Position numbers and translations under genes: made by a program. Of a stretch of DNA of 64,000 bases, positions 1 to 64,000 are shown piece by piece. The first letter of the stretch is position 1, and each line of letters starts with the position of its first letter. The stretch is taken from assembly GCF_003574625.1 (NCBI RefSeq), contig NZ_QNUJ01000001.1, positions 434,001 through 498,000 of the forward strand. Reading direction: 5' to 3'. This stretch comes from Shinella zoogloeoides. Its GTDB lineage: Bacteria; Pseudomonadota; Alphaproteobacteria; Rhizobiales; Rhizobiaceae. Below the pieces are notes generated by a model, which had not been told where the DNA came from, made no database searches, and saw only the letters and a program-made list of their open reading frames with translations.

Positions 1-2547
1 CCGGCCTATTGGTCCATTTCCGCCGAGGCTCTCCTTGCGCGGCTGGATACCCGCACAAGCGGGCTTTCGAGCGAGGCCGCGAGGAACCGCCTCAACCGCA
101 TCGGGGCCAATACGATCCGGGCGGGGCAAGGTGGTTCGGCGCTTGCGGCTTTTGCGCGGCAATTCCGCAGCCCGCTTGTCCTTATCCTCATCTTTGCTGC
201 CATCGTATCGGGTGTCGTCGGTGAGGGCAGCGAGGCGGTCATCATCGGCGTCATCGTGCTGGCGAGCTGCGTTCTTTCCTTCTCGCAGGAATATGGCGCC
301 TCCCGCGCCATGCAGGCGCTTACCGCCCGCATCGCCCGCAAGGCCCTCGTGCTGCGCGACGGGCGGGAAACCCTGCTTCCCGTCGAGGAGATCGTGCCGG
401 GTGATATCGTGCGGCTTTCGGCGGGAAACCTCATCCCGGCCGACGGCATTCTCCTGGAGACGCGCGACTTCAATGTCAGTGAGGCGGCGCTGACCGGCGA
501 GACCTTCCCGGTGATCAAGACGGCGGGCATCTGCCCGCCCGAAGCCCGCCTCGGCCAACGGACGAACACGGCCTTCACCGGCACCTCCGTGCGCAGCGGC
601 ACGGCGAAGATGGTGGTCGTGAAGACGGGCGGCGCGACCGAGTTCGCCTCCATCGCCGCGACCATCGCCCATGTCGCGCCGGAGACGGATTTCGCGCGCG
701 GCATTCGCCGCTTCGGCTATCTCATGACGGAGATTATGCTGGTCATCGTCATCCTCGTCTTCTTCGCCAATCTCCTGCTGCATCGCCCGGCGGTGGATTC
801 GCTGCTGTTTTCCCTGGCGCTCGCCGTGGGGCTGACGCCCGAACTGCTGCCGGCGATCATCAGCGTGACGCTGGCGCGTGGTGCCCGCACCATGGCCGCG
901 AACGGCGTCATCGTGCGTCGGCTCGACGCCATCGAGAACCTCGGCAGCATGGACCTTCTGTGCACGGACAAGACCGGTACCCTGACGGAAGGTGTCATTC
1001 ATCTCGACGCCTGCCTGGACGTTGCCGGGACCGATGCACCGCAGGTGCGGCTTTGGGCGCTGCTGAACGCCACATTGCAGACGGGAATGGCGAACCCGCT
1101 GGACGAGGCCATCGCCTCCGGAAAGGGCGCGCGGGACGACATTGCCGCCTATGCCAAGGTAGACGAGATCCCCTATGATTTCATCCGCAAGCGGCTCTCC
1201 GTCGTCGTCCGTCGGGCGGAGGAGCCGGAAGACCTGATGATCTGCAAGGGCGCGGTGCAGACCGTGGTCGGGGCCTGCTCCTTCGTGCTTGCCGAGGACG
1301 GCGCGCCGGTGCCGCTCGATGCAGCCGCGGCTGCGGCGATCGATGGGAGGGTGCAGGCCTGGAGCGGAAAGGGATATCGCGTTCTCGGACTGGCCGTGCG
1401 CCGCTTCGCGCGGCAGGACAGCTATCGCCGGGAGGACGAGGCCGATCTTGCCCTTGCCGGCTTCCTGCTGTTCTTCGATCCACCCAAGACGGGCATGGCG
1501 GAAACGCTGAAGGCGCTGGCATCCCGTGGCATCAAGGTGAAGATCATTACGGGCGACAATCGCTATGTCGCTGCCCATCTTGCCGAAACCGTGGGGCTGC
1601 CGCACCGCCGCGTCCTCACAGGAACCGAGGTGAGCCGACTGACGAAGGAGGCACTGGTGCGCCGCGTCTCCCAGAACGATATCTTCGCGGAGATCGATCC
1701 GAACCAGAAGGAGCGCATTATCGCGGCGCTGCGCAAGCACGGCCATGTCGTCGGCTATCTCGGCGACGGCATCAACGATGCACCGGCCCTGCACGAGGCC
1801 GATGTCGGCATTTCCGTCGAGGGCGCGGTGGACGTGGCGCGCGAGGCGGCCGACATGATCCTGCTCCAGCGCGACCTCGGCGTGCTGCTGCGCGGGATCG
1901 ACGACGGACGGAAAACCTTCGCCAACACGATGAAATACATTTCCATCACCACCAGCGCGAATTTCGGCAATATGGTTTCGATGGCCTTCGCCTCGCTCGC
2001 CCTGCCGTTCCTGCCGCTGCTCGCACCGCAGATCCTGCTCAACAATTTCCTGGCAGACATGCCGTCGCTCGCCATCGCCACCGACAATGTCGACCTCGAT
2101 CAGGTCCGCACGCCGCGACGCTGGGACATTGCCTTCGTGCGCCGCTTCATGGTGACCTTCGGTCTGGTCAGCTCGCTTTTCGATTTGGTGACCTTCGCCT
2201 TCCTCCTCCTCGTCGCTGGGGCGACGGCCTCGGTATTCCAGACCGGGTGGTTTGTTGAATCCTTGGTTACTCAGCTTGCCATCGTTCTCGTTGTGCGGAC
2301 GCATGTAGCCTTCTGGCGCAGCCGCCCGAGCGCCTTACTTTCCTCGCTGACGCTGGCCGTCGCCGTGTTTGCCATCGCGATCCCCTATCTGCCCGGCGCG
2401 GACTGGTTCGGCTTCGTTGCTCTACCGCTGCCGGTCGTCGGCGGTCTGATCGCGATCACGCTTGCCTATCTGGCGGTTTCGGAAACGGCAAAACACTGGT
2501 TCTTCGCGCGCGAGCGCCACCGCAGGCAAGTACGGCGCCGCGTTTGA
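1..2547 (+). CDS. mgtA: Magnesium-translocating P-type ATPase (5' partial)
   Basis: Type III P-type ATPase that imports Mg2+ across the inner membrane at the cost of ATP. The frame is open from base 1 and already reads as the cation-ATPase N-terminal domain, so the gene begins before the window; about 848 codons are visible and roughly 40-50 are missing. In the visible numbering: first membrane pair about residues 55-95, actuator TGE at 165-167, the TPELLP membrane motif near 278-284, phosphorylated Asp 323 in DKTGTLT, and the GDGIND hinge at 588-593, followed by the C-terminal membrane helices. The stop codon lies inside an FNR/FixK-type box that probably serves the next gene. An MgtA/MgtB-like assignment is firm from the DKTGTLTEG and TPELLP context; transport specificity is family knowledge. 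Confidence 0.9.
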   Translation, partial: PAYWSISAEALLARLDTRTSGLSSEAARNRLNRIGANTIRAGQGGSALAAFARQFRSPLVLILIFAAIVSGVVGEGSEAVIIGVIVLASCVLSFSQEYGASRAMQALTARIARKALVLRDGRETLLPVEEIVPGDIVRLSAGNLIPADGILLETRDFNVSEAALTGETFPVIKTAGICPPEARLGQRTNTAFTGTSVRSGTAKMVVVKTGGATEFASIAATIAHVAPETDFARGIRRFGYLMTEIMLVIVILVFFANLLLHRPAVDSLLFSLALAVGLTPELLPAIISVTLARGARTMAANGVIVRRLDAIENLGSMDLLCTDKTGTLTEGVIHLDACLDVAGTDAPQVRLWALLNATLQTGMANPLDEAIASGKGARDDIAAYAKVDEIPYDFIRKRLSVVVRRAEEPEDLMICKGAVQTVVGACSFVLAEDGAPVPLDAAAAAAIDGRVQAWSGKGYRVLGLAVRRFARQDSYRREDEADLALAGFLLFFDPPKTGMAETLKALASRGIKVKIITGDNRYVAAHLAETVGLPHRRVLTGTEVSRLTKEALVRRVSQNDIFAEIDPNQKERIIAALRKHGHVVGYLGDGINDAPALHEADVGISVEGAVDVAREAADMILLQRDLGVLLRGIDDGRKTFANTMKYISITTSANFGNMVSMAFASLALPFLPLLAPQILLNNFLADMPSLAIATDNVDLDQVRTPRRWDIAFVRRFMVTFGLVSSLFDLVTFAFLLLVAGATASVFQTGWFVESLVTQLAIVLVVRTHVAFWRSRPSALLSSLTLAVAVFAIAIPYLPGADWFGFVALPLPVVGGLIAITLAYLAVSETAKHWFFARERHRRQVRRRV

Positions 2548-2557
2548 CCCGGGTCAA
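2544..2557. promoter_or_regulatory. FNR/FixK box 1
   Basis: TTGACCCGGGTCAA is a perfect 14-bp palindrome matching the anaerobox pattern TTGAY-N4-RTCAA bound by Fnr/FixK-family proteins. It overlaps the stop codon of the Mg2+ ATPase, and its centre is about 56 bp before the start of the NQO-like gene. That would suit an activator centred near -41 with a short leader. A FixK-like protein is encoded nearby. Confidence 0.7.
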
Positions 2558-2606
2558 GGCACCGACGCGGCAAAAGGATTTGATGGTGGTTCATCAGGAG
2601 ATCGCC

Positions 2607-3200
2607 ATGCCGCGCCGCATCCTCGTCATCATCGGCCATCCCGACCCGGAACCGAAACGGCTTTGCCGGGCGCTCACCGCCAGCTATGCTGATGGAGCCC
2701 GTTCCGCGGGACATGAGGTGCAGCTTATCGATGTCGCGGCGCTTGACTTCCCCCCGTTGCGTTCGATGGAGGAATTCGAGCAGCGCCCCCTGCCGGTGAC
2801 GCTGGAGGCAGCGGTTGAGGCAATCCGGCATGCCGAGCACATCGTCTTCGTCTTCCCGCTATGGCTCGGTACGATGCCGGCCTTATTGAAAGCCTTTCTG
2901 GAGCAGGTGATGCGCCCCGGCGTCGCATTCGCCTATTCAGAAGCGGGCGGCGGCGGTTTCGCGCGAACGCTGCTCAAGGGGCGTTCCGCGCGGATCATCG
3001 TGACCATGGGCATGCCCGCCTTCTTCTACCGGCTCTGGTATCTCGGCCACGGCGTCGCGGGTATACGCCGCAACATCCTGAACTTCGTGGGCATCAGCCC
3101 CGTCCGGGAAACGCTGTTCGGCATGGTAGATGGCGCAAGCGCCGAGACGCGCGCAAAATCGCTCACGAAGATGCGGGCCCTCGGTGCGCGCGCCGGCTGA
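2607..3200 (+). CDS. NAD(P)H dehydrogenase (quinone)/flavodoxin-fold oxidoreductase
   Basis: Flavodoxin-2 fold protein of the NQO1/MdaB group (197 aa), a cytoplasmic FMN/FAD enzyme that probably reduces quinones or similar acceptors with NAD(P)H. The N-terminal ILVIIGHPDP loop is the phosphate-binding start of the fold, and FVFPLWLGTMPALLKAFLE is the conserved flavin-contacting segment near residues 73-91. I chose the ATG at 2607 because CAGGAG sits six bases before it; an in-frame TTG at 2544 lies inside the FNR box and is unlikely. The gene ends 11 bp from the convergent alcohol dehydrogenase. The substrate is unknown. Confidence 0.8.
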   Translation: MPRRILVIIGHPDPEPKRLCRALTASYADGARSAGHEVQLIDVAALDFPPLRSMEEFEQRPLPVTLEAAVEAIRHAEHIVFVFPLWLGTMPALLKAFLEQVMRPGVAFAYSEAGGGGFARTLLKGRSARIIVTMGMPAFFYRLWYLGHGVAGIRRNILNFVGISPVRETLFGMVDGASAETRAKSLTKMRALGARAG

Positions 3201-3211
3201 CCGGCAAGGTC

Positions 3212-4195
3212 TCAAGGCACCAGCACGGCCGCGCCGTTGAGACGGCCCGCCCTGAGATCGGCAAGAGCTTCGTTGGCTGCGGCGAGGGGATAGGTCGTGG
3301 TGTGCGTGCGCACGCCGGCGGCATGCGCCACCGGAAAGAATGTCTCCGCGTCGCGCCGCGTCAGGTTGGCCACGGAGACGAGCTCCCGCTCCTCCCACAG
3401 CACCGCATAGGGCATGGACGGGATGTCGCTCATGTGAATGCCGCCGCAAACGACACGGCCCGCCTTGCGAACCGCGCGTAGCGCCGCCGGCACGAGTTCA
3501 CCCACAGGGGCGAAGATCAGTGCAGCATCGAGCGGAACTGACGGCACCTCCTGTGAACCGCCGGCCCAGACGGCGCCGAGGCCGAGCGCAAATTGCTGCG
3601 CATCCGTATCGCCAGGCCGGGTGAAAGCATAGACCTCGCGGCCCTGCCAGACGCAGACCTGCGCGATGATATGGGCCGCGGCGCCGAAGCCATAGAGCCC
3701 GATGCGCTTTCCCTCGCCCGCTTTCGTCAAGGCCCGCCACCCGATTAGCCCCGCGCACAGGAGGGGGGCCAGCGCAACCGGATCGGCGTCGGGGTCGAGA
3801 TCGAAGGCGAAGCCGGCGTCGGCCACCGCATGGGTGGCAAAACCGCCATCACGCGTGTAGCCGGTGAAAAGCGGCGCATCGCAAAGGTTTTCCGCATCGG
3901 ACCGGCAATAGGGGCAGGTGCCGCAGGTATGCCCGAGCCAGGGCACGCCGACGCGCCGGCCGAGCCGAGAGGCATCGACACCGGGCCCGACGGCCTCGAC
4001 GATGCCGACGATCTCATGCCCCGGCACAAGCGGCAGCTTCGGATGTTCCAGCTCGCCGTCGACGACGTGGAGATCCGTGCGGCACACCGCGCAGGCCTCG
4101 ACCGTCAGCCTTATTTCGCCCGGTCCAGGGATCGGATCGGGATGTTCAACCAGGACAAGCCTTGTTCTCGGTCTTTCCAGGATCATCGCCTTCAT
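3212..4195 (-). CDS. adhA: Zinc-dependent alcohol dehydrogenase
   Basis: Medium-chain zinc alcohol dehydrogenase (327 aa), oxidising alcohols or reducing aldehydes with NAD(P). The N-terminal GroES-like half carries the catalytic zinc ligands (C in VCRTDLH, GHE in VPGHEIVG) and the four-Cys structural zinc site (CGTCPYCRSDAENLC). The Rossmann half begins at IGLYGFGAAAH. It resembles the AdhA/'zinc-binding alcohol dehydrogenase family' proteins found in bacterial low-oxygen modules. The start at 4195 is preceded by a clear GGAGGT. It lies 82 bp downstream of the BON-domain gene on the same strand and may share the FNR-box promoter at 5008. The symbol is by resemblance only. Confidence 0.85.
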   Translation of the reverse strand: MKAMILERPRTRLVLVEHPDPIPGPGEIRLTVEACAVCRTDLHVVDGELEHPKLPLVPGHEIVGIVEAVGPGVDASRLGRRVGVPWLGHTCGTCPYCRSDAENLCDAPLFTGYTRDGGFATHAVADAGFAFDLDPDADPVALAPLLCAGLIGWRALTKAGEGKRIGLYGFGAAAHIIAQVCVWQGREVYAFTRPGDTDAQQFALGLGAVWAGGSQEVPSVPLDAALIFAPVGELVPAALRAVRKAGRVVCGGIHMSDIPSMPYAVLWEERELVSVANLTRRDAETFFPVAHAAGVRTHTTTYPLAAANEALADLRAGRLNGAAVLVP

Positions 4196-4277
4196 CGCTG
4201 ACCTCCAGTAGAAGATGCGAAAAATGTGAGGCGGAAGCATTGCTCCCGCCTCGTCGGCCGTCGTCAGTCGTGTCACA

Positions 4278-4928
4278 TCATCCGACGGAAATGTGGTCTT
4301 CGACCGCATGGACGCCGGCGGCGGCCCAGGCAGCCTGTTCGGCGGCACGGCGTTCGGACCACGCATGGACCCGGCCGTCCAGGCGTACCTTGCCGCCATC
4401 GAGAACGGCGACTTTGATTGCCTGCGCTTCGACCTCCGCATTGCGTTTCAGCGCATCTTCGATCCGCTTCTTCACGTCGAGCGCCGAGACGTGGTGCTTG
4501 ATCTCGACCTGGTTCGTCACGCCGATGACGCCGGCGAGGTCACGCACCGCATTGGCGGCCGCGATCCGCTGATATTGCCAGTCGACCTTGCCGCTCAGCG
4601 TGATCCAGCCCTTCTGGACCTTCACCTGCACGGCGTTGTCGGGGACCGATGTGTTCCAGGCGATCGAATTGATGGCGCGCTTGGCGATTTCGTCATCGGC
4701 CGTGCGGTTGGTTCCGAATGGCCGTACTTCGATCTCCTGGGCGATGCCCTTGACGCCCTTGACCCGTCCCACGACGTCCTCGATCTTGAGTTTCTGGCTG
4801 TAGGTCGGGACATGCCCGGTCAGCGTGATGATGCCGTTCTCCACCGCCACGCCGATATCGGCCGCGTCGATGCTGGGTTCGAAGTCGAGTTCGTCCAGGA
4901 TGTCCTGTCTCAATGTGCTGTCATTCAT
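4278..4928 (-). CDS. BON-domain protein (three BON repeats)
   Basis: 216-aa protein built of three consecutive BON domains (about residues 4-72, 76-145 and 148-215), recognisable by repeated patterns such as GIITLTGHV, GWITLSGKVDW and GKVRLDGRVHAW. BON domains bind phospholipid or other proteins and occur in OsmY-type stress proteins. No signal peptide or membrane helix is seen, so this copy is probably cytoplasmic or peripheral. Start 4928 (MNDSTLRQD) has GAGGTG six bases upstream; the longer open frame to 5090 would run through the FNR box and is rejected. Probably the first gene of an FNR/FixK-controlled unit with the alcohol dehydrogenase. Confidence 0.85.
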   Translation of the reverse strand: MNDSTLRQDILDELDFEPSIDAADIGVAVENGIITLTGHVPTYSQKLKIEDVVGRVKGVKGIAQEIEVRPFGTNRTADDEIAKRAINSIAWNTSVPDNAVQVKVQKGWITLSGKVDWQYQRIAAANAVRDLAGVIGVTNQVEIKHHVSALDVKKRIEDALKRNAEVEAQAIKVAVLDGGKVRLDGRVHAWSERRAAEQAAWAAAGVHAVEDHISVG

Positions 4929-5007
4929 GACTTTCACCTCGTTCTTCCGGCGGGCACCATTCCCGCCCTGAGCCTGTTCATTCTCCGACGGGAAAGGCCT
5001 GCATGCG

Positions 5008-5021
5008 TTGACCGGCGTCAA
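5008..5021. promoter_or_regulatory. FNR/FixK box 2
   Basis: TTGACCGGCGTCAA fits TTGAY-N4-RTCAA with intact half-sites. Its centre is about 86 bp upstream of the BON-protein start on the minus strand, room for a class II activator site plus a short leader. Identical in all 14 bases to box 3 at 8697. Confidence 0.7.
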
Positions 5022-5044
5022 AATCGGCATTTTTCGAACGTCAC

Positions 5045-5248
5045 CTAGCTGTCGCTGGCGGGCTTCTCGCCATCGCCCCAAGGCCGCCAATGGGTGGGGG
5101 ACACATCGACACGCTCACGCGTGCCCGATTTCACCCACCCGACCAGCGTGCGCCGGCAGGGAAAGATCAGCGTGTGCGTTCCGTCGCGGTCGACGACTGC
5201 CAGTTCGATATCCTGATTGTAGGGAGCGGTGGAAACCGGTTGCCACAT
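5045..5248 (-). CDS. Conserved hypothetical protein (small, rhizobial)
   Basis: 67-aa protein beginning MWQPVSTAPYN and ending in a charged tail. From memory this opening, with an internal FPCRR motif and PTHWRPW near the C-terminus, recurs in short hypothetical proteins of Rhizobiales; no function is known to me. It has no signal peptide, membrane helix or cysteine cluster. There is no convincing Shine-Dalgarno sequence, and it follows the host-attachment gene by 36 bp, so it may be translated from a shared message. It ends just before FNR box 2. Confidence 0.6.
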   Translation of the reverse strand: MWQPVSTAPYNQDIELAVVDRDGTHTLIFPCRRTLVGWVKSGTRERVDVSPTHWRPWGDGEKPASDS

Positions 5249-5284
5249 TGAGCGATGTCTACGAGGAGCCGGATGCGAAGGCGC

Positions 5285-5689
5285 TCAGGCCGTTCGAATA
5301 GCAGCCTCGATCTCCGTTTTGGAGCGTCCGGTCATGTCCTTGACGATTTCGCCAAGCAGCCGTTCCTTCAGACTCCGATGAAAGTGCCGACGCATTTCGC
5401 CGAGGGTTCGCGCGTCCGCGATGATGAGCAGCGTGGTGATCTCGCAGGCGACAGCCGCCCGGTTAAGCGCGGCGCAGGCCGTGGCGGCGAAATCGTCTTC
5501 GAGGAGGCGCATCTTGTCCGGGTTGGCGATGCTGTTCCTGTGGTGTGCGCCGGAGCCGCCATGTCCTTCCGGCAGCCGGGGCGTGGGCAGGGCGAGGAGT
5601 TCGATGCCGGGCTCGTGGGCCATGTTCTTGAAGAGAAGCAATCTGTGGCCGTCGACGACCGCCACTGTCGCGCCATTGGGTAGGATCAT
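5285..5689 (-). CDS. Host attachment family protein
   Basis: 134-aa member of the 'protein required for attachment to host cells' family (AtsE-like, Pfam host_attach), known from Agrobacterium and other rhizobia; biochemical role unsettled. Features: the opening ILPNGATVAVVDGHRLLLF, a central HHRNS segment, and a C-terminal half (ALNRAAV...LLIIADARTLGEMRRHF) resembling the archaeal release-factor/eRF1-like fold this family shares. I placed the start at 5689, preceded by GGGAGAA, rather than the longer frame at 5764, which abuts the fixK-like gene. It lies 74 bp downstream of that gene and may be cotranscribed. Confidence 0.8.
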   Translation of the reverse strand: MILPNGATVAVVDGHRLLLFKNMAHEPGIELLALPTPRLPEGHGGSGAHHRNSIANPDKMRLLEDDFAATACAALNRAAVACEITTLLIIADARTLGEMRRHFHRSLKERLLGEIVKDMTGRSKTEIEAAIRTA

Positions 5690-5763
5690 TGTGGTTCTCC
5701 CTGTTGGGCCGCGCCCTACTGTCGGGTCGGCGGAATCAACGACCTGCCTCAGGTCACTGTGCA

Positions 5764-6411
5764 TCAGGCAGCGAGATCGTGCAGTGCCTGCCTTTTGACG
5801 ATCTCCACGCCGCGAAGGTTCGGCAGCCGGATGACGCCTTTCTGGCGGAGCCTTGAAAACACGCGGGAAACGGTTTCGATGCTGAGGCCGAGATAGTCGC
5901 CGATATCGGCGCGAGCCATTTGCAGCTCGATCAGCCGCAGGCCGCCCTGGCGCTCCGACATGTCGAGAAGGAAGGCGGCGACGCGTTCCGTCGCGTTCTG
6001 CCGGCCGAGCACGAGCAGATGCTCCTGCGCCCGAACGAGGCTTTGCAGGGCCATGGGAAGCAGTGCGCCGGCATGATCACCATGGAGCGGCGTGGTGCGC
6101 TGCATTCTTATGCCCGTTGCGCATGTTGCTTCGGCAAAGAAATGGTGGTTGGCGTCGGTCTCGAACCCGAACATCTCCCCGGCGAGGTGAAAGGCGGAAA
6201 TCTGGCGTCGTCCATCCGCCAGCAGCCGATAGACCCGCACGGCGCCGAACTCCACGGTATAGAGGCTGCCGCACTTTTCGCCCTGCGCATAGATTTCCGC
6301 GCCGGCGGGAAAGAATGTCGGCGCGTCGCTTGCCGGTCGACGACCGGCCATCCCCGGATCGAAGGCGGCCCTGCGATGAAACGATGTCAGAATATCTTCA
6401 TGAACGGTCAT
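5764..6411 (-). CDS. fixK: Crp/Fnr-family regulator, FixK-like
   Basis: 215-aa transcription factor with an N-terminal cyclic-nucleotide-binding-like beta barrel (about 30-140) and a C-terminal winged helix (about 145-212). The recognition helix LSIETVSRVFSRLR carries the E..SR signature of proteins that bind TTGAT-type FNR boxes. The first 40 residues contain no cysteine, so the Fe-S cluster of true Fnr/FnrN is absent; this is the FixK design, where oxygen is sensed upstream by FixL/FixJ. A GGGAGAA precedes the ATG, and a FixJ-like motif lies 69-85 bp upstream. Its likely targets are the four boxes listed here. The exact paralogue (FixK versus another FixK-like) cannot be decided from sequence alone. 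Confidence 0.85.
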   Translation of the reverse strand: MTVHEDILTSFHRRAAFDPGMAGRRPASDAPTFFPAGAEIYAQGEKCGSLYTVEFGAVRVYRLLADGRRQISAFHLAGEMFGFETDANHHFFAEATCATGIRMQRTTPLHGDHAGALLPMALQSLVRAQEHLLVLGRQNATERVAAFLLDMSERQGGLRLIELQMARADIGDYLGLSIETVSRVFSRLRQKGVIRLPNLRGVEIVKRQALHDLAA

Positions 6412-6479
6412 GATTTTCTCCCTGAAGTCGATGGGAGATCATCGCGCAAATCCTGCGAAACGAAATTCGGTCATGTCCG

Positions 6480-6496
6480 TAGGGGAAAATGCTTAG
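6480..6496 (-). promoter_or_regulatory. Possible FixJ binding site upstream of fixK-like gene
   Basis: On the minus strand these 17 bases read CTAAGCATTTTCCCCTA. They resemble the FixJ-phosphate site I recall from Sinorhizobium fixK/nifA promoters (approximately GTAAGTAATTTCCCTTA, 13 of 17 identical). The position, 69-85 bp before the start codon, suits a response-regulator activation site. The consensus is from memory. Confidence 0.4.
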
Positions 6497-6524
6497 CAGT
6501 CTGCCCGCGCCGTTGGCGGCGGCC

Positions 6525-7151
6525 TCAACGACGGGTGCTGGCGACCTTGAGGGCGATAGCCATTCGGACGAGTTCGGCAAGGCTTTTTGCTTGCATCTTC
6601 GACATGATGTTGGCGCGGTGGACCTCTACCGTGCGCGGGCTGATGTCGAGATCGTAGGCGATCGTCTTGTTGGGCAGGCCGGAGACGACGGCGGAGAGGA
6701 CCTCGCGCTCTCGATCCGAAAGGCTGCTCAGGCGTGTCCGCAACGCCCCGGTATCGCCGGAAACCTCGACTGTGTCTTCCAATCGGCTGGCAGCCCGCGT
6801 GATCGCGTCGATCAGGGTTCCGTCCTCAAACGGCTTTTCGATGAAATCGATCGCGCCGGCCTTCATGGCCGACACTGCCATCGGCACGTCGCCGTGCCCG
6901 GTGATCACGATTGCCGGGGGGAGGGCTTTGATTGCGCCGAGTTTCTCCAGCAGCTCGACGCCGCTCATATCCGGCATCCGCAGGTCGGTCACCAGACAGG
7001 CATGGGCGAGTGTCGGCGCGACGGCGAGGAAATGGGTGGCGGATTCGTGCACGCGCACTGTGAAACCCGACATGGTGAGAAGAAAGGCCAGCGATTTGCG
7101 CACCGGCTCTTCGTCGTCGACAATATGCACGACATAGCTATCAGGTTTCAT
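6525..7151 (-). CDS. fixJ: Two-component response regulator FixJ
   Basis: 208-aa NarL/FixJ-family regulator. Receiver domain (about 6-122) has the acidic pair at 12-13, phospho-acceptor Asp 56 in [12 protein letters not shown], Thr in [12 protein letters not shown] and Lys in EKPF. The C-terminal LuxR-type HTH (about 140-200) contains [19 protein letters not shown]. Phosphorylated by the adjacent FixL at low oxygen, it should activate the fixK-like gene 113 bp downstream. The start at 7151 ([10 protein letters not shown]) overlaps the end of fixL by 11 bp, implying translational coupling; a start at 7172 would add seven non-conserved residues. Confidence 0.9.
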
Positions 7152-8649
7152 AGTCCGCCCCCTGTCCGGCAACCGGCAAGGAGAACCGGAACGTCGTTCC
7201 GCCGCTCTCGTTGCGCCGCGCCGATATCTCGCCCCGATGGGCCTCCACGATACGCTTGGATATGGACAGCCCTATACCCATGCCGCTCGCCTTGCTGGTG
7301 ACGAAAGGCTGGAACAGCCGGGAAGCGATCTCGTCGGAAATGCCTGGCCCTGTATCGGCGACTTCCACGACGACCTGATCGGCTCCGTCCGTCAGGGTGC
7401 GCACGACCAGTTCGCGTCGCCCGCTATCGCGCATGGCTTCCATGGCGTTGCGCATCAGATTGATGAGAACCTGCTGAATCTGGACGCGGTCGACAAGAAC
7501 CGCTTTGGTATTAGGCGAAAAGGCGAAAACCGATCGGATGCCGAGTTCCCTTGACCCGACAAGGGCGAGCGCACCGGCTTCCTCGATCAGTTTGCGCATG
7601 TCGTGCGGCGCTTTTTCCGTTTCGCCACGCGTGACGAACTCGCGAAGGTGGCGGATGATTTCGCCGGCTCGCAATGATTGCTTTGCGGTCTCTTCCAGCG
7701 CCTCCCGCATCTGGGCGACGGGTTCCTCCGTCATGCCGTCCAGCAGCCTGACACAGCCCTGGGAATAGTTTGCGATGGCCGCCAGCGGCTGGTTGAGTTC
7801 ATGCGCCAGCGTGGAGGCCATTTCTCCCAGTTCGTTGAGCCGCGCGAGCCGCGCCAGTTCGTTCTGGATTTCCTGCAGCCGCGCCTCGGACTCCTCGCGT
7901 TCGGTCAGGTCGCGAATGAAGCCCGTGAAGAAACGGCCATTCGAAGATTGCACCTCCCCGACCGCGAGCTTCATTGGAAAGGTCGAGCCGTCCCGACGAA
8001 GGCCCACGACCACGCGGTCCACCCCGATGATGCGCTTCTCGCCCGTTCTGACGTAGCGCTCGATATATCCGTCGTGCTCGCGATGATAGGGTTCCGGCAT
8101 GAGGATATCGACGTTTCGGCCGAGCACCTCAGCCTCGGTATAGCCGAACTGCCGCACGGCGGCGGCGCTGAAAGAGGTGATGCGCGCCTGTTCGTCGATG
8201 ACGACCGTCGCGTCGGGCACGGTGTCGAGGATCGAGCGGAGATGCGCCTCCCGCGCCCTGAGCGCGCTTTCGGTTCTGTCTATGGCCCTGCGCGCGTGGT
8301 GCAGCATCTCGCCCATCCACGTGATCGCCAGCCCGACGAGCGCGAAGACTGTGACCTGAAGCCAGATTGTTCCGTTGGGGCCGGCGACATAGGTCGCGCT
8401 GGCGAGCGAAAGGGCCAGTGCTAAAAGGCCAGGCCCCATGCCGCCGGCGATGGCAGCGACGAGGATAACCGGAATGAAAAGGATGAATGTCGCGGTATTC
8501 CCGAATACGCCCTGAAGCAGCCAGCGAAAAGCGAAAACCGATGCCACCAACACCAGCGCCAACCCATACCCGACGCCTCCCTCGAAGCGGCGAGAAAAGA
8601 TTGCCTGCAGGAAGCGTCCCTGCAATCCGGGTAGATCGCGCGCCGGCAT
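7141..8649 (-). CDS. fixL: Oxygen sensor histidine kinase FixL
   Basis: 502-aa membrane-anchored kinase. Several hydrophobic helices occupy residues 28-115, then a PAS domain (about 130-250), then HisKA and HATPase domains. The PAS domain has the FixL heme pocket: proximal His 192 in [10 protein letters not shown] and Arg 212 in IIGVDRV, aligning with His 200 and Arg 220 of Bradyrhizobium FixL. Phospho-acceptor His 283 lies in [11 protein letters not shown] and G boxes ([27 protein letters not shown]) are intact. Deoxygenation of the heme should switch on autophosphorylation and transfer to FixJ. It is divergent from ftsH with FNR/FixK box 3 between them, so feedback by FixK is plausible. Confidence 0.92.
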
Positions 8650-8696
8650 GGTTTTCCTAACGGGACGCCAGCCCGGGCGCCATCGGGAGGAGAGAT

Positions 8697-8710
8697 TTGA
8701 CCGGCGTCAA
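8697..8710. promoter_or_regulatory. FNR/FixK box 3
   Basis: TTGACCGGCGTCAA, identical to box 2, in the 124-bp gap between divergent fixL (start 8649) and ftsH (start 8774). It is 63 bp from the ftsH start and 48 bp from the fixL start, so it could activate ftsH, repress or activate fixL, or both. Confidence 0.7.
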
Positions 8711-8773
8711 GGATACAGCCGCCCGGACATGAAAGGAAGTAAGACAGGCATATTCGAACAGGAGCGGCGCGAT

Positions 8774-10630
8774 ATGGACCGGAAACACACGCTCAATGTC
8801 GGTTACTTCCTTCTGGCGCTATTTCTGCTCGGCGCATTCCAGACATGGCTTGCCTGGCGAGACGTCGCCCAGCTTTCCCATACCGAACTGATGCAGATGG
8901 TGGGCGAGGGCAAGGTGGCGTCGGTCACCATCACGGAAACCAGCGTCCAGGGCCACTTCAAGACGCCGGTGGACGGCAAGAGCCTCTTCCTGTCCACCCG
9001 CGTCGATCCGGACGCGGCGGCGGCCTTCGAGAAGGCGGGCGTCAAGGTGACGGGCGGTAGCGACAGCAACTGGCTCACCACGATCCTGTCCTGGGTCCTG
9101 CCGGTGCTGCTCTTCTTCGGCGTGTGGATGTTCCTCTTTCGCGGTTTCGCCGAGCGGCAGGGCATGGGCGGGCTCATCAATATCGGCAAGTCCAAGGCGA
9201 AGGTCTATGTCGAGCGCGAGACCGGCGTGAGCTTCGAGGACGTCGCGGGGGTCGACGAGGCGAAGCTGGAGCTGATGGAGATCGTGTCCTTCCTGAAGGA
9301 CAAGGACAAATACGGCCGCCTCGGGGCGCGCATTCCCAAGGGCATCCTGCTCGTCGGCCCGCCCGGTACCGGCAAGACGCTGATGGCCCGCGCGGTCGCG
9401 GGCGAAGCCGGTGTGCCGTTCTTCTCGATCTCCGGTTCGGAATTCGTTGAGATGTTCGTCGGCGTCGGGGCGGCGCGGGTGCGCGACCTCTTCGAACAGG
9501 CGCGCAAGGCGGCCCCGTGCATCATCTTTATCGACGAACTTGATGCGCTCGGTCGGGCGCGCACCCCTTTTAGCGGTTATGGCGGCGGCGACGAAAAGGA
9601 GCAGACGCTCAACCAGTTGCTCTCCGAGCTCGACGGCTTCGATCCGCGCGTCGGCATCGTCCTGCTGGCGGCGACGAACCGGCCGGAAATTCTCGATCCG
9701 GCATTGACGCGTGCTGGCCGCTTCGACCGTCAGGTCGTGCTCGACCGGCCGGATCGCAAGGGGCGCGAGGCGATCCTTAAGGTTCACATGAAGCAGGTCA
9801 GGACCGCGCCGGGGTTGAATGTCGGAGACATCGCGGGGATTACTCCCGGTTTTACCGGCGCTGATCTTGCCAATCTCGTCAACGAGGCGGCGATCTTCGC
9901 CACCCGCCGCGACGCGGACGAGGTGACCATGGCCGATTTCACCGAGGCGGTGGAGCGCATCGTCGCCGGCGCCGAGCGGCGCGGCCGGCTGCTCCGGCCC
10001 GAGGAGCGCGAACGTGTCGCCTATCACGAGATGGGCCATGCGCTCGCCGCCGCCTCGCTTTCGAAGACCGATCCCGTCCACAAGGTCTCGATCATTCCCC
10101 GCTCGATCGGTGCGCTCGGCTATACGCTGCAACGGCCCACCGACGACCGCTTCCTCATCACCGCCAGCGAACTGAAGGAACGGATGGTCGTGCTGCTGGC
10201 CGGTCGCGCGGCGGAAGAGGTCATCTACGAGGAGATATCGACGGGAGCGGCCGACGATCTGTCCAAGGCGACCGATGTCGCGCGTCAGAGCGTCACCCGT
10301 TTCGGCATGAGTTCCACGCTCGGCCCGGCGGTATTGGAAGAAGAGAAGCAGCAATGGCTGGGCGACGGCGCGCGGCTGCAGCCGAGGGACTATGCCGAGG
10401 CGACGGCGCGGGAAGTCGATCTTGCCGTGCGCGGCATGCTGGATGAGGCGGCCACCGCGGCGCGGGATCTGCTGCACGCCCGCATTGAAGATCTCCGGGC
10501 GGGCGCCCGCCTGCTTATCGAGCGCGAGACGATCACGCCCGACGATTTTCCGCCGCTTCGGCGGGCTTCCGAAAGCAAGATCATGCCGCCGGCCAGAGAT
10601 CGCGCAGCGGTTTCTTCATCGAGTTCCTGA
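8774..10630 (+). CDS. ftsH: ATP-dependent zinc metalloprotease FtsH (accessory copy)
   Basis: 618-aa inner-membrane AAA protease that degrades damaged membrane proteins and some short-lived regulators. Two N-terminal helices (about 8-25 and 100-120) flank a periplasmic loop. The AAA module has Walker A GPPGTGKT, Walker [12 protein letters not shown] and the second region of homology [19 protein letters not shown]. The protease domain has the zinc motif HEMGH. I chose the ATG at 8774 ([12 protein letters not shown]), which matches the usual FtsH opening and has AGGAG nine bases upstream; ATGs at 8648 and 8729 add non-homologous residues. Its place between fixL and small heat-shock genes, behind an FNR box, marks it as a stress-induced copy rather than the housekeeping gene. 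The tail overlaps the convergent DUF2267 gene by 50 bp. Confidence 0.92.
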
Positions 10631-11009
10631 CCTGCACGATCTCGCCATGGGAAATGTGCCTGTCGAGCAGGCGGAAAACGGCACGCACGGCCTCGTCCGG
10701 GTCGTTGAGCATGTCGCCGGAAAAGGCGTCCTCGACGCGGGCGATGAAATCCTCTTTCTTGCGCTCCCATACGGGCGTATCGAGGGGTTTCCAGTTCTCG
10801 AAATAGATGCCCCGCACCAGAACGGGCAGTTGCGAGGAGAGGTCCGTCATCTCTTCCGTCGAAAGCCAGTCACGCAGGGCGTGCAGCACGCACCGCAGCA
10901 GGTGATAGGCCCGCGGCTGCGTCCAGCCGAGATCCTCGGCGAGTTCGTTGACCCATTGCTGCGCCTGTTGCGCGGCCTGGGTGAAATTGGTGATCGATGT
11001 GCCGCTCAT
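10581..11009 (-). CDS. DUF2267 domain protein
   Basis: 142-aa soluble protein of the DUF2267 family (function unknown). The characteristic blocks are present: WVNELAEDLGW, AYHLLRCVLHALRDWLS, then LPVLVRGIYFENWKP and a C-terminal acidic/helical region with LLDRHISHGEI. Proteins of this family repeatedly sit beside Hsp20, BON-domain and universal-stress genes in low-oxygen modules, as here. Its start at 11009 is 59 bp downstream of hsp20 on the same strand, so the two are probably cotranscribed. Its last 50 bases are shared, in antisense, with the end of ftsH. Confidence 0.8.
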   Translation of the reverse strand: MSGTSITNFTQAAQQAQQWVNELAEDLGWTQPRAYHLLRCVLHALRDWLSTEEMTDLSSQLPVLVRGIYFENWKPLDTPVWERKKEDFIARVEDAFSGDMLNDPDEAVRAVFRLLDRHISHGEIVQVRNSMKKPLRDLWPAA

Positions 11010-11068
11010 GCGGGTCTCCCTGGAAAATCCCGGTGCGCCGGCCGGCGCACCGGTGATGGTCGCAATGA

Positions 11069-11593
11069 TTATGCAGCCTTGACTGCGATGGTCTTTTCCG
11101 CCTGCTTCGCCTCGGCGGTCTTGGGCAGCTTGACGGTCAGCACGCCCTTGGCGAAGGCGGCGTCGATCTTGTCGGCGTCCACCCCGTCGGGAAGCTGGAA
11201 ACTGCGCTGGAACGAGCCGTAGCGGCGCTCGGAGAGATAGTAGTCCTTCTGCTTTTCTTCTTTTGCCTCCTGCTTTTCGCCCTTGATCGTCAGCGTATGA
11301 TTGGAGAGCTTGATCTCCACGTTCTTCTCGTCGATGCCGGGAAGCTCGGCCGTGATCTCGTAGGCGTCGGTCTTCTCCACGAGGTCCATGGCGGGCAGCA
11401 CCTGCCATTCATCGCGGGACATGCGCGGCAATTCGAAGCCGAAGACGCTCGACGGCAGGCGCCAGTCGAAGGGATGGAAGCTCTCGAAAAGCTGGTCGAT
11501 CTCACGCCGCAGGCTTTCCAGCGGACGGCGCTCGTCGCGCTTGGCAGGGGCGGTCGTCTTCGTGACGGGCATTTTGGTGGCAGCTTCGGCCAT
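11069..11593 (-). CDS. Small heat-shock protein, Hsp20 family
   Basis: 174-aa chaperone that holds unfolding proteins. An N-terminal arm (1-60) containing a PFDWRLPS segment precedes the alpha-crystallin domain (about 65-165), with PGIDEKNVEIKLSNHTLTIKGEK, ERRYGSFQRSFQLP and AFAKGVLTVKLPK, the usual beta-strand landmarks; the C-terminal extension is short and lacks an obvious IXI motif. AAGGAG precedes the ATG at 11593. It faces away from the HlyD-ABC operon, with FNR/FixK box 4 in the 353-bp gap between them. Confidence 0.9.
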   Translation of the reverse strand: MAEAATKMPVTKTTAPAKRDERRPLESLRREIDQLFESFHPFDWRLPSSVFGFELPRMSRDEWQVLPAMDLVEKTDAYEITAELPGIDEKNVEIKLSNHTLTIKGEKQEAKEEKQKDYYLSERRYGSFQRSFQLPDGVDADKIDAAFAKGVLTVKLPKTAEAKQAEKTIAVKAA

Positions 11594-11946
11594 GATTGAT
11601 CTCCTTTGCGTTGAATAATCGTCCTCATTGCCGTCACCCCGGTCTTTTTCGCGCGCCCAGAACGGCGGGGCGGAGGGGCGGCGGTGTTTCCCGCCGAAAA
11701 GTCGCTCGTCGGCGCGCTGCCGCGCCGGGCCTTGCTTCGCCTGATCGGCTCGATCCGGCAGGCATCCCAGAAAACGCCGGCCGCCGTCTTGCCGCATTGA
11801 CGCGGATCAAGGTCGTCGCGGCCGGGTTCTGATTTTCATTCTGAAGACTTTCAAGACGGAGCAACGGCCGTGATCGTATCACCGGAAACAGGCAACGAGC
11901 ATCAGGGGGCCTGCATCGGCCCGCTTGCCAGGGAAGGAATGCCGTC
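11594..11946. other. Divergent control region of hsp20 and the HlyD-ABC operon
   Basis: 353 bp without a supported gene. Contains FNR/FixK box 4 (11797-11810) and a GGAAGGA ribosome-binding site just before hlyD (11932-11938). Short open frames here lack ribosome-binding sites and are not called. No clear sigma-70 promoter was identified by eye. Confidence 0.5.
11797..11810. promoter_or_regulatory. FNR/FixK box 4
   Basis: TTGACGCGGATCAA fits TTGAY-N4-RTCAA. The centre is about 143 bp upstream of the HlyD gene and 210 bp upstream of hsp20, so either long leaders or a more distant promoter would be needed; the weaker of the four on position, but the half-sites are intact. Confidence 0.6.
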
Positions 11947-13017
11947 ATGATGGCCGGCAACCGGCTCTGGCTCGCCCTTCTCCTGCTCGCGGCCCTTGCG
12001 GTCGGCGGGTTCTATGCCTGGCGGCAGGCCGGAAACGGCGCGCTGCCGGACGGGCTGGCGAGCGGCAACGGGCGCATCGAGGCCGTCGAGATCGATGTCT
12101 CGGCGAAATCGCCGGGGCGGATCAAGGATATCCTCGTTGATGAAGGCGACTTCGTGAAGGCGGGCGATGTGCTGGCCCGCATGGATACGGCGGAACTTTC
12201 GGCTCGTCGCCGGCAGGCGGAGGCGCAGTTGCAGCGCGCCTCCATCGGCGTGGACACCGCCGGGACGCTGATCGCCCAGCGGGAGGCCGAGAAGACGGCG
12301 GCCGCCGCCGTGGTGACGCAGTGCGAGGCCGAGCACGATGTTGCGCAGCGCACGCTGGCGCGCTCGGAACAGCTTGCCGCCAGCAACACGATCTCGCAGC
12401 AAATCCTCGACAATGGCCGCGCGGCCGAGCGCAGCGCCGCCGCCGCTGTCGCCGCCGCAAGGGCGCAGCTTGCGGCGAGCGAGGCGGCGATCAACGCGGC
12501 GCGGGCGATGGTCGTGGATGCGGAGGCCGCCGTCGACGCGGCGCGCGCCGCCATCGAGGCCATCGACACGGAAATCGACGACGGGACGCTGCGGGCGCCG
12601 CGCGACGGGCGCGTGCAGTATCGCGTCGCCCAGCCGGGCGAGGTGCTCGGCAGCGGTGGCCGGGTGCTCAACCTCGTCGATCTCGGCGACGTCTCCATGA
12701 CGTTCTTCCTGCCCACGGCCGATGCCGGCCGTGTCGCCATCGGCACGGAGGTCCGGCTCGTTCTCGACGCCGCGCCCCAATATGTCATCCCCGCCCGGGC
12801 GACCTTCGTCGCCGACGTGGCGCAGTTCACCCCGAAGACGGTCGAGACCGAGGAGGAGCGCCAGAAGCTGATGTTCCGGATCAAGGCGAAGATCGCGCCG
12901 GAGCTCCTGCGCAAATATATCCAGCAGGTGAAGACGGGCCTTCCCGGCGTCGCCTATATCCGGCTCGACCCGAAGGCGGAATGGCCCGCCGCCCTCAAGG
13001 GAACCCTCTTGCAATGA
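11947..13017 (+). CDS. HlyD-family membrane-fusion protein
   Basis: 356-aa periplasmic adaptor, anchored by one N-terminal helix (about 6-22). A lipoyl-like half domain ([17 protein letters not shown]...[11 protein letters not shown]) leads into a long Ala/Glu-rich coiled-coil hairpin (about 75-200), then the second lipoyl half ([25 protein letters not shown]) and a beta-barrel. This is the YhiI/YbhG layout, which pairs with RbbA/YhiH-type ABC exporters, exactly the next gene. GGAAGGA precedes the ATG at 11947 (an ATG follows at once at 11950). The stop overlaps the next start in ATGA, so the two are coupled. Substrate unknown. Confidence 0.87.
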
Positions 13018-15761
13018 CCCCGCAGGCAACCGCGCCGCGCCGGGTGGCCCGGCTGAAAAATGTCGGGCTTTCCTATGGCAGGACGCAGGCGCTCGATGCC
13101 GTCACGCTCGACATGCCGGCCGGCTGCATGGTGGGGCTCATCGGCCCCGACGGCGTCGGCAAGTCCAGCCTGCTGTCGCTGATCGCCGGGGCGCGGACAA
13201 TGCAGGAGGGGCATATCGAGGTGCTTGGCGGCGACATGGCGCGGTCCGCGCACCGGCACGCCGTCTATCCGCGCATCGCCTACATGCCGCAGGGCCTCGG
13301 GCGCAACCTCTATCCGACCCTCTCCGTCTTCGACAATATCGATTTCTTCGGCCGGCTTTTCGGCCACGGGCGGCAGGAGCGGGAGCGGCGTATCGCCGAG
13401 CTTCTCGATAGCACCGGGCTTGCGCCTTTCGCCGATCGGCCCGTAGCCAAGCTTTCGGGCGGCATGAAGCAGAAACTCGGCCTTTGCTGCGCGCTGATCC
13501 ATGATCCGGACCTCCTGATCCTCGACGAGCCGACGACCGGCGTCGATCCGCTGGCCCGCCGACAGTTCTGGCAGTTGATCGAACGGATCCGCGTCCGCCG
13601 CGAGGGCATGAGCGTGATCGTCGCCACGGCCTATATGGAGGAGGCCGCACGCTTCGACTGGCTGGTGGCGATGGACGGCGGGCGGATCCTCGCCTCCGGC
13701 ACGCCGGACGAGCTTCTGCGCCATACGGATACCTCCGACCTCGACGCCGCCTTCATCGCCCTGCTGCCCGCCGAAAAGCGCGCGGAGCACCATCAGGTCG
13801 TCATTCCGCCGCGCCCCGCCGATATGGACGGGGAGATCGCCATCGAGGCGGAACATCTGAGCCGGCGTTTCGGCGATTTCACGGCCGTGGACGACGTGAG
13901 CTTCCGTATCGCGCGCGGCGAGATCTTCGGTTTCGTCGGCTCGAACGGCTGCGGCAAGACGACCACGATGAAGATACTGACCGGCCTCCTGGAGGCGAGC
14001 GGCGGGAGGGCAAGCCTGTTCGGCCGCAAGATCGATCCGCGCGACATCGCGGTGCGGCGGCGTGTCGGCTATATGTCGCAGGGTTTCTCCCTCTATTCGG
14101 AACTCACGGTCCGCCAGAATCTGGAGCTGCACGCGCGCCTCTTCGGCATGCCCGCCGCCGATATCGCGGCACGGGTCGAGGAGGAGGCCCGGCAGTTCGC
14201 GCTGGCCGGCCACATGGACGCGCTGCCCGGCGCCCTGCCGCTCGGCATCCGCCAGCGGCTGTCGCTGGCCGTCGCGACGATCCATGCGCCCGATATCCTG
14301 ATCCTCGACGAGCCGACCTCCGGCGTTGATCCGGTGGCGCGCGACGGCTTCTGGCGCATTCTCGTCGACCTGTCGCGGCGCCGGGGCGTCACCATCTTCG
14401 TGTCGACCCATTTCATGAACGAGGCCGAGCGCTGCGACCGCATTTCGCTGATGCATGCCGGCAAGGTCCTCGTCAGCGACACGCCGGCGGCCATCGTCGC
14501 CGGCCGCAACGCCGATACGCTGGAAGCCGCCTTCGTCGACTATCTGGAAGAGGCCGCGTCGGCCGAAGGGGCCACCGCGTCCGTGCCGGAAGCACCGCCG
14601 CCGCAGGAGGAAAGCCCGCGTCCCCAGCGCCGCTTTTTCGACCTCCGGCGGATGTTCGCCTATACGCGGCGCGAAACGCTCGAATTGCTGCGCGACCCGA
14701 TCCGCGCGACGCTGGCCATCATCGGCAGCCTGATCCTGATGGTGGTGATCGGCTACGGCATCAACATGGATGTCGAGAACCTTTCCTTTGCCGTGCTCGA
14801 CCAGGACGACACCGCCATCAGCCGGGATTACGGCCTCCAGCTCTCGGGCTCGCGCTTCTTCACGGAAAGGCGGCCGCTCGCTGGCCATGCCGACATGGAC
14901 CGGCGCATGGAAAGCGGCGAGATCAGCCTTGCGCTGGAAATCCCGCCGGGCTTCGGACGTGACCTGGCGCGCGGCCGCCCCGTCGCCGTCGGCGCCTGGA
15001 TCGACGGCGCGATGCCCATGCGGGCGGAGACCGTGCGCGGCTATGTCGAAGGCATGCACATGGCCTGGCTTGCGCAGAAGGCGCGCGAGACCTACGGCAA
15101 GGATGCCGCGGGGGGCGATTTCCAGCTTGAGGTCCGCTACCGCTACAATCCCGATGTGCGCAGTCTTGACGCCATGGTGCCTGCGGTCATTCCCATGCTG
15201 CTGTTGATGATCCCGTCCATGCTGGCGGTGTTGAGCGTGGTGCGCGAGAAGGAACTGGGCTCGATTGTCAATTTCTATGTCACTCCGGTGACGCGGCTGG
15301 AATTCCTGATCGGCAAGCAAATCCCCTACGTGGCCGTGGCGATGATGAATTTCGTCCTGATGACGGCCTTCGCCGTCTTCGTCTTCGACGTGCCCTTCAC
15401 CGGCAGCTTCGCCACCCTGTCGGCAGCGGCCTTCCTCTATGTCATCGTGGCGACGGCGATGGGGCTCGTTCTTTCCACCTTCCTGAACAGCCAGATCGCG
15501 GCGATCTTCGCGACCGCGCTCGTCACCATGCTGCCCGCCTCGCAATATTCCGGCCTCATCGATCCGGTGACGTCGCTTCAGGGGTTCGGCGCCTTCATCG
15601 GCCGGATCTATCCGACGACCCATTTCATCACCATCGCGCGCGGCACCTTCTCCAAGGCACTCGGCCTTGCGGACCTCGCTAGCGCCTTCACGCCGCTGCT
15701 CATCGCCATACCGGTCCTGGTCGGCCTTGGCGTACTCTTCCTCAGAAAGCGGGCACGTTGA
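13014..15761 (+). CDS. rbbA: ABC exporter: two ATPase domains fused to ABC-2 permease (RbbA/YhiH type)
   Basis: 915-aa fusion. First nucleotide-binding domain (about 10-235): Walker A GPDGVGKS at 44-51, signature LSGGMKQ, Walker B LLILDEP. Second (about 275-505): Walker A GSNGCGKT, a degenerate signature LPLGIRQ and [14 protein letters not shown]-terminal ABC-2 membrane domain (about 545-915) has one helix, a large extracytoplasmic loop, then five or so helices. Escherichia coli RbbA/YhiH has the same arrangement; it is called ribosome-associated ATPase, but the operon context here argues for export. Starts at 13014 by ATGA overlap with the HlyD gene; upstream in-frame sequence belongs to another frame of hlyD and is ignored. 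Confidence 0.88.
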
Positions 15762-16873
15762 TGCGGGCAGCGAACATCCTCCATCTCGGCATGAAGGAAC
15801 TGCGCGGCCTCGGCCGCGATCCGGTGCTTCTCCTCCTGATCGTCCACGCCTTCACGCTGGCGATCTACACCGCCTCGAAGGCGATGCCGGAAACGCTCAA
15901 CCGGGCGCCGATCGCCATCGTCGACGAGGACCGCTCGGCCCTGTCGGCGCGCATCGCCAGCGCCTTCTACCCGCCCTATTTCCTCGCGCCGTCGCTCATC
16001 TCGCAGCAGGAGATGGACAGCCGCATGGATGCCGGCCTCGACACCTTCGCGCTCGACATCCCGTCGGGCTTCCAGCGCGACCTTCTCGCGGGCCGGGCCC
16101 CGACCCTCCAGCTCAACATCGACGCGACGCGCATGTCGCAGGCTTTTACCGGCGGCGGCTATGTCCAGGCGATCGTATCGGGTGAGGTGGACGAATTCCT
16201 CGCCGGCCACCGCGCGCAAACCGTGCTGCCAGTCTCCCTCGACCTGCGCGCCCGCTTCAACCCGGAGCTGGACAAGGGATGGTTCGGTGCGATCAGCGAT
16301 GTCATCACGTCGATCACCATGCTGTCGATCGTGCTGACCGGCGCCGCGCTCATCCGCGAGCGCGAGCATGGCACGATCGAGCATCTTTTGGTGATGCCGG
16401 TGACGGCCTTCGAGATCATGGTGAGCAAGGTCTGGTCGATGGGCATCGTCGTGCTGGCCGCTGCCGCCTTCAGTCTCGTCTTCGTCGTGGAGGGCCTGCT
16501 CGCCGTGCCCGTCAACGGCTCGCTTACCCTGTTCCTTGCCGGCGCGGCGCTCGATATCTTCGCAATGACGTGCCTTGGCATCTTCCTTGCCACCGTGGCC
16601 GGCTCGATGCCGCAGTTCGGGCTCCTGCTGATGATGGTGCTGATGCCGCTGCAACTGCTGTCGGGCGGCGTCACCCCGCGCGAAAGCATGCCCGATGCCA
16701 TCCAGTTCATCATGTTGGCGGCGCCCAACACGCATTTCGTGATCCTGGCGCAGGCCGTTCTGTTCCGCGGCGCGGGACTGGACATGGTCTGGCCTCAGCT
16801 TGTCGCAATGTTCTTGATCGGCGGGACTCTTTTCGCCTTCTCCCTGAGCCGCTTTCGGCATTTCCTGCAATAG
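15761..16873 (+). CDS. ABC-2 type permease (YhhJ-like)
   Basis: 370-aa inner-membrane permease: one N-terminal helix (about 20-40), a long periplasmic domain, then five to six helices (about 180-365) with the ABC-2 motif REREHGTIEHLLVMPVTAFE. It is homologous to the membrane half of the preceding fusion and should complete the export channel with it and the HlyD adaptor. Its ATG shares one base with the previous stop (TGATG). A terminator-like hairpin follows 6 bp after the stop. Confidence 0.87.
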   Translation: MRAANILHLGMKELRGLGRDPVLLLLIVHAFTLAIYTASKAMPETLNRAPIAIVDEDRSALSARIASAFYPPYFLAPSLISQQEMDSRMDAGLDTFALDIPSGFQRDLLAGRAPTLQLNIDATRMSQAFTGGGYVQAIVSGEVDEFLAGHRAQTVLPVSLDLRARFNPELDKGWFGAISDVITSITMLSIVLTGAALIREREHGTIEHLLVMPVTAFEIMVSKVWSMGIVVLAAAAFSLVFVVEGLLAVPVNGSLTLFLAGAALDIFAMTCLGIFLATVAGSMPQFGLLLMMVLMPLQLLSGGVTPRESMPDAIQFIMLAAPNTHFVILAQAVLFRGAGLDMVWPQLVAMFLIGGTLFAFSLSRFRHFLQ

Positions 16874-16878
16874 AATCC

Positions 16879-16905
16879 AATCTCACGATTGTGCATGAGA
16901 TTTTT
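16879..16905 (+). terminator. Rho-independent terminator after the exporter operon
   Basis: Seven-base stem AATCTCA/TGAGATT with a 10-base loop, running into TTT immediately after the stem. It lies 6 bp after the stop of the YhhJ-like permease. The stem is AT-rich and only moderately stable. Confidence 0.55.
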
Positions 16906-17208
16906 CGGTTCAAGATCGGGCCGATAGTTCGATTCCTTTTAAGAGCCCACTACACGGCAACCGAGACGCCTGGAAAATTTATCGCTGAGCAGTCCTCAGC
17001 GGACTGGTGCCGATAGCGCCTCGCCCAGGGTTGCGCCTAAGACAAAGTTGCCTGCTCTGCCCCGAGTAGTTGGCCCGGGGACTATACCATCTCTGCAGAA
17101 GCACTTCGCGCTTGCGTAGTTCGAGTGGCGTTGCACTTTCAGGATCGTGTAAGAGATCCGCTTGCAAGGTTCCGGCTCAAGGCTGGGACAAGGGGTAGTT
17201 GGGGGGTT

Positions 17209-17224
17209 ACCCAACTTTACCCAG
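17209..17224. promoter_or_regulatory. ACCCA-repeat motif, copy 1 (putative operator)
   Basis: ACCCAACTTTACCCAG: two ACCCA half-sites exactly 10 bp apart, so on one face of the helix. It lies 118 bp before the solute-binding-protein gene and recurs (14 of 16 bases) at 26665-26680 in the second control region of the same cluster. The natural candidate binder is the TIM-barrel/AAA/Fis regulator encoded in the cluster. Confidence 0.45.
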
Positions 17225-17341
17225 AACGCCTCCCGCTTTTCCCCTAGCTTCGCCGACCCTCGCGTATTCCTTCATCGAAGGTTCACCAGGGAATGGAGTG
17301 GTGGACCTCGAATGATCGATTTTTTCCATTGGGAGGAAAAC

Positions 17342-18730
17342 ATGCGTTCCACGATAAGCACATTCTGCTCACATGCGCGCCGTGCTGCCAGACACAACAT
17401 GGTCGGCGTCTTGCTACTGGCGACAACCGTTACAATGTCGACCTCCGCGATCGCCGCAGACATGAACTGGCGGCAGTTCGAAGGCACTACGATCACCTGG
17501 GCATACGACATTCACCCTTACGCCGATGCACTGAGTGCCGAACTTCCGGAATTTGAAAAGCTCACCGGAATCAAGGTTACGCCCGAACTCTATCCGGACG
17601 ACTCCTACTGGAATAAGCTAACCATCCAGCTCACCACGAAGTCTCCCGCATGGGACGTTGTGGGGACCGGCATTCAGCCTGCTTGGGATCTCGCGCCAAG
17701 CGGTGCCCTCGAGCCCTTGGGTAAGTATCTCAACGATCCGGCGCTCACCGACGCGTCTTACGACTACAACGACTTCTTCCCGGCGCTGCGTTCGGCCCTG
17801 ACCTGGAAGATGGAGGACGGCCAGATCGCGGCAGGCGGCGACGGTGAGGTATGGGCGATCCCGCACGCCTTCGAGAACATTCAGTTATTCTACCGCAAGG
17901 ACATCCTGGAAAAGCATGGCATTCAGGTGCCGACGACACCTACGGAAATGGGTGCGGCATGCGAGAAACTGAAGGCCGCCGACCCGCAGATCACTCCGCT
18001 TGGGGTCCGTGGCGTTCGCTTCTGGGCCAGCATTCACACCGCCGTGGCTTCCATCGCGAAATCATACGGTGTCCAGGACTGGGTGATGAAGGACGGGAAG
18101 TTGGATACCGGTCTCGACTCCCCTGAATCGATCGCGTTCCACAAAGACTACGTGGACATGATCAAGAAGTGCGCTGCGCCATCCTTCGCCAACGATAACT
18201 GGTACCAGGTCGTCGACGGGATCTCCTCGGGTCGCACGGCAATGGCCATCGACTCCAATATGTTCGGCTTCTGGAACGACGTGAAGGGCCAACCGGCATC
18301 TGGTAAGATCGCGTTTGCACCGCCGCTCCGCGCACCAGATGCAAAGGGGCCCAGCTCGAACATCTGGATCTGGTCGCTGGCGATGAACTCGGCATCGGAG
18401 AAGAAGGGGGCGGCATGGCTCTTCATCCAGTGGGCGACTTCGAAGAAGGTTGCACTGGCGGGCGCTGTCGCAGGCAAGCTCGTCAATCCCCCTCGTGCCT
18501 CGACATGGGGCGACGAGACCTGGCTGAACTACGCATCGCAGCCTGAATTCAACAACTTCGTCGAAAGCTTCAAGGCCACCCAGGAACATGCGGCACTTGC
18601 TTTCACACCCCGCGTTGGATTTGGCGAAGCGATGAATGCCTGGGCCGTCGCGATGCAGAAAATGGTCAACGGCGACGACGTCGAAGCCACTCTCCACGCG
18701 CTGGCCGAAGAAATTCGAGCAGGCCTCTGA
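17342..18730 (+). CDS. Sugar ABC transporter substrate-binding protein (CUT1 type)
   Basis: 462-aa periplasmic binding protein of the extracellular solute-binding family 1. A signal sequence occupies about residues 1-40 (basic N-terminus, hydrophobic VGVLLLATTVTMSTSAIA, likely cut after SAIAA). The mature part has the ELPEFEKLTGIKVTPELYP opening strand-helix and DVVGTG motif of this family. GGAGG precedes the ATG at 17342. Binds the (unknown) substrate of the cluster and hands it to the permease pair encoded next; the ATPase is six genes downstream. A stable hairpin separates it from the permeases, as is usual for a highly expressed binding protein. Family is clear; ligand cannot be read from sequence. 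Confidence 0.88.
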   Translation: MRSTISTFCSHARRAARHNMVGVLLLATTVTMSTSAIAADMNWRQFEGTTITWAYDIHPYADALSAELPEFEKLTGIKVTPELYPDDSYWNKLTIQLTTKSPAWDVVGTGIQPAWDLAPSGALEPLGKYLNDPALTDASYDYNDFFPALRSALTWKMEDGQIAAGGDGEVWAIPHAFENIQLFYRKDILEKHGIQVPTTPTEMGAACEKLKAADPQITPLGVRGVRFWASIHTAVASIAKSYGVQDWVMKDGKLDTGLDSPESIAFHKDYVDMIKKCAAPSFANDNWYQVVDGISSGRTAMAIDSNMFGFWNDVKGQPASGKIAFAPPLRAPDAKGPSSNIWIWSLAMNSASEKKGAAWLFIQWATSKKVALAGAVAGKLVNPPRASTWGDETWLNYASQPEFNNFVESFKATQEHAALAFTPRVGFGEAMNAWAVAMQKMVNGDDVEATLHALAEEIRAGL

Positions 18731-18738
18731 GAATGGCC

Positions 18739-18763
18739 GGGGTGATGGCTGAGCCGTCACCCC
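18739..18763 (+). promoter_or_regulatory. Intercistronic hairpin after the binding-protein gene
   Basis: GGGGTGATGG, loop CTGAG, CCGTCACCCC: ten-base stem with one G-T pair, no U-tract. Placed between the binding-protein and permease genes; such hairpins stabilise the upstream mRNA segment or attenuate downstream expression. Confidence 0.6.
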
Positions 18764-18788
18764 GTCTCCAGGACGATTGGAGTTTATC

Positions 18789-19742
18789 ATGACGACCCAA
18801 GTTTCAAAGGTGGTGGCGTTGCGCGCCGCGCCTTCGCTACAGGCTTCTGAGGCGACCAAGGGCGAGCACACAGAACGTCAGGTTGACTGGGTGAGCCTGC
18901 TCGTAATCGCTCCCGCTATTCTTATCCTGCTAGGCTTCCTCGCTCTGTTCTTCTACGGAGTCTATCAGTCGCTCACCGATCTTCGCCTTGGACGACCAGT
19001 CGTTCGCTTCGTCGGGTTCGCGAATTACGTTGCGCTGATGAAGACGAGCGAATTCTGGAACAGCGTCAGAGTAACCGTTGTCTACGCAGTTTCAGCTGTA
19101 TTCATAGAGGCTCTTCTAGGGCTGATGATAGCGAAGCTCTTCGCATCCGGAGTGACGTTGGCCCGCTGGCTGCGCCCTCTGATACTCCTTCCGCTGGTTC
19201 TGCCGCCAATGAGCGTCGCGCTCATGTGGACGACGATGATGAATCCGCAGAGCGGGATCCTCAACTACCTGTTCTCCCTGGTCGGGATCGGGCCATTCTC
19301 CTGGATTTCCAGCCCTGCAACCTCGCTAATATCCGTCATCCTCATAGATGTGTGGACCTACACACCCTTCTTCGCGCTCATTATCTTCGCCGGGCTTCAG
19401 GGGATCACGGACGATCTGCGAGAGGCCGCACGTATCAATGGCGCGAAGGCGTGGGCGACTTTCGTGAACATCGAGCTTCCACTCGTCGCGCCGTACATCC
19501 TGATCGCAGCCCTGTTCCGCCTGATTGAGTCGTTCAACCAGTTCGACATCATCTTCGGGACCACGCAGGGAGGTCCGGGCAACTCAACCTCTGCACTTTC
19601 TGTTCAGGCATACATCACCGCCTTCCAAAATCTCACGTTCGGACGAGGCGCGGCGATGATGGTCGTCAACTGGCTGATCGTGCTGATCGGAGCGATGCTG
19701 ACCGTCAAGCTGTGGCAGGCTGTCCGCCGCCGCGTGAACTGA
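18789..19742 (+). CDS. Sugar ABC transporter permease (MalF-like)
   Basis: 317-aa inner-membrane subunit with six predicted helices, the first near residues 38-60. The EAA loop that contacts the ATPase is visible as LREAARINGAKAWATFVNIELPLVAPYI (about 215-243). I use the ATG at 18789 (MTTQVSKV), with TTGGAG upstream; a TTG at 18777 is part of that ribosome-binding site. Partner of the next permease, together forming the import channel for the 17342 binding protein. Confidence 0.9.
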   Translation: MTTQVSKVVALRAAPSLQASEATKGEHTERQVDWVSLLVIAPAILILLGFLALFFYGVYQSLTDLRLGRPVVRFVGFANYVALMKTSEFWNSVRVTVVYAVSAVFIEALLGLMIAKLFASGVTLARWLRPLILLPLVLPPMSVALMWTTMMNPQSGILNYLFSLVGIGPFSWISSPATSLISVILIDVWTYTPFFALIIFAGLQGITDDLREAARINGAKAWATFVNIELPLVAPYILIAALFRLIESFNQFDIIFGTTQGGPGNSTSALSVQAYITAFQNLTFGRGAAMMVVNWLIVLIGAMLTVKLWQAVRRRVN

Positions 19743-19753
19743 GGGAGGAACTC

Positions 19754-20614
19754 ATGGATTTCACACGCACCCCGCTTACATCTTTCGTGCTGAATCTCCT
19801 GGTCGCAATCTGCGCCTTGGTCCTCGCCTTCCCGTTGGTCTGGATCGTGATGATGGCTTTGAAAGATCAGAACGAGGTCATGGCCTGGCCTCCGACCTTC
19901 ATTTTCACACCCACGCTGGAGAACTTTCGCGTTCTTTTCGACGTAGCGCAGGCTGGGGCCACAAGCTACGGGACGATCAAGGTCGACTTTCTCACCCCGA
20001 TCATCAACAGCATCATAGTGGCGCTGGGTTCGGTGATTGTCTCGCTCGTCGTCGGCGTTCCTGCTGGATATGTACTCGCCCGACGGGACGTGCCGTTCAA
20101 GGAGGATGTCGCGTTCTTCATCCTTGGTTTCCGGTTTGCGCCCGTTCTCCTTGTCGTCATTCCGCTCTTCAATCTGTTCCAGTCGATCGGCCTGTATGAC
20201 ACCTACATCGGGATGATCTGGGTCTATCAAGTCGTAACGCTTCCGATGATCGTCTGGCTGAGTCGTTCCTATGTCGAAGACATCCCTAAGGACATCGAGG
20301 AGGCCGCAGCAATCGATGGTGCGAAGCCCTTCCGCATCGTGCTGCACATCGTCCTTCCCCTCCTGAAGACCGGGCTGATCGGCGCGTCGCTCCTGGTGTT
20401 CCTACTCGCGTGGCACAACTTCGCACTCGGTCTGATGCTCAGCTCCACGAAGGCTCCGGTGACGGTGGCGCTGCTCAAGCTCCTCAATCCCGGCGTGCAG
20501 TTCTATCCGGTCATGGCGGCGGGTCTTGTCGTGACCATGATCGTGCCTGTCATCCTGATCGTCGTCGGACAGCGCCACCTCGAACGTGGTCTCACCTTCG
20601 GAGCCGTCAAATGA
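19754..20614 (+). CDS. Sugar ABC transporter permease (MalG-like)
   Basis: 286-aa inner-membrane subunit, six helices, first near 10-35. EAA loop IPKDIEEAAAIDGAKPFRIVLHIVLP (about 180-205). GGGAGGAA precedes the ATG at 19754, 11 bp after the previous stop. The end overlaps the kinase start in ATGA, tying transport and first metabolic step into one translation unit. Confidence 0.9.
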   Translation: MDFTRTPLTSFVLNLLVAICALVLAFPLVWIVMMALKDQNEVMAWPPTFIFTPTLENFRVLFDVAQAGATSYGTIKVDFLTPIINSIIVALGSVIVSLVVGVPAGYVLARRDVPFKEDVAFFILGFRFAPVLLVVIPLFNLFQSIGLYDTYIGMIWVYQVVTLPMIVWLSRSYVEDIPKDIEEAAAIDGAKPFRIVLHIVLPLLKTGLIGASLLVFLLAWHNFALGLMLSSTKAPVTVALLKLLNPGVQFYPVMAAGLVVTMIVPVILIVVGQRHLERGLTFGAVK

Positions 20615-21549
20615 GCACGAGACCTCTCATATTCTTCGGCACCACCAACCTGGACCTCTGCTTCAACGTTGAGCGGCTTCCGACACCGGGGGAGAGCCTG
20701 ATCGGGTCTCTCTCCAGGAACCCCGGCGGGAAGGGTGCGAACCAGGCGGTTGCGGCGGCTCGGTTGGGTGTTACCCCGCGGTTGTTCAGCAGGCTCGGTG
20801 ACGATGACGCAGGAGTGGAGCTTCTACGGTCACTCGTTTCTGCGGGTGTCGATACCCAAGCCGTGCAGATCGCGGTCGGTGAGGTCTCTGGCTCCGCCCT
20901 GGTGATGGTTGGCGACGACGGCGGGAACATGATCGTCATCGATCCGGGCGCCAACGCCCGGGTGACACCGGAGATCATCGAAGCAGGTTGCGATCATATC
21001 GAAGAAGACGCGATCGTCGTCGCCGAGATGGGGTTGCCGACTGATGCGCTCGAGCGACTGTTCGATCTCAAGGGCGAGCGGAACTTCACGCTGATATTCA
21101 ATCCTGCGCCTGTACGTCACGGGCTGACGAGGGACGCTTGGTCGAAGGTGGACTTCGTCACTCCGAACGAGTCAGAGGCATTCGAACTGACGGGCATCGA
21201 GATCGTGTCGATGGAGGCGGCGCGGCAAGCTGCGGATGCCTTGCTGTCGCTTGGCCCGAAGGCGGCTCTCATCACCCTCGGTGAACGAGGAGCATTCTTC
21301 TCCGACGGAAACCAGACGTTCGTCGTTCCCGCCTTTCCCGTAGTCGTGGTCGATACGACTGCAGCAGGAGATGCCTTCAACGGTGGGTTTGCTGCAGCGC
21401 TCGCTACAGGCTCCTCGATCCGCGATGCCGTACGACAGGCGATGGCGGTAGCCGCGCTTTGCGTGACCCGACGAGGGGCTCAGCAGGCCATGCCCTCGGC
21501 TGTCGAGGTGGATCAGTTTCTCAATCACAAAACACTTCTGGAGATATGA
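20611..21549 (+). CDS. PfkB-family carbohydrate kinase (ribokinase-like)
   Basis: 312-aa cytoplasmic sugar kinase. Both PfkB signatures are present: N-terminal NPGGKGANQAVAAARLG (about 37-53) and C-terminal DTTAAGDAFNGGFAAALA (about 248-265) with catalytic Asp in GDAF. Closest in feel to ribokinases. Probably phosphorylates the imported compound or a sugar released from it. Coupled by ATGA overlap to the permease upstream and by one base to the dehydrogenase downstream. The substrate is not known. Confidence 0.88.
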   Translation: MSTRPLIFFGTTNLDLCFNVERLPTPGESLIGSLSRNPGGKGANQAVAAARLGVTPRLFSRLGDDDAGVELLRSLVSAGVDTQAVQIAVGEVSGSALVMVGDDGGNMIVIDPGANARVTPEIIEAGCDHIEEDAIVVAEMGLPTDALERLFDLKGERNFTLIFNPAPVRHGLTRDAWSKVDFVTPNESEAFELTGIEIVSMEAARQAADALLSLGPKAALITLGERGAFFSDGNQTFVVPAFPVVVVDTTAAGDAFNGGFAAALATGSSIRDAVRQAMAVAALCVTRRGAQQAMPSAVEVDQFLNHKTLLEI

Positions 21550-22322
21550 TGACAAACTCTCTTTTTGAAATGTCCGGCAAGACGGTCTTGGTGACTGGTG
21601 CGGGTGGCGGGATCGGTGCCGCAATCACCGGAGCATTTCTCGAAAGCGGCGCTACCGTCGTTGCTACGGATGCCAACAAGGATGCCTTGGAACGGACGCT
21701 CGCCACGATCGAGGGTGGAGATCGCGTACTGGCATTGTCGATGGATGTGACCAGCGAAGCAGACATCGGCCGGGTGATGGACACCGTGGCTGAGCGCTTC
21801 GGCCGGATCGATGTTCTCGTGAACAACGCAGGCATCAAGTCCGGAGAAAAGCTCCTGTCCGGTGACACTAGCAAGATTGAAAAGACCATGGAGATCAACT
21901 CCGGTGCGGTGCTGCTTTGCTCCAAGCTCGTGGTCAATCGGTTCATGAAGGATGGCGGCGGCCGCATCGTAAACATCGGGTCATCGCTTTCCTCGCAGGG
22001 TGCCGTGTTCAACTATCAGGCAGGCGGTGCCGACTATTGCTATTCCAAGGCTGTGGTTCACGACCTGACAAAGCTACTCGCATACGAGTGCGCACCTCTT
22101 GGCATCAATGTGAATGGTGTGGCGCCTGGAATCATCGATACGCCAATGCACGGACGCCCCCGCGAGGAAACGGAAGCACGCCACGCCGGGCGGATCCCTC
22201 TCGCCCGTGTTGGAACGCCCGAGGACGTGGCAGGCTTGGCCGTGTTTCTAGCCACGCCCGCGGCAACCTACATCACTGGACAGATCGTACACGTTAACGG
22301 CGGGATGTTGATGAATGGGTAA
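21549..22322 (+). CDS. Short-chain dehydrogenase/reductase
   Basis: 257-aa classical SDR using NAD(P)(H). Cofactor loop TGAGGGIG near residues 17-24, NNAG, catalytic Ser in IGSSLSSQG and YxxxK in YCYSK, all intact. Of the two adjacent ATGs (21546, 21549) the second has better spacing to GGAG (21540-21543). Presumably oxidises or reduces a carbohydrate intermediate made by the kinase or transported in. Its end overlaps the next gene by 8 bp. Confidence 0.85.
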   Translation: MTNSLFEMSGKTVLVTGAGGGIGAAITGAFLESGATVVATDANKDALERTLATIEGGDRVLALSMDVTSEADIGRVMDTVAERFGRIDVLVNNAGIKSGEKLLSGDTSKIEKTMEINSGAVLLCSKLVVNRFMKDGGGRIVNIGSSLSSQGAVFNYQAGGADYCYSKAVVHDLTKLLAYECAPLGINVNGVAPGIIDTPMHGRPREETEARHAGRIPLARVGTPEDVAGLAVFLATPAATYITGQIVHVNGGMLMNG

Positions 22323-23103
22323 GCTGGACAATCCATGGCCCGTGATCCGGGGCGTAGTGTCGGACCTCGATGGCGTTGTCTATCGAGGCAAGACCCCTAT
22401 TGATGATGCTGTAAAGGCATTTCAGGCGTGGCAAGCGGAAGGGATCCCATTCTGCTTCGTGACCAACAACTCGACGCATACGGCTGAGGACGTTGTTTCC
22501 AAGCTGGTCTCATTCGGAATCGATGTGACTCTCGACAATGTCGTCACCTCTGCGGTCACGGCTGCCCAGCTCATCAGGCAGCGCTTTCCCGAAGGGACGC
22601 GCGTGTTTGTCATCGGGGCTCCGTCCTTGAAGCAGGCGATCGCCGCGGCCAATCTGGAAATCACGGAACATGAACCTTCCGTCGTGGTGATGGGTCTGGA
22701 CCGGGAGATCACACACGAGAAGATGAGGATCGCTGTTGATGCAATCCTGAAGGGGGCGCTGCTTATCGGAACGAACCCCGATCTGCTTCTTCCGACCCCT
22801 ACTGGCTTCGAGCCGGGTGCCGGCGCAATCCTGACTGCAGTGGCGACTGCCGCGCGCGTCAAGCCGATCATCGTCGGAAAACCGGAAGTCCACATGATCG
22901 AAGCTGCGCTGAAGCGGATAGGTACCGATCGTTCGTCCACCTTGATGATCGGGGATCAGATCCCAACCGACATCCAGGCTGGAAAGAAGGCTGGCCTCTG
23001 CTCGGTCCTCGTCACGACGGGTGTCCCGCCCGTCGAGGATGCGACGCTTCTGCCGCCCGACTTCACTATCGCAACGCTCAGGGAAATACCGGGAGTGCGC
23101 TGA
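22315..23103 (+). CDS. HAD-IIA family phosphatase (NagD-like)
   Basis: 262-aa HAD-superfamily hydrolase. Motif I SDLDGVVYRG (nucleophile Asp 17 and Asp 19), motif II FVTNNST, Lys in VGKPEVHM, motif IV MIGDQIPTDI; the cap domain lies between II and IV, as in NagD and 4-nitrophenylphosphatase-like enzymes. Dephosphorylates a sugar phosphate or nucleotide. A phosphatase next to a kinase in one operon is notable: it may act on a later intermediate or relieve sugar-phosphate stress. Confidence 0.85.
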   Translation: MGKLDNPWPVIRGVVSDLDGVVYRGKTPIDDAVKAFQAWQAEGIPFCFVTNNSTHTAEDVVSKLVSFGIDVTLDNVVTSAVTAAQLIRQRFPEGTRVFVIGAPSLKQAIAAANLEITEHEPSVVVMGLDREITHEKMRIAVDAILKGALLIGTNPDLLLPTPTGFEPGAGAILTAVATAARVKPIIVGKPEVHMIEAALKRIGTDRSSTLMIGDQIPTDIQAGKKAGLCSVLVTTGVPPVEDATLLPPDFTIATLREIPGVR

Positions 23104-23136
23104 GGAGGCGCATCACTGGATCTGTAGGAGGAACAC

Positions 23137-24249
23137 ATGGCCGACGTTCAACTTGATGGTATTCGAAAGGCATACGGAAGTCTCGAAATCCTTCGTGACA
23201 TAGATCTTGAGATCGAGCACGGAGAGTTCGTCGTTTTCGTCGGGCCATCGGGCTCTGGAAAATCGACACTGCTCAGGATGATAGGCGGTCTTGAGCAGAT
23301 TTCCGGCGGTACGCTGAAAATTGACAGCAAGGTTGTCAACCGCGTTGATGCGGCCGACAGGAACCTCGGGATGGTTTTCCAGAGCTACGCGCTCTATCCG
23401 CATTTGAGCGTGCGTGACAATCTGGCGTTCCCTCTGCGCATGGCAAAGGCGCGAAAGGAAGAAATCGCGGTCAAGGTCGGCAACGCCGCAAAGTTGCTTC
23501 AGATCGAGCACCTGCTTGACCGGAAGCCGAAGGAGCTTTCAGGTGGACAAAGGCAGCGCGTGGCCATTGGACGGGCAATTGTTCGGGAGCCGAAAGTGTT
23601 CCTGTTCGACGAACCGTTGTCGAACCTGGATACCGAGTTGCGTGTACAGATGCGGGTGCAGATTGCAAAGCTGCACCGTCAGCTCGGAAACACGATGATC
23701 TACGTCACCCACGACCAGGTGGAAGCGATGACGATGGCGGACAAGATCGTGGTGCTGAAGGACGGTCGCATCGAACAGGTTGGAAGCCCCCATGATCTGT
23801 ACCACAAGCCAGCGACTCAGTTCGTTGCTGGCTTCATCGGGTCGCCCCGGATGAATTTCCTTCTTTGCAAGGTCAAGTCAAGGAACGAAAGCCAGGTGGA
23901 GATCGGAGTGGGTTCAAACGGTCGCTGGCTTCCGGTCGACGGGAAAGAGGTAGGGCCGGGAGCGACCGTAACGCTCGGGATCCGACCTGACGACTTCATT
24001 GCACCATCGGGCAATCCTGGCGAACTGCTTGTCGACATCGAAGTCGATTTTGTCGAGCATCTGGGCAGCGCCACCTATCTCTATGGGACGGCTCTCGGAG
24101 AGAACGTCGTGGCGCGTTCCCCTGACGATCATTTCCATGTGGGCAGGCAAGGGCCGATCTCGCTGGCCGTCGCCGCCTCGGATTGTCACGTGTTCGGACG
24201 TGATGGCAAGGCACTGCCGCGTTTCCAGGCACCGAAAAGCTGGAGTTGA
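23137..24249 (+). CDS. Sugar ABC transporter ATP-binding protein (UgpC/MsmK type)
   Basis: 370-aa ATPase of the CUT1 importer. Walker A GPSGSGKST (about 36-44), Q-loop FQSYALYPH, signature LSGGQRQR, Walker B VFLFDEP, H-loop YVTHD; the C-terminal 130 residues form the MalK-type regulatory OB (TOBE) domain with LGIRPDDF. GTAGGAGG lies before the ATG at 23137. Works with the permeases at 18789 and 19754. Last gene of the tight first run; 96 bp follow before the regulator. Confidence 0.92.
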   Translation: MADVQLDGIRKAYGSLEILRDIDLEIEHGEFVVFVGPSGSGKSTLLRMIGGLEQISGGTLKIDSKVVNRVDAADRNLGMVFQSYALYPHLSVRDNLAFPLRMAKARKEEIAVKVGNAAKLLQIEHLLDRKPKELSGGQRQRVAIGRAIVREPKVFLFDEPLSNLDTELRVQMRVQIAKLHRQLGNTMIYVTHDQVEAMTMADKIVVLKDGRIEQVGSPHDLYHKPATQFVAGFIGSPRMNFLLCKVKSRNESQVEIGVGSNGRWLPVDGKEVGPGATVTLGIRPDDFIAPSGNPGELLVDIEVDFVEHLGSATYLYGTALGENVVARSPDDHFHVGRQGPISLAVAASDCHVFGRDGKALPRFQAPKSWS

Positions 24250-24345
24250 ATGTTCGGGCTGAATGGTCGATCCTGCTGCCGCTGAAAATGAGGATCGATC
24301 ACCATTTCCGAGCTTAGACAGTTTCTGAGCGATTCGAGATCATTC

Positions 24346-26058
24346 ATGCTTGGGGCCGCCATTGGCTCCGGCATGACGGCGCGCGCTGCCGAAAGGGCGG
24401 GAGCGGATTTCGTTCTGGCATTGAACGCCGGCCGTTTTCGAGCAATGGGTGGATCCTCTCCGGCATCGATCCTTCCGATACGCGACAGCAACGCCTTTGT
24501 CGAAGGGTTTAGTCGTTCGGAGATCCTACGCAGTACGCGGCTCCCGGTGTTCTTCGGCGCGTGCACATTCAATCCGACGTTGGACATCGATCTCTTCCTC
24601 GACCGATTGAAGCGGTGGGGTTTCGCTGGTGTGACGAATTTCCCATCTGTCATCCACCTCGATGACCCACGCCGGGCGATTCTCGAGGAAAGCAAGCTTG
24701 GATATCAGAGAGAGGTCGATCTCCTTGTCAAAGCCAGACAGCGTGGAATGATGACCATAGCCTACACGCGTACGCAGAGCGAAGCGCGTCGTATGGTCGA
24801 AGCAGGCGTTGAGGCCATTGCCATGAACTTCAACCTAAACGCTGCAGAGACGGCACAGTCTGCATCCTCGATAGGCCTGCCAGAGCTAGCGGCAAGGACG
24901 AGAGACATTGCCCGAACCGTTCATGGAGTAGACAGAAATGTCGTCTGTCTGCTCGCGGGCGGTCCGATCACCAAGCCTGAGGAACTCATGGATGTCTGCA
25001 GGGAAACTGGGACGCAGGGCTTCATAGGGGGCTCATCTCTCGATCGTGTGCCTTTGGAGACCTCGGTCCTGGAAATGACCTCGGGGTTCAAGACAATCCA
25101 CGTCTTGCGCGAGAAGGTCGATCTTCTCGAACGCCGGCTCCAGCTCAATGGTTACAGGCACGGAGTGATTGCCCAGTCTGCGACGATGAACAAGTCGCTC
25201 GACGCTGCAAAACGCCTGGCAACGGGAGCAAATCCCGTACTGGTGTCGGGAGAAGCGGGGGCCGGGAAGCGGCGTGTCGCATCGCTTGTCCATTCCCTGT
25301 CTGGCCGGAAACATCGAAAGCCCGTGGTATTTCCTTGCCGTCCGTCTCCGGGAAGCCAGAATGCGATCGCGCTGTTTGGTCTGGATGCCGACAAGGATAC
25401 CCGCCGCCGAATTTCCGTGCTCGAAACTGCTTCAGAGACCTCGCTCGTCATCCTTCACGTGAACGAACTCTCAGTCGAGGAACAGGAAAAACTCGCCGAT
25501 TTCATCGAGTCGGGTTCGTACACCGCACACAACGGCGCGACGACGAACCGTTCCGATGCGAAGATAATCGCCACGTGCACGATACCAGCCGGGAGGCGTT
25601 CGTCGGAAGGTCTTCTGACCTCTCGCCTGCGCGACGCTTTTGCTGGCCTCGAAGTGGTACTGCCTCCGCTTCGGGATCGTCTGGAGGACCTGCCGGCCTT
25701 GATCCATCATTTCACAGTGGAAACGAGGGGTGATGCGTCTGCAGGCGTTCTTGCCATCGAGAACTCTGCATTTCTTGCACTCGCAAGTCATTCCTGGCCC
25801 GGAAACATCAGGGAGCTGCGGCATGTTGTCGAACAGTTGGCCATCCTGCCTCCGGATGTCGCGATCGCTGCAGATCGGATCAGTGCAGTGCTTGGAGTGA
25901 GCCCGCCGCCCGCAGAACCCACAAATCTATCCGAGCGGGAGTGGATCATTGATGCACTCCGGCGGAACAAGCTGCACCGCGGGAAAACAGCCCGAGCGCT
26001 GGGTCTGTCACGCAAGACACTTTACAACAAAATCAGAAAGCTTCGCATTCTCGACTAA
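24346..26058 (+). CDS. TIM-barrel (Tm-1/PEP-hydrolase-like) domain fused to degenerate NtrC-type AAA and Fis HTH
   Basis: 570-aa putative transcription regulator. Residues 1-245 are a 'phosphoenolpyruvate hydrolase-like' TIM barrel (GFAGVTNFPS, REVDLLVKARQRGMMTIAYT, GGSSLDRVP), paralogous to the enzyme at 28003. Residues about 265-500 are an AAA domain of the NtrC class: Walker A GEAGAGKR, Walker B with Asp replaced (ILHVNEL), the GAFTGA sigma-54 loop absent, sensor regions SRLRDAF and WPGNIRELRHVVEQL present. Residues about 525-570 are a Fis-type HTH (RGKTARALGLSRKTLYNKIRKL). I infer a sigma-70-type regulator whose barrel senses the pathway ligand. Barrel homology begins upstream of the ATG (ISELRQFL in frame from 24304), but no ATG/GTG/TTG exists there, so the start is uncertain. 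Confidence 0.75.
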   Translation: MLGAAIGSGMTARAAERAGADFVLALNAGRFRAMGGSSPASILPIRDSNAFVEGFSRSEILRSTRLPVFFGACTFNPTLDIDLFLDRLKRWGFAGVTNFPSVIHLDDPRRAILEESKLGYQREVDLLVKARQRGMMTIAYTRTQSEARRMVEAGVEAIAMNFNLNAAETAQSASSIGLPELAARTRDIARTVHGVDRNVVCLLAGGPITKPEELMDVCRETGTQGFIGGSSLDRVPLETSVLEMTSGFKTIHVLREKVDLLERRLQLNGYRHGVIAQSATMNKSLDAAKRLATGANPVLVSGEAGAGKRRVASLVHSLSGRKHRKPVVFPCRPSPGSQNAIALFGLDADKDTRRRISVLETASETSLVILHVNELSVEEQEKLADFIESGSYTAHNGATTNRSDAKIIATCTIPAGRRSSEGLLTSRLRDAFAGLEVVLPPLRDRLEDLPALIHHFTVETRGDASAGVLAIENSAFLALASHSWPGNIRELRHVVEQLAILPPDVAIAADRISAVLGVSPPPAEPTNLSEREWIIDALRRNKLHRGKTARALGLSRKTLYNKIRKLRILD

Positions 26059-26070
26059 TGGCTTCGATGG

Positions 26071-26664
26071 CTATCTGAGCGAAAGGATCGGCGGTGCTCC
26101 TCGACGATCGGCATTGATCTCGGGGTCACATTCTAAGAGCAGGCTTTCACTGATGGGCAGATGCAGCGACGAGACTGGCACGCTGACTATTGCATCCAGG
26201 AGTCCTGATAGACGCAACTCGATGGTGCTGATCTCCTCCGTCCGCGATGCTGCGTACACGAGCCCTAAACCGATCTCATGAAACCACTTCATCCTGTCGA
26301 TCTCGATCGTGTTGCCCTCCTGGGGTGACGACTGTCCTTGCTTAACCTCGACAAGAGAGGCGGGAGGGAAGTTCACAACCCCGGCAAAGCCCTGATCTAT
26401 CAGCAGATCACCGAGGTCCTCCCACAGCGGAAATGGATCGATCATCATCACAGCGGCATAGCAGTTGGGCCTTGCTGGGCTAACTGTGGTCCTCAGTGCA
26501 TTCATCAGCTCTGCGTTCCAGTCGAGCACAGGTAGCGTTGCCAACACTAGCGGTGAGCCTTCTGGGAGGACTCGAATCCCCGGGGCGAAGATAACGCCTT
26601 GGCTCGCAGGGCAGTCGTGCGCGGCCCCTATGGAAAGCTCTGTGTTATCGACAATCGCCCACAT
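26071..26664 (-). CDS. Shortened, divergent TIM-barrel paralogue (Tm-1/PEP-hydrolase-like)
   Basis: 197-aa protein on the opposite strand to its neighbours. Its middle aligns with the two full barrels of the cluster: GFAGVVNFPPASLVE against GFAGVTNFPSVIHLD and GYSGVINYPTISTMG, then EIDRMKWFHEIGLGLVYAASRTEEI against REVDLLVKARQRGMMTIAYTRTQSEA. The N-terminal third is divergent and the C-terminal GG..P/GSS phosphate-loop region is missing (197 aa against about 275), so catalysis is doubtful. The ATG at 26664 directly abuts the ACCCA-repeat motif and lacks a Shine-Dalgarno sequence. Could be a regulatory subunit, a decaying copy or a short family variant. Confidence 0.55.
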   Translation of the reverse strand: MWAIVDNTELSIGAAHDCPASQGVIFAPGIRVLPEGSPLVLATLPVLDWNAELMNALRTTVSPARPNCYAAVMMIDPFPLWEDLGDLLIDQGFAGVVNFPPASLVEVKQGQSSPQEGNTIEIDRMKWFHEIGLGLVYAASRTEEISTIELRLSGLLDAIVSVPVSSLHLPISESLLLECDPEINADRRGAPPILSLR

Positions 26665-26680
26665 ACCCAATTTTACCCAT
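26665..26680. promoter_or_regulatory. ACCCA-repeat motif, copy 2 (putative operator)
   Basis: ACCCAATTTTACCCAT, 14 of 16 bases identical to the copy at 17209 and with the same 10-bp spacing of ACCCA half-sites. It lies in the divergent gap between the short barrel gene (minus) and the leader ORF/UPF0261 gene (plus), right against the former's start codon, so binding would block its expression. Confidence 0.45.
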
Positions 26681-26728
26681 CTCTCATGTCGCGCTTGGTT
26701 CTGCCAATAGCAGCGAGGGACTATTCGT

Positions 26729-26744
26729 ACTCAAAATTGCCCAG
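26729..26744. promoter_or_regulatory. ACCCA-repeat motif, weak copy 3
   Basis: ACTCAAAATTGCCCAG, 12 of 16 identical to copy 1, half-sites again 10 bp apart. Centre-to-centre distance to copy 2 is 64 bp, about six helical turns, compatible with cooperative binding or a small loop. It precedes the leader ORF by 28 bp. Confidence 0.3.
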
Positions 26745-26772
26745 GAATCGAGCAGACTCAAGGGAGGGTCAC

Positions 26773-26835
26773 ATGTCAATCTCACCAAATCGGACAGCGC
26801 GATCTTTGATTGGCGCACGGGCGCTGGCCTTATGA
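26773..26835 (+). CDS. 20-codon leader ORF translationally coupled to the UPF0261 gene
   Basis: A short frame (MSISPNRTARSLIGARALAL) with a strong GGGAGGG ribosome-binding site 5 bp before its ATG. It ends in ATGA, the ATG being the start of the UPF0261 gene at 26832, which has no ribosome-binding site of its own. Its likely role is to deliver ribosomes to the next gene by coupling, and perhaps regulation; no stall motif is evident. It is too short for homology. Confidence 0.5.
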   Translation: MSISPNRTARSLIGARALAL

Positions 26836-28016
26836 GCGTATCTGTGTCGAAGGCGGACGCGATCGCCATCGTAGCGACCATGGATACGAAAAGCGCAGAA
26901 GTCGATTTCGTTTCCAATATCATCCGGCAATGCGGAAGGGATGTTGTCCGGATCGATGTCGGTACTTCCTCCTCATTTCCTGACCGATCGAACGATCCGG
27001 CAAGCCTGCTCAAGTCGATTGCGCAGCGCGCACGCGTATCGATAGGGGAGATGCAGGCTGATGGCAGCATAACTGCTGTGATCGGTATTGCCGGCGGTAA
27101 AGGGAGCGGCCTCTTCGGCGAGGTGGTTGCAGATCTGCCTTACGGCTTCCCCAAGCTGCTTGTATCGAGTGCGAGGCCAGCGCTTCTCGCGGAACTCGCC
27201 AAAACAAGCGACATTCTCCTTTACCCGACCTTGGTGGATCTGTTCGGCGTGAACGGCTTCACTTCACGGATACTCACAAATGCTGCTCACGCTATCGCAT
27301 CGCTGCGGTACGCGCCGCAAAAGGACGCGCGGCGCTCGATAGTCGCAATTTCCGCCTTCGGCGTAACCACTCCAGCCGTGGACCGATGCGTTCGCTTGCT
27401 CGCAGATCGCAATATCGAAGCCGTCGTGTTTCCAGCGAATGGATCAGGGGGCCGCAAGATGGAGGTTCTTATCGAAGACGGAGAATTCGACGCCGTGCTC
27501 GATCTGACGACCACAGAACTGGCGGACGAACTGCTCGGCGGAACAGCCAGTGCAGGCGATAGAAGACTGACTGCGGCGGGCTTGATGGGAATTCCTCAGC
27601 TCATTGCTCCAGGCGCCGTAGACATGGTCAACTTCGGGGTGCCGACGAGTGTTCCGGAGCGGTATGCGCATCGGTCATTCTATTCCCACACCCCCTACAC
27701 GACCCTGATGCGCACGACCCCTGAGGAAACGCGCGAGATTGGGCGGCGCACAGGATTGAAGCTCCGGAGTGCCTCAGGGCCAGTGTGCGTGATGTGGCCC
27801 GAGAAAGGTGTCTCCGACTACGATCGCGAGAACGGGGTGTTTCACGATCCTGCTGCAAACGAGGCCTGGCTTTCGGGTGTCGAGGACACTCTTCCAGAGA
27901 CGGCCAAGTGCATCAAAATCCCATTCCACATCAACGATCCTGAATTCGCCGATGCTGCCGTCGCGTGGATCCTTGAGAAAATCAAAAGCGAGGTTGTAGC
28001 CGATGAAAATGTTTGA
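26832..28016 (+). CDS. UPF0261 / Tm-1-like ATP-binding domain protein
   Basis: 394-aa protein of the UPF0261 family, homologous to the N-terminal half of the tomato virus-resistance protein Tm-1. Landmarks: AIVATMDTKSAEVDFV at the start (two-domain nucleotide-binding fold), GIAGGKGSGLF loop near 77-87, NGSGGRKMEVLIEDGEFDAVLDLTTTELADEL, and HTPYTTLMRTTPEE. In Tm-1 this domain is fused to the TIM barrel that here is a separate downstream gene (14-bp overlap), so the two products very likely form one functional unit. Biochemical function in bacteria is not established. Translation appears coupled to the 20-codon leader. Confidence 0.82.
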   Translation: MSVSVSKADAIAIVATMDTKSAEVDFVSNIIRQCGRDVVRIDVGTSSSFPDRSNDPASLLKSIAQRARVSIGEMQADGSITAVIGIAGGKGSGLFGEVVADLPYGFPKLLVSSARPALLAELAKTSDILLYPTLVDLFGVNGFTSRILTNAAHAIASLRYAPQKDARRSIVAISAFGVTTPAVDRCVRLLADRNIEAVVFPANGSGGRKMEVLIEDGEFDAVLDLTTTELADELLGGTASAGDRRLTAAGLMGIPQLIAPGAVDMVNFGVPTSVPERYAHRSFYSHTPYTTLMRTTPEETREIGRRTGLKLRSASGPVCVMWPEKGVSDYDRENGVFHDPAANEAWLSGVEDTLPETAKCIKIPFHINDPEFADAAVAWILEKIKSEVVADENV

Positions 28017-28830
28017 ACGTTCGGAAATCCTTTCGGCTGTGGCTGAGCAGACCGCAAGCGGAAATGCCATTCTGGCCGCAGGAAGTAGTTGCGGCCTGGT
28101 CGCCAAGTGCGCGGTGCTGGGTGGAGCGGACATGCTGGTCGTCTACAGCACCGGCCTTTCGCGTCTTATGGGCCTGCCAACGAGCCGGATTGGAGATTCG
28201 AACGCACGGACCATCGAAATGGCGGACGAGATCCGGAACGTCGTCTCGACCGTCCCAGTGATCGGCGGCGTCGAGGCATGGGATCCTGTCAGACTTGACC
28301 TTGATCGCCTGCTCGACAGGTTCTGGGCCGCTGGATACTCCGGTGTGATCAACTACCCCACCATCTCGACGATGGGTGATAAATGGCGCGATCGAAGAGG
28401 CCGCGTTGGTCTGGGTTTCGACCGGGAGGTCGAGATGATCAGGTTGGCGCGACAGAAGAATATTTTCTCGATGGCCTACGTAGCCTCGGCTGAAGATGCG
28501 GCTGCGATGGCAGAAGCGGGAGCGGACTGCATTGTTCCTCACGTAGGGGCAACCCGCGGGGGCTTGGTCGGTCACGAGGAAGGCCAGGCGGTCCAGGAAG
28601 CAGTCGTGAAGATCAACAAGATCAACGATGCCGCCAGAGCCGTACGATCCGACATCATTCTTCTTGCCCATGGCGGCGCTGTCGCGGAACCCGAAGACAC
28701 GGTAGAAGTGTATCGGCAGACGAAGTGTGTTGGCTTCGTAGGAGCTTCCTCGATCGAAAGGATACCGATCGAGCGGGCAGTGCAGGCAGTTGCCAAGGCG
28801 TTCAAAGCCGTCCCGGTCCCCCGTTCCTGA
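28003..28830 (+). CDS. TIM-barrel protein, Tm-1 C-terminal/PEP-hydrolase-like
   Basis: 275-aa TIM barrel of the 'phosphoenolpyruvate hydrolase family' (the C-terminal partner domain of plant Tm-1). Conserved strand ends: ILAAGSSCGLVAKCA, ADMLVVYSTGLSRLMG, VIGGVEAWDP, GYSGVINYPT, VEMIRRLA-like EVEMIRLARQK, ADCIVPHVGATRGGL, LLAHGGAVAEPED and the closing phosphate-type loop GFVGASSIERIP. Full length, in contrast to the 26071 copy. It overlaps the UPF0261 gene by 14 bp, arguing for a fixed stoichiometric pair. The annotated PEP-hydrolase name is historical; I infer a lyase or hydrolase of an oxo-acid or sugar acid made in this pathway. Confidence 0.8.
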   Translation: MKMFERSEILSAVAEQTASGNAILAAGSSCGLVAKCAVLGGADMLVVYSTGLSRLMGLPTSRIGDSNARTIEMADEIRNVVSTVPVIGGVEAWDPVRLDLDRLLDRFWAAGYSGVINYPTISTMGDKWRDRRGRVGLGFDREVEMIRLARQKNIFSMAYVASAEDAAAMAEAGADCIVPHVGATRGGLVGHEEGQAVQEAVVKINKINDAARAVRSDIILLAHGGAVAEPEDTVEVYRQTKCVGFVGASSIERIPIERAVQAVAKAFKAVPVPRS

Positions 28831-28863
28831 TCCTCGATCCATTATCTATTCAGCGAGACTGAT

Positions 28864-30597
28864 ATGACCCTAGCATCCGCTTCTATCGGCACCAGGCCTG
28901 CCGATTCCAGCCAATGGGACGAAATCTATGATGTCGTCGCCGTTGGCAGCGGAGCAGCAGGCCTATCTGCTGCTCTGTTCGCCTCGCAATCCGGACTTAA
29001 AGTCCTCATATGCGAGAAGTCTCCCAAGCTGGGCGGAACGACGGCCCTCTCTAACGGAATGATCTGGGTGCCTTGCTCTCCGCAGGCCATCGCAGCAAAA
29101 GTTGCCGACAGCATCGAGAATGCGAGGACCTATCTTAGGAACGAACTGGGTAACTACTACCGGGAGGATTTTGTTGAGGCGTACCTGACTGACGGACCGG
29201 CGGCCTTGAGCCAGATAGCTGACGGGACTGACGTCAAGTTCACGCTGGCCTCTGCACCGGACTATCATTCCAGCCAGATCGGCGGTGTGGAGTCCGGTCG
29301 AGCCCTTAGCCCTGCACCATACGACGGCCGTCTTCTCGGGAAGGATTTCGATCTCGTCGGTGATCCCATTCGTGTTGTCTTGGGGGGTATGATGATCTCC
29401 TCCGGCGAAGTGACGAAGTTCTTGAATCCATTGAAGTCGGTCGATTCGATGCGGCATGTCCTGAAGCGCGTGGGACGTTACGCTCGCGACAGAATGTCGT
29501 ATCGTCGCGGAACCGAGTTCAGTGGCGGAAACGCCCTGATTGCGCGTTTCATAGCCAGCCTTAGGAAGCGTCAGGTCGCGATCTGGACCGAAGCCCCGCT
29601 TGTCCGCCTTGTTATCGAGGATCAAAAGGTGGTGGGCGCAATTATCCGCCGCAACGGTCGAGATTTGCGTGTCAGGGCTGATAGAGGCGTGGTTCTCGCG
29701 ACAGGGGGCTTTCCCCGCGACGCAGGCCTCCGGGCATCACTAAGTGGACCGCACCAGCATGATGATACGCTTGCTCACCCGGACTCTACGGGGGATGGCA
29801 TCAAGCTCGCCCAGCAAGCAGGTGGCGCCATAGACAATGATGTGGCGAGTGCAGGGTTCTGGACCCCGGTTTCACTCCTGCGTGACAAGAAAGGTGGCCA
29901 GCAGACAGTACCGTATGGGTGGCTGGATCGCGGCCGCCCGGGAGTGATCGCCGTCGGGCCCGATGCGCGGCGCTTCGTTAACGAGTCCAATTCTTATCAC
30001 GATATCTGCCTTGCGATGTTCAAGAACGGATACCCGAAGGACAAGCGCTTTTTTTTCATCTGCGACTCCGAGTTTCTTAAAAAGCGCGGAATGGGACACA
30101 TGTTGCCGTGGCCGTGGACCATGGGAACAAGGGCATATGAGCGGGTCGACTACATCAAGGTGGGTGCGACAATCGCCGACCTTGCTAGGAAGATAGGGAT
30201 CGATGCCAAGGATCTTGAGAAGACCGTCGAAGAGCACAATACGCATGCGCGGTCTGGCAAGGATCCTTACTTCCAGCGCGGAGAGTCTGCTTTCAACCGC
30301 ATGCTGGGCGACCCTTCAGTTGGAACGGTGAACCCAAACCTCGGATCGATCACTGCCGGTCCGTTCATCGCTCTGCCGATCGTGCCGGCTACCCTGGGGA
30401 CCGCGACGGGACTATCAACTGACACGTGGGGGCACGTGCTCGATCAAGACGGAAAGCAGATTCAAGGACTGTACGCTTGCGGCAATGACGCAACTTCGCT
30501 CATGCGTGGCCTTTATCCAGGTGCCGGGATCACGATCGGACCAGGTATCGTTTTCGCATACCGAGCCGCAAAAGCTCTTGCTGGTCGCAATTCGTGA
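28864..30597 (+). CDS. FAD-dependent dehydrogenase/reductase (fumarate reductase/ketosteroid dehydrogenase type)
   Basis: 577-aa flavoprotein. N-terminal dinucleotide-binding motif VVAVGSGAAGLSAALFA with Glu in ICEKSPKLGGTTALSNG (about 25-65), the second ATGGFPRDAG motif near 280, and the C-terminal FAD block GLYACGNDATSLMRGLYPGAGITIGPGIVFAYRAA. This is the FAD_binding_2 family of fumarate reductase flavoproteins and 3-oxosteroid 1-dehydrogenases; the YPGAG-T-GP C-terminus resembles the steroid-dehydrogenase branch. No signal peptide is evident. It probably oxidises or reduces a C=C or alcohol in the pathway substrate; a steroid substrate is unlikely next to a sugar importer. Confidence 0.8.
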   Translation: MTLASASIGTRPADSSQWDEIYDVVAVGSGAAGLSAALFASQSGLKVLICEKSPKLGGTTALSNGMIWVPCSPQAIAAKVADSIENARTYLRNELGNYYREDFVEAYLTDGPAALSQIADGTDVKFTLASAPDYHSSQIGGVESGRALSPAPYDGRLLGKDFDLVGDPIRVVLGGMMISSGEVTKFLNPLKSVDSMRHVLKRVGRYARDRMSYRRGTEFSGGNALIARFIASLRKRQVAIWTEAPLVRLVIEDQKVVGAIIRRNGRDLRVRADRGVVLATGGFPRDAGLRASLSGPHQHDDTLAHPDSTGDGIKLAQQAGGAIDNDVASAGFWTPVSLLRDKKGGQQTVPYGWLDRGRPGVIAVGPDARRFVNESNSYHDICLAMFKNGYPKDKRFFFICDSEFLKKRGMGHMLPWPWTMGTRAYERVDYIKVGATIADLARKIGIDAKDLEKTVEEHNTHARSGKDPYFQRGESAFNRMLGDPSVGTVNPNLGSITAGPFIALPIVPATLGTATGLSTDTWGHVLDQDGKQIQGLYACGNDATSLMRGLYPGAGITIGPGIVFAYRAAKALAGRNS

Positions 30598-30606
30598 GGA
30601 ATTCAG

Positions 30607-31029
30607 ATGCTGACAATAAACAGATTAAGTCTCGCCGACGCTCACATCCTGATCGGCGGTGCTCGTGCAAAGGCTGAAGAAATCGGCGTTCCCATGTGTA
30701 TTGCGATCACCGACGAGTCCGGGCAACTGATAGCATTCGAGCGAATGGACGGTGGCAAGATAACAAGTACAATCATCGCCCAAGACAAAGCCTACACCGC
30801 TGCCGGGGCGAAGAGATCAACGGAAAGCTATGGTACAGCCAGTCAACCGGGACAGCCTGCCTATGGTATCAACTCGACAATTGGCGGTCGATTGACGGTA
30901 GTTGCTGGTGGCATTCCGGTGATTGTCGAGGGCGAGGTTGTGGGCGGCATTGGCGTCAGTTCCGGTACACCAGCGCAGGATCACGCCTGTGCTCTCGCAG
31001 GAATCGACCGTTTTCTAGTCGAAGTTTGA
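30607..31029 (+). CDS. GlcG/HbpS family protein
   Basis: 140-aa protein of the GlcG/HbpS (DUF336) family. Typical blocks: LADAHILIGGARAKAEEIGVPM, AITDESGQLIAFERMDGGKI, ASTIIAQDKAYTA-like TIIAQDKAYTAAGAK, and GGIPVIVEGEVVGGIGVSSGTPAQDHACA. Members bind heme or flavin-like ligands or act as accessory subunits of oxidoreductases and appear in glycolate and diol loci. Nine bp behind the flavoprotein gene, so likely its accessory partner. Last gene of the cluster, followed by a strong hairpin. Confidence 0.82.
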   Translation: MLTINRLSLADAHILIGGARAKAEEIGVPMCIAITDESGQLIAFERMDGGKITSTIIAQDKAYTAAGAKRSTESYGTASQPGQPAYGINSTIGGRLTVVAGGIPVIVEGEVVGGIGVSSGTPAQDHACALAGIDRFLVEV

Positions 31030-31081
31030 TTCCTCAAAGCTTGATCGCAAGAGTCACATCAATCTCCCAAGCAGGTGTGAC

Positions 31082-31108
31082 ATGCCCTGCAACGTCGTTG
31101 CAGGGCAT
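31082..31108. terminator. Strong perfect hairpin closing the Tm-1-like cluster
   Basis: ATGCCCTGCAACG, one base, CGTTGCAGGGCAT: 13 complementary base pairs around a single centre base (about 11 bp with a realistic loop). There is no U-run, so it may act as a bidirectional or Rho-assisted terminator or an mRNA 3' stabiliser. It sits 53 bp after the GlcG/HbpS stop. Confidence 0.6.
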
Positions 31109-31117
31109 CCAATTTAT

Positions 31118-31417
31118 CTACAGTGTAGCGTGAAAATCGGTGACCTCTTCGTAGAGGTACCGAATATTGCGTAAGTCAACGTCTTGATTGTTTGGGTCGC
31201 GCCCGTAGAGTTGAGGCGGCTGTTGCTCAGGCCCTCGAGCGATCGGCCAATCCCGATGGCAAGCAACTGGTCCAAAGGGATATTCGGGGTGAATCAAACC
31301 ACTGAACGACAGGAATGACCGTTCGTATCCATTCAAGAGCTTAAGAAACGAGATTTCTTGAATGACGATATGGGTGGAAAATCTAATGAGCGGCGGTCTC
31401 CAACTGGCCAGCTTCAT
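31118..31417 (-). CDS. Unrecognised low-GC ORF, possibly a gene remnant
   Basis: A 99-codon frame of noticeably lower GC than its neighbours. The product has no signal peptide, membrane helix or motif I recognise; the second half is Pro/Asp/Asn/Gln-rich (GPEQQPPQLYGRDPNNQDVDL). No ribosome-binding site precedes the ATG at 31417. It lies between the cluster-closing hairpin and the toxin gene. Either a small orphan gene or the leftover of a larger one; the rest of 31030-31448 shows nothing else coding. Confidence 0.25.
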   Translation of the reverse strand: MKLASWRPPLIRFSTHIVIQEISFLKLLNGYERSFLSFSGLIHPEYPFGPVACHRDWPIARGPEQQPPQLYGRDPNNQDVDLRNIRYLYEEVTDFHATL

Positions 31418-31448
31418 GTCGATGTGTAGTGGTCGGTCGACACCGATC

Positions 31449-31946
31449 CTATCGCGACAGGCGACCTTCGTCGTCGATTAGCGTCAGCCGGCAAGGCGCG
31501 GCATCGCTCCACGTCCAAAGGACTAGATTGGCATCGTCTCGGGCCGCGCCGGGTGCAAAGCTCCTCACGATCAATCCATGATAGCCGGCAGCGGCAAGCC
31601 GACCTGCGAAGGCTTGCGTCTTCGCCTCTCCGGTAGTTTTCATCTGATCGCGCCAAGTGGGATCCGCCAAATCCGCATTGTCCATGCCTTCAGCGCGCAG
31701 AGCGATATCGTCGCGCGTATCGAATATGCGTTCGAAGACCGCATCATAGGAGACGAGCGTCGTCGGTTGCAGGGAGCCGGCCTGATTGGCTTCGCGCAAA
31801 GCCGTGACGATTGACAACGACGTATAGAGTGCCGGCGTCCCCTTTCGGTTGAACCGACCTCCATAGAGTTCGGCGCCGCGTCCCGACATCGGCTCGCGTG
31901 CATAGATCGGGTTGAGCGCCCGGTAGAGTGTTCCTCGAAACTTCAT
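31449..31946 (-). CDS. RES-domain toxin
   Basis: 165-aa toxin of the RES family, NAD+-consuming enzymes with an ADP-ribosyltransferase-like fold. The opening YRALNPIYAREPMSGRGAELYGGRFNRKGTPALYTS contains the conserved Arg and the GGRFN-G-P-YTS block; the family's R and E residues continue with ALREAN. The C-terminal half has LIVRSFA and NLVLWTWSDA. Its start is 8 bp after the stop of the antitoxin gene, so it is translated from the same message. Depletion of NAD+ when unopposed is family knowledge. Confidence 0.88.
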   Translation of the reverse strand: MKFRGTLYRALNPIYAREPMSGRGAELYGGRFNRKGTPALYTSLSIVTALREANQAGSLQPTTLVSYDAVFERIFDTRDDIALRAEGMDNADLADPTWRDQMKTTGEAKTQAFAGRLAAAGYHGLIVRSFAPGAARDDANLVLWTWSDAAPCRLTLIDDEGRLSR

Positions 31947-31954
31947 CGGCGCGG

Positions 31955-32305
31955 TCAGGCGTGAACGCCGGCATCGACGGCGTCGATATAGTCGAGAACC
32001 TCGTCAGCTCGGCCATCGCGTACGAGCTGCATCGCCGTGAAGCCTGAGAAGCCGGGCAACGGTTCGGAGCGATACCAGGCATAGGCCATCAGGGCGGAGC
32101 CAAACCGAGGCTCGACCTTGTTGACGATCTCGGTCATCTCCCGAAGGCGCCGCTGCGTCTTGTCCGAGCGAATGCGGTCCTGCCGCTGGATCGCGTCCTT
32201 CCCGAGCCCTGCGGTCCGAGCGATCTCTTCGCTCGTGGTGCGCAGGGCACTGGCGATCTTGCGTGGCGAGAAAAGTCCGCCATCGGCATATTGGGCGAGA
32301 CCCAT
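31955..32305 (-). CDS. Xre/MbcA/ParS-type antitoxin (DUF2384)
   Basis: 116-aa antitoxin of the RES-Xre pair. An N-terminal HTH (about 10-55: SPRKIASALRTTSEEIARTAGLG) is followed by the DUF2384 toxin-binding domain with FSGFTAMQLVRDGRADEVLDYIDAVDAG at the C-terminus. The start at 32305 is supported by GGAGGTT seven bases upstream; an ATG at 32335 lies inside the promoter/operator. It should neutralise the RES toxin by blocking its active site and repress its own promoter at the TGACGC palindrome 33 bp upstream. Confidence 0.88.
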   Translation of the reverse strand: MGLAQYADGGLFSPRKIASALRTTSEEIARTAGLGKDAIQRQDRIRSDKTQRRLREMTEIVNKVEPRFGSALMAYAWYRSEPLPGFSGFTAMQLVRDGRADEVLDYIDAVDAGVHA

Positions 32306-32687
32306 CTCAAAACCTCCGTTCGACCTGCCAACCATTATGACGCAATATAGCGTCAGGATTCGCGGAATTCAATGAGGAGCGGAGGGGAAGAGGAGATAAG
32401 AATCGGAGAAAGATGCCGCTCGCAGATCGGGCGAACTGCTGACACAAGCTCTCAACCGCGCCTCGTACTCCCGGCTGTCGTCCTGCGCAGCGCTGTGAGC
32501 CCTGCTGGGCGGGCCAGGCAGGAGAGGCTCGGCCGCACTTGCACCAACCCGCTCGCTCGGCGTCGACGGTCTCAATAAGAGTAGGAGTTTGCATTGACGT
32601 TAAGCTTCAGACCGCGAACCGTCGGTTCGGTTCCTTTCAAGAGCTTATCAGTCACGTATGTTCATGACCTCTCGGACGCAGTCGTGC
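32306..32687. other. Intergenic region between the toxin-antitoxin pair and the GntR gene
   Basis: 382 bp. Holds the antitoxin ribosome-binding site, the TA promoter and operator (32338-32372), and beyond that about 300 bp in which I see no gene, no strong hairpin and no motif. The reading frames present lack ribosome-binding sites. Confidence 0.5.
32338..32372 (-). promoter_or_regulatory. Promoter and autoregulatory operator of the RES-Xre module
   Basis: On the minus strand: -35 TTGAAT (32372-32367), 17-bp spacer, -10 TATATT (32349-32344). The inverted repeat TGACGC-N6-GCGTCA (32338-32355) encloses the -10 element, so a bound dimer would block polymerase. It lies 33 bp before the antitoxin start, the expected place for autoregulation. 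Confidence 0.6.
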
Positions 32688-33407
32688 CTATTCCGCGGCG
32701 GCAAGGGGACCGAAGGAAACGTGGGTCGTATAGTTCTCGCGCAGGAAGGCGATGAAATTGTCCTGGAACTGCCGCGTATGGGCATGGGCCAGTTCGTCGG
32801 CCAGGTCGACGTTCTTGGCCCTGATTGCTTCCAGCATCAGTTCGTGTTCGTCGGTGAGCAGATAGCCGTCACCGCCGCGCTCCAGATATTCGAAATGCAG
32901 GTGCAGCATGCGCTGGCCCTGGTTGAGCAGCCGCTCATAGAACGAGGCTAGATAAGTGTTCTTGCCGGCATAGGCGATGGCCATGTGGAACTGCTTGTTG
33001 GCCTCCGACATCTTCAGATGCACGCCAGTTTTCACCGCCGCTTCAAACTCCTTCTGGCGCTTGGCGATGATCTTCAGGTCTGCTTCCGTCCGCAGTGTCG
33101 CGGCGAGGCGCGTGTTCATGCGCTGGGCGACGTCGAGCGCCTCGACATATTTCGGAAAGCTCGCCACCTCGATGGGAGCAACGATGGTGCTGCGGTTGGA
33201 CAGCGTCACCACCAGCTCTTCACCTGCCAGCCGGATCAGGGCCTCACGGATCGGCGAGCGCGACATGGCGAAGCGTTCGGCCAGCGTCGTCTCGTCGAGG
33301 AGCTGCCCAGGCGGCAGGGTCAGTGCCAGAATTTCGTTGCGCAGCGTGTCGTACACGCTTTTCGAGCCCATGCCGCGCACGCGTTTCGATTCAATTTCCT
33401 CAGACAC
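32688..33407 (-). CDS. GntR-family transcriptional regulator (FCD domain)
   Basis: 239-aa repressor: GntR winged helix (about 15-80) with SVYDTLRNEILALTLPPGQLLDETTLAERFAMSRSPIREALIRL-type landmarks in pieces (PPGQLLDE, MSRSPIREALIRLAGE), then an all-helical FCD effector domain (about 95-225) with metal-site candidates in FHMAIAYAG and TDEHELMLEAI. GTG start at 33407 preceded by AAGGGA. Divergent from the amino acid importer, it should sense a hydroxyproline-like compound or pathway intermediate; position corresponds to HypR of the Sinorhizobium hyp locus. Confidence 0.87.
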   Translation of the reverse strand: MSEEIESKRVRGMGSKSVYDTLRNEILALTLPPGQLLDETTLAERFAMSRSPIREALIRLAGEELVVTLSNRSTIVAPIEVASFPKYVEALDVAQRMNTRLAATLRTEADLKIIAKRQKEFEAAVKTGVHLKMSEANKQFHMAIAYAGKNTYLASFYERLLNQGQRMLHLHFEYLERGGDGYLLTDEHELMLEAIRAKNVDLADELAHAHTRQFQDNFIAFLRENYTTHVSFGPLAAAE

Positions 33408-33478
33408 TTACGTCCCTTTCCGCATGTCGCGGCCATTGGGCCAGAAAATCAGGCGCACAGCAATCGTAAAATTTCCGC

Positions 33479-33527
33479 TTGACTTTGTCGACACTGAGAC
33501 GACATAATTTCTCCAGTCGACACGGAG
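33479..33527 (+). promoter_or_regulatory. Promoter of the amino acid importer operon with repeated operator
   Basis: -35 TTGACT (33479-33484), 18-bp spacer, -10 CATAAT (33503-33508). Two copies of GTCGACAC(T/G)GAG (33487-33498 and 33516-33527, 11 of 12 identical, 29 bp apart) lie inside the spacer and just past the -10, ideally placed for repression by the divergent GntR protein. Confidence 0.55.
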
Positions 33528-33607
33528 CCGACAGAAAAAGACGACAAGAACGGCCGAAGCCGACGGGTGGAACCGCGCGTTGAACGCGCTCAAAATGGGG
33601 AATGCAC

Positions 33608-34438
33608 ATGCTTTCGAATGTGATGACGTCCGCTCTGCGGGCGACGGCCGCGCTCGCCCTGGTGGCAGGGCTTTCGACCCCTGCCATGGCCCAGGCGGCC
33701 GAAGGCTACTGGCAGGGTGTTCAGAAGAGCGGCACGCTGCGTTGCGGCGCAGCCGTCGCCCCGCCCTATGTGATGCGCGATCCGGCGAGCGGCGAATATT
33801 CTGGCTTCTACGCCGATCTTTGCCGGGAGTTCGCCGAGGCGCTTCAGGTGAAGCCCGAATTCGTCGATACGACTTGGGACAACATCGTGGCGGGCCTTCA
33901 GGCCGGCAAATGGGACGTCTCGCTGGCGCTGAACCGCACGCCGGCCCGCGCCATGGCGGTGCAGTTCTCCATCCCGGCGATGGAGTACCAAATCTCGCTC
34001 GCCTATAACAAGGACAACCCGAAGATCCCGGCCGGCGCCACATCGGTGGCCGATATCGACAAAGCTGACGTCACGCTTGCCGTCATGTCGGGCACGGCGC
34101 AGGACAAGGCGATCTCGGCGGCCGTCAAAACCGCAACGATCCTGCGTCTTCCGACCAATGACGAGACGCGCCTTGCCGTCGTCTCGCGCCGGGCGGATAT
34201 CTTGGTCGATGCTTCCGACACGAACCAGCTCTTCACCCAGTCGAACCCCGATTGGGCCGTGGCGCTGAACCCAAAGCCGGCCCTTGCCAAGCAGGGCGTT
34301 TCCTTCGGCCTGCCGCACCAGCTTTCCGCCGCCGATGTCGAGGTGGTGAATATCTTCCTTGAGGAGCGGGTCGCGACCGGCCATGTCGAGGAGCTCATCC
34401 ACAAGGCGGTTGACGAGGTTCTCACGGCCGGCCAGTGA
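33608..34438 (+). CDS. Polar amino acid ABC transporter substrate-binding protein
   Basis: 276-aa periplasmic binding protein of family 3. Signal peptide about 1-30 (ALRATAALALVAGLSTPAMAQA). Mature part: SGTLRCGAAVAPPYVMRDPASGEYSGFYADLCREFAEAL, the standard ligand-binding opening, and the Arg of ALNRTPARAMAVQFS. Of two in-frame ATGs (33602, 33608) the second is spaced seven bases from GGGG. First gene of the operon behind the GntR-controlled promoter; binds the amino acid or imino acid that the downstream enzymes degrade. Followed by a GC-rich hairpin. Confidence 0.87.
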   Translation: MLSNVMTSALRATAALALVAGLSTPAMAQAAEGYWQGVQKSGTLRCGAAVAPPYVMRDPASGEYSGFYADLCREFAEALQVKPEFVDTTWDNIVAGLQAGKWDVSLALNRTPARAMAVQFSIPAMEYQISLAYNKDNPKIPAGATSVADIDKADVTLAVMSGTAQDKAISAAVKTATILRLPTNDETRLAVVSRRADILVDASDTNQLFTQSNPDWAVALNPKPALAKQGVSFGLPHQLSAADVEVVNIFLEERVATGHVEELIHKAVDEVLTAGQ

Positions 34439-34445
34439 ACCATCC

Positions 34446-34467
34446 GGGGCCGCCTTGCCGCGGCCCC
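34446..34467 (+). promoter_or_regulatory. Intercistronic hairpin after the binding-protein gene
   Basis: Perfect GGGGCCGC, loop CTTGCC, GCGGCCCC (8-bp GC stem) between the binding-protein and ATPase genes, no U-tract. Probably sets the high binding-protein to membrane-component ratio. Confidence 0.6.
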
Positions 34468-34499
34468 GCCTGCCTGTTCCAAGGAGGAGAGTTTTGACG

Positions 34500-35273
34500 A
34501 TGTCGGACAGCACCGCGCCACTGGTTAAGATCGAAGGACTGCACAAGAGCTATGGCGGTGTCGTTAAGGTGCTGCAGGGCCTCGATATCGAGATGAAGGC
34601 GGGTGACCGCGTCGTCGTCATCGGCCCTTCCGGCGGCGGCAAGTCCACGCTCCTGCGCGTGCTGATGGGACTGGAGCAGATCGACGGCGGCTCCGTCGCC
34701 TTCGGTGGCAAGCCCTATATTTCCGCCAATGGCAATGGCAGGACAGTGATCGACACGAAGGTCAGGCGCTCGATCGGCATGGTCTTCCAGCATTATACGC
34801 TGTTCCCGCATCTGACCGTGATCGGAAACCTGATCCTTGCGCCGATGAAGGTGAGGAGCGAGAAGAAGGCGGAAGCCGAGGCGAGGGCCATGGCGCTTCT
34901 CACGCGTTTCGGTCTGGCGCAGAAGGCGAATTCCTATCCGGCCCAGCTCTCCGGCGGGCAGAAGCAGCGCGTCGCCATCGCTCGTGCTCTCATGCTCGAT
35001 CCCAAGCTGATGCTTTTCGACGAGGTCACCTCGGCGCTCGATCCGGAACTGGTAGCCGAAGTCGAGCAGGTGATCATGCAGCTCGCCCAGCAGCAGATGC
35101 CGATGGTCATCGTGACCCATGACATGTGGTTCGCCAGAAATATCGCCTCCCGCGTGATCTTCTGCGCCGGCGGCGTCGTCGTCGAGGACGGCCCGCCCGA
35201 ACAGGTGCTCGGCACGCCGAAGGAGGAACGCACGCGCGAATTCATCGAGCGGGTGTTCCATATCAGGCATTGA
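34500..35273 (+). CDS. Polar amino acid ABC transporter ATP-binding protein
   Basis: 257-aa ATPase of the HisP/GlnQ type. Walker A GPSGGGKST, Q-loop FQHYTLFPHLTV, signature LSGGQKQR, Walker B LMLFDEVTSALDP, H-loop VTHD. Note DEV instead of the usual DEP after Walker B, a common variant in this family. A strong AAGGAGGAGA lies upstream; the TTG at 34494 is an alternative start two codons earlier. It powers the two permeases that follow. Confidence 0.9.
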   Translation: MSDSTAPLVKIEGLHKSYGGVVKVLQGLDIEMKAGDRVVVIGPSGGGKSTLLRVLMGLEQIDGGSVAFGGKPYISANGNGRTVIDTKVRRSIGMVFQHYTLFPHLTVIGNLILAPMKVRSEKKAEAEARAMALLTRFGLAQKANSYPAQLSGGQKQRVAIARALMLDPKLMLFDEVTSALDPELVAEVEQVIMQLAQQQMPMVIVTHDMWFARNIASRVIFCAGGVVVEDGPPEQVLGTPKEERTREFIERVFHIRH

Positions 35274-35283
35274 GGGGCGGGCC

Positions 35284-35952
35284 ATGAACTACAGTTTCGA
35301 CTTCGCATCCGTTTTCCGCAATCTGGGACCTCTCTGGGACGGTCTCCTCGTCACGATCCAGCTGACCATCGCGGCCAATGCCATCGGCCTGACGCTCGGT
35401 TTCGCACTGGCGCTGCTGGTCATGAGCCGCTGGTCGGTAGTGCGGTTGCCGGTCATGCTGTTCGTCGAATTCTTCCGCTGCACGCCGGCAATCATCCAGA
35501 TCGTCTGGTTCTTCTATTGCGTGCCCATGCTGTTCAATGTGTTTCTCGGCTCGGTTACGATGGGTATCCTGGCGCTTGGCCTCAATCTCGCGGCCTTCAA
35601 CGCCGAGGCCTATCGCGCCTCGATCCAGGCGGTGCCGCGCGAGCAGCTCGATGCGGGCGTGGCACTCGGCCTGACGCCGCTCCAGCGCATTCTCTACATC
35701 GTGCTGCCGGCCGCCGTGCGCAATTCCATTCCCGTTCTGCTGACCAACGGCATCGGCACCTTCCAGCAGAGCGCGCTGGTCGCCATCGTCGCCGTGCAGG
35801 ATCTCATGTACCAGGGCAAAACCCTCGCTACACAGACCTATCGTCCCATCGAGACCTTCACCATCGTGGCGCTCGTCTACTTCGCCGTGTCGTTCCCGGT
35901 CTCCCAGATCGTCGGCTATCTCGAACGTCGCCGCGAAGCGCTGGCAAGCTGA
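35284..35952 (+). CDS. Polar amino acid ABC transporter permease
   Basis: 222-aa HisM/GlnP-family inner-membrane subunit with about five helices, the first near 20-45. Contains the FFRCTPAIIQIVWFFY segment typical after helix 2, and the EAA loop REQLDAGVALGLTPLQRILYIVLPAAVRN that docks on the ATPase. Starts 10 bp after the ATPase stop. Forms a heterodimer with the next permease. Confidence 0.9.
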   Translation: MNYSFDFASVFRNLGPLWDGLLVTIQLTIAANAIGLTLGFALALLVMSRWSVVRLPVMLFVEFFRCTPAIIQIVWFFYCVPMLFNVFLGSVTMGILALGLNLAAFNAEAYRASIQAVPREQLDAGVALGLTPLQRILYIVLPAAVRNSIPVLLTNGIGTFQQSALVAIVAVQDLMYQGKTLATQTYRPIETFTIVALVYFAVSFPVSQIVGYLERRREALAS

Positions 35953-35962
35953 GGAGAAGGCT

Positions 35963-36628
35963 ATGAACCTGAACTTCGCCATCGTGCTCAAATATCAGGA
36001 CGCGCTTCTGCTCGGCCTCTGGATGACGTTGAAGCTGACCCTGATCTGCATTGTGTTCGGCTGTGTCCTCGGTTTCCTGTTGGCGCTTGCCCGCACCTCG
36101 AAAAGCAAGGTGCTCAGGAGCCTGGCGAGCGTCTATGTGGAGTTCTTCCGCGGCACGCCCGTACTCGTGCAGCTCTTCTGGATCTTCTTCTGCCTGCCGC
36201 TGGTGCTCGGCGCCGAGCTTTCCAACATGGCCTCGGGCGTGATCGCGCTGACGCTCTATATGGGGGCGATCAGCAGCGAGACATTCCGCGCGTCACTGAA
36301 ATCGGTCGGCCGCGAGCAGATGGATGCCTGCGTGGCTTTGGGGCTTTCTGCCTGGACGCGCACGACGAGTGTCGTTCTGCCGCAAGCCGTGCTGCGCGCC
36401 GCCCCGACGCTTCTGTCCAACTGCGTTAGCCTGTTCAAGGAGAGCGCGCTGGTCTCTGCGGTCGGCATGGCGGACCTGATGTTCGTCGGCCAGAACATTT
36501 CCAACAACACGGCCCGCCCCATCGAGGTGCTGACCGTCGTCGCTCTCATCTACTTCGTCATCGCCTTCCCGCTGACGCGCGCCGTCACGGTCGTCGAACA
36601 ACGCATCCTCAAGCGGCTGGCTGCCTGA
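35963..36628 (+). CDS. Polar amino acid ABC transporter permease
   Basis: 221-aa HisQ/GlnP-family subunit, five helices, FFRGTPVLVQLFWIFFCLP after helix 2 and EAA loop REQMDACVALGLSAWTRTTSVVLPQAVLRAAP. AGGAGAAGG precedes its ATG. Second half of the transport channel of the hydroxyproline-like locus. Confidence 0.9.
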   Translation: MNLNFAIVLKYQDALLLGLWMTLKLTLICIVFGCVLGFLLALARTSKSKVLRSLASVYVEFFRGTPVLVQLFWIFFCLPLVLGAELSNMASGVIALTLYMGAISSETFRASLKSVGREQMDACVALGLSAWTRTTSVVLPQAVLRAAPTLLSNCVSLFKESALVSAVGMADLMFVGQNISNNTARPIEVLTVVALIYFVIAFPLTRAVTVVEQRILKRLAA

Positions 36629-36664
36629 AGCGCCGGCATCCGAACCCTCGAAATGGAGACTCCC

Positions 36665-37543
36665 ATGAAACTGTCAGGCGTCATGCCCGCCCTCGTCACC
36701 CCCTTCGACACGCAAGGCCGGGTCGATTTCAAGGCTTTCGAAAAGCTGCTCGCTCATCTGCGTGAAGCCGGGGTGACCGGCTGGGTGCCGAACGGCTCGA
36801 CGGGCGAATATTTCAGCCAGTCGACCGAGGAGCGCCGCGACGTGCTCAAGTTCGTCAAGGATTTCGCCAGGCCGGGTGAAACCCTGATCGCCGGCACGAA
36901 CGCACCCGCTACGCGGGAGGTCATCGAACAGACCGCGATGGCAAAGGAAATCGGCTACGACACGGTGCTGCTCGCACCGCCCTTTTACACCCGCCCCACT
37001 CAGGCCGAACTCATCAAGCACTACGAAACCGTGCTCGCCGCGGTCGACGTCGATCTCGTGCTGTACAGCTATCCCGCCAAGGATGGGTCGGACATCAGCT
37101 TCGAACTGATGGATCACTTCGCCGACAATCCGCGTGTCATCGGCATCAAGGAAAGCTCGGGCGTGCTGCAGCGCGCGATCGACATCGCCAGCCGTTACGA
37201 GGGCCGGATCCAACTGGTTTCGGGTTCGGACGACATTGCGCTCGATTTCATGTTCTGGGGCGCGGAAAGCTGGATCTGTGGCCCGTCGAACTGCATGGCC
37301 AAGGCATGCTGCGATCTCGACCGCGCCTACAAGTCCGGCGATCTTGGCAAGACCCGCGAGATGATGAAGATCCTCTACCGGGCGATGAATATCCTCGAAT
37401 CCGGAAAATTCGTCCAGAAGATCAAATATGGCTGCGAATTGCAGGGCCTGCCGATGGGCGAATGCCGCGCGCCGCTCGGTCCCTTGACGGACGAGGAAAA
37501 GGCCGAATTCCGCGCCGCCATGCAGCCGATCCTCAACTGGTAA
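36665..37543 (+). CDS. DapA-family deaminase/aldolase (HypD-like)
   Basis: 292-aa TIM barrel of the dihydrodipicolinate synthase family. Schiff-base Lys in RVIGIKESSG, Tyr in LYSYPAKDG, and the GSTGEYFSQSTEER block near 45-60. In hydroxyproline loci, the homologue (HypD/LhpC) converts pyrroline-4-hydroxy-2-carboxylate to 2-oxoglutarate semialdehyde; the neighbours here (FAD amino acid dehydrogenase, aldehyde dehydrogenase, racemase-family protein) match that pathway. GGAGA five bases before the ATG at 36665 decides the start. Other DapA-family sugar-acid aldolases cannot be excluded. Confidence 0.82.
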   Translation: MKLSGVMPALVTPFDTQGRVDFKAFEKLLAHLREAGVTGWVPNGSTGEYFSQSTEERRDVLKFVKDFARPGETLIAGTNAPATREVIEQTAMAKEIGYDTVLLAPPFYTRPTQAELIKHYETVLAAVDVDLVLYSYPAKDGSDISFELMDHFADNPRVIGIKESSGVLQRAIDIASRYEGRIQLVSGSDDIALDFMFWGAESWICGPSNCMAKACCDLDRAYKSGDLGKTREMMKILYRAMNILESGKFVQKIKYGCELQGLPMGECRAPLGPLTDEEKAEFRAAMQPILNW

Positions 37544-37553
37544 GCTGACAGGG

Positions 37554-37576
37554 GCCGGGCGCAATGGTCGCCCGGC
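37554..37576 (+). promoter_or_regulatory. Intercistronic hairpin between DapA-family and FAD dehydrogenase genes
   Basis: GCCGGGCG, loop CAATGGT, CGCCCGGC followed by TGTTTCC. An 8-bp GC stem with a weak T stretch; may be a partial terminator that lowers expression of the downstream enzymes. Confidence 0.5.
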
Positions 37577-37607
37577 TGTTTCCTGACACCTAATGGGAGA
37601 GACGAGC

Positions 37608-38840
37608 ATGACCACCGTCGTTGTCGGCGCGGGCATCATCGGCACGGCCATCGCATACGAACTGCAGAAGCGCGGCCGGCAGGTCATCCTCCTCGACAAG
37701 GGCGAGGTCGGGCGCGGTGCATCCTATGGCAACATGGCCTCTATTGCCGTGACCGAGTTCATGCCCGCCTCACGGCCGTCGATCTGGAAACAGATTCCCG
37801 GCTGGATGCTGGATCCTGAGGGACCGGTGTGCGTGCGGCCGACCTATATGCCGAAACTCCTGCCGTGGTTCGCCCGCTTTGTCGCGGCGTCGCGGCCCGG
37901 AAAGCTGCGCCAACTCGAGGCGCAGGGTGCCGCTCTCTGCAAGCGCGTCTATGACGACCTGCTGCCGTTGTTGCGGGAAACGGGTCTGGAAGGCGAGCTG
38001 ACGGAGGAGGGCTGCCTTTCGCTCTACAGCAACGAGGCGGAGTTCCGCGCCGACCGCGAGCATATCGAAATCCTCGAGCGCTTCGGCTTTCCGTATCAAC
38101 GACTGACGGGCGTGCAGGCGCAAGAGCTGGAGCCGGAACTGTCTGAAAGCATCGGCATTGCCGTGCTGTTTCCGCAGAACCGGAGCCTGCGTGACCCGTT
38201 CCGGCTAGTGAGCAGCCTTGCGCAACGCTTCACCGCGCTCGGCGGTGAAATCCGGCGCGGGACGGTCGCGGGCTTCGACCGGTCCGGCCGCATCACCGCC
38301 GTCCGGCTTGCGGAAGGCGACCGCGTCGCAGCCGAGGAGGTGGTGATCTGCGCCGGCGCTTATAGCTGCTTGCTGTCGAAAATGCTGGGAGAACCGATGC
38401 CGCTCGAGACCGAGCGCGGCTATCATACGCAGATCATGTCCCCGGGCATTTCCATGCGTCATTCGATCATCTGGCCGGCGCGGGCTTTCATGGTCACGCC
38501 GACGGCCGGCGGCATCCGCGTCGGCGGAACTGTGGAGATGGCGGGCCTTGACGCCGCGCCGGATTATCGCCGTTCGAAGATTACCGTGCGGCGGACGCAG
38601 ACGGCGCTGCCCAACCTGCGCTGCGAGGATTTCTCCGAGTGGATGGGCCACCGCCCGGCCTTGCCGGATACGGTGCCGGTCATGTCGGCCTCAGCGAGGG
38701 TACCGGGCGTCTTCTACGCCACCGGCCATGGCCATCTCGGCGTCACCTATGCCGCGACGACTGCACGCCTGATGGGAGACCTGATGACCGGCGTGGTGCC
38801 GCCCATCGACATGCGCCCTTATCGTATAGACCGCTTCTGA
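37608..38840 (+). CDS. FAD-dependent D-amino acid dehydrogenase (HypO-like)
   Basis: 410-aa flavoenzyme of the DadA/DAO family. FAD-binding VVVGAGIIGTAIAYELQKRGRQVILLDKGEVGRGASYGN at the N-terminus (shown in its conserved order GxGxxG then Asp 28) and the C-terminal GVFYATGHGHLGVTYAATTARLM block. In hydroxyproline pathways the equivalent oxidises D-hydroxyproline to the pyrroline, feeding the DapA-family enzyme upstream. Start 37608 follows GGGAGA; an ATG at 37593 lies before it. Confidence 0.83.
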   Translation: MTTVVVGAGIIGTAIAYELQKRGRQVILLDKGEVGRGASYGNMASIAVTEFMPASRPSIWKQIPGWMLDPEGPVCVRPTYMPKLLPWFARFVAASRPGKLRQLEAQGAALCKRVYDDLLPLLRETGLEGELTEEGCLSLYSNEAEFRADREHIEILERFGFPYQRLTGVQAQELEPELSESIGIAVLFPQNRSLRDPFRLVSSLAQRFTALGGEIRRGTVAGFDRSGRITAVRLAEGDRVAAEEVVICAGAYSCLLSKMLGEPMPLETERGYHTQIMSPGISMRHSIIWPARAFMVTPTAGGIRVGGTVEMAGLDAAPDYRRSKITVRRTQTALPNLRCEDFSEWMGHRPALPDTVPVMSASARVPGVFYATGHGHLGVTYAATTARLMGDLMTGVVPPIDMRPYRIDRF

Positions 38841-38857
38841 AGCACAGCGAGGATACC

Positions 38858-40327
38858 ATGCAGAACAAGCTCTTCATCGATGGCCAGTGGGTCGCTCCAT
38901 CCGACGGAACCATGCTTCCCGTGATCGATCCGGCAACCGAGGAGGTCTTCCACCACATCGCCGCCGCCGGTCTCGTGGAGGCGGAACTGGCTGTGAGGGC
39001 CGCCCGCGAGGCCTTCGATTACGGCCCATGGCCGCGCCTTACCGGTAAGGAGCGGGCAAAATATCTCCGCGCCATGGCTGAGGGTATCCGCGACCGACTG
39101 CCGGACCTCGCGCGCATGGAAACCCGCGACAATGGCAAGCCGCTGCCCGAATCCGAATGGGACCTTTCGGATGCTGCCGGCTGCTTCGATTTCTATGCTG
39201 ACCTCGCCGAGGAGCTGGACGGCGAGGTGGAGGAGGTGAAACTGGCGGATGCGCGCTTCGTCTCGAAGGCCGTGCGCGAGCCGCTCGGCGTGACCGTCGC
39301 CATCGTGCCCTGGAACTATCCGCTGCTCATGGCCTCGTGGAAGATCGCTCCGGCGCTTGCCGCCGGTTGCACGATGATCCTCAAGCCGGCGGAAACCACC
39401 TCGCTGACCGCATTGGAACTCGGCGTGATCGCTGAGGCTGCCGGCCTTCCGAGGGGCGTGCTGAATATCCTTTCCGGCAAGGGTTCCGTTGTTGGTCAGG
39501 CACTGGTCGAACATCCGCAGGTCGACAAGGTCGCCTTCACCGGCTCCGGCCCGGTCGGTTCGCGCATCATGGCCACGGGCGCGAAGGACATCAAGCGCAT
39601 CAGTTTGGAACTCGGCGGCAAGTCGCCCTTCGTCGTCTTCGCCGACAGCGATATCGAAAAGGCGGTCGAATGGATCATGTTCGGCATCTTCTGGAACCAG
39701 GGCCAGGTTTGCTCGGCCACCTCGCGGGTTCTGGTCGAGGCTCCGCTCTATCCGCGATTGCTTGAACGGTTGGTCGAAGAAGCGAAGAAGATCAGGGTCG
39801 GCAATGGACTCGACGCGGGTACTTTGCTTGGTCCGCTCGTCAACAAGGGTCAGTACGAGGATGTGCTTCGCCATATCGATCGGGCGGTCGAGCAGGGCGC
39901 AACCATTGCCTGCGGCGGCCGACACGACGGTTTCGACAGGGGCTTCTGGGTCGCCCCCACCATCCTCACCGACATGGCGCTAGACAGTGACGCCTGGGTG
40001 GAGGAAATCTTCGGCCCGGTCGTCTGCATCCGCCCCTTCGAAACGGAGGAAGAAGCGATCCGTCTCGCCAACGACAGCCGCTTCGGTCTCGCCGCCGCCG
40101 TCATGTCGGCGGACGACGAACGCTGCGAACGCGTCGCCGCCGCCTTCCGCGCCGGCATCGTCTGGATCAACTGCTCGCAACCGACCTTCACCGAGGCGCC
40201 GTGGGGCGGCTACAAGCAGTCCGGCATCGGCCGCGAACTCGGCCGATGGGGCCTCGACAATTACCTGGAGACCAAACAGATCACCCGCCTCGTCAGCGAG
40301 GAGCCGTGGGGGTGGTATCTGAAATGA
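38858..40327 (+). CDS. Aldehyde dehydrogenase (betaine-aldehyde-dehydrogenase-like)
   Basis: 489-aa NAD(P)+-dependent ALDH. Catalytic Asn in PWNYPLLM, Glu in LELGGKSPFVV, Cys in NQGQVCSATSR, all in place; NAD loop FTGSGPVGSRIM. The C-terminus (NYLETKQITR...EEPWGWY) is typical of the betaine/aminoaldehyde dehydrogenase subgroup. By context it should oxidise the semialdehyde released by the DapA-family enzyme (2-oxoglutarate semialdehyde if the substrate is 4-hydroxyproline), although known KGSA dehydrogenases usually belong to other subgroups. Ends in ATGA overlap with the epimerase. Confidence 0.85.
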   Translation: MQNKLFIDGQWVAPSDGTMLPVIDPATEEVFHHIAAAGLVEAELAVRAAREAFDYGPWPRLTGKERAKYLRAMAEGIRDRLPDLARMETRDNGKPLPESEWDLSDAAGCFDFYADLAEELDGEVEEVKLADARFVSKAVREPLGVTVAIVPWNYPLLMASWKIAPALAAGCTMILKPAETTSLTALELGVIAEAAGLPRGVLNILSGKGSVVGQALVEHPQVDKVAFTGSGPVGSRIMATGAKDIKRISLELGGKSPFVVFADSDIEKAVEWIMFGIFWNQGQVCSATSRVLVEAPLYPRLLERLVEEAKKIRVGNGLDAGTLLGPLVNKGQYEDVLRHIDRAVEQGATIACGGRHDGFDRGFWVAPTILTDMALDSDAWVEEIFGPVVCIRPFETEEEAIRLANDSRFGLAAAVMSADDERCERVAAAFRAGIVWINCSQPTFTEAPWGGYKQSGIGRELGRWGLDNYLETKQITRLVSEEPWGWYLK

Positions 40328-41355
40328 TCTTCGACAAGGCGCTCGATATCCTCCTCGTCCATTGCCAGGGCGAGAGCGGCAATGTCCTCATCGGTGGCGC
40401 GCCTGAAATCCCGGGCGCGACCATCCTCGACAAGATGAACCATCTGAACGACGTGGACCCGTCGCTCCGCCTGTTCCTGACGCGCGAGCCGCGTGCGCAG
40501 GTCGTCCACACGACGAACCTCCTCCTGCCGCCGACGCGGCCGGATGCCGATGCGGCCTTCGTCGTACTCCAGCCGGACCGCGCCCATCCGATGTCGGGCT
40601 CTAACTGCATCTGTGTCGTGACGACGCTTCTGGAAAGCGGCCGTGTTGCCAAGGTCGAGCCGGAAACGGTGGTGCGGCTGGATACGGCGGCCGGGCTGAT
40701 CGTCGCCCGCGCACGCTGTGAGGGCGGACGCTGCCTCTCGGTCAGCCTCGACAACGTTCCGGCCTTCGTCCATGCGCTCGACGTCATGATCGACACACCG
40801 AAATGGGGCAAGATTACCGGCGACATCGCCTTCGGCGGCGTCTTCTACGCCCAGATCGACGTGGACCGCGTGGGGCTGCGCATCGTGCCGGAGCACGCCC
40901 GCGCACTCGCCGAGGCCGGAACCGAGATCAAGGCTTTGCTGGCGGGGCAGGTCGCGGTGGAACACCCGGAAATCCCTGGCCTCGACGAGATTGCCTATGT
41001 GATGTTCCGCGACTACCAGCCCGATGGCTCGGTCGTTACCTGCACCACGCTGAAGCCGGGGCGGGTGGATCGCTCGCCCTGCGGCACGGGCTCCTCGGCC
41101 AATCTCGCTATCCTCCATGCGCGAGGGCAGGCGAGGACCGGTGATCTCCGCGTCTCCCGAAGCATCATCGGCGGAGAATTCACGGCGGAAATCCTCGGCG
41201 AGACGACGGTTGGAGGCCGTCCCGCCGTGCTGCCACGCATCACCGGCCGGGGCTATGTCTTTGGCCGCCAGCAATTGCGGCTCGATCCGCTTGATCCGTT
41301 CACGCAGGGCTTCGCCATGTCGGACACCTGGGGGCCGCAGGTGGGGGAATTATGA
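40324..41355 (+). CDS. Proline racemase-family epimerase (hydroxyproline 2-epimerase-like), Ser/Cys active site
   Basis: 343-aa member of the proline racemase superfamily. The two catalytic positions are Ser 91 (HPMSGSN, where classical racemases have MCGHN) and Cys 253 (DRSPCGTGSSA). Ser/Cys pairs occur in some hydroxyproline epimerases, and a missing His next to Ser 91 is unusual. Expected role: epimerise L- to D-hydroxyproline (or a 3-hydroxyproline isomer) at C2 to make the substrate of the FAD dehydrogenase. Overlaps both neighbours by 4 bp. It is distinct from the Cys/Thr type that dehydrates trans-3-hydroxyproline. Confidence 0.8.
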   Translation: MIFDKALDILLVHCQGESGNVLIGGAPEIPGATILDKMNHLNDVDPSLRLFLTREPRAQVVHTTNLLLPPTRPDADAAFVVLQPDRAHPMSGSNCICVVTTLLESGRVAKVEPETVVRLDTAAGLIVARARCEGGRCLSVSLDNVPAFVHALDVMIDTPKWGKITGDIAFGGVFYAQIDVDRVGLRIVPEHARALAEAGTEIKALLAGQVAVEHPEIPGLDEIAYVMFRDYQPDGSVVTCTTLKPGRVDRSPCGTGSSANLAILHARGQARTGDLRVSRSIIGGEFTAEILGETTVGGRPAVLPRITGRGYVFGRQQLRLDPLDPFTQGFAMSDTWGPQVGEL

Positions 41356-42104
41356 AACTGTCGGGACAATCTATTCTTGTGACGGGCGCTACAGGTGCCA
41401 TCGGGCAAGCGATCTGCCGGGCGTTGGTGGCGGATGGCGCCAATGTCGTCGTCCACTACGGCCGCAATCGCGATGCCGCCGAGGCGCTTGTGAAAACGCT
41501 CGATGGGCGGGGCTGGTGCGTACCGTCCGATCTTTCGGACCCGGCCGGGCCGCAAACCCTGTGGGACGGTGCGCTTGCCGCCGCCGGCCGGCTGACGGGC
41601 CTCGTCAACAATGCCGGCATCCGCTCTGAGGTCTCGGTCGATGCGCCGATGGAAGAATGGCAGCAGGTCTGGGCGCGGGAGATGCGGGTCAACTTCCTGT
41701 CGGCCGTCGACCTGTCGAAGCTTGCCATCCAGCATTTTCGCGCCCATGGCGGAGGGCGGATGGTCAATATGGCAAGCCGCGCCGGTCAGCGCGGTTACAC
41801 CTCCAGTGCCATGGCCTATGGTGCCTCGAAAGCCGCCCTGATCAACCTCACCAAATCCATCGCGCGAAGCCATGGGCACGAGGGTGTGACCGCCGTCGCG
41901 CTCGCGCCCGGCTGGGTGCGCACTGAAATGGCCGAGGCCTATATTGGCGAGCATGGCGAGGCGGCGGCTCTGGCTGGCATCCCCATCGCCCGGATGGCCG
42001 ACCCGCAGGAAATCGGCGAGATCACCGCCTTTGCCTTCCGTCCCTCGCAAGCGTCGCTGAACGGCGCGGTGCTGGATGTGAACGGCGGTAGCTACATGAG
42101 GTAA
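41352..42104 (+). CDS. Short-chain dehydrogenase/reductase
   Basis: 250-aa classical SDR. Cofactor loop TGATGAIG, NNAG, Ser in MVNMASRAGQ and YGASK (Tyr, Lys) are intact. NAD(P)-dependent alcohol/ketone oxidoreduction in the same operon (4-bp overlap with the epimerase). Not part of the core four-step hydroxyproline pathway, so the locus may handle a different or additional substrate, for instance a hydroxyl group on the ring. Confidence 0.83.
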   Translation: MKLSGQSILVTGATGAIGQAICRALVADGANVVVHYGRNRDAAEALVKTLDGRGWCVPSDLSDPAGPQTLWDGALAAAGRLTGLVNNAGIRSEVSVDAPMEEWQQVWAREMRVNFLSAVDLSKLAIQHFRAHGGGRMVNMASRAGQRGYTSSAMAYGASKAALINLTKSIARSHGHEGVTAVALAPGWVRTEMAEAYIGEHGEAAALAGIPIARMADPQEIGEITAFAFRPSQASLNGAVLDVNGGSYMR

Positions 42105-42108
42105 TCCC

Positions 42109-42864
42109 ATGCGTTTCAAGGATAAGGTTGTCATCGTCACCGGGGCTGCCGGTGGCATTGGAGGAGCGATCAGCGCCCGCTTTGCAGCCGAAGGCGCGCG
42201 TGTTGTCGTCACGGACATGAACGGCGAAGGGGCCGAGGCTACGGCCGCGCAGATAACGGCCGCGGGCGGCAGAGCGCGTGCCTTCGCCAGTGATATATCC
42301 ACTGCCGAAGGCTGCCGGGCGATCATCGACGATGTCGTCGCCACGGAGGGAAGCATTGACGTGCTCTGCAACAATGCTGGGATCAACCGGCGCGGCAACC
42401 TGCTCTCGTTGATGCCGGATGACTGGCGGTTGAGCTTCGCTGTCAATGTCGATGCGATGTTCCATCTCTGCCAGGCGGCGCTGCCGCCCATGATCGCGGC
42501 CGGCGGCGGGGCCATCGTCAACACCGCCTCGCAATGGGGCCTTCACCCGGCGCCGAACCACATCGCCTGCAATGTCACCAAGGCGGCGGTGGCGAGCTTC
42601 ACGCAGAACCTTGCCCGCGACTACGCGCCGGACAAGATCCGCGTCAACGCCGTCTGCCCCGGCGAGATCCACACGCCGATGCTGGAAGCCGGGGTGAAGC
42701 GCTCGGGGCGTACCATCGCCGACCTCAACAGGCTGGTGCCCTTCGGCCGCATCGGCAGGCCGGAGGAGGTCGCCGCGCTGGTCGCCTTCCTCGCCTCCGA
42801 CGAGGCGGCCTTCATGTGCGGTTCGCTGGTCGAGATTACAGGGGCGCAGGCGGCTTCCCGATAA
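42109..42864 (+). CDS. SDR-family protein with Cys in place of catalytic Tyr
   Basis: 251-aa Rossmann-fold SDR. Cofactor loop TGAAGGIG, NNAG and Ser in NTASQWG are present, but the YxxxK motif reads CNVTK: Cys 154 replaces the catalytic Tyr, with Lys 158 kept. The rest (IRVNAVCPGEIHTPM, GRIGRPEEVAALVAFLASDEA) is normal. It may be catalytically altered, structural, or use another proton donor. Four bp behind the previous SDR, last gene of the operon; 103 bp of convergent spacer with a weak TTTCTGA/TCAGAAA repeat follow. Confidence 0.8.
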   Translation: MRFKDKVVIVTGAAGGIGGAISARFAAEGARVVVTDMNGEGAEATAAQITAAGGRARAFASDISTAEGCRAIIDDVVATEGSIDVLCNNAGINRRGNLLSLMPDDWRLSFAVNVDAMFHLCQAALPPMIAAGGGAIVNTASQWGLHPAPNHIACNVTKAAVASFTQNLARDYAPDKIRVNAVCPGEIHTPMLEAGVKRSGRTIADLNRLVPFGRIGRPEEVAALVAFLASDEAAFMCGSLVEITGAQAASR

Positions 42865-42967
42865 GGAACTCTCACACCTTTCTGAATCAGAAAAGTCGAA
42901 AACCACCTTCAAGAAGCAGGTCTGCGGTTCACTTCCGCTCAAAAGCCTTTGTGAACGATCGTCGATA

Positions 42968-43948
42968 TCAAGCGCTTCCACGTCGAATGAGTTCGCCCGA
43001 GAGCATTCGCGTTATGCCATCGTCGGTGGGCTTGATGCTTGGGTCATCGATCAAGCTCAACGCTTCTTGAACCATACGTTCCACGGGTTGCCGAATTGTG
43101 GTGAGCCTGTAAGCGTTCCACGATGCCATGGGAATATCGTCGAAGCCGACGACTGCAAGATCTTCCGGAACACGAATTCCGCGTTCGCGCGCAGCGTCGA
43201 TAACGGCGAGTGCCATGATGTCGTTGCAGCAAAAGACCGCTTCCGGAGGCTTGGTAGCCGCTAAAAGAGCCTGTCCGGCGAGATAGGCACGACGATACTC
43301 GTATTCCCCCGAGGCTTGAGCATGTATGCCGATACCGGCTTCACTTAGAACGTCGCGGAAGCCGCGCGCCCGCTCGGCATGGGTCGACGTGTTGGCGATA
43401 CCGCCGAGGAAAGCGATCTTTCGATGTCCTTGTACCATCAGGAACCTGCCAACGTCCCGCCCACCCTGGTAGTTGTCGCAGGCGACCGCGTTGGTGCGAA
43501 TATCGCGTTGCACCCGATTGAGGAGGATGACCTTGATCTGATGCTGCCGGCACGCGCGCGCCATCTTCGACGTAAGTTGCGCGGACGTTATGATGATCCC
43601 GGACGGCCTTGAGGCCAGGATCTGCTCAGTCGCGGCGTCGACATCGGTATGAGCGGGAAGGGTGTACACCAGCAACTGCCGTTCGCTTTCCTGCAGTCGC
43701 TGCGCCAATGCGTCCAGTACCGTAGGATAAAAAGGGTTTAGGAGATCACCGGCCACAAGAGTGATCGTTCGAGATGCGATGACCTTGGCCGTCCGCCGTG
43801 CCGGGCTGATATAACCGATTTCTTCTGCGCACGCGAATATTCGCGTGCGCTTTTCCGCCTGGATCGACGCGCCCGGCGTGAATGCGCGCGAAACCGCGGC
43901 GACGGAAACGCCTGCGGCATGGGCAACCTGTTTTGCTGTCGGCTTCAT
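42968..43948 (-). CDS. LacI-family transcriptional regulator
   Basis: 326-aa repressor: N-terminal HTH (MKPTAKQVAHAAGVSVAAVSRAF) with a hinge, then a periplasmic-binding-protein-like effector domain (VIASRTITLVAGDLLNPFYPTVLDALA; AVFCCNDIMALAVIDAARERGI; VPEDLAVVGFDDIPMA). Start placed at ATG 43948, at the usual LacI N-terminus; a GTG at 43972 would add eight residues, and neither has a good ribosome-binding site. Divergent from the HpsN/HisD-like gene, with a TGAAA-N3-TTTCA palindrome 10 bp upstream of its own start. Probably senses a sugar or polyol of the locus. Confidence 0.87.
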   Translation of the reverse strand: MKPTAKQVAHAAGVSVAAVSRAFTPGASIQAEKRTRIFACAEEIGYISPARRTAKVIASRTITLVAGDLLNPFYPTVLDALAQRLQESERQLLVYTLPAHTDVDAATEQILASRPSGIIITSAQLTSKMARACRQHQIKVILLNRVQRDIRTNAVACDNYQGGRDVGRFLMVQGHRKIAFLGGIANTSTHAERARGFRDVLSEAGIGIHAQASGEYEYRRAYLAGQALLAATKPPEAVFCCNDIMALAVIDAARERGIRVPEDLAVVGFDDIPMASWNAYRLTTIRQPVERMVQEALSLIDDPSIKPTDDGITRMLSGELIRRGSA

Positions 43949-43958
43949 GGCGAATGAT

Positions 43959-43971
43959 TGAAACTTTTTCA
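43959..43971. promoter_or_regulatory. Putative LacI-type operator
   Basis: TGAAACTTTTTCA, a palindrome with half-sites TGAAA/TTTCA, between the divergent LacI gene and the HpsN-like gene. LacI-family operators commonly have TGAAA-type half-sites around a CG centre; here the centre is CTT, so the match is partial. Confidence 0.4.
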
Positions 43972-44038
43972 CACTATCGATGAAAACTTGCGCCCGGGAA
44001 TTAGCATCATATCCTCCGCCGCGAAAGGGAGATCACCG

Positions 44039-45349
44039 ATGGCTATTACCTACCTCAAGAGTGGCAAATCCGAATCCGAACGTTCGGAGGACGATACGAA
44101 GGTCAGGACTATTGTCGCCGACATCCTGAGAGATATTGAAACGCGCGGCGATGCCGCCGTGCGCGAGTTGTCAGTGAAATTCGACAATTACGCTCCCCCG
44201 TCCTTCCGGCTCTCGGCTAGCGAAATCGAAGCGCTGATGAACAAGGTGTCGGCGCGCGATATGGAGGATATCAAGTTCGCGCAGGCGCAGGTGCGCAACT
44301 TCGCGCAGGCTCAACGGGACTCGATGCTCGACATCGAGGTCGAGACGTTGCCCGGCGTTATCCTTGGCCACCGCAATATCCCGGTCCAGTCCGTCGGCTG
44401 CTACATTCCGGGAGGGAAATTCCCCATGGTGGCGTCCGCCCATATGTCGGTCGCCACGGCGTCGGTCGCGGGTGTGCCCCGCATTGCGGCGGCGACGCCC
44501 GCCTTCAAGGGCGAACCCAATCCTGCGGTCATCGCCGCGATGCATCTCGGCGGCGCTCATGAAATCTATGTTCTCGGCGGCGTCCAGGCGATCGGCGCCT
44601 TGGCGTTGGGCACGGAAACGATCAAGCCCGTTCATATGCTCGTGGGGCCTGGCAATGCGTTCGTCGCCGAAGCCAAGAGGCAGCTCTACGGCCGGGTGGG
44701 GATCGATCTCTTCGCCGGACCGACGGAGACGATGGTGATCGCCGACGAAACCGTCGATGCGGAGCTTTGCGCGACCGACCTTCTCGGCCAGGCAGAGCAC
44801 GGCTACAATTCCCCCGCCGTTCTCGTCACGAACTCGCGCAAGCTCGCGGATGCGACGCTTTCCGAAATCGACCGGCTTCTCGCAATCCTGCCGACAGCCG
44901 ACACGGCATCGCGTAGCTGGAGCGACTATGGCGAGATTATCGTCTGCGACAGTTACGAGGAGATGCTCGATGTCGCCAACGATATCGCGTCCGAGCATGT
45001 GCAGGTCATGACCGACCGGGACGACTGGTTCCTTGCCAATATGCATTCCTACGGCGCGCTGTTCCTCGGTCCCAAGACCAATGTGGCGAATGGCGACAAG
45101 GTCATCGGCACCAACCATACGCTCCCCACCAAGAAGGCGGGCCGTTATACGGGTGGATTATGGGTCGGCAAGTATCTCAAGACGCATTCCTACCAGAAGG
45201 TCCTAACCGATGAGGCGGCCGCCCGGATCGGGGAATATTGCTCACGTCTCTGCATCCTGGAAGGTTTCGTCGGGCATGCCGAGCAGGCCAATGTTCGTGT
45301 CCGGCGCTACGGTGGAAGGAATGTGGCCTATGGGGCGGCGGCCGAATAG
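44039..45349 (+). CDS. HisD-family polyol dehydrogenase (HpsN-like)
   Basis: 436-aa NAD+-dependent dehydrogenase of the histidinol dehydrogenase fold, closest from memory to HpsN (sulfopropanediol 3-dehydrogenase), which oxidises an alcohol to the acid in two steps. Zinc ligands and catalytic residues are visible: [14 protein letters not shown] (Glu, His), GTNHTLPT and FVGHAEQAN. The sulfonate specificity cannot be judged by eye, and no sulfonate-metabolism genes accompany it; a polyol or cyclitol substrate is equally possible. AAAGGGAGA precedes ATG 44039. Not a histidine-biosynthesis gene, as no his genes are near. Confidence 0.82.
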
Positions 45350-45378
45350 CCGTCGGCTCCGGGAAACCAGGTGATGTG

Positions 45379-46149
45379 ATGACCCTGAAATTGCCCCGCA
45401 CGCCGTCCTTCAGACTGGATGGCCGTAACGCGCTTGTTGTCGGAGCATCTTCCGGCATCGGCCAGGCCGCCGCCGTAGCACTCGCGGAGGTCGGTGCACG
45501 GGTGACGCTGGCAGCACGTGCGATAGACAAGCTCGAACTCACGGTTGCGTCGATGAATGACCTGGGCCTTGAGGGGATGGCGGTCGCGCTCGATGTCGGT
45601 GACGTCGAAGCGATGGAGGCGACGCTAGTGTCGCTTCCTGTCTTCGACATTCTCGTCAACAGCGCCGGTCTTGCACGGCATGGGCCGGCACTGGAGACGA
45701 CCCCCGCCGATTTCGACGCCGTCGCGTCGATCAATCTTCGGGGGGCCTATTTTCTGACGCGCGCCATTGCCAGACGTTTGATCGAGGCGGAGCGACCGGG
45801 ATCGTTGATCAACATTTCTTCCCAGATGGCCCATGTCGGCGGCATCGACCGGGCCGTTTACAGCGCCACGAAACACGCTATCGAGGGCTTTACGAAGTCC
45901 ATGGCGATAGAGTGGGGCTGTTGCGGCATCCGGGTGAATACCATCTGCCCGACATTCATCAAGACGCCGTTGGCCGAGCAGACATTTTCCAATCCCGAGC
46001 GGGTCCGATGGATCGAGGAGAAGATCAAGCTTGGCCGTATCGGCGAGCTGGAGGACATCATGGGACCGGTAACCTTTCTCGCCTCGGACGCCTCGGCGAT
46101 GATCACCGGAACCGCCTTGATGGTCGATGGCGGCTGGACGGCCGGCTGA
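45379..46149 (+). CDS. Short-chain dehydrogenase/reductase
   Basis: 256-aa classical SDR with GASSGIG, NSAG, Ser in NISSQMAH and YSATK all intact. It follows the HpsN-like gene by 29 bp and probably acts on the same alcohol or its product. Ends 40 bp from the convergent IclR gene. ATG 45379 follows AGGTGA. Confidence 0.83.
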   Translation: MTLKLPRTPSFRLDGRNALVVGASSGIGQAAAVALAEVGARVTLAARAIDKLELTVASMNDLGLEGMAVALDVGDVEAMEATLVSLPVFDILVNSAGLARHGPALETTPADFDAVASINLRGAYFLTRAIARRLIEAERPGSLINISSQMAHVGGIDRAVYSATKHAIEGFTKSMAIEWGCCGIRVNTICPTFIKTPLAEQTFSNPERVRWIEEKIKLGRIGELEDIMGPVTFLASDASAMITGTALMVDGGWTAG

Positions 46150-46189
46150 TGCAGTCTTCGCCGGTCGTGTGAACGTCACGGGACCTGGG

Positions 46190-46987
46190 CTAAAGGATTG
46201 CCCAATTCCGCTCCTGATAGTCCCGCAGGATGCCTTCGACCTTCCGCGCGCAGTCGCGCAAGGAAGGAAGGATTTTGGTTTCCAGCTCTTCCGGCGACAT
46301 GCGGTCGCGGTGCGAGGCAACGCTCATGGCGGCTACGACGCGGCCCGCCCGTTCTCGCAGGGGGACCGCGATCGAGATCGTACCATTTTCCATTTCGTCG
46401 ATGGCGGTGGCGAAATCGGACCGTCGCGCCTCACTCAAGTGCGCTTTCAGGATCTCGACCTCGGTTATCGAGGCTGGTCCCTGCTTCCGCAGGACAACAG
46501 TGGCCAGCCGGTTGTCCAGTTCGCTCACCGGCAGAGAGGCCAGCAGCATTTTGCCGCTCGCCGAGCAATGCGCCGGAAGGCGGTCGCCGACCCCAAGCCG
46601 TGACGTATAGATGCGCCGCGTCGCATCGCGACTGACGAACAGAATGTCGAGGCCTTCGAGGACGGAGATCGAGCAGGGCTCGTTGAGCTGGTCAGCCAGT
46701 GCAATGACGACGGTCGAAGCAGCGCTCCAGATATTGGTACGTCGCAGGACCCCGCGACCGAGTGACAGCACTTTCGGCGTCGACGCATAAAGGCCGCGCT
46801 CCTCCTTGACGTAGCCGAGGCTTTCCAACGTCAGGAGAATCCGTCGTGCCGCCGCGCGGCTCACATCCATGGCCCGGGCGACCTCCGTGCAGGTCGCGGG
46901 AGCATCGGCCTCCGCCAGCTTTTCAAGACAGGAAAGACCCCGGGCGAGGGTCTGGGCGAAGTCGCGTTTCTGAATGTCTGTGTCCAT
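46190..46987 (-). CDS. IclR-family transcriptional regulator
   Basis: 265-aa regulator: N-terminal winged HTH (about 10-75: TCTEVARAMDVSRAAARRILLTLESLGYV) and C-terminal GAF-like effector domain (about 85-255) with SRLGVGDRLPAHCSASGKMLLA, close in style to PcaR/PobR members. Divergent from the IolD-like operon; a 20-bp palindrome just before that operon's -35 element is its likely operator. Either activator or repressor. Confidence 0.87.
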   Translation of the reverse strand: MDTDIQKRDFAQTLARGLSCLEKLAEADAPATCTEVARAMDVSRAAARRILLTLESLGYVKEERGLYASTPKVLSLGRGVLRRTNIWSAASTVVIALADQLNEPCSISVLEGLDILFVSRDATRRIYTSRLGVGDRLPAHCSASGKMLLASLPVSELDNRLATVVLRKQGPASITEVEILKAHLSEARRSDFATAIDEMENGTISIAVPLRERAGRVVAAMSVASHRDRMSPEELETKILPSLRDCARKVEGILRDYQERNWAIL

Positions 46988-47032
46988 GGCGACTAGTCAT
47001 CTCACGGCATTGAAAACCTGTCAATGTGCGAT

Positions 47033-47083
47033 TATCGCGCAAGTGCGCGATATGTTGACAATGGGTTTTGAATGTGAAATACC
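47033..47083 (+). promoter_or_regulatory. IclR-type palindrome and promoter of the IolD-like operon
   Basis: TATCGCGC-AAGT-GCGCGATA (47033-47052), a perfect 8+8 palindrome, lies two bases before a consensus -35 TTGACA (47055-47060). With 17 bp spacing the -10 would be AATACC (47078-47083), which is poor, consistent with an activated promoter. Confidence 0.5.
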
Positions 47084-47221
47084 CCTGATGCTCACCTCTG
47101 AGGAAGAAATGACGGGGTGGGCAAATGTGAGGAAACTGTTCAGGTGGCCAAAATGCGCAGCAGGCTGAGAAGCCCGCGCCGATCGTACGCCGAATGGTCT
47201 GAATGCCCGAAGGAGGAATAG

Positions 47222-49069
47222 ATGGGTTCGGTTCGGCTAACGCTTGCTCAGGCAATCGTCCGGTTTTTGGTCGCACAGAAGATCGAGGACGAAGGCGAAA
47301 TCCTCCCGCTGTTCACGGGCGTCCACGCGATTTTCGGCCATGGCAACGTGACCTGCCTCGGCTCCGCGCTCGAGCAGGTTCAGGACGTGTTGCCGACCTA
47401 TCGCGGCCAGAATGAGCAGTCGATGGCTCTGGCAGCGGTCGCCTATGCCCGCGCTCGTCGGCGCAAGCAGATCCATGTCTGCTCCGCCTCGGTCGGGCCG
47501 GGCTCCTCCAACATGGTCACGGCCGCCGGCGTTGCGATGTCCGACCGTCTTCCGGTCCTGTTCCTGTGCGGTGACAACTTCGCTTCGCGGCTGCCCGATC
47601 CGGTCCTGCAGCAGGTGGAACACTTCCACGATATGTCGCTGACGACGAACGATGCCTTCAAAGCCGTCTCGTCCTATTTCGATCGCATCACCCGGCCCGA
47701 GCAGATTCTTACCTCCTTGCCGCAGGCCGTCGCCTTGATGCTCGACCCCGCTGCCTGCGGTCCGGCGACGATCTCGCTTGCCCAGGATGTGCAGGGCGAA
47801 GCCTTCGACTATCCAGAATCCTTCTTTGCCGAGCGTGTTCATCGCATTCCGCGCTATCCGGCGGCCGACTACCAGATCGAGGCGGCTGTGGAACTGATCC
47901 GCGCCGCGAGGCGTCCGTTGATCATCGCGGGTGGTGGTGTGCACTATTCCGGCGCGACATCCGAGCTTGCCGATTTCAGCGATCGCTTCGGCATTCCGGT
48001 CGCGGAAACCATCATGGGGCGGTCGGCACTGCTCCATGAGCATCGTCTCAATCTCGCTTCGATCGGCGTCATGGGCGGCAATGCCGGCAACAATATCGGC
48101 GAGAAGGCCGACCTGGTGATCGCGATCGGCACTCGCATGGCCGACATGATCACGGGCTCGTGGAGCGTCTTCCGCGATCCGGATGTCAAATTCCTTTCGC
48201 TCAACGCAAACCGCTTCGACGCGAACAAGCACATGGCGCAGCCGGTCGTCGGGGATGCAAAGCTGTCGCTGGCTGCAATCGCTGGCAAGCTCGGCGATTG
48301 GCGTGCTCCGGCGGCTTGGGGCGAAGAAACCGTGAAGGAAAAGGCGGCTTGGGATGCGGTCATCGAAAGCCGAAGCGGCCCGACGAACCAGGAACTCCCG
48401 AACTATCCGCAGGTGATCGGTGCGGTCCAGCGCAGCGCCAAGGCGGATGACGTGATCGTGTCCGCCGCCGGCGGCTTGCCGGGCGAACTCTATTGCACAT
48501 GGAAGTCGATCGGCATTGGGACATTCGAATCCGAATACGGCTTCTCGTGCATGGGCTACGAAATCGCCGGGGCCTACGGCCAGAAGATCGCTAATCCCAC
48601 GCGTGAGATCATCGCGATGCTGGGCGACGGCTCCTACATGATGCTCAACTCCGACATTTACTCGTCGGTCCTGACCGACAACAAGATCATCTGCATCGTC
48701 TGCGACAATGGCGGCTTTGCGGTCATCAACCGGTTGCAGACCGGCAAGGGCGGCGCCGAGTTCAACAATCTGCTCGCCTCGTCGAAGCATGTCGGAGACG
48801 TGCCGCGGATCGATTTCGCGATGCATGCGCGGTCGATGGGGGCGGAATCCGAGAATGTCACGTCGATAGCCGAGCTCGAGGCCGCGCTTACCCGCGCCCG
48901 GGCGAGCGACCGAACCTATGTCATCGCCCTTCGCACGCATCCCTATGAATGGATGGATGGCGGTTCGTGGTGGGATGTCGGGATGCCCGAAGTGACGGAT
49001 CGTGCCTCGATTGCCGCGGCCCGCGACGCTCAAGAAGGACAGCGCAAGCATCAGCGCAAAGGGGTCTGA
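47222..49069 (+). CDS. iolD: Thiamine-diphosphate enzyme, IolD-like (trihydroxycyclohexanedione hydrolase)
   Basis: 615-aa ThDP enzyme of the acetolactate-synthase superfamily. The opening VRLTLAQAIVRFLVAQK followed by HAIFGHGNVTCLGSAL is characteristic of IolD, which cleaves the cyclohexanedione ring of inositol breakdown. Catalytic Glu is expected in the first domain (RGQNEQSM); ThDP/Mg motif GDGSYMMLNSDIY...CDNGG near 478-505. AAGGAGGAA before the ATG gives a strong start. It opens an eleven-gene co-directional run containing IolE- and IolG-like proteins, supporting the cyclitol assignment; ring substrate could be a modified inositol. Confidence 0.83.
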   Translation: MGSVRLTLAQAIVRFLVAQKIEDEGEILPLFTGVHAIFGHGNVTCLGSALEQVQDVLPTYRGQNEQSMALAAVAYARARRRKQIHVCSASVGPGSSNMVTAAGVAMSDRLPVLFLCGDNFASRLPDPVLQQVEHFHDMSLTTNDAFKAVSSYFDRITRPEQILTSLPQAVALMLDPAACGPATISLAQDVQGEAFDYPESFFAERVHRIPRYPAADYQIEAAVELIRAARRPLIIAGGGVHYSGATSELADFSDRFGIPVAETIMGRSALLHEHRLNLASIGVMGGNAGNNIGEKADLVIAIGTRMADMITGSWSVFRDPDVKFLSLNANRFDANKHMAQPVVGDAKLSLAAIAGKLGDWRAPAAWGEETVKEKAAWDAVIESRSGPTNQELPNYPQVIGAVQRSAKADDVIVSAAGGLPGELYCTWKSIGIGTFESEYGFSCMGYEIAGAYGQKIANPTREIIAMLGDGSYMMLNSDIYSSVLTDNKIICIVCDNGGFAVINRLQTGKGGAEFNNLLASSKHVGDVPRIDFAMHARSMGAESENVTSIAELEAALTRARASDRTYVIALRTHPYEWMDGGSWWDVGMPEVTDRASIAAARDAQEGQRKHQRKGV

Positions 49070-49071
49070 AC

Positions 49072-49905
49072 ATGCCGGGTCCCGCGACACGGCGCATCCT
49101 GTTGACGGGCTCGACGGGAAATCTTGGGCACAAGGCGACCGTCGCGCTCAACGCGACCGAGGGCATCGAACTCACTCGTATCGGGCGCAACGGCGGGAAC
49201 GATCCGGGAGTCATTACCGCGAACCTTGAGGTCTTTGACAATAGCTGGGCGACGCATTTCGGTGGGATCGACACCGTGCTTCACCTCGCGGCCGATCCGC
49301 GTGCGGCCGGCGATTGGGATAGCGTCATGCAGCTCAATGTCGATCTCGCGCTGAATGTCATCCGGGCGGCGCGCAGCGGAGGCGTGAAACGGTTTGTCTT
49401 TGCCAGCTCGAATTGGGTTCTCAGCGGGTATCGCTTCCGCAGTGAAGAATTGACGGCTGGCTTGCAGCCTCGGCCGGTCAATCCCTACGGCGCGTCAAAG
49501 CTCTTCATCGAGCGCTATGGCCGGATGGTCAGCGAGGAAACAGGCATGGCGTTTCTGTCGCTGCGGATCGGCTACTGCCAGCCCGGAGAAAACAAACCCG
49601 GTCCGCACATGGCCTTCGGGCTCTGGGGCCAGCAGATGTGGCTCGGCAACGATGATTGGGCTCAGGCCGTCGTCAAATCCGCGACCGTCGATTTTACCGG
49701 CTTCCACGCGATCAATGTGGTCTCCCGCAATGATGGCATGCGCTGGAACCTGGAAGAGGCTCACCGGGCGATCGGCTATGCGCCCTTCGAGCGTCATCGA
49801 CCACACATGACTCTAACGGGCCGTCTGAAAGATCGGGCCGCCCGGATTCGCGAGAAGCTGATGCCATTGGGTGTCGCAGTGCCAGTCGTTGGAAAGCGCT
49901 GGTGA
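49072..49905 (+). CDS. NAD-dependent epimerase/dehydratase-family protein (uronate-dehydrogenase-like)
   Basis: 277-aa extended SDR. GSTGNLG cofactor loop, Ser/Tyr/Lys with NPYGASKLFIERYG, and the compact length and SNWVLSGY...RIGYCQPGENKPG segments resemble bacterial uronate dehydrogenases, which oxidise C1 of a uronic acid to its lactone. Together with the SMP-30 lactonase downstream this hints at a lactone step in the pathway. Two bp after the IolD-like stop. Confidence 0.75.
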   Translation: MPGPATRRILLTGSTGNLGHKATVALNATEGIELTRIGRNGGNDPGVITANLEVFDNSWATHFGGIDTVLHLAADPRAAGDWDSVMQLNVDLALNVIRAARSGGVKRFVFASSNWVLSGYRFRSEELTAGLQPRPVNPYGASKLFIERYGRMVSEETGMAFLSLRIGYCQPGENKPGPHMAFGLWGQQMWLGNDDWAQAVVKSATVDFTGFHAINVVSRNDGMRWNLEEAHRAIGYAPFERHRPHMTLTGRLKDRAARIREKLMPLGVAVPVVGKRW

Positions 49906-49916
49906 GGGAGGGAACA

Positions 49917-50894
49917 TTGAAGAAAATCGTCGTGATACAGCCGCTTCGAGCCGAAGCGCTCGCCCTTTTCGACCAGCGCAGTGACGTGTCGTATGAAGTC
50001 GTGACGGATTTCTCGAAAGACAACTTGCTGAGGCATGTTGTCGACGCCGATGCGATCACGGTGCGCGATGCACCGCTACCGGAGGAGGTCCTTGCCGCGG
50101 CATCGAAGGTCAAGGTCGTGTCCCGGCACGGCGTCGGCTACGACAACATCCCCATCGATTACTGCACGTCGCGTGGCATTCCGGTGACGGTCGTCGGCGA
50201 TGTGAACGCGATCTCCGTTGCCGAGCAGACCATGTTCCTCATGCTGGCAGCCGCGAGGGCAGGGGTTCAGTTGGATGCCGCGGTTCGTAATGGCGACTTC
50301 GCAGCTCGTTCCCGGCTGCTCGGTGTCGAGCTTCGCGGCCGCACGCTTCTTCTGGTCGGTTTCGGCCGGATCGGACGCGAGGTCGCGAAACGGGCAGCGA
50401 GCTTCGGAATGGACATCCTGGTCCGCGACCCCTTCGCGTCGCGCACGGCGTTTGCCGGCGCATCCTTCGTCGATACGCTCGAGGAGGGGCTTGCCGCGGC
50501 GGATGTCGTCAGCCTCCACATTCCGCTCTCGGAGGCCACGCGAAACCTCATCGACGCGGAGGCGCTGAGAACGCTCAAGCGAGGCGCCATTGTCATCAAC
50601 ACGGCCCGGGGCGGCATCGTCGACGAAGCGGCACTCGTGGACGCGCTGAAGAGCGGTCACGTCCGCTCCGCAGGGCTCGATACCTTCGCCGTCGAGCCTC
50701 TTCCGTCCGGCGATCCGCTGATTTCGGAGGGACGTGTTGTCCTGAGCCCGCATTCGGCGGCGCTCACGGAGGAATCCCTTGTCGCCATGGGCGTCATGAC
50801 CGCGCGCAACGCGCTGGCCGGTCTCGATGGCAACCTCGATCCGGCGCTGGTCGTCAATCGCGCAGTCCTGAAGGTGGCCGCCGATGCGCAATAA
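49917..50894 (+). CDS. D-isomer 2-hydroxyacid dehydrogenase
   Basis: 325-aa NAD(H)-dependent enzyme of the SerA/GyaR family. Substrate-domain opening KKIVVIQPL, VVSRHGVGYDNI, NAD loop LVGFGRIGREVAKRA, catalytic Arg in NTARGGIVDEAAL, Glu in AGLDTFAVEPLP and His in LSPHSAALTEES. I place the start at TTG 49917, which has GAGGGAGGGA upstream, rather than GTG 49902. Probably reduces a 2-oxo acid (for example from the aldolase next door) to the hydroxy acid or the reverse. Overlaps the aldolase gene by 11 bp. Confidence 0.85.
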   Translation: MKKIVVIQPLRAEALALFDQRSDVSYEVVTDFSKDNLLRHVVDADAITVRDAPLPEEVLAAASKVKVVSRHGVGYDNIPIDYCTSRGIPVTVVGDVNAISVAEQTMFLMLAAARAGVQLDAAVRNGDFAARSRLLGVELRGRTLLLVGFGRIGREVAKRAASFGMDILVRDPFASRTAFAGASFVDTLEEGLAAADVVSLHIPLSEATRNLIDAEALRTLKRGAIVINTARGGIVDEAALVDALKSGHVRSAGLDTFAVEPLPSGDPLISEGRVVLSPHSAALTEESLVAMGVMTARNALAGLDGNLDPALVVNRAVLKVAADAQ

Positions 50895-51654
50895 CAATAT
50901 CCGCGATGTCTGGGCAAAAGGCGAGGCTGTCGTATCTGCATGGCTGTCGATCGGAAACGCCTACACGGCGGAGATTGCCGGCTGGTCGGGCTATGACTGC
51001 GTGCTGGTCGATCTGCAACACGGGATGACCGACGTACAGACGATGATCGCAATGCTGCAGGCGATTTCGGCAACGCCCGCGACGCCGATCGTCCGTGTTC
51101 CGTCGTGCGATCCGGCAGCCATCATGAAAGCACTGGATGCAGGCGCTTTCGGGATCATCTGCCCAATGATCAACAACGCCCGGGAAGCCGAAGCCTTCGT
51201 TGCCGCAACGCGATATCCGCCGCTTGGGAACCGCAGCTTCGGCCCCGCGCGCGGCCTACTCTACGGCGGCGCCGACTATTTCGCCCATGCCGATGCCTCG
51301 ATCGTCCGCCTGGGCATGATCGAGACGCGCGAGGGGCTGGAGGCGCTCGACGAGATCCTCGCGATCGACGGGCTTGATGGAATCTTCGTCGGTCCGAACG
51401 ATCTCGGCCTGGCGATGGGGAAGGGTACGCTTGGCGACCCGACCGATGAGGCCGTGCGCGAAGCGATCCTTCGCTGCCTGTCCGCTGCCAGGGCGCACGG
51501 AAAGCATGCCGGCATCTTCTGCCCGTCGAGCGCGGTCGCGGCGCGGCGCAGCGGCGAGGGCTTCGATTTCGTCGTGCCGAACAGCGACGCAAATCTTCTG
51601 AAATCGGCTCTGATTGCGGAAGCGACCGGAGCCCGTGTGAGTGACCGCAAATAG
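50884..51654 (+). CDS. HpcH/HpaI-family class II aldolase
   Basis: 256-aa metal-dependent pyruvate-type aldolase. Landmarks: catalytic His in VLVDLQHGM, Arg in IVRVPS, metal-binding Glu in GMIETREG and Asp in VGPNDLGLAMG. Family members split 4-hydroxy-2-oxo acids into pyruvate and an aldehyde. The expected job is cleavage of the linear oxo-acid left after ring opening. It replaces, rather than resembles, the IolJ aldolase of the standard inositol pathway. Confidence 0.85.
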   Translation: MRNNNIRDVWAKGEAVVSAWLSIGNAYTAEIAGWSGYDCVLVDLQHGMTDVQTMIAMLQAISATPATPIVRVPSCDPAAIMKALDAGAFGIICPMINNAREAEAFVAATRYPPLGNRSFGPARGLLYGGADYFAHADASIVRLGMIETREGLEALDEILAIDGLDGIFVGPNDLGLAMGKGTLGDPTDEAVREAILRCLSAARAHGKHAGIFCPSSAVAARRSGEGFDFVVPNSDANLLKSALIAEATGARVSDRK

Positions 51655-51706
51655 GTGCGGAGCAACCGATGATGCGGGAGCGTCATCTTTAGAGGAGGAG
51701 AATGGA

Positions 51707-52642
51707 ATGAAGAATTTCCTGAAAATTGCAGTTCTCGCGGGCGCAACACTCGTCGGCGCCGTCACGAGCGGCTTTGCGGAAGAGCGCCTCATCATGATCA
51801 GCCACGGGCTCGCCAACGATCCCTACTGGAACATCGTGAAGAACGGCGGCGATACGGCGGCCAAGCAGATGGGCGTGAAGTTCGACTATATCGCGCCGGA
51901 GACGTTCGATATGGTCCGCATGTCCGAACTCATCACCTCCGCCGTCAACCAGAAGCCGGACGGCATCATCGTCACGATCCCGGATGCGGATGCCCTCAAG
52001 GACGCGATCAAGAGCGCGGTCGCCTCGGGCATCCCGGTCATCTCCGTCAATTCCGGTGCGACGGTTGCCAAGGAATTCGGCACGCTCATCCATATCGGTC
52101 AGGACGAATATCCGGCCGGCAAGCGCGTGGGCGAGCGGCTGAAGGAACTCGGCGCCAAGAAGGCGATCTGCATCAATCACGAGGTCGGCAACACCGCTCT
52201 TGATGACCGTTGCCGCGGCGTGACCGACGGCTTCGGCGGCGCGGTCACGATCCTGCCGACGTCCAACGACTTCCAGGAAGTGAAGTCCAAGGTGACCGCG
52301 GCGCTGTCGAGCGACGCGGAGATCGATACCGTCGTCGGCCTCAGCGCCGGCCAGGCCGGTGAGCCTGCGGTCGCCGCTGTTCAGGACCTCGGACGGACCG
52401 ACGTGAAGGTAGTCTCCTTCGATCTGTCGCCGGGCTTCCTCCAGGCCATCATCGACGGCAAGGCGGAGTTCGCCGTGGAGCATCAGCCCTATTTCCACGG
52501 CTATCTCAGCACCGTCCTGCTGACGAACTACATCCGCAACGGTCTGATGCCGACCAACGACTTGATCGAGAGCGGACCGAAGTTCATCACCGCGAAGGAA
52601 GCGCCGCAGGTCCTGGAGCTTTCCGAGAAGGCCATCCGATAG
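51707..52642 (+). CDS. Ribose-type sugar ABC transporter substrate-binding protein
   Basis: 311-aa periplasmic binding protein (RbsB/FrcB/MocB class, CUT2). Signal peptide 1-23 (FLKIAVLAGATLVGAVTSGFA). Mature: LIMISHGLANDPYWNIVKNGGDTAAKQMG, PDGIIVTIPDADAL, ISVNSGATVA. AGGAGGAG precedes ATG 51707. Ligand unknown; inositol, rhizopine or a sugar fits the context. A perfect 12-bp hairpin separates it from the permease gene. Confidence 0.87.
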   Translation: MKNFLKIAVLAGATLVGAVTSGFAEERLIMISHGLANDPYWNIVKNGGDTAAKQMGVKFDYIAPETFDMVRMSELITSAVNQKPDGIIVTIPDADALKDAIKSAVASGIPVISVNSGATVAKEFGTLIHIGQDEYPAGKRVGERLKELGAKKAICINHEVGNTALDDRCRGVTDGFGGAVTILPTSNDFQEVKSKVTAALSSDAEIDTVVGLSAGQAGEPAVAAVQDLGRTDVKVVSFDLSPGFLQAIIDGKAEFAVEHQPYFHGYLSTVLLTNYIRNGLMPTNDLIESGPKFITAKEAPQVLELSEKAIR

Positions 52643-52652
52643 CAGAAATCGA

Positions 52653-52681
52653 GGCATGGATAGCGTGCAGCTATCCATGCC
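52653..52681 (+). promoter_or_regulatory. Intercistronic hairpin after the binding-protein gene
   Basis: GGCATGGATAGC, loop GTGCA, GCTATCCATGCC: perfect 12-bp stem between the binding-protein and permease genes, no U-tract. The third example of this arrangement in the window. Confidence 0.65.
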
Positions 52682-52699
52682 CGATCGGGAGATAGTGAC

Positions 52700-53818
52700 A
52701 TGGTAGACGTATCCAAGGCGCCCGAAGGCGGGGCTAAAGACGAGCGATTGATCCGCGTTTCGCTGATGGCATCCCTGATCCGGAAGCCGGAACTTGGTGC
52801 CTTGGCCGGCCTGGCCTTCGTGCTTGTGTTCTTCCTCACGACCGCAAGCCCGCAGATGTTCACGCTGGCTGGCGTGATGAACTTCATGGCGCCGGCCGCC
52901 CAGCTCGGTATTCTCGCAGTGGCGGCTGCCCTGTTGATGATCGGCGGCGAGTTCGACTTGTCGATCGGCTCGATGATCGCCTTCAGCGGCATGGTTTTCG
53001 GCGCGGCCGTCGTGGCCTGGGGCTTGCCGCTCAGCGTTGCGATTCTGCTGACGCTGGCTGTTGCCGCGTTGCTTGGTATAACCAACGCTCAGATCGTGAT
53101 GCGGACCGGCCTGCCGTCGTTCATCGTGACGCTAGCGTTCCTGTTCATCCTTCGCGGTCTCTCCCTCGTCGGCCTAAAATGGGTGACGGGCGGCGCGACG
53201 CAGATGCGAGGAATCAAGGAAGCCGCCGCGGATAGCCCGCTCGTTCCCTTCTTCTCGGGCGATGCGTTCAAGGGCTTTTTCCAGTATCTGGCCGACAACG
53301 ATCTCATCACGAAGTTCCCCAACGGTAGCCCCGCTGTCCCCGGCGTACCGGTGGAACTCCTGTGGTTCCTGGCCATTGCGCTTGGAGCGACATACCTGCT
53401 CGTGCGCACAGGCTTCGGCAACTGGATTTTCGCTGCGGGTGGTGATGCCAATGCCGCTCGCAATTCCGGCGTGCCGGTTGCCCGCGTGAAGACGATCCTG
53501 TTCATTCTGACCGCCTGTGCCGCGGCCCTGGTCGCCATCCTGACCGTGCTCGACGCCGGATCGACGGATGCCCGACGCGGCTTCCAGAAGGAATTCGAGG
53601 CCATCATCGCCGCGGTTATCGGCGGCTGCCTCCTCACCGGCGGCTACGGTTCGGCAATCGGCGCATTCTTCGGTTCGATCATCTTCGGCATGGTCCTCAT
53701 CGGTCTCACCTACACGCAGATCGACCAAGACTGGTATCAGGTGTTCCTCGGCGGCATGCTTCTCCTTGCCGTCCTCTTCAACAACATCATCCGCAAGCGC
53801 GTAACCGGCGAGCGTTGA
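52700..53818 (+). CDS. Ribose-type sugar ABC transporter permease
   Basis: 372-aa RbsC/FrcC-family permease with eight to ten helices starting near residue 35. The [17 protein letters not shown] motif and the ATPase-contact loop ([24 protein letters not shown]) are characteristic. An insert of about 45 residues near 165-215 is longer than in RbsC but seen in FrcC-like members. GGGAGA upstream of ATG 52700. Confidence 0.88.
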
Positions 53819-53829
53819 GGAGAACGTCC

Positions 53830-54633
53830 ATGCTGAACAGTCAAAACTCTGACAACACGACCCCGTTCATCGAGATCAAGAATCTCGTGAAGCATTTCGG
53901 GCCGGTGATCGCACTGAACGGCGTTTCGCTCAGCGTGCACCCGGGAGAGGTCCTCTGCTTGCTGGGCGATAATGGTGCGGGCAAGTCGACCCTGATCAAG
54001 ACCCTGTCCGGCGTGCACAAGCCGACGTCGGGCGAATTTCTTGTCGACGGCAAGCCTGTGGAATTCGGCAGCCCGCGAGACGCGCTGGATGCCGGCATCG
54101 CGACGGTCTATCAGGATCTCGCCATGATCCCGCTGATGTCGGTCAGCCGGAATTTCTTCATGGGCCGGGAGCCCATGAAGCGCATAGGGCCGTTCTCCTG
54201 GTTCGACGCAAGGTTCGCCGAGAAGGTCACCCATGACGAAATGATGAAGATCGGCATTGATGTGCGTGATCCCAATCAGGCCGTCGGCACCTTGTCCGGC
54301 GGGGAGCGCCAGTGCGTCGCGATCGCCCGGGCGGTCTATTTCGGCGCGAAGGTGCTCATCCTCGATGAGCCGACCTCGGCGCTTGGCGTCGCCCAGACCT
54401 CCATGGTCCTTAAATATATCGATGCCGTCCGATCCAAGGGCCTCGGCGTGATCTTCATCACGCACAACGTTCGTCATGCCTATGCGGTCGGGAACCGCTT
54501 CACGGTCCTCAATCGCGGCAAAACGCTCGGCATCTTCAAGAAGGACGAAATCGCGATCGACGAGCTGCAAAACCTGATGGCCGGCGGGAAGGAATTGCAG
54601 ACCCTTTCCGACGAGCTTGGTGGAACAATCTGA
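53830..54633 (+). CDS. Sugar ABC transporter ATP-binding protein, single domain (FrcA type)
   Basis: 267-aa ATPase with one nucleotide-binding domain, unlike the double-domain RbsA/MglA. Walker [11 protein letters not shown]-loop [12 protein letters not shown], signature variant LSGGERQ, Walker [14 protein letters not shown]-loop ITHN (Asn where most have Asp). Two copies must assemble with the permease dimer. Starts 11 bp after the permease stop. Confidence 0.88.
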
Positions 54634-54654
54634 TACGTCATACGGAGACAAGAA

Positions 54655-55788
54655 GTGACCGTCATTAAAGTAGGTCTTATCGGCGCGGGCTGGATGGGCC
54701 GCGCCCATGCCGCCGCGTTCGAAAATGCCACGCGGATATTTGGAACCGACCCGGCTATCCTGAAGATCGCCGCGGTCGCCGACGTCAACGAAGCGGCGGC
54801 GAAGGAATTCGCTGGGCGCTTCGGAGTTGAGCGCCATACAGGGGACTGGCGTAGCATCGTGAATGATCCCGACATCGACGTCATCGACATCACGACGCCC
54901 AACGATGTTCATCCTGAGATCGCTCTTGCTGCCATCGCCGCCGGCAAGCATGTCTATTGCGAAAAGCCGATGGCGAATACGGCAGCCGAAGCCTGCCGGA
55001 TGCATGAGGCCGCCCAAAAGGCCGGCGTCGTGACCGTCGTTGGCTTCAACTACCTGTGCAGTCCCATCCAAGCCTATGCTCGCCAGTTGATCGAGAATGG
55101 TGAGCTCGGTGAGATATTCCATTTCCGCGGCACGTTCGACAACGACTATATGGTCGATGAAAGCTTCCCGTTCACCTGGCGGACCGATGCGAAAGCGGCG
55201 GGCAAGGCCGGGGCGCTGGGCGACATGGCAAGCCACGTCCTCAGCCTCGCGCACTATCTCGTCGGGGAGGTCACCGAGGTCAGCGGCGCGCGTCAGGTGC
55301 TGCACGCCAAACGGCGTGATGCGAAGAGTGTCGAGCGCGCCGTCGAGAATGACGACCTCGCGCACTTCATCTGCCGTTTCAAGAACGGCGCCTCCGGCTA
55401 TCTCGAGGCAAGCCGTATCGGGACCGGCCGCAAGCTCTACCTCTCCTACGAGATCCAGGGCACCAAGGGCGCCCTCTTCTTCGACCAGGAGCGGATGAAC
55501 GAACTCAACCTCTATCGCGTGACCGACGATCCCGCGGAGCGCGGATACAAGCGCGTGCTGGTCGCGCCGCAGCATCCCGACTATGCCGCCTTTTTCGGCC
55601 TTCAGGGCAATCCGCTTGGCTATAACGACCTGAAGATCATCGAGGCTCGCCGGCTCATCGAATCCGTCGCGGCGGGCAAGAGATGGGTCGCGGATTTCGA
55701 ATTCGGCTACATCGTCGATCGCGTTGTCGAGGCGGTGCTGGTTTCGGCCGATGAAGGCCGGTGGGTCAAGACCGAGGAGATCGCCTGA
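54655..55788 (+). CDS. Gfo/Idh/MocA-family dehydrogenase
   Basis: 377-aa NAD(P)-dependent oxidoreductase. Rossmann loop GLIGAGWMGRAHAAAF, EKPMA (Lys of the catalytic triad), and a C-terminal alpha/beta domain with GALGDMASHVLSLAHYLVG carrying Asp and His. GTG start with GGAGACAAGAA upstream. It is longer than the IolG-like protein at 57593 and of a different subfamily, so it probably oxidises another position or another cyclitol/sugar. One-base overlap with the next gene. Confidence 0.85.
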   Translation: MTVIKVGLIGAGWMGRAHAAAFENATRIFGTDPAILKIAAVADVNEAAAKEFAGRFGVERHTGDWRSIVNDPDIDVIDITTPNDVHPEIALAAIAAGKHVYCEKPMANTAAEACRMHEAAQKAGVVTVVGFNYLCSPIQAYARQLIENGELGEIFHFRGTFDNDYMVDESFPFTWRTDAKAAGKAGALGDMASHVLSLAHYLVGEVTEVSGARQVLHAKRRDAKSVERAVENDDLAHFICRFKNGASGYLEASRIGTGRKLYLSYEIQGTKGALFFDQERMNELNLYRVTDDPAERGYKRVLVAPQHPDYAAFFGLQGNPLGYNDLKIIEARRLIESVAAGKRWVADFEFGYIVDRVVEAVLVSADEGRWVKTEEIA

Positions 55789-56702
55789 TGCCCGTTGCCT
55801 ATCGGCTTGCAAACGCTCCCTGCTCCTGGGGCGTCGATTTCGCCGACCGCCCCGAAAACCCCGCCTGGACGAAGGTTCTCGACGAAGCGGCCGCGGCAGG
55901 GTTTTCCGCGATCGACCTCGGGCCGGTCGGCTATTTCCCGACCGATCCGTCCCAGCTCAAGGACGAGCTTGCAAAGCGCAATCTCGTGCTTTCCGCAGGC
56001 GGCCTTTTTGATCCGCTGACAGATCCCCGCGCCTTTGAACGTGTCGTCGATAAGACGCGCCGAACCTGCGCCATCCTGAAGGATCTCGGTGCTCCCCGTC
56101 TCGTGATCATCGATCGCGTTTCGGACGAGCGTGGAAAATATGCCGGCAGATCGGGCGATGCTCCCCGCCTTTCTGCAGATGAATGGAAGGCGATGATGGG
56201 CCGCATTGTCGAGCTCGCGAAGATCGCCGGGAACGACTACGGCGTGAAGTCCTATCTGCATGCTCATGCAGGTTGCTATGTCGAGTATGAGGACGAGCTC
56301 GATCGTGCGATGAGCGATCTTCCCGACGATCTTGTCGGCCTTTGCGTCGATACTGGTCACTCCGCCTATGCCGGTATCGACCTGATTGGCCTCATCCGCC
56401 GATATGGCAGCCGTATCGGTCACATGCACCTCAAGAACATCGACAAGCAGGTCCACGCGGCCTGCATCGCCGATGGAACTGGTTTCTTCGACGCGATTGC
56501 CCGCGGCATCTTCTGCCCACTGGGCAAGGGGGTCGTCGATTTTGTCGCCGTTCGTGATGCTCTGACAGCGATCGATTATCGCGGAATGGCGGTCGTCGAG
56601 CAGGACGTCGATCCGACGGGGGATGCATCGCCGTTGAGCAATGCGCGGGAAAGCTTTGACTATCTCGCTTCGATCGGGATGTCCTCCTCGGTAAGGGGAT
56701 GA
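55788..56702 (+). CDS. Sugar phosphate isomerase/epimerase-fold protein, IolE/MocC-like
   Basis: 304-aa xylose-isomerase-like TIM barrel. The opening LANAPCSWGVDFA and AAGFSAIDLGPVGYFPTDP are close to IolE (inosose dehydratase) and MocC of rhizopine catabolism. Metal ligands are visible in the order Glu (VEYEDELDRAM region), Asp/His in CVDTGHSAYAG, His in GHMHLKN and Glu in AVVEQDVDP. Expected to dehydrate or isomerise the keto-cyclitol made by the Gfo/Idh enzymes before the IolD-like hydrolase acts. ATGA overlap with the lactonase. Confidence 0.82.
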   Translation: MPVAYRLANAPCSWGVDFADRPENPAWTKVLDEAAAAGFSAIDLGPVGYFPTDPSQLKDELAKRNLVLSAGGLFDPLTDPRAFERVVDKTRRTCAILKDLGAPRLVIIDRVSDERGKYAGRSGDAPRLSADEWKAMMGRIVELAKIAGNDYGVKSYLHAHAGCYVEYEDELDRAMSDLPDDLVGLCVDTGHSAYAGIDLIGLIRRYGSRIGHMHLKNIDKQVHAACIADGTGFFDAIARGIFCPLGKGVVDFVAVRDALTAIDYRGMAVVEQDVDPTGDASPLSNARESFDYLASIGMSSSVRG

Positions 56703-57574
56703 CGATGGAGGCATCCTGCATTGTCGATTGCAAGAATACCCTTGGCGAAGGCTGCGTCTGGGATCATCGCGACGGGTGCGTCTATTGGACCGATATTGCT
56801 GAAAGCAGAATCTATCGGCTAAGCGGGGATGGGACTGTAACCGTTTTCCCGCTTCCGGAGCGTGCCGGTTTCATCCTGCCGCGCAAGCAGCCGGGTTTCG
56901 TGGTTGGGCTGGCAACGCGGGTGGCCATCAGCGATGCCGGTTTCAAGTCCTTCGAGACGATCTCCGTCATCGAAGAGGATCTACCCCAGACCCGCGTCAA
57001 CGATGCCGCCGTTGATCCGTTCGGCGGCGTAGTGTTCGGGACGTTCGACGAGCGAGACCGCAAGCCCGTCGCGGCTCTCTATCGCTGCTCTCAAGAAGGC
57101 AAGGTCAGTAAGTTACTGTCCGATGTCACGATCAGCAACGGAATCGCGTTCTCGCCGTCAGGCGACCTCATGTATTTCGCCGATACCGCGGAAGGGACGA
57201 TCCGGCGGTTCCAGATCGGTACTTCCGGCTGGGGAGACCTCAGCGAAATCAGTCCGCTGGCGGGACTCGACATTGCCGATGGTCGACCTGATGGTGCGGT
57301 GGTCGACTCTGAGGGCGCTTACTGGAATGCCCGCGTCTGGGGCGGATGCCTTGTTCGCATCAGTCAGGAAGGTGTCGTGCAGGAAAGGGTTCAGCTTCCG
57401 ACAAAGGGGCCGACATGCGTGACGTTCGGGGGGAGGGATCGGAAGACCCTTTTTGCGACGACGCTTCGCGTGATGCACACCGCCGAGGAGCTTCGCGCGG
57501 CTCCCTTTGCTGGCGGGTTGTTCTCGGTCCAGGTCAAAGTGCCAGGTCCCCCGCAACGTCTTGCTGCAATATAG
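56699..57574 (+). CDS. SMP-30/gluconolactonase-family lactonase
   Basis: 291-aa six-bladed beta-propeller. Metal-binding residues: Glu in LGEGCVWD, Asn in RVNDAAVD, Asn in ISNGIAFS and Asp in ADGRPDGAVVDSEG. Hydrolyses sugar-acid lactones. It has no place in textbook inositol breakdown and suggests that the uronate-dehydrogenase-like or Gfo/Idh enzyme produces a lactone. Overlaps the preceding gene by 4 bp. Confidence 0.85.
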   Translation: MTMEASCIVDCKNTLGEGCVWDHRDGCVYWTDIAESRIYRLSGDGTVTVFPLPERAGFILPRKQPGFVVGLATRVAISDAGFKSFETISVIEEDLPQTRVNDAAVDPFGGVVFGTFDERDRKPVAALYRCSQEGKVSKLLSDVTISNGIAFSPSGDLMYFADTAEGTIRRFQIGTSGWGDLSEISPLAGLDIADGRPDGAVVDSEGAYWNARVWGGCLVRISQEGVVQERVQLPTKGPTCVTFGGRDRKTLFATTLRVMHTAEELRAAPFAGGLFSVQVKVPGPPQRLAAI

Positions 57575-57592
57575 ATCTACGAGGAAAGTCCT

Positions 57593-58597
57593 ATGAGGTT
57601 TTGTGTTTTCGGTGCTGGTCGCATGGGCGCGCAGCACATAGCGAATTTGGCGGCGCACGACACGGCCGTGCTGGAATATGTCTGTGACGTCGATCTGGAG
57701 CGCGCCCGACAACTTGCGGGACGGTACGGGGCTAAGGCCATCGCCGAACCCCGTATTGCCCTCGATGATCCATCGGTCGACGCGGTCATCATCGCGTCCG
57801 CGACGAACACGCATGTCGATCTCATCGTCGAATCGGCCAGGGCTGGCAAGGCGATCCTCTGCGAGAAACCGATTGACCTCGACTTGGCGCGCGTGGACTA
57901 TTGCGCGGATCGGATCAAGGACTGCGACGTGCCGATTATGATCGGCTTCCAGAGACGGTTCGATGCGACCCACATGGCAGTCAAGCAGGCCGTACTGGAC
58001 GGAGAGGTTGGTTCCGTCGAAGTCGTCACGATCATCAGCCGCGATCCGTCACCGCCGCCAGCCTCGTACATCGCTGTGTCCGGGGGCCAGTTCCATGACC
58101 AGATGATCCACGACTTCGATATGGCTTTGTGGCTGACAGGTGCAATAGGGCGTCTGGAGCTCTGCGCGATGGGCAGCAACATGGTCGATCCGGCCATCGG
58201 CGAACTCGGCGACACCGACACGGCTCACGTCATGATACGCTTTGAGAATGGCGCCATATGCCGCATCGATTGTAGTCGCCGGGCTGTCTACGGTTATGAT
58301 CAGCGTGTCGAAGTGTTTGGCTCCAAAGGAATGGTCACTTCAAGCAACCTTCTGAAGACAGGTGTTGAGCGCTTCGGAGCAGCCAATACGGGGGCACGCG
58401 ACACCCTGCTCCCAAGCTTCATGGAACGCTACCTCCCGACTTATGCTACTGAACTGAACTATTTCGTGGATGCGGTTTCGAATGGCCGGAAGATTGAATC
58501 TGATTTTCGGAGTGGACGGAACGCGGTGTTGCTGGCAGATGCCGCACGCAGGTCGATGACGAGTGGGGAACTCGTGCGGATCGACTTGGGAAGCTGA
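57593..58597 (+). CDS. iolG: Inositol 2-dehydrogenase-like Gfo/Idh oxidoreductase (IolG-like)
   Basis: 334-aa NAD-dependent dehydrogenase. FGAGRMGAQHIANLA, CEKPIDLD with catalytic Lys, GFQRRFDATH, and GGQFHDQMIHDFDMALWL with Asp and His are all typical of IolG. Oxidises an inositol to an inosose. GAGGAAAG upstream of ATG 57593. Last gene of the long operon; a terminator-like hairpin follows 17 bp after the stop. The symbol denotes resemblance; scyllo-, chiro- or methyl-inositol substrates are possible. Confidence 0.83.
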   Translation: MRFCVFGAGRMGAQHIANLAAHDTAVLEYVCDVDLERARQLAGRYGAKAIAEPRIALDDPSVDAVIIASATNTHVDLIVESARAGKAILCEKPIDLDLARVDYCADRIKDCDVPIMIGFQRRFDATHMAVKQAVLDGEVGSVEVVTIISRDPSPPPASYIAVSGGQFHDQMIHDFDMALWLTGAIGRLELCAMGSNMVDPAIGELGDTDTAHVMIRFENGAICRIDCSRRAVYGYDQRVEVFGSKGMVTSSNLLKTGVERFGAANTGARDTLLPSFMERYLPTYATELNYFVDAVSNGRKIESDFRSGRNAVLLADAARRSMTSGELVRIDLGS

Positions 58598-58614
58598 AGC
58601 CCTACCTATGGCAT

Positions 58615-58646
58615 CCCTCTCGACCGCATTCTTCCGGTTGGGAGGG
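58615..58646 (+). terminator. Terminator-like hairpin after the IolG-like gene
   Basis: CCCTCTCGACCG, 8-base loop, CGGTTGGGAGGG: 12-bp stem including two G-T pairs. No U-tract follows. It lies between convergent operons; the remaining bases to 58778 show no gene. Confidence 0.5.
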
Positions 58647-58778
58647 GGCGATTGTGATTGCTCGCCTCGCAAGACGCAGGTCACTTTTAGATGTTTGGGC
58701 GCACGATCTTCAGTTCGAATCTATTCAAGAGCGTGAATCAACGCTTCGTGCCTGGTTGCGTGCATGGAGCAATAAGAA

Positions 58779-59645
58779 TTATCGTCGCTCATCCCGCAGG
58801 TCGTCCTCGATTCTTGACACATTCTGCATCATCTTCTCGTTGCCGAACGCCAGGCAGTGGAACAGCACCTCGTTGAACATGATCTCCAGCGCGCGTGTCA
58901 TCACGGCGTCCGCGCCGAACAGGTTGATCCCCGGCGGGGTGATTATCGGGATGTCGGCAATGGCTTCCAGGGGGGAGGTGGAGACGCCGAGGACGGCGGC
59001 GAGGGTGGCGCCGCGCGTCCTGGCGATCTGGGCAGCGTGCAGCGTCGGCCGCGTCCGGCCGGAATAGGAAATGGCAATCGCCAGATCGCCCGGCTCCATC
59101 AGGGATGCGCCGGCGATCTGGTTGTGATGGTCCTCGGAGAATGCGATGCGTATGCCGAGACGCATCAGGCGCTGATGCAGGTCCAGCGCCACGACCGCCG
59201 AGGCGCCGACGCCGAAGACCTGCACGCTGCGCGCGTCGCGGATGGCATTGACGAGCCGGTCGAGCTCCGTGGAATGGGACAGGAGATCGGCAAAGCGCAG
59301 GGCCCGGACCGACGCGCTGTGAAATACCTTGTAGGCGATTTCCGCAAAACTGTCGGAATGGGCGATGGCGTCCGACACCACATGCGTCGAGACCGGCCCC
59401 TGCATGCTGCGGCTTTCCTGAAGCAGCGCCCGGCGCAACTCCTTGAGGCCGTTATATCCCAGGCGCTTGCAGAGCCGGTCGACCGTCGAGCGACTCGTCC
59501 CCGTTCGTTCGGCGATGGCCGAGGAGGGCAGGCCCGCCACGTCATATTCGGCAATGCTCAGCAAGAGCTCGATGACGCGCTTTTCAGCGGCCGAAAACTC
59601 CATGCGCGAGACGCGGTGGAGCAGAGAATCCCCTGTGGAGGTCAT
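58779..59645 (-). CDS. MurR/RpiR-family transcriptional regulator
   Basis: 288-aa regulator: N-terminal HTH_6 (about 5-80: AAEKRVIELLLSIAEYDVAGLPSSAIAERTGTSRSTVDRLCKRLGY in family order) and C-terminal SIS sugar-phosphate-binding domain (about 125-260: VQVFGVGASAVVALDLHQRL, DLAIAISYSGRT). GAGGGT precedes ATG 59645. Divergent from the sugar importer and most likely its repressor, sensing a phosphosugar made by the ROK kinase. TTATGC-N10-GCATAA upstream is its probable operator. Confidence 0.87.
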   Translation of the reverse strand: MTSTGDSLLHRVSRMEFSAAEKRVIELLLSIAEYDVAGLPSSAIAERTGTSRSTVDRLCKRLGYNGLKELRRALLQESRSMQGPVSTHVVSDAIAHSDSFAEIAYKVFHSASVRALRFADLLSHSTELDRLVNAIRDARSVQVFGVGASAVVALDLHQRLMRLGIRIAFSEDHHNQIAGASLMEPGDLAIAISYSGRTRPTLHAAQIARTRGATLAAVLGVSTSPLEAIADIPIITPPGINLFGADAVMTRALEIMFNEVLFHCLAFGNEKMMQNVSRIEDDLRDERR

Positions 59646-59666
59646 TTTACCCTCGTTTTTGACGCA

Positions 59667-59688
59667 TTATGCTTCATAAATTGCATAA
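59667..59688. promoter_or_regulatory. Putative RpiR operator in divergent promoter region
   Basis: Inverted repeat TTATGC-N10-GCATAA in an AT-rich stretch between the RpiR gene and the sugar importer. It begins three bases after a TTGACG -35-like element (59659-59664), so binding would cover the plus-strand promoter. Further ACAT/ATAAA repeats follow to 59715. Confidence 0.45.
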
Positions 59689-59774
59689 AAAAACATTTTG
59701 CGAAACATAAACTGTCATGTAGGCAAAAGACGGAGGACGGCTCGGGAGTGAGGCCGTCAGCAATGGAGGAAATC

Positions 59775-61040
59775 ATGAATTTCATCAGGAAATCCGCATA
59801 TATTGCCGCATTGTCTGCTGCGACCGTCCTGTCGGCATCGTCCATGGCCGCCGCCGTCGAGCTGACCTTCTGGCACCACACCTACCCGCCGGCACGCGAA
59901 TTCATCGAGAAGAAGGCCGCCGAATTCACCGCGCAGCATCCCGACATCACGATCAAGCTGCATGACGACCCGCATGGCGACTATGAGGTCAAGCTGCTCG
60001 CCGCGATCGCCGCCGGCAACGCGCCGGACATCGTCAACGTTCTCGACTACCTCTTCCCGCAATATGCCGGCCGCGGCATTCTGGCCGAAGTCGACAATGC
60101 CGCGTTCGGCGTGAAGGACGCCGCCGAGCTCGAGTCGCTGTATCAGCCCCAGGCCCTCTCCGGCCTGACGATCAACGGCAAGGTCTACGGCGTTCCGGAA
60201 GAGTTCAACACGCTGGCGCTCTTCATCAACAAGGCGCATTTCAAGGAGATCGGCCTCGATGCGGAAGACGAGGCGAACTGGCCGAAAAGCTGGAACGACC
60301 TGCTCGACGTCTCGGCAAAGCTGACGAAGGAAGACGGCTCGCGCCTCGGCTTCAACTGGGTCTGGAACCTCGATCCCTACTGGTATGCCCAGCAATACTG
60401 GCCGATCCTCCAGCAATATGGTTGCGATGTCGTCGATGCGAACGGCAAGGCGACGATCAATTCGGATGCCTGCGTCAAGGCCTTCACCGAAACGTGGCAG
60501 GCGCTGATCGACAAGAAGATCGGCGGGCCGACCATGGCGACCGTCAATCCGGTCAACGCGCTGCAGGACTTCAGCGAAGGCCGCCAGTCCATAGCGATCG
60601 CCGGCATCTGGGCGCCGCCGCTGTTCTCCGACGAGGTCAAGGAGCAATATGTCGTCGCCCCGCTTCCGCAGCTCGACGCCGCCAATCCGAAGACGCTCCT
60701 GAACTCCTATGCGCTGGCCGTCACGGAAGGCTCGAAGCACAAGAAGGAAGCCTTCGAGTTCCTCAACTTCCTGACCTCCGACAGCGCGGGCTACCTTGCC
60801 GCCACGGGCTATGTCACGGGCCGCAAGGGCTGGGCCGAGAGCGAGACGGCGAAGAACACCCGCGGCGCGGCGATCTTCGCCGAAGGCCAGAAGCACGGTT
60901 CCTTCGTCTGGCGCTCCGAGACCTGGACGCAGGAAGGCAACGCGATCAAGGCCGCCATCGAGCAGTTCGCCCAGGGCGTCCCGGTGAAGGATGCGCTCGA
61001 CCACGCCGCCCAGGACATCGACAGCGTCCGGCAGAAGTAA
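59775..61040 (+). CDS. Sugar ABC transporter substrate-binding protein (CUT1 type)
   Basis: 421-aa periplasmic binding protein, family 1. Signal peptide 1-27 (YIAALSAATVLSASSMAAA). Mature part opens VELTFWHHTYPPAREFIEKKAAEFTAQHPDI, the standard UgpB-like pattern, with APDIVNVLDYLF. GGAGGA precedes ATG 59775. Unlike the other three importers in the window, only 11 bp and no hairpin separate it from the first permease. Ligand unknown. Confidence 0.88.
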   Translation: MNFIRKSAYIAALSAATVLSASSMAAAVELTFWHHTYPPAREFIEKKAAEFTAQHPDITIKLHDDPHGDYEVKLLAAIAAGNAPDIVNVLDYLFPQYAGRGILAEVDNAAFGVKDAAELESLYQPQALSGLTINGKVYGVPEEFNTLALFINKAHFKEIGLDAEDEANWPKSWNDLLDVSAKLTKEDGSRLGFNWVWNLDPYWYAQQYWPILQQYGCDVVDANGKATINSDACVKAFTETWQALIDKKIGGPTMATVNPVNALQDFSEGRQSIAIAGIWAPPLFSDEVKEQYVVAPLPQLDAANPKTLLNSYALAVTEGSKHKKEAFEFLNFLTSDSAGYLAATGYVTGRKGWAESETAKNTRGAAIFAEGQKHGSFVWRSETWTQEGNAIKAAIEQFAQGVPVKDALDHAAQDIDSVRQK

Positions 61041-61051
61041 GGCCCGCAGCA

Positions 61052-61936
61052 ATGAAGATCGGACAGAGCCGTTTCCGGCAGAGCAACGTGACCGTCTGGG
61101 GCATCGTCTTCGCGCTGCCCGCCCTCGGCTACATCCTGCTGTTCCAGCTCTATCCGATCCTCTTTTCCTTCTACATCAGTCTTCATGACTACGATCTCCT
61201 GTCGGACCCGGTCTATGTCGGCTTCAAGCACTTTGCCGCGCTGCCGCATGACCGGGCCTTCATGAGCTCGCTCTGGATCACCATCGCCTATGTCGCCTAT
61301 ACGGTCGTGCCGGTTCTGGGGTTGTCGTTCGTGATGGCCTGGGCGCTGACGCAGGTGCGGACGTCCCGCAGGCTGTGGCGCACGCTTCTCTTCATCCCCT
61401 CGGTCATGCCGATCGTCTCGGTCGCGCTCGTCTGGAAGCTGATCTTCAACTTCAACGGACCGATGAACGACGCGGTCACCAGCCTCGGCGGCAGCCCGAT
61501 CCCCTGGCTCAACAATAGCAATTACGCGCCGATCGCTCTCGTCATCATGAGCTGGTGGCACGCGGCGAGCTACTACATGATCATCTTCCTTGCCGGCTTC
61601 CTGGCGATCCCGCGCGACTATTACGAGGCGGCGTCGATAGACGGTGCGCGCGGCTTCCAGGTCCTGCGCTACATCACGCTTCCGGCGATGAAGCCGACCA
61701 TCGCGCTGGCGGTTGTGCTGTCCACGGTCAACGGACTGAAGACCTTCGCCTTCCAGCAGATCGTCACCGACGGCGGGCCGGCCAATTCCACGCAGATCAT
61801 GACCCTTTTGATCTACAAGACGTCGTTCAGCTATCTCGATATGGGTCGCGCCAGCGCCTATTCGGTCGTGCTTTTCGGCGGCATCCTCCTCGTCAGCCTC
61901 GTGCAGATCTGGCTTCTGAGGGACCGCAATGCCTAG
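61052..61936 (+). CDS. Sugar ABC transporter permease (MalF/UgpA-like)
   Basis: 294-aa inner-membrane subunit, six helices, first near 15-37. EAA loop IPRDYYEAASIDGARGFQVLRYITLP. The reading frame continues upstream in another frame of the binding-protein gene; ATG 61052 is chosen by its fit to the family N-terminus (IVFALPALGYILLF). Overlaps the next permease by 8 bp. No ATPase gene is within the window; it may follow the aldolase or be shared. Confidence 0.88.
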   Translation: MKIGQSRFRQSNVTVWGIVFALPALGYILLFQLYPILFSFYISLHDYDLLSDPVYVGFKHFAALPHDRAFMSSLWITIAYVAYTVVPVLGLSFVMAWALTQVRTSRRLWRTLLFIPSVMPIVSVALVWKLIFNFNGPMNDAVTSLGGSPIPWLNNSNYAPIALVIMSWWHAASYYMIIFLAGFLAIPRDYYEAASIDGARGFQVLRYITLPAMKPTIALAVVLSTVNGLKTFAFQQIVTDGGPANSTQIMTLLIYKTSFSYLDMGRASAYSVVLFGGILLVSLVQIWLLRDRNA

Positions 61937-62747
61937 CTCCGCCTTCCAGCGCTACAGCGCCATCGCCATTCTCCTGCTCGGAGCCGTGCTCACGCTCTAT
62001 CCCGTCGTGTGGATGGTGTCCTCCTCGCTCAAGGAAAGCCGGGAAATCTTCAGCACCGCGCTCTTCTCGATCGGATCGGCCGGGTTCAGGAACTATGTCT
62101 CGGCCTTCTCGCAGCGCCCGTTCTTCGTCTATCTCCTCAACTCGCTTCTCGCCTCGGGCATTTCCGTGATCCTGACGGTGCTGCTGAGCGCGCTTGCGGG
62201 CTACAGCTTCGCCAAGTTCCGCCATGGCCTCGCGCCCCTCTTCTGGATGATCGTGCTCGTTTCCGTGATGATCCCGCTCGAAGCCATCGTCATTCCGCTA
62301 TTCCTCGAAGTGCACGCCTTCGGCTGGACCAATACCTATGCCGGCCTGATCCTCCCCACGGCCTTCAACGTGGTCGGCATCTTCATCTTCCGCCAGGCGA
62401 TGGTGTCGATCCCCGACGCCTATATCGAGGCGGCGCGGATCGACGGCGCGAGCGAGCCGCGCATCCTTTTCTCGATCATCCTGCCGATGGTGCTGCCGAC
62501 GGCCGGCGTGGTCGCGATCCTGACGTTCAACCTGACCTGGAACAGCTATCTCTGGCCGCTGATCGTCGCCTCCGACGATACGCTGCGCACGCTTCCGCTC
62601 GGCATGGCCGCGTTCCAGGCCGGCTTCAACACGCAGTACGGCGAGGTCATGGCGGTTTCCGTGTTCGGCGCCTTGCCCACCGCGATCTTCTTCCTCTGCC
62701 TCCAGCGATATTTCGTCGAAGGCGCCGTCGCATCGGGTGTCAAATGA
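61929..62747 (+). CDS. Sugar ABC transporter permease (MalG/UgpE-like)
   Basis: 272-aa inner-membrane subunit, six helices, first near 8-30 (AIAILLLGAVLTLYPVVWMVSSSLK). EAA loop IPDAYIEAARIDGASEPRILFSIILPMVLP. Ends in ATGA overlap with the ROK kinase gene, coupling uptake to phosphorylation. Confidence 0.88.
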   Translation: MPSSAFQRYSAIAILLLGAVLTLYPVVWMVSSSLKESREIFSTALFSIGSAGFRNYVSAFSQRPFFVYLLNSLLASGISVILTVLLSALAGYSFAKFRHGLAPLFWMIVLVSVMIPLEAIVIPLFLEVHAFGWTNTYAGLILPTAFNVVGIFIFRQAMVSIPDAYIEAARIDGASEPRILFSIILPMVLPTAGVVAILTFNLTWNSYLWPLIVASDDTLRTLPLGMAAFQAGFNTQYGEVMAVSVFGALPTAIFFLCLQRYFVEGAVASGVK

Positions 62748-63544
62748 GATATGCGGTCGATCTCGGCGGCACCCATGTGCGTGTGGCGGCCGCGCAGTCC
62801 GGCTGCGAATGGCGCCACCAGCACCGCTCGCGCCGCGTGGCCGGAATGACGCCGGCCGACTTCGTCGCCCTGCTGTCCGACCTCATCCGCGAATGGGGCA
62901 CCGGCCGGCCGCAGTCGATCGGCGTTTCGGTCGCCGCGGTGGTCGATGACGAGGGTTATCTCCTCGCCTCGGAAAACCTCGGCTGGAAGGACGTGCCGCT
63001 GCGCCGGATCCTGGCGGATGCCTTTTCCTGTCCCGTTCTCGTGGAGACCGACGTCTTCTGCGGCGCTGCCTATGAAACGCGGCTCGGTGCCGCGGCAGGC
63101 GCGACCTCCGCGCTCTATCTCGGCATCGGCACGGGCATCGGGCATGCGCTGATCCTCGATGGCCGCGTGTGGCGCGGTGCGCGACGCGGCGCGAACGCCT
63201 TCGGCCATACGATCGTAGATCCCTCCGGCGCGCGCTGCTATTGCGGCCATCAGGGATGCCTTTGTACCGAGGCCTCCGGCCTCGCGCAGGCGGACAAGTC
63301 GGCGAGCGACGTGCCTCTTCAGCGCCTGGCGCTGTCCATCGGCAATGCCGTCACGCTTGTCGAGCCCGAATGCGTCATCCTTTCCGGCGGCGCCCTCAAC
63401 CAGGCGTGGTTCGATCTCGACCGGCTCGCCGCGCTCATTCCGGCCTTCACCTATCCCGCAGCAAGCCAGCCGCGCCTGGTCCGCAGTTATGCGGCGGACC
63501 CGAACCTGTGCGGCGCCCTTTTACTATCGATGGAGCAATCATGA
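62744..63544 (+). CDS. ROK-family sugar kinase
   Basis: 266-aa kinase of the ROK family. ATP/phosphate loop DLGGTHVRVA at the N-terminus, catalytic Asp in VETDVFCGA, ROK signature region GTGIGHALILDG, and zinc motif CYCGHQGCLCTEASG. No N-terminal HTH, so an enzyme rather than a regulator. Shorter than usual (about 300 aa), mainly at the second domain. Likely phosphorylates the imported sugar and supplies the ligand of the RpiR regulator. ATGA overlaps at both ends. Confidence 0.87.
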   Translation: MRYAVDLGGTHVRVAAAQSGCEWRHQHRSRRVAGMTPADFVALLSDLIREWGTGRPQSIGVSVAAVVDDEGYLLASENLGWKDVPLRRILADAFSCPVLVETDVFCGAAYETRLGAAAGATSALYLGIGTGIGHALILDGRVWRGARRGANAFGHTIVDPSGARCYCGHQGCLCTEASGLAQADKSASDVPLQRLALSIGNAVTLVEPECVILSGGALNQAWFDLDRLAALIPAFTYPAASQPRLVRSYAADPNLCGALLLSMEQS

Positions 63545-64000
63545 TCAGAGAAAGCGCAACCTACTGGATCAACAAGGCCTATCGCGAGGGTTGGGCCGTG
63601 GGCATGTTCAACGCGCATCACCTGGAGGCCGTTCAGGCGATCTCCAGCGCTGCCGAGAAGGCGAGGGCGCCGCTGATGCTCAGCACCACGATGGGCGGCC
63701 TCAAGCATGTCGGCCTCGATTATTTCATGGGCATGGCCAAAGCCGCGCGCGGCCGCACGTCCGTCCCGCTCATCCTCCATCTCGACCATGGCGCCGACTA
63801 CGAGACGGTGCGGATGTGCATCGAGGCGGGTTTCGATTCCGTCATGATCGACGCGTCGAGCGCATCCTACGACGAGAATGTCGAACTCGTGCGCAAGGTC
63901 GTTGCGCTGGCGCGCCGCCACGGCGTCGGCGTCGAGGCGCAGATCGGCGAAACGCTGGCGGAAGAGGGCGACGAGGTCATCGAGCGCAAGACGACGGTCG
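63541..64000 (+). CDS. Class II fructose/tagatose-bisphosphate aldolase-family protein (3' partial)
   Basis: First 153 codons of a zinc aldolase; the window ends inside the gene. MFNAHHLEAVQAISSAAEKA, catalytic Asp and zinc His in ILHLDHGADYE, SVMIDAS and the EAQIGETLAEEGDE block (metal Glu) identify the KbaY/GatY/FbaA family. FNAHH in place of the usual FN-NN is a subfamily variation. With the ROK kinase it suggests phosphorylation followed by retro-aldol cleavage of a ketose. One ATGA overlap with the kinase. Confidence 0.85.
   Translation, partial: MIRESATYWINKAYREGWAVGMFNAHHLEAVQAISSAAEKARAPLMLSTTMGGLKHVGLDYFMGMAKAARGRTSVPLILHLDHGADYETVRMCIEAGFDSVMIDASSASYDENVELVRKVVALARRHGVGVEAQIGETLAEEGDEVIERKTTV

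Follow-up and report, generated by a model that had tools for sequence, protein, structure and literature searches.

We describe a conserved gene cluster of Shinella zoogloeoides that may represent a widespread, undescribed pathway that would phosphorylate a ring-type solute with a UPF0261 kinase and then cleave it with a PF09370 barrel. In its rhizobial and several marine forms, the pathway would be controlled by a dead barrel carried on a sigma-54-independent AAA+ regulator, together with a half-barrel, acting through TACCCA-N4-TACCCA boxes. We place the probability of this reading at about 0.45. It builds on the conservation and co-occurrence of the parts, the loss of catalytic residues and of GAFTGA from the regulator, the constraint on the half-barrel, and the tie between the boxes and the regulator. 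The literature searched yielded no functional paper on, or description of, the conserved system, in line with a preliminary description of this DNA stating that no known pathway has the set. The cluster lies in a 64-kb window, the whole stretch of DNA analysed, where we verified 13 genes between 17342 and 31029 and two operator-like boxes:

17208..17223, plus strand: operator-like box TACCCA-N4-TACCCA, lying 134 bp before the solute-binding protein start
17342..18730, plus strand: CUT1 solute-binding protein (SBP; Pfam SBP_bac_1, 1.3e-33), with a signal-peptide-like N-terminus and a start re-set by sequence
18789..19742, plus strand: CUT1 permease 1 (Pfam BPD_transp_1)
19754..20614, plus strand: CUT1 permease 2 (BPD_transp_1); its stop overlaps the PfkB gene start (ATGA)
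20611..21549, plus strand: ribokinase-like PfkB kinase (PfkB, 6.8e-66; TIGR02152, 291 bits, slightly below the cut-off of 299.65)
21546..22322, plus strand: SDR dehydrogenase (Pfam adh_short_C2)
22315..23103, plus strand: HAD-IIA (NagD-type) phosphatase (TIGR01460, above cut-off; NagD structure 2c4n, 1.2e-33)
23137..24249, plus strand: UgpC/MalK-type importer ATPase (Pfam ABC_tran, OB_MalK)
24346..26058, plus strand: regulator with PF09370 barrel (259.9 bits), AAA+ domain and Fis-type HTH
26071..26670, minus strand: half-barrel gene (PF09370, 22.5 bits, below the Pfam cut-off of 33.8)
26664..26679, plus strand: second operator-like box TACCCA-N4-TACCCA, at the half-barrel gene start and 168 bp upstream of the UPF0261 gene
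26832..28016, plus strand: UPF0261 protein (Tm-1-like), putative ATP-dependent small-molecule kinase
28003..28830, plus strand: complete, catalytic-type PF09370 TIM barrel (294.5 bits)
28864..30597, plus strand: KstD-type flavoprotein dehydrogenase (NF004789, 747.6 bits against a cut-off of 747; 7p18, 2e-80)
30607..31029, plus strand: HbpS/GlcG-like protein (PF03928), a local accessory

Profiles and coordinates bore out the thirteen-gene set first proposed for this region, including the 14-bp overlap between the UPF0261 and barrel genes. The minus-strand half-barrel gene divides the cluster into two plus-strand blocks, and the 13 genes are therefore not one operon; a sigma-70 promoter scan of 26600-26900 gave no match.

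Uniqueness to this strain had been named as a possible refutation, and neighbourhood analysis found the set far from the strain. UPF0261 and the flavoenzyme stand beside a PF09370 barrel in 49/49 loci, the barrel's own 49/49 arising by construction because the loci were found with it. These loci range over rhizobia, Roseobacter relatives, marine Gammaproteobacteria and SAR11, and the module of importer, kinase, SDR and HAD accompanies UPF0261, barrel and flavoenzyme in related loci. Among related loci where the 14-bp overlap could be measured, 31/41 share it. Counting against the pathway reading, one barrel relative (G211, 58%) goes with a different importer, in a stretch without flavoenzyme, SDR, HAD or PfkB.

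The UPF0261 protein matched both of its domains, PF06792 and PF23189, at 100.3 and 253.4 bits against a cut-off of 27. Across nearly its full length it shares the fold of Saro_1862 (PDB 9mpy; 28% identity), which was solved with acetovanillone bound, and homology to that protein in sequence and fold makes it a candidate MarK-type aromatic-ketone kinase. Saro_1862 is probably MarK, the single-component kinase of Novosphingobium aromaticivorans. By homology to this aromatic-ketone-binding protein, we infer that the UPF0261 protein is a putative ATP-dependent kinase. The preliminary description had guessed that the UPF0261/barrel pair performs the key cleavage or activation step, and the activation part of that guess fits both the acetovanillone complex and a single-component kinase. 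Two differences set the cluster apart: MarK starts a carboxylase route (PMC13101465), whereas no carboxylase family was matched among the 13 genes, and here a PF09370 barrel adjoins the UPF0261 gene. Screening 289 genomes of the class for proteins like Saro_1862 yielded one relative (40%).

The Hpe/Acv acetovanillone pathway uses a kinase first and a NagD-like phosphatase later, making the phosphate a removable tag, and NagD is the closest characterised homologue of HpeD (PMC9618137); a NagD-like phosphatase is also present here. The Hpe/Acv kinase HpeHI is of the ATP-grasp/swivel type, not UPF0261 (PMC12167813), and the pathway requires the biotin carboxylase HpeCBA; neither an ATP-grasp/His-swivel two-component kinase nor a biotin carboxylase had a family match among the 13 genes. 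A HpeHI-like two-component dikinase was ruled out as a candidate, since its fold, as given in the same source, differs from UPF0261. Tomato Tm-1 (3wrw and others) is a fused plant protein that inhibits virus replication, whereas here the two parts are separate, overlapping genes in a catabolic setting. Barrels of the PF09370 type and UPF0261 proteins are found in plants and fungi as well as in bacteria and archaea (PMC5028733), and we found almost no biochemistry for either; the papers listed for UPF0261 dealt with no bacterial function apart from Brucella virulence screens (PMC2364660). The cluster gives the pair's reaction a specific context, in which the importer ligand would name the substrate.

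The barrel at 28003-28830 matched the PF09370 profile and carries the residues invariant in 18 catalytic-type barrels, in a comparison of 10 catalytic barrels of the cluster type, 8 other catalytic barrels, 13 regulators and 12 half-barrels. Strands 7 and 8 end in its HGG and GASS motifs, and His180, His223 and Tyr48, with their neighbours, are its putative catalytic residues; the predicted structure is of low confidence at Ser249/250 and in loop 187-192. The family member Mll9387 (PDB 2p10) is titled a phosphonopyruvate hydrolase, a putative assignment. The barrel had been said to occur three times. PF09370 is indeed found thrice, in unequal forms: a complete enzyme, a regulator-fused copy and a minus-strand half-barrel. 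Conservation of active sites held for the catalytic barrel and failed for the regulator barrel, which has lost His180, His223 and Tyr48. On sequence grounds, only one of the three is an enzyme, beside a stripped copy resembling a sensor and a half-barrel. It looks as if duplication of a metabolic enzyme had supplied the circuit with its sensor, and truncation with the sensor's companion.

The remaining enzymes bear on the substrate. Family profiles describe a complete CUT1 importer with an SBP, two permeases and a MalK-type ATPase, and the nearest solved structures to the SBP are distant ones, binders of sorbitol, maltose/trehalose and sulfoquinovosyl-glycerol. The SDR triad of S, Y and K is kept in 32/32 alignment rows and the Asp residues of the HAD phosphatase in 33/33. 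The flavoenzyme is homologous to 3-ketosteroid delta1-dehydrogenase (7p18, 4c3x), and it keeps the catalytic Tyr/Tyr/Tyr/Gly at what we take to be the four KstD positions, which are conserved in 58/58 rows. Its location in a sugar-importer cluster means that a steroid substrate cannot be assumed. A plain sugar or sugar-acid pathway would dispense with ring chemistry: UPF0261 would phosphorylate a sugar acid, the barrel would act as a retro-aldol lyase, and a keto-sugar would be oxidised by the flavoenzyme. The CUT1 importer and ribokinase-like kinase agree with this, as do CUT1 importers adjoining other UPF0261/barrel pairs (for example L109, with a GH127 arabinofuranosidase, L110, L112 and L113). 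However, the retained KstD positions argue against it, as does the finding that, Tm-1/helicase complexes aside, the only UPF0261 ligand seen was aromatic. We consider the sugar pathway rather unlikely. Judged by the flavoenzyme, a ring ketone is no less indicated than a plain sugar.

The boxes bear on both control and substrate. The pattern was derived from the window sites at 17208 and 26664, which therefore fit it perfectly by construction; allowing up to 2 mismatches, it matched the 5.4-Mb genome only at these two sites, and the reversed pattern matched three times. Boxes were seen in relatives that have the regulator and in 0/6 where it was not found, the scan using a regex pre-filter that may miss sites and shuffles that preserve base composition only. 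No box with up to 1 mismatch was found in 7 of the 30 regulator-bearing stretches of this type or in 6 of 12 of other types. The scan also took in 17 regulator-free stretches of other UPF0261 types, among which L045-L048 lack the barrel too and L038 is from the window's own genome, with the regulator elsewhere. The association with the regulator suggests that the boxes may be its target. In some relatives the same boxes lie about 110 to 145 bp before amidase genes (L056, L059) or genes for UrtA-like SBPs of urea/amide-type importers (L063, L076), the gene starts being our own ORF calls in all but L056. An amide- or other nitrogen-containing substrate, its carbon part processed by the sugar-like module, would account for this placement. 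We regard such a substrate as improbable, as those genes may form a separate regulon branch.

The regulator shares its AAA+ and Fis-type HTH arrangement with DhaR and similar proteins; DhaR is its best NCBIfam match, at 122.8 bits, far below the cut-off of 551. Unlike DhaR, it would sense with a stripped enzyme barrel, and it has a half-barrel companion. The regulator barrel retains Asn117, Glu142, Gly224-225, Ser249 and Arg253 and not the catalytic residues, and so may sense an intermediate. The half-barrel at 26071-26670 fails the PF09370 cut-off, while others pass (e.g. L111, 73.5 bits). Its dN/dS of 0.08-0.32 in 6 pairs indicates purifying selection and rules out a pseudogene. Among 87 stretches (64 chosen non-randomly, with several Bradyrhizobium loci left out, and 23 added; near-copies such as L041/L063 and L039/L084/L106 included), the half-barrel accompanies the regulator in 44/44 that bear it, the 12 loci behind the half-barrel profile and 31 behind the regulator profile matching by construction. 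Seven of the 43 stretches without the regulator hold a half-barrel (L067, L073, L079, L085, L090, L091 and L092), and all seven genomes encode the regulator elsewhere. GAFTGA, the sigma-54 contact loop, is gone from the AAA+ domain of the window regulator, which would therefore not act by sigma-54 remodelling. A loose -24/-12 consensus scan gave 261 candidates over the window, none distinctive. A reading with the regulator as an ordinary activator of sigma-54 promoters and the half-barrel as a decaying duplicate is very improbable: the regulator matches the Pfam sigma-54 interaction domain, the genome has a sigma-54 gene and GAFTGA is kept in 5 of 43 regulators, but all five belong to other systems, every examined regulator of this cluster type lacks the motif, and the half-barrel is constrained and constantly paired with the regulator.

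Taken together, we give even odds to the whole explanation, a catabolic route for a CUT1-imported solute with UPF0261/barrel steps and a dead-barrel control circuit. The likeliest solute is a ring compound bearing several hydroxyl groups, or a glycoside of one. The importer would bring it in, the SDR would produce a ketone and the KstD-type flavoenzyme, its catalytic residues kept, would desaturate it. UPF0261 would then phosphorylate the resulting (en)ol with ATP, and the barrel would cleave or rearrange the phosphorylated intermediate through His180, His223, Tyr48 and their neighbours, with HGG and GASS placed where phosphate-ester barrels hold phosphate. The NagD-type HAD would take the phosphate off, and the PfkB kinase would feed a sugar-like fragment into central metabolism. 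Regulator and half-barrel would act at the boxes before the importer operon and at the divergent half-barrel/UPF0261 promoter. If this reading is true, the pathway is governed by two derivatives of its own enzyme fold, one dead and one halved, and the occurrence of the set in SAR11 suggests a solute of importance in the ocean and the root zone alike.

The view that the set forms one system stands for most genes, which are conserved together; GlcG/HbpS is peripheral. We ruled it out as a core part, as it was strongly matched in only three of the loci searched, L053 (identical), L061 and L105 (82%). L064 holds a 34% identical fragment.

The preliminary description had listed a sugar importer, accessory enzymes and a UPF0261/TIM-barrel pair overlapping by 14 bp. 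This gene set was borne out: 13 genes lie within 17342-31029, and the UPF0261 and barrel genes do overlap by 14 bp. The barrel was said to occur three times, once fused to a regulator. The fused copy and the separate barrel stand, while the third copy is a half barrel on the minus strand. The genes are, in order:

From 17342, CUT1 solute-binding protein (SBP), two permeases, ribokinase-like kinase, SDR, HAD-IIA phosphatase, UgpC-type ATPase
24346-26058, PF09370 barrel fused to AAA+ and Fis-HTH (regulator)
26071-26670, minus strand, half PF09370 barrel
26832-28016, UPF0261
28003-28830, PF09370 barrel (catalytic-type copy)
28864-30597, KstD-like flavoprotein
To 31029, HbpS/GlcG

From the second permease through the kinase and SDR to the HAD, each gene's end overlaps the start of the next. 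Shinella zoogloeoides plasmid p1_Teo12 encodes a protein that matches the UPF0261 protein at 100% identity. Directly upstream, 12321-16873 holds ABC-2 type exporter genes (one fusing two ATPase domains to a membrane domain, followed by an ABC-2 permease), which are probably unrelated to the cluster. Downstream, a GntR/FCD regulator (32688-33407, minus strand) showed no sign of belonging to the conserved set. The same genome carries a second UPF0261/barrel pair, of the common kind (L038, C12, 387802-389858); its two genes are in different frames and are therefore not fused.

A neighborhood check supported the proposal of a system for most of these genes. We scanned a species-genome collection with the barrel, which is thus present by construction in the 49 loci obtained, and found UPF0261 and the flavoprotein in 49/49, from rhizobia to Pelagibacteraceae. 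Hosts were Rhizobiaceae, Phyllobacteriaceae, Bradyrhizobium, Methylocapsa, Paracoccaceae, Woeseiaceae, other Gammaproteobacteria, Pelagibacteraceae and Paraburkholderia phymatum (plasmid pBPHY02). At least one of the kinase, SDR and HAD genes was inside the stretch in 29/49 loci, and 17/49 carried the SBP together with the two permeases and the full set of six enzymes. For the 20 loci lacking the module in the stretch, 17 genomes plus two marine ones were searched (L070, L072 and L076 were left out), yielding HAD in 19/19 and SBP in 15/19. SBP was missing from Bradyrhizobium L090 and L091 and from the small marine gammaproteobacterial MAGs L096 and L097, which have no CUT1 genes next to UPF0261 and retain the kinase, SDR and HAD beside it. 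Among 397 genomes of the order, SBP occurred in four, the same four that carry the barrel at 64% identity or more; a fifth relative (G211, barrel 58%) was without SBP. Two SAR11 stretches have the importer, kinase, SDR, HAD, UPF0261, barrel, flavoenzyme and ATPase; the barrel regulator and half-barrel were not found in these stretches, and in L098 the barrel is followed by a gene of the LysR type. We conclude that the cluster is a real, widespread system. In L096, a divergent cluster opposite UPF0261 encodes a Peripla_BP_4 importer, BtpA, phosphotriesterase-like, M20 and PfkB-like proteins, and L097 has the same layout.

The flavoenzyme barely reaches the NF004789 cut-off, and its closest solved proteins are 3-oxosteroid 1-dehydrogenases. 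Its Tyr134, Tyr378, Tyr551 and Gly555, conserved in 58/58 rows, correspond to the KstD catalytic residues Tyr119, Tyr318, Tyr487 and Gly491. A ring ketone is proposed mainly because these positions are kept. SBP homology to solved proteins is too distant to name a substrate. The HAD phosphatase is NagD-like, a feature shared with the Hpe pathway, which offers a precedent for a removable phosphate tag: there a kinase acts first, HpeD later removes the phosphate, and NagD is the closest characterized homolog of HpeD (PMC9618137). The Hpe kinase belongs to a different family from UPF0261 (PMC12167813). The enzyme part would be a variant of importer-fed catabolism with a putative UPF0261 kinase, a known kind. 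A pyruvate kinase gene is next downstream of the flavoenzyme in the Bradyrhizobium loci L055, L056, L058, L066 and L107, three of them on plasmids. A UPF0261/barrel pair in L108 (Thermomicrobium roseum plasmid) lies near a fumarylacetoacetate hydrolase and near annotated PEP/pyruvate-binding and PEP-utilizing proteins, the latter two reminiscent of a two-component HpeHI-type kinase.

More surprising than the enzymes is the putative regulatory pair of dead barrel and half-barrel, with its operator-like boxes. Among 13 regulators compared, Tyr48 is Leu (13/13), Thr184 is Asn (13/13), His180 is Asn (12/13), Lys35 is Arg (10/13) and His223 is Gly (10/13; Ala in the window's regulator), with Asn117, Glu142, Gly224-225, Ser249 and Arg253 retained in all 13. 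Thirteen matches in the 397-genome barrel search look like barrel-AAA+ regulators; they show 29-37% identity, their open frames span 583-735 residues, and each shares a contig with a catalytic barrel no more than 10 kb away. A tree was drawn for 107 barrels, 64 of them catalytic and 43 from regulators. All regulator barrels fall on one side of one branch, with support of only 68 and one partial row, L071_R, on a very long branch; the tree favors a single origin of the regulator barrels but falls short of proof. Locus by locus, regulator-barrel distances track those between the catalytic barrels (r 0.88 over 42 loci, 861 non-independent pairs). GAFTGA is absent from 31/31 regulators first aligned and from 38/43 overall; the five that keep it (L118-L121 and L123) all come from other UPF0261 systems, which suggests that the window's cluster type lost the sigma-54 contact.

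The half-barrel recurs in relatives as a separate gene, adjoining the regulator or facing UPF0261, which rules out an artefact. Across 87 stretches it was present in 44/44 with the regulator and 7/43 without, and for all seven of the latter the regulator lay elsewhere in the genome. Its dN/dS was 0.08-0.32 in six pairs, with dS saturated in two. First-half positions Asn67, Asp94-Pro95, Asn117, Pro119 and Glu142 are kept; with the second half, both histidines and the phosphate motifs are gone. Our guess is that its product partners with the regulator protein or with UPF0261.

The box pattern TACCCAAYTTTACCCA was derived from sites 17208 and 26664, which fit it by construction. At up to two mismatches it matched only these sites in the 5.4-Mb genome, and the reversed pattern gave three matches; at up to three mismatches the window held four matches including both sites (shuffles, mean 0.12). 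Relatives were scanned with TACCCAAYNTTACCCA at up to one mismatch, evidence independent of the window's two sites, and 42/57 loci had a box no more than 300 bp from the UPF0261 start, versus 0/1140 shuffled stretches. Boxes occurred in 23/30 stretches of this cluster type with the regulator, in 6/12 stretches of other UPF0261 types with it, and in 0/6 plus 0/17 stretches without it. They also occurred in 21/21 rhizobial stretches with no regulator in the stretch (L072 has part of one), and the regulator was found in the genomes or plasmid records of all 21; it was found in none of the sources of the 0/6 group (five genomes, one plasmid record). In some relatives, further boxes lie about 110-145 bp ahead of other genes: an amidase in L056 and L059, and urea/amide-type importer genes in L063 and L076.
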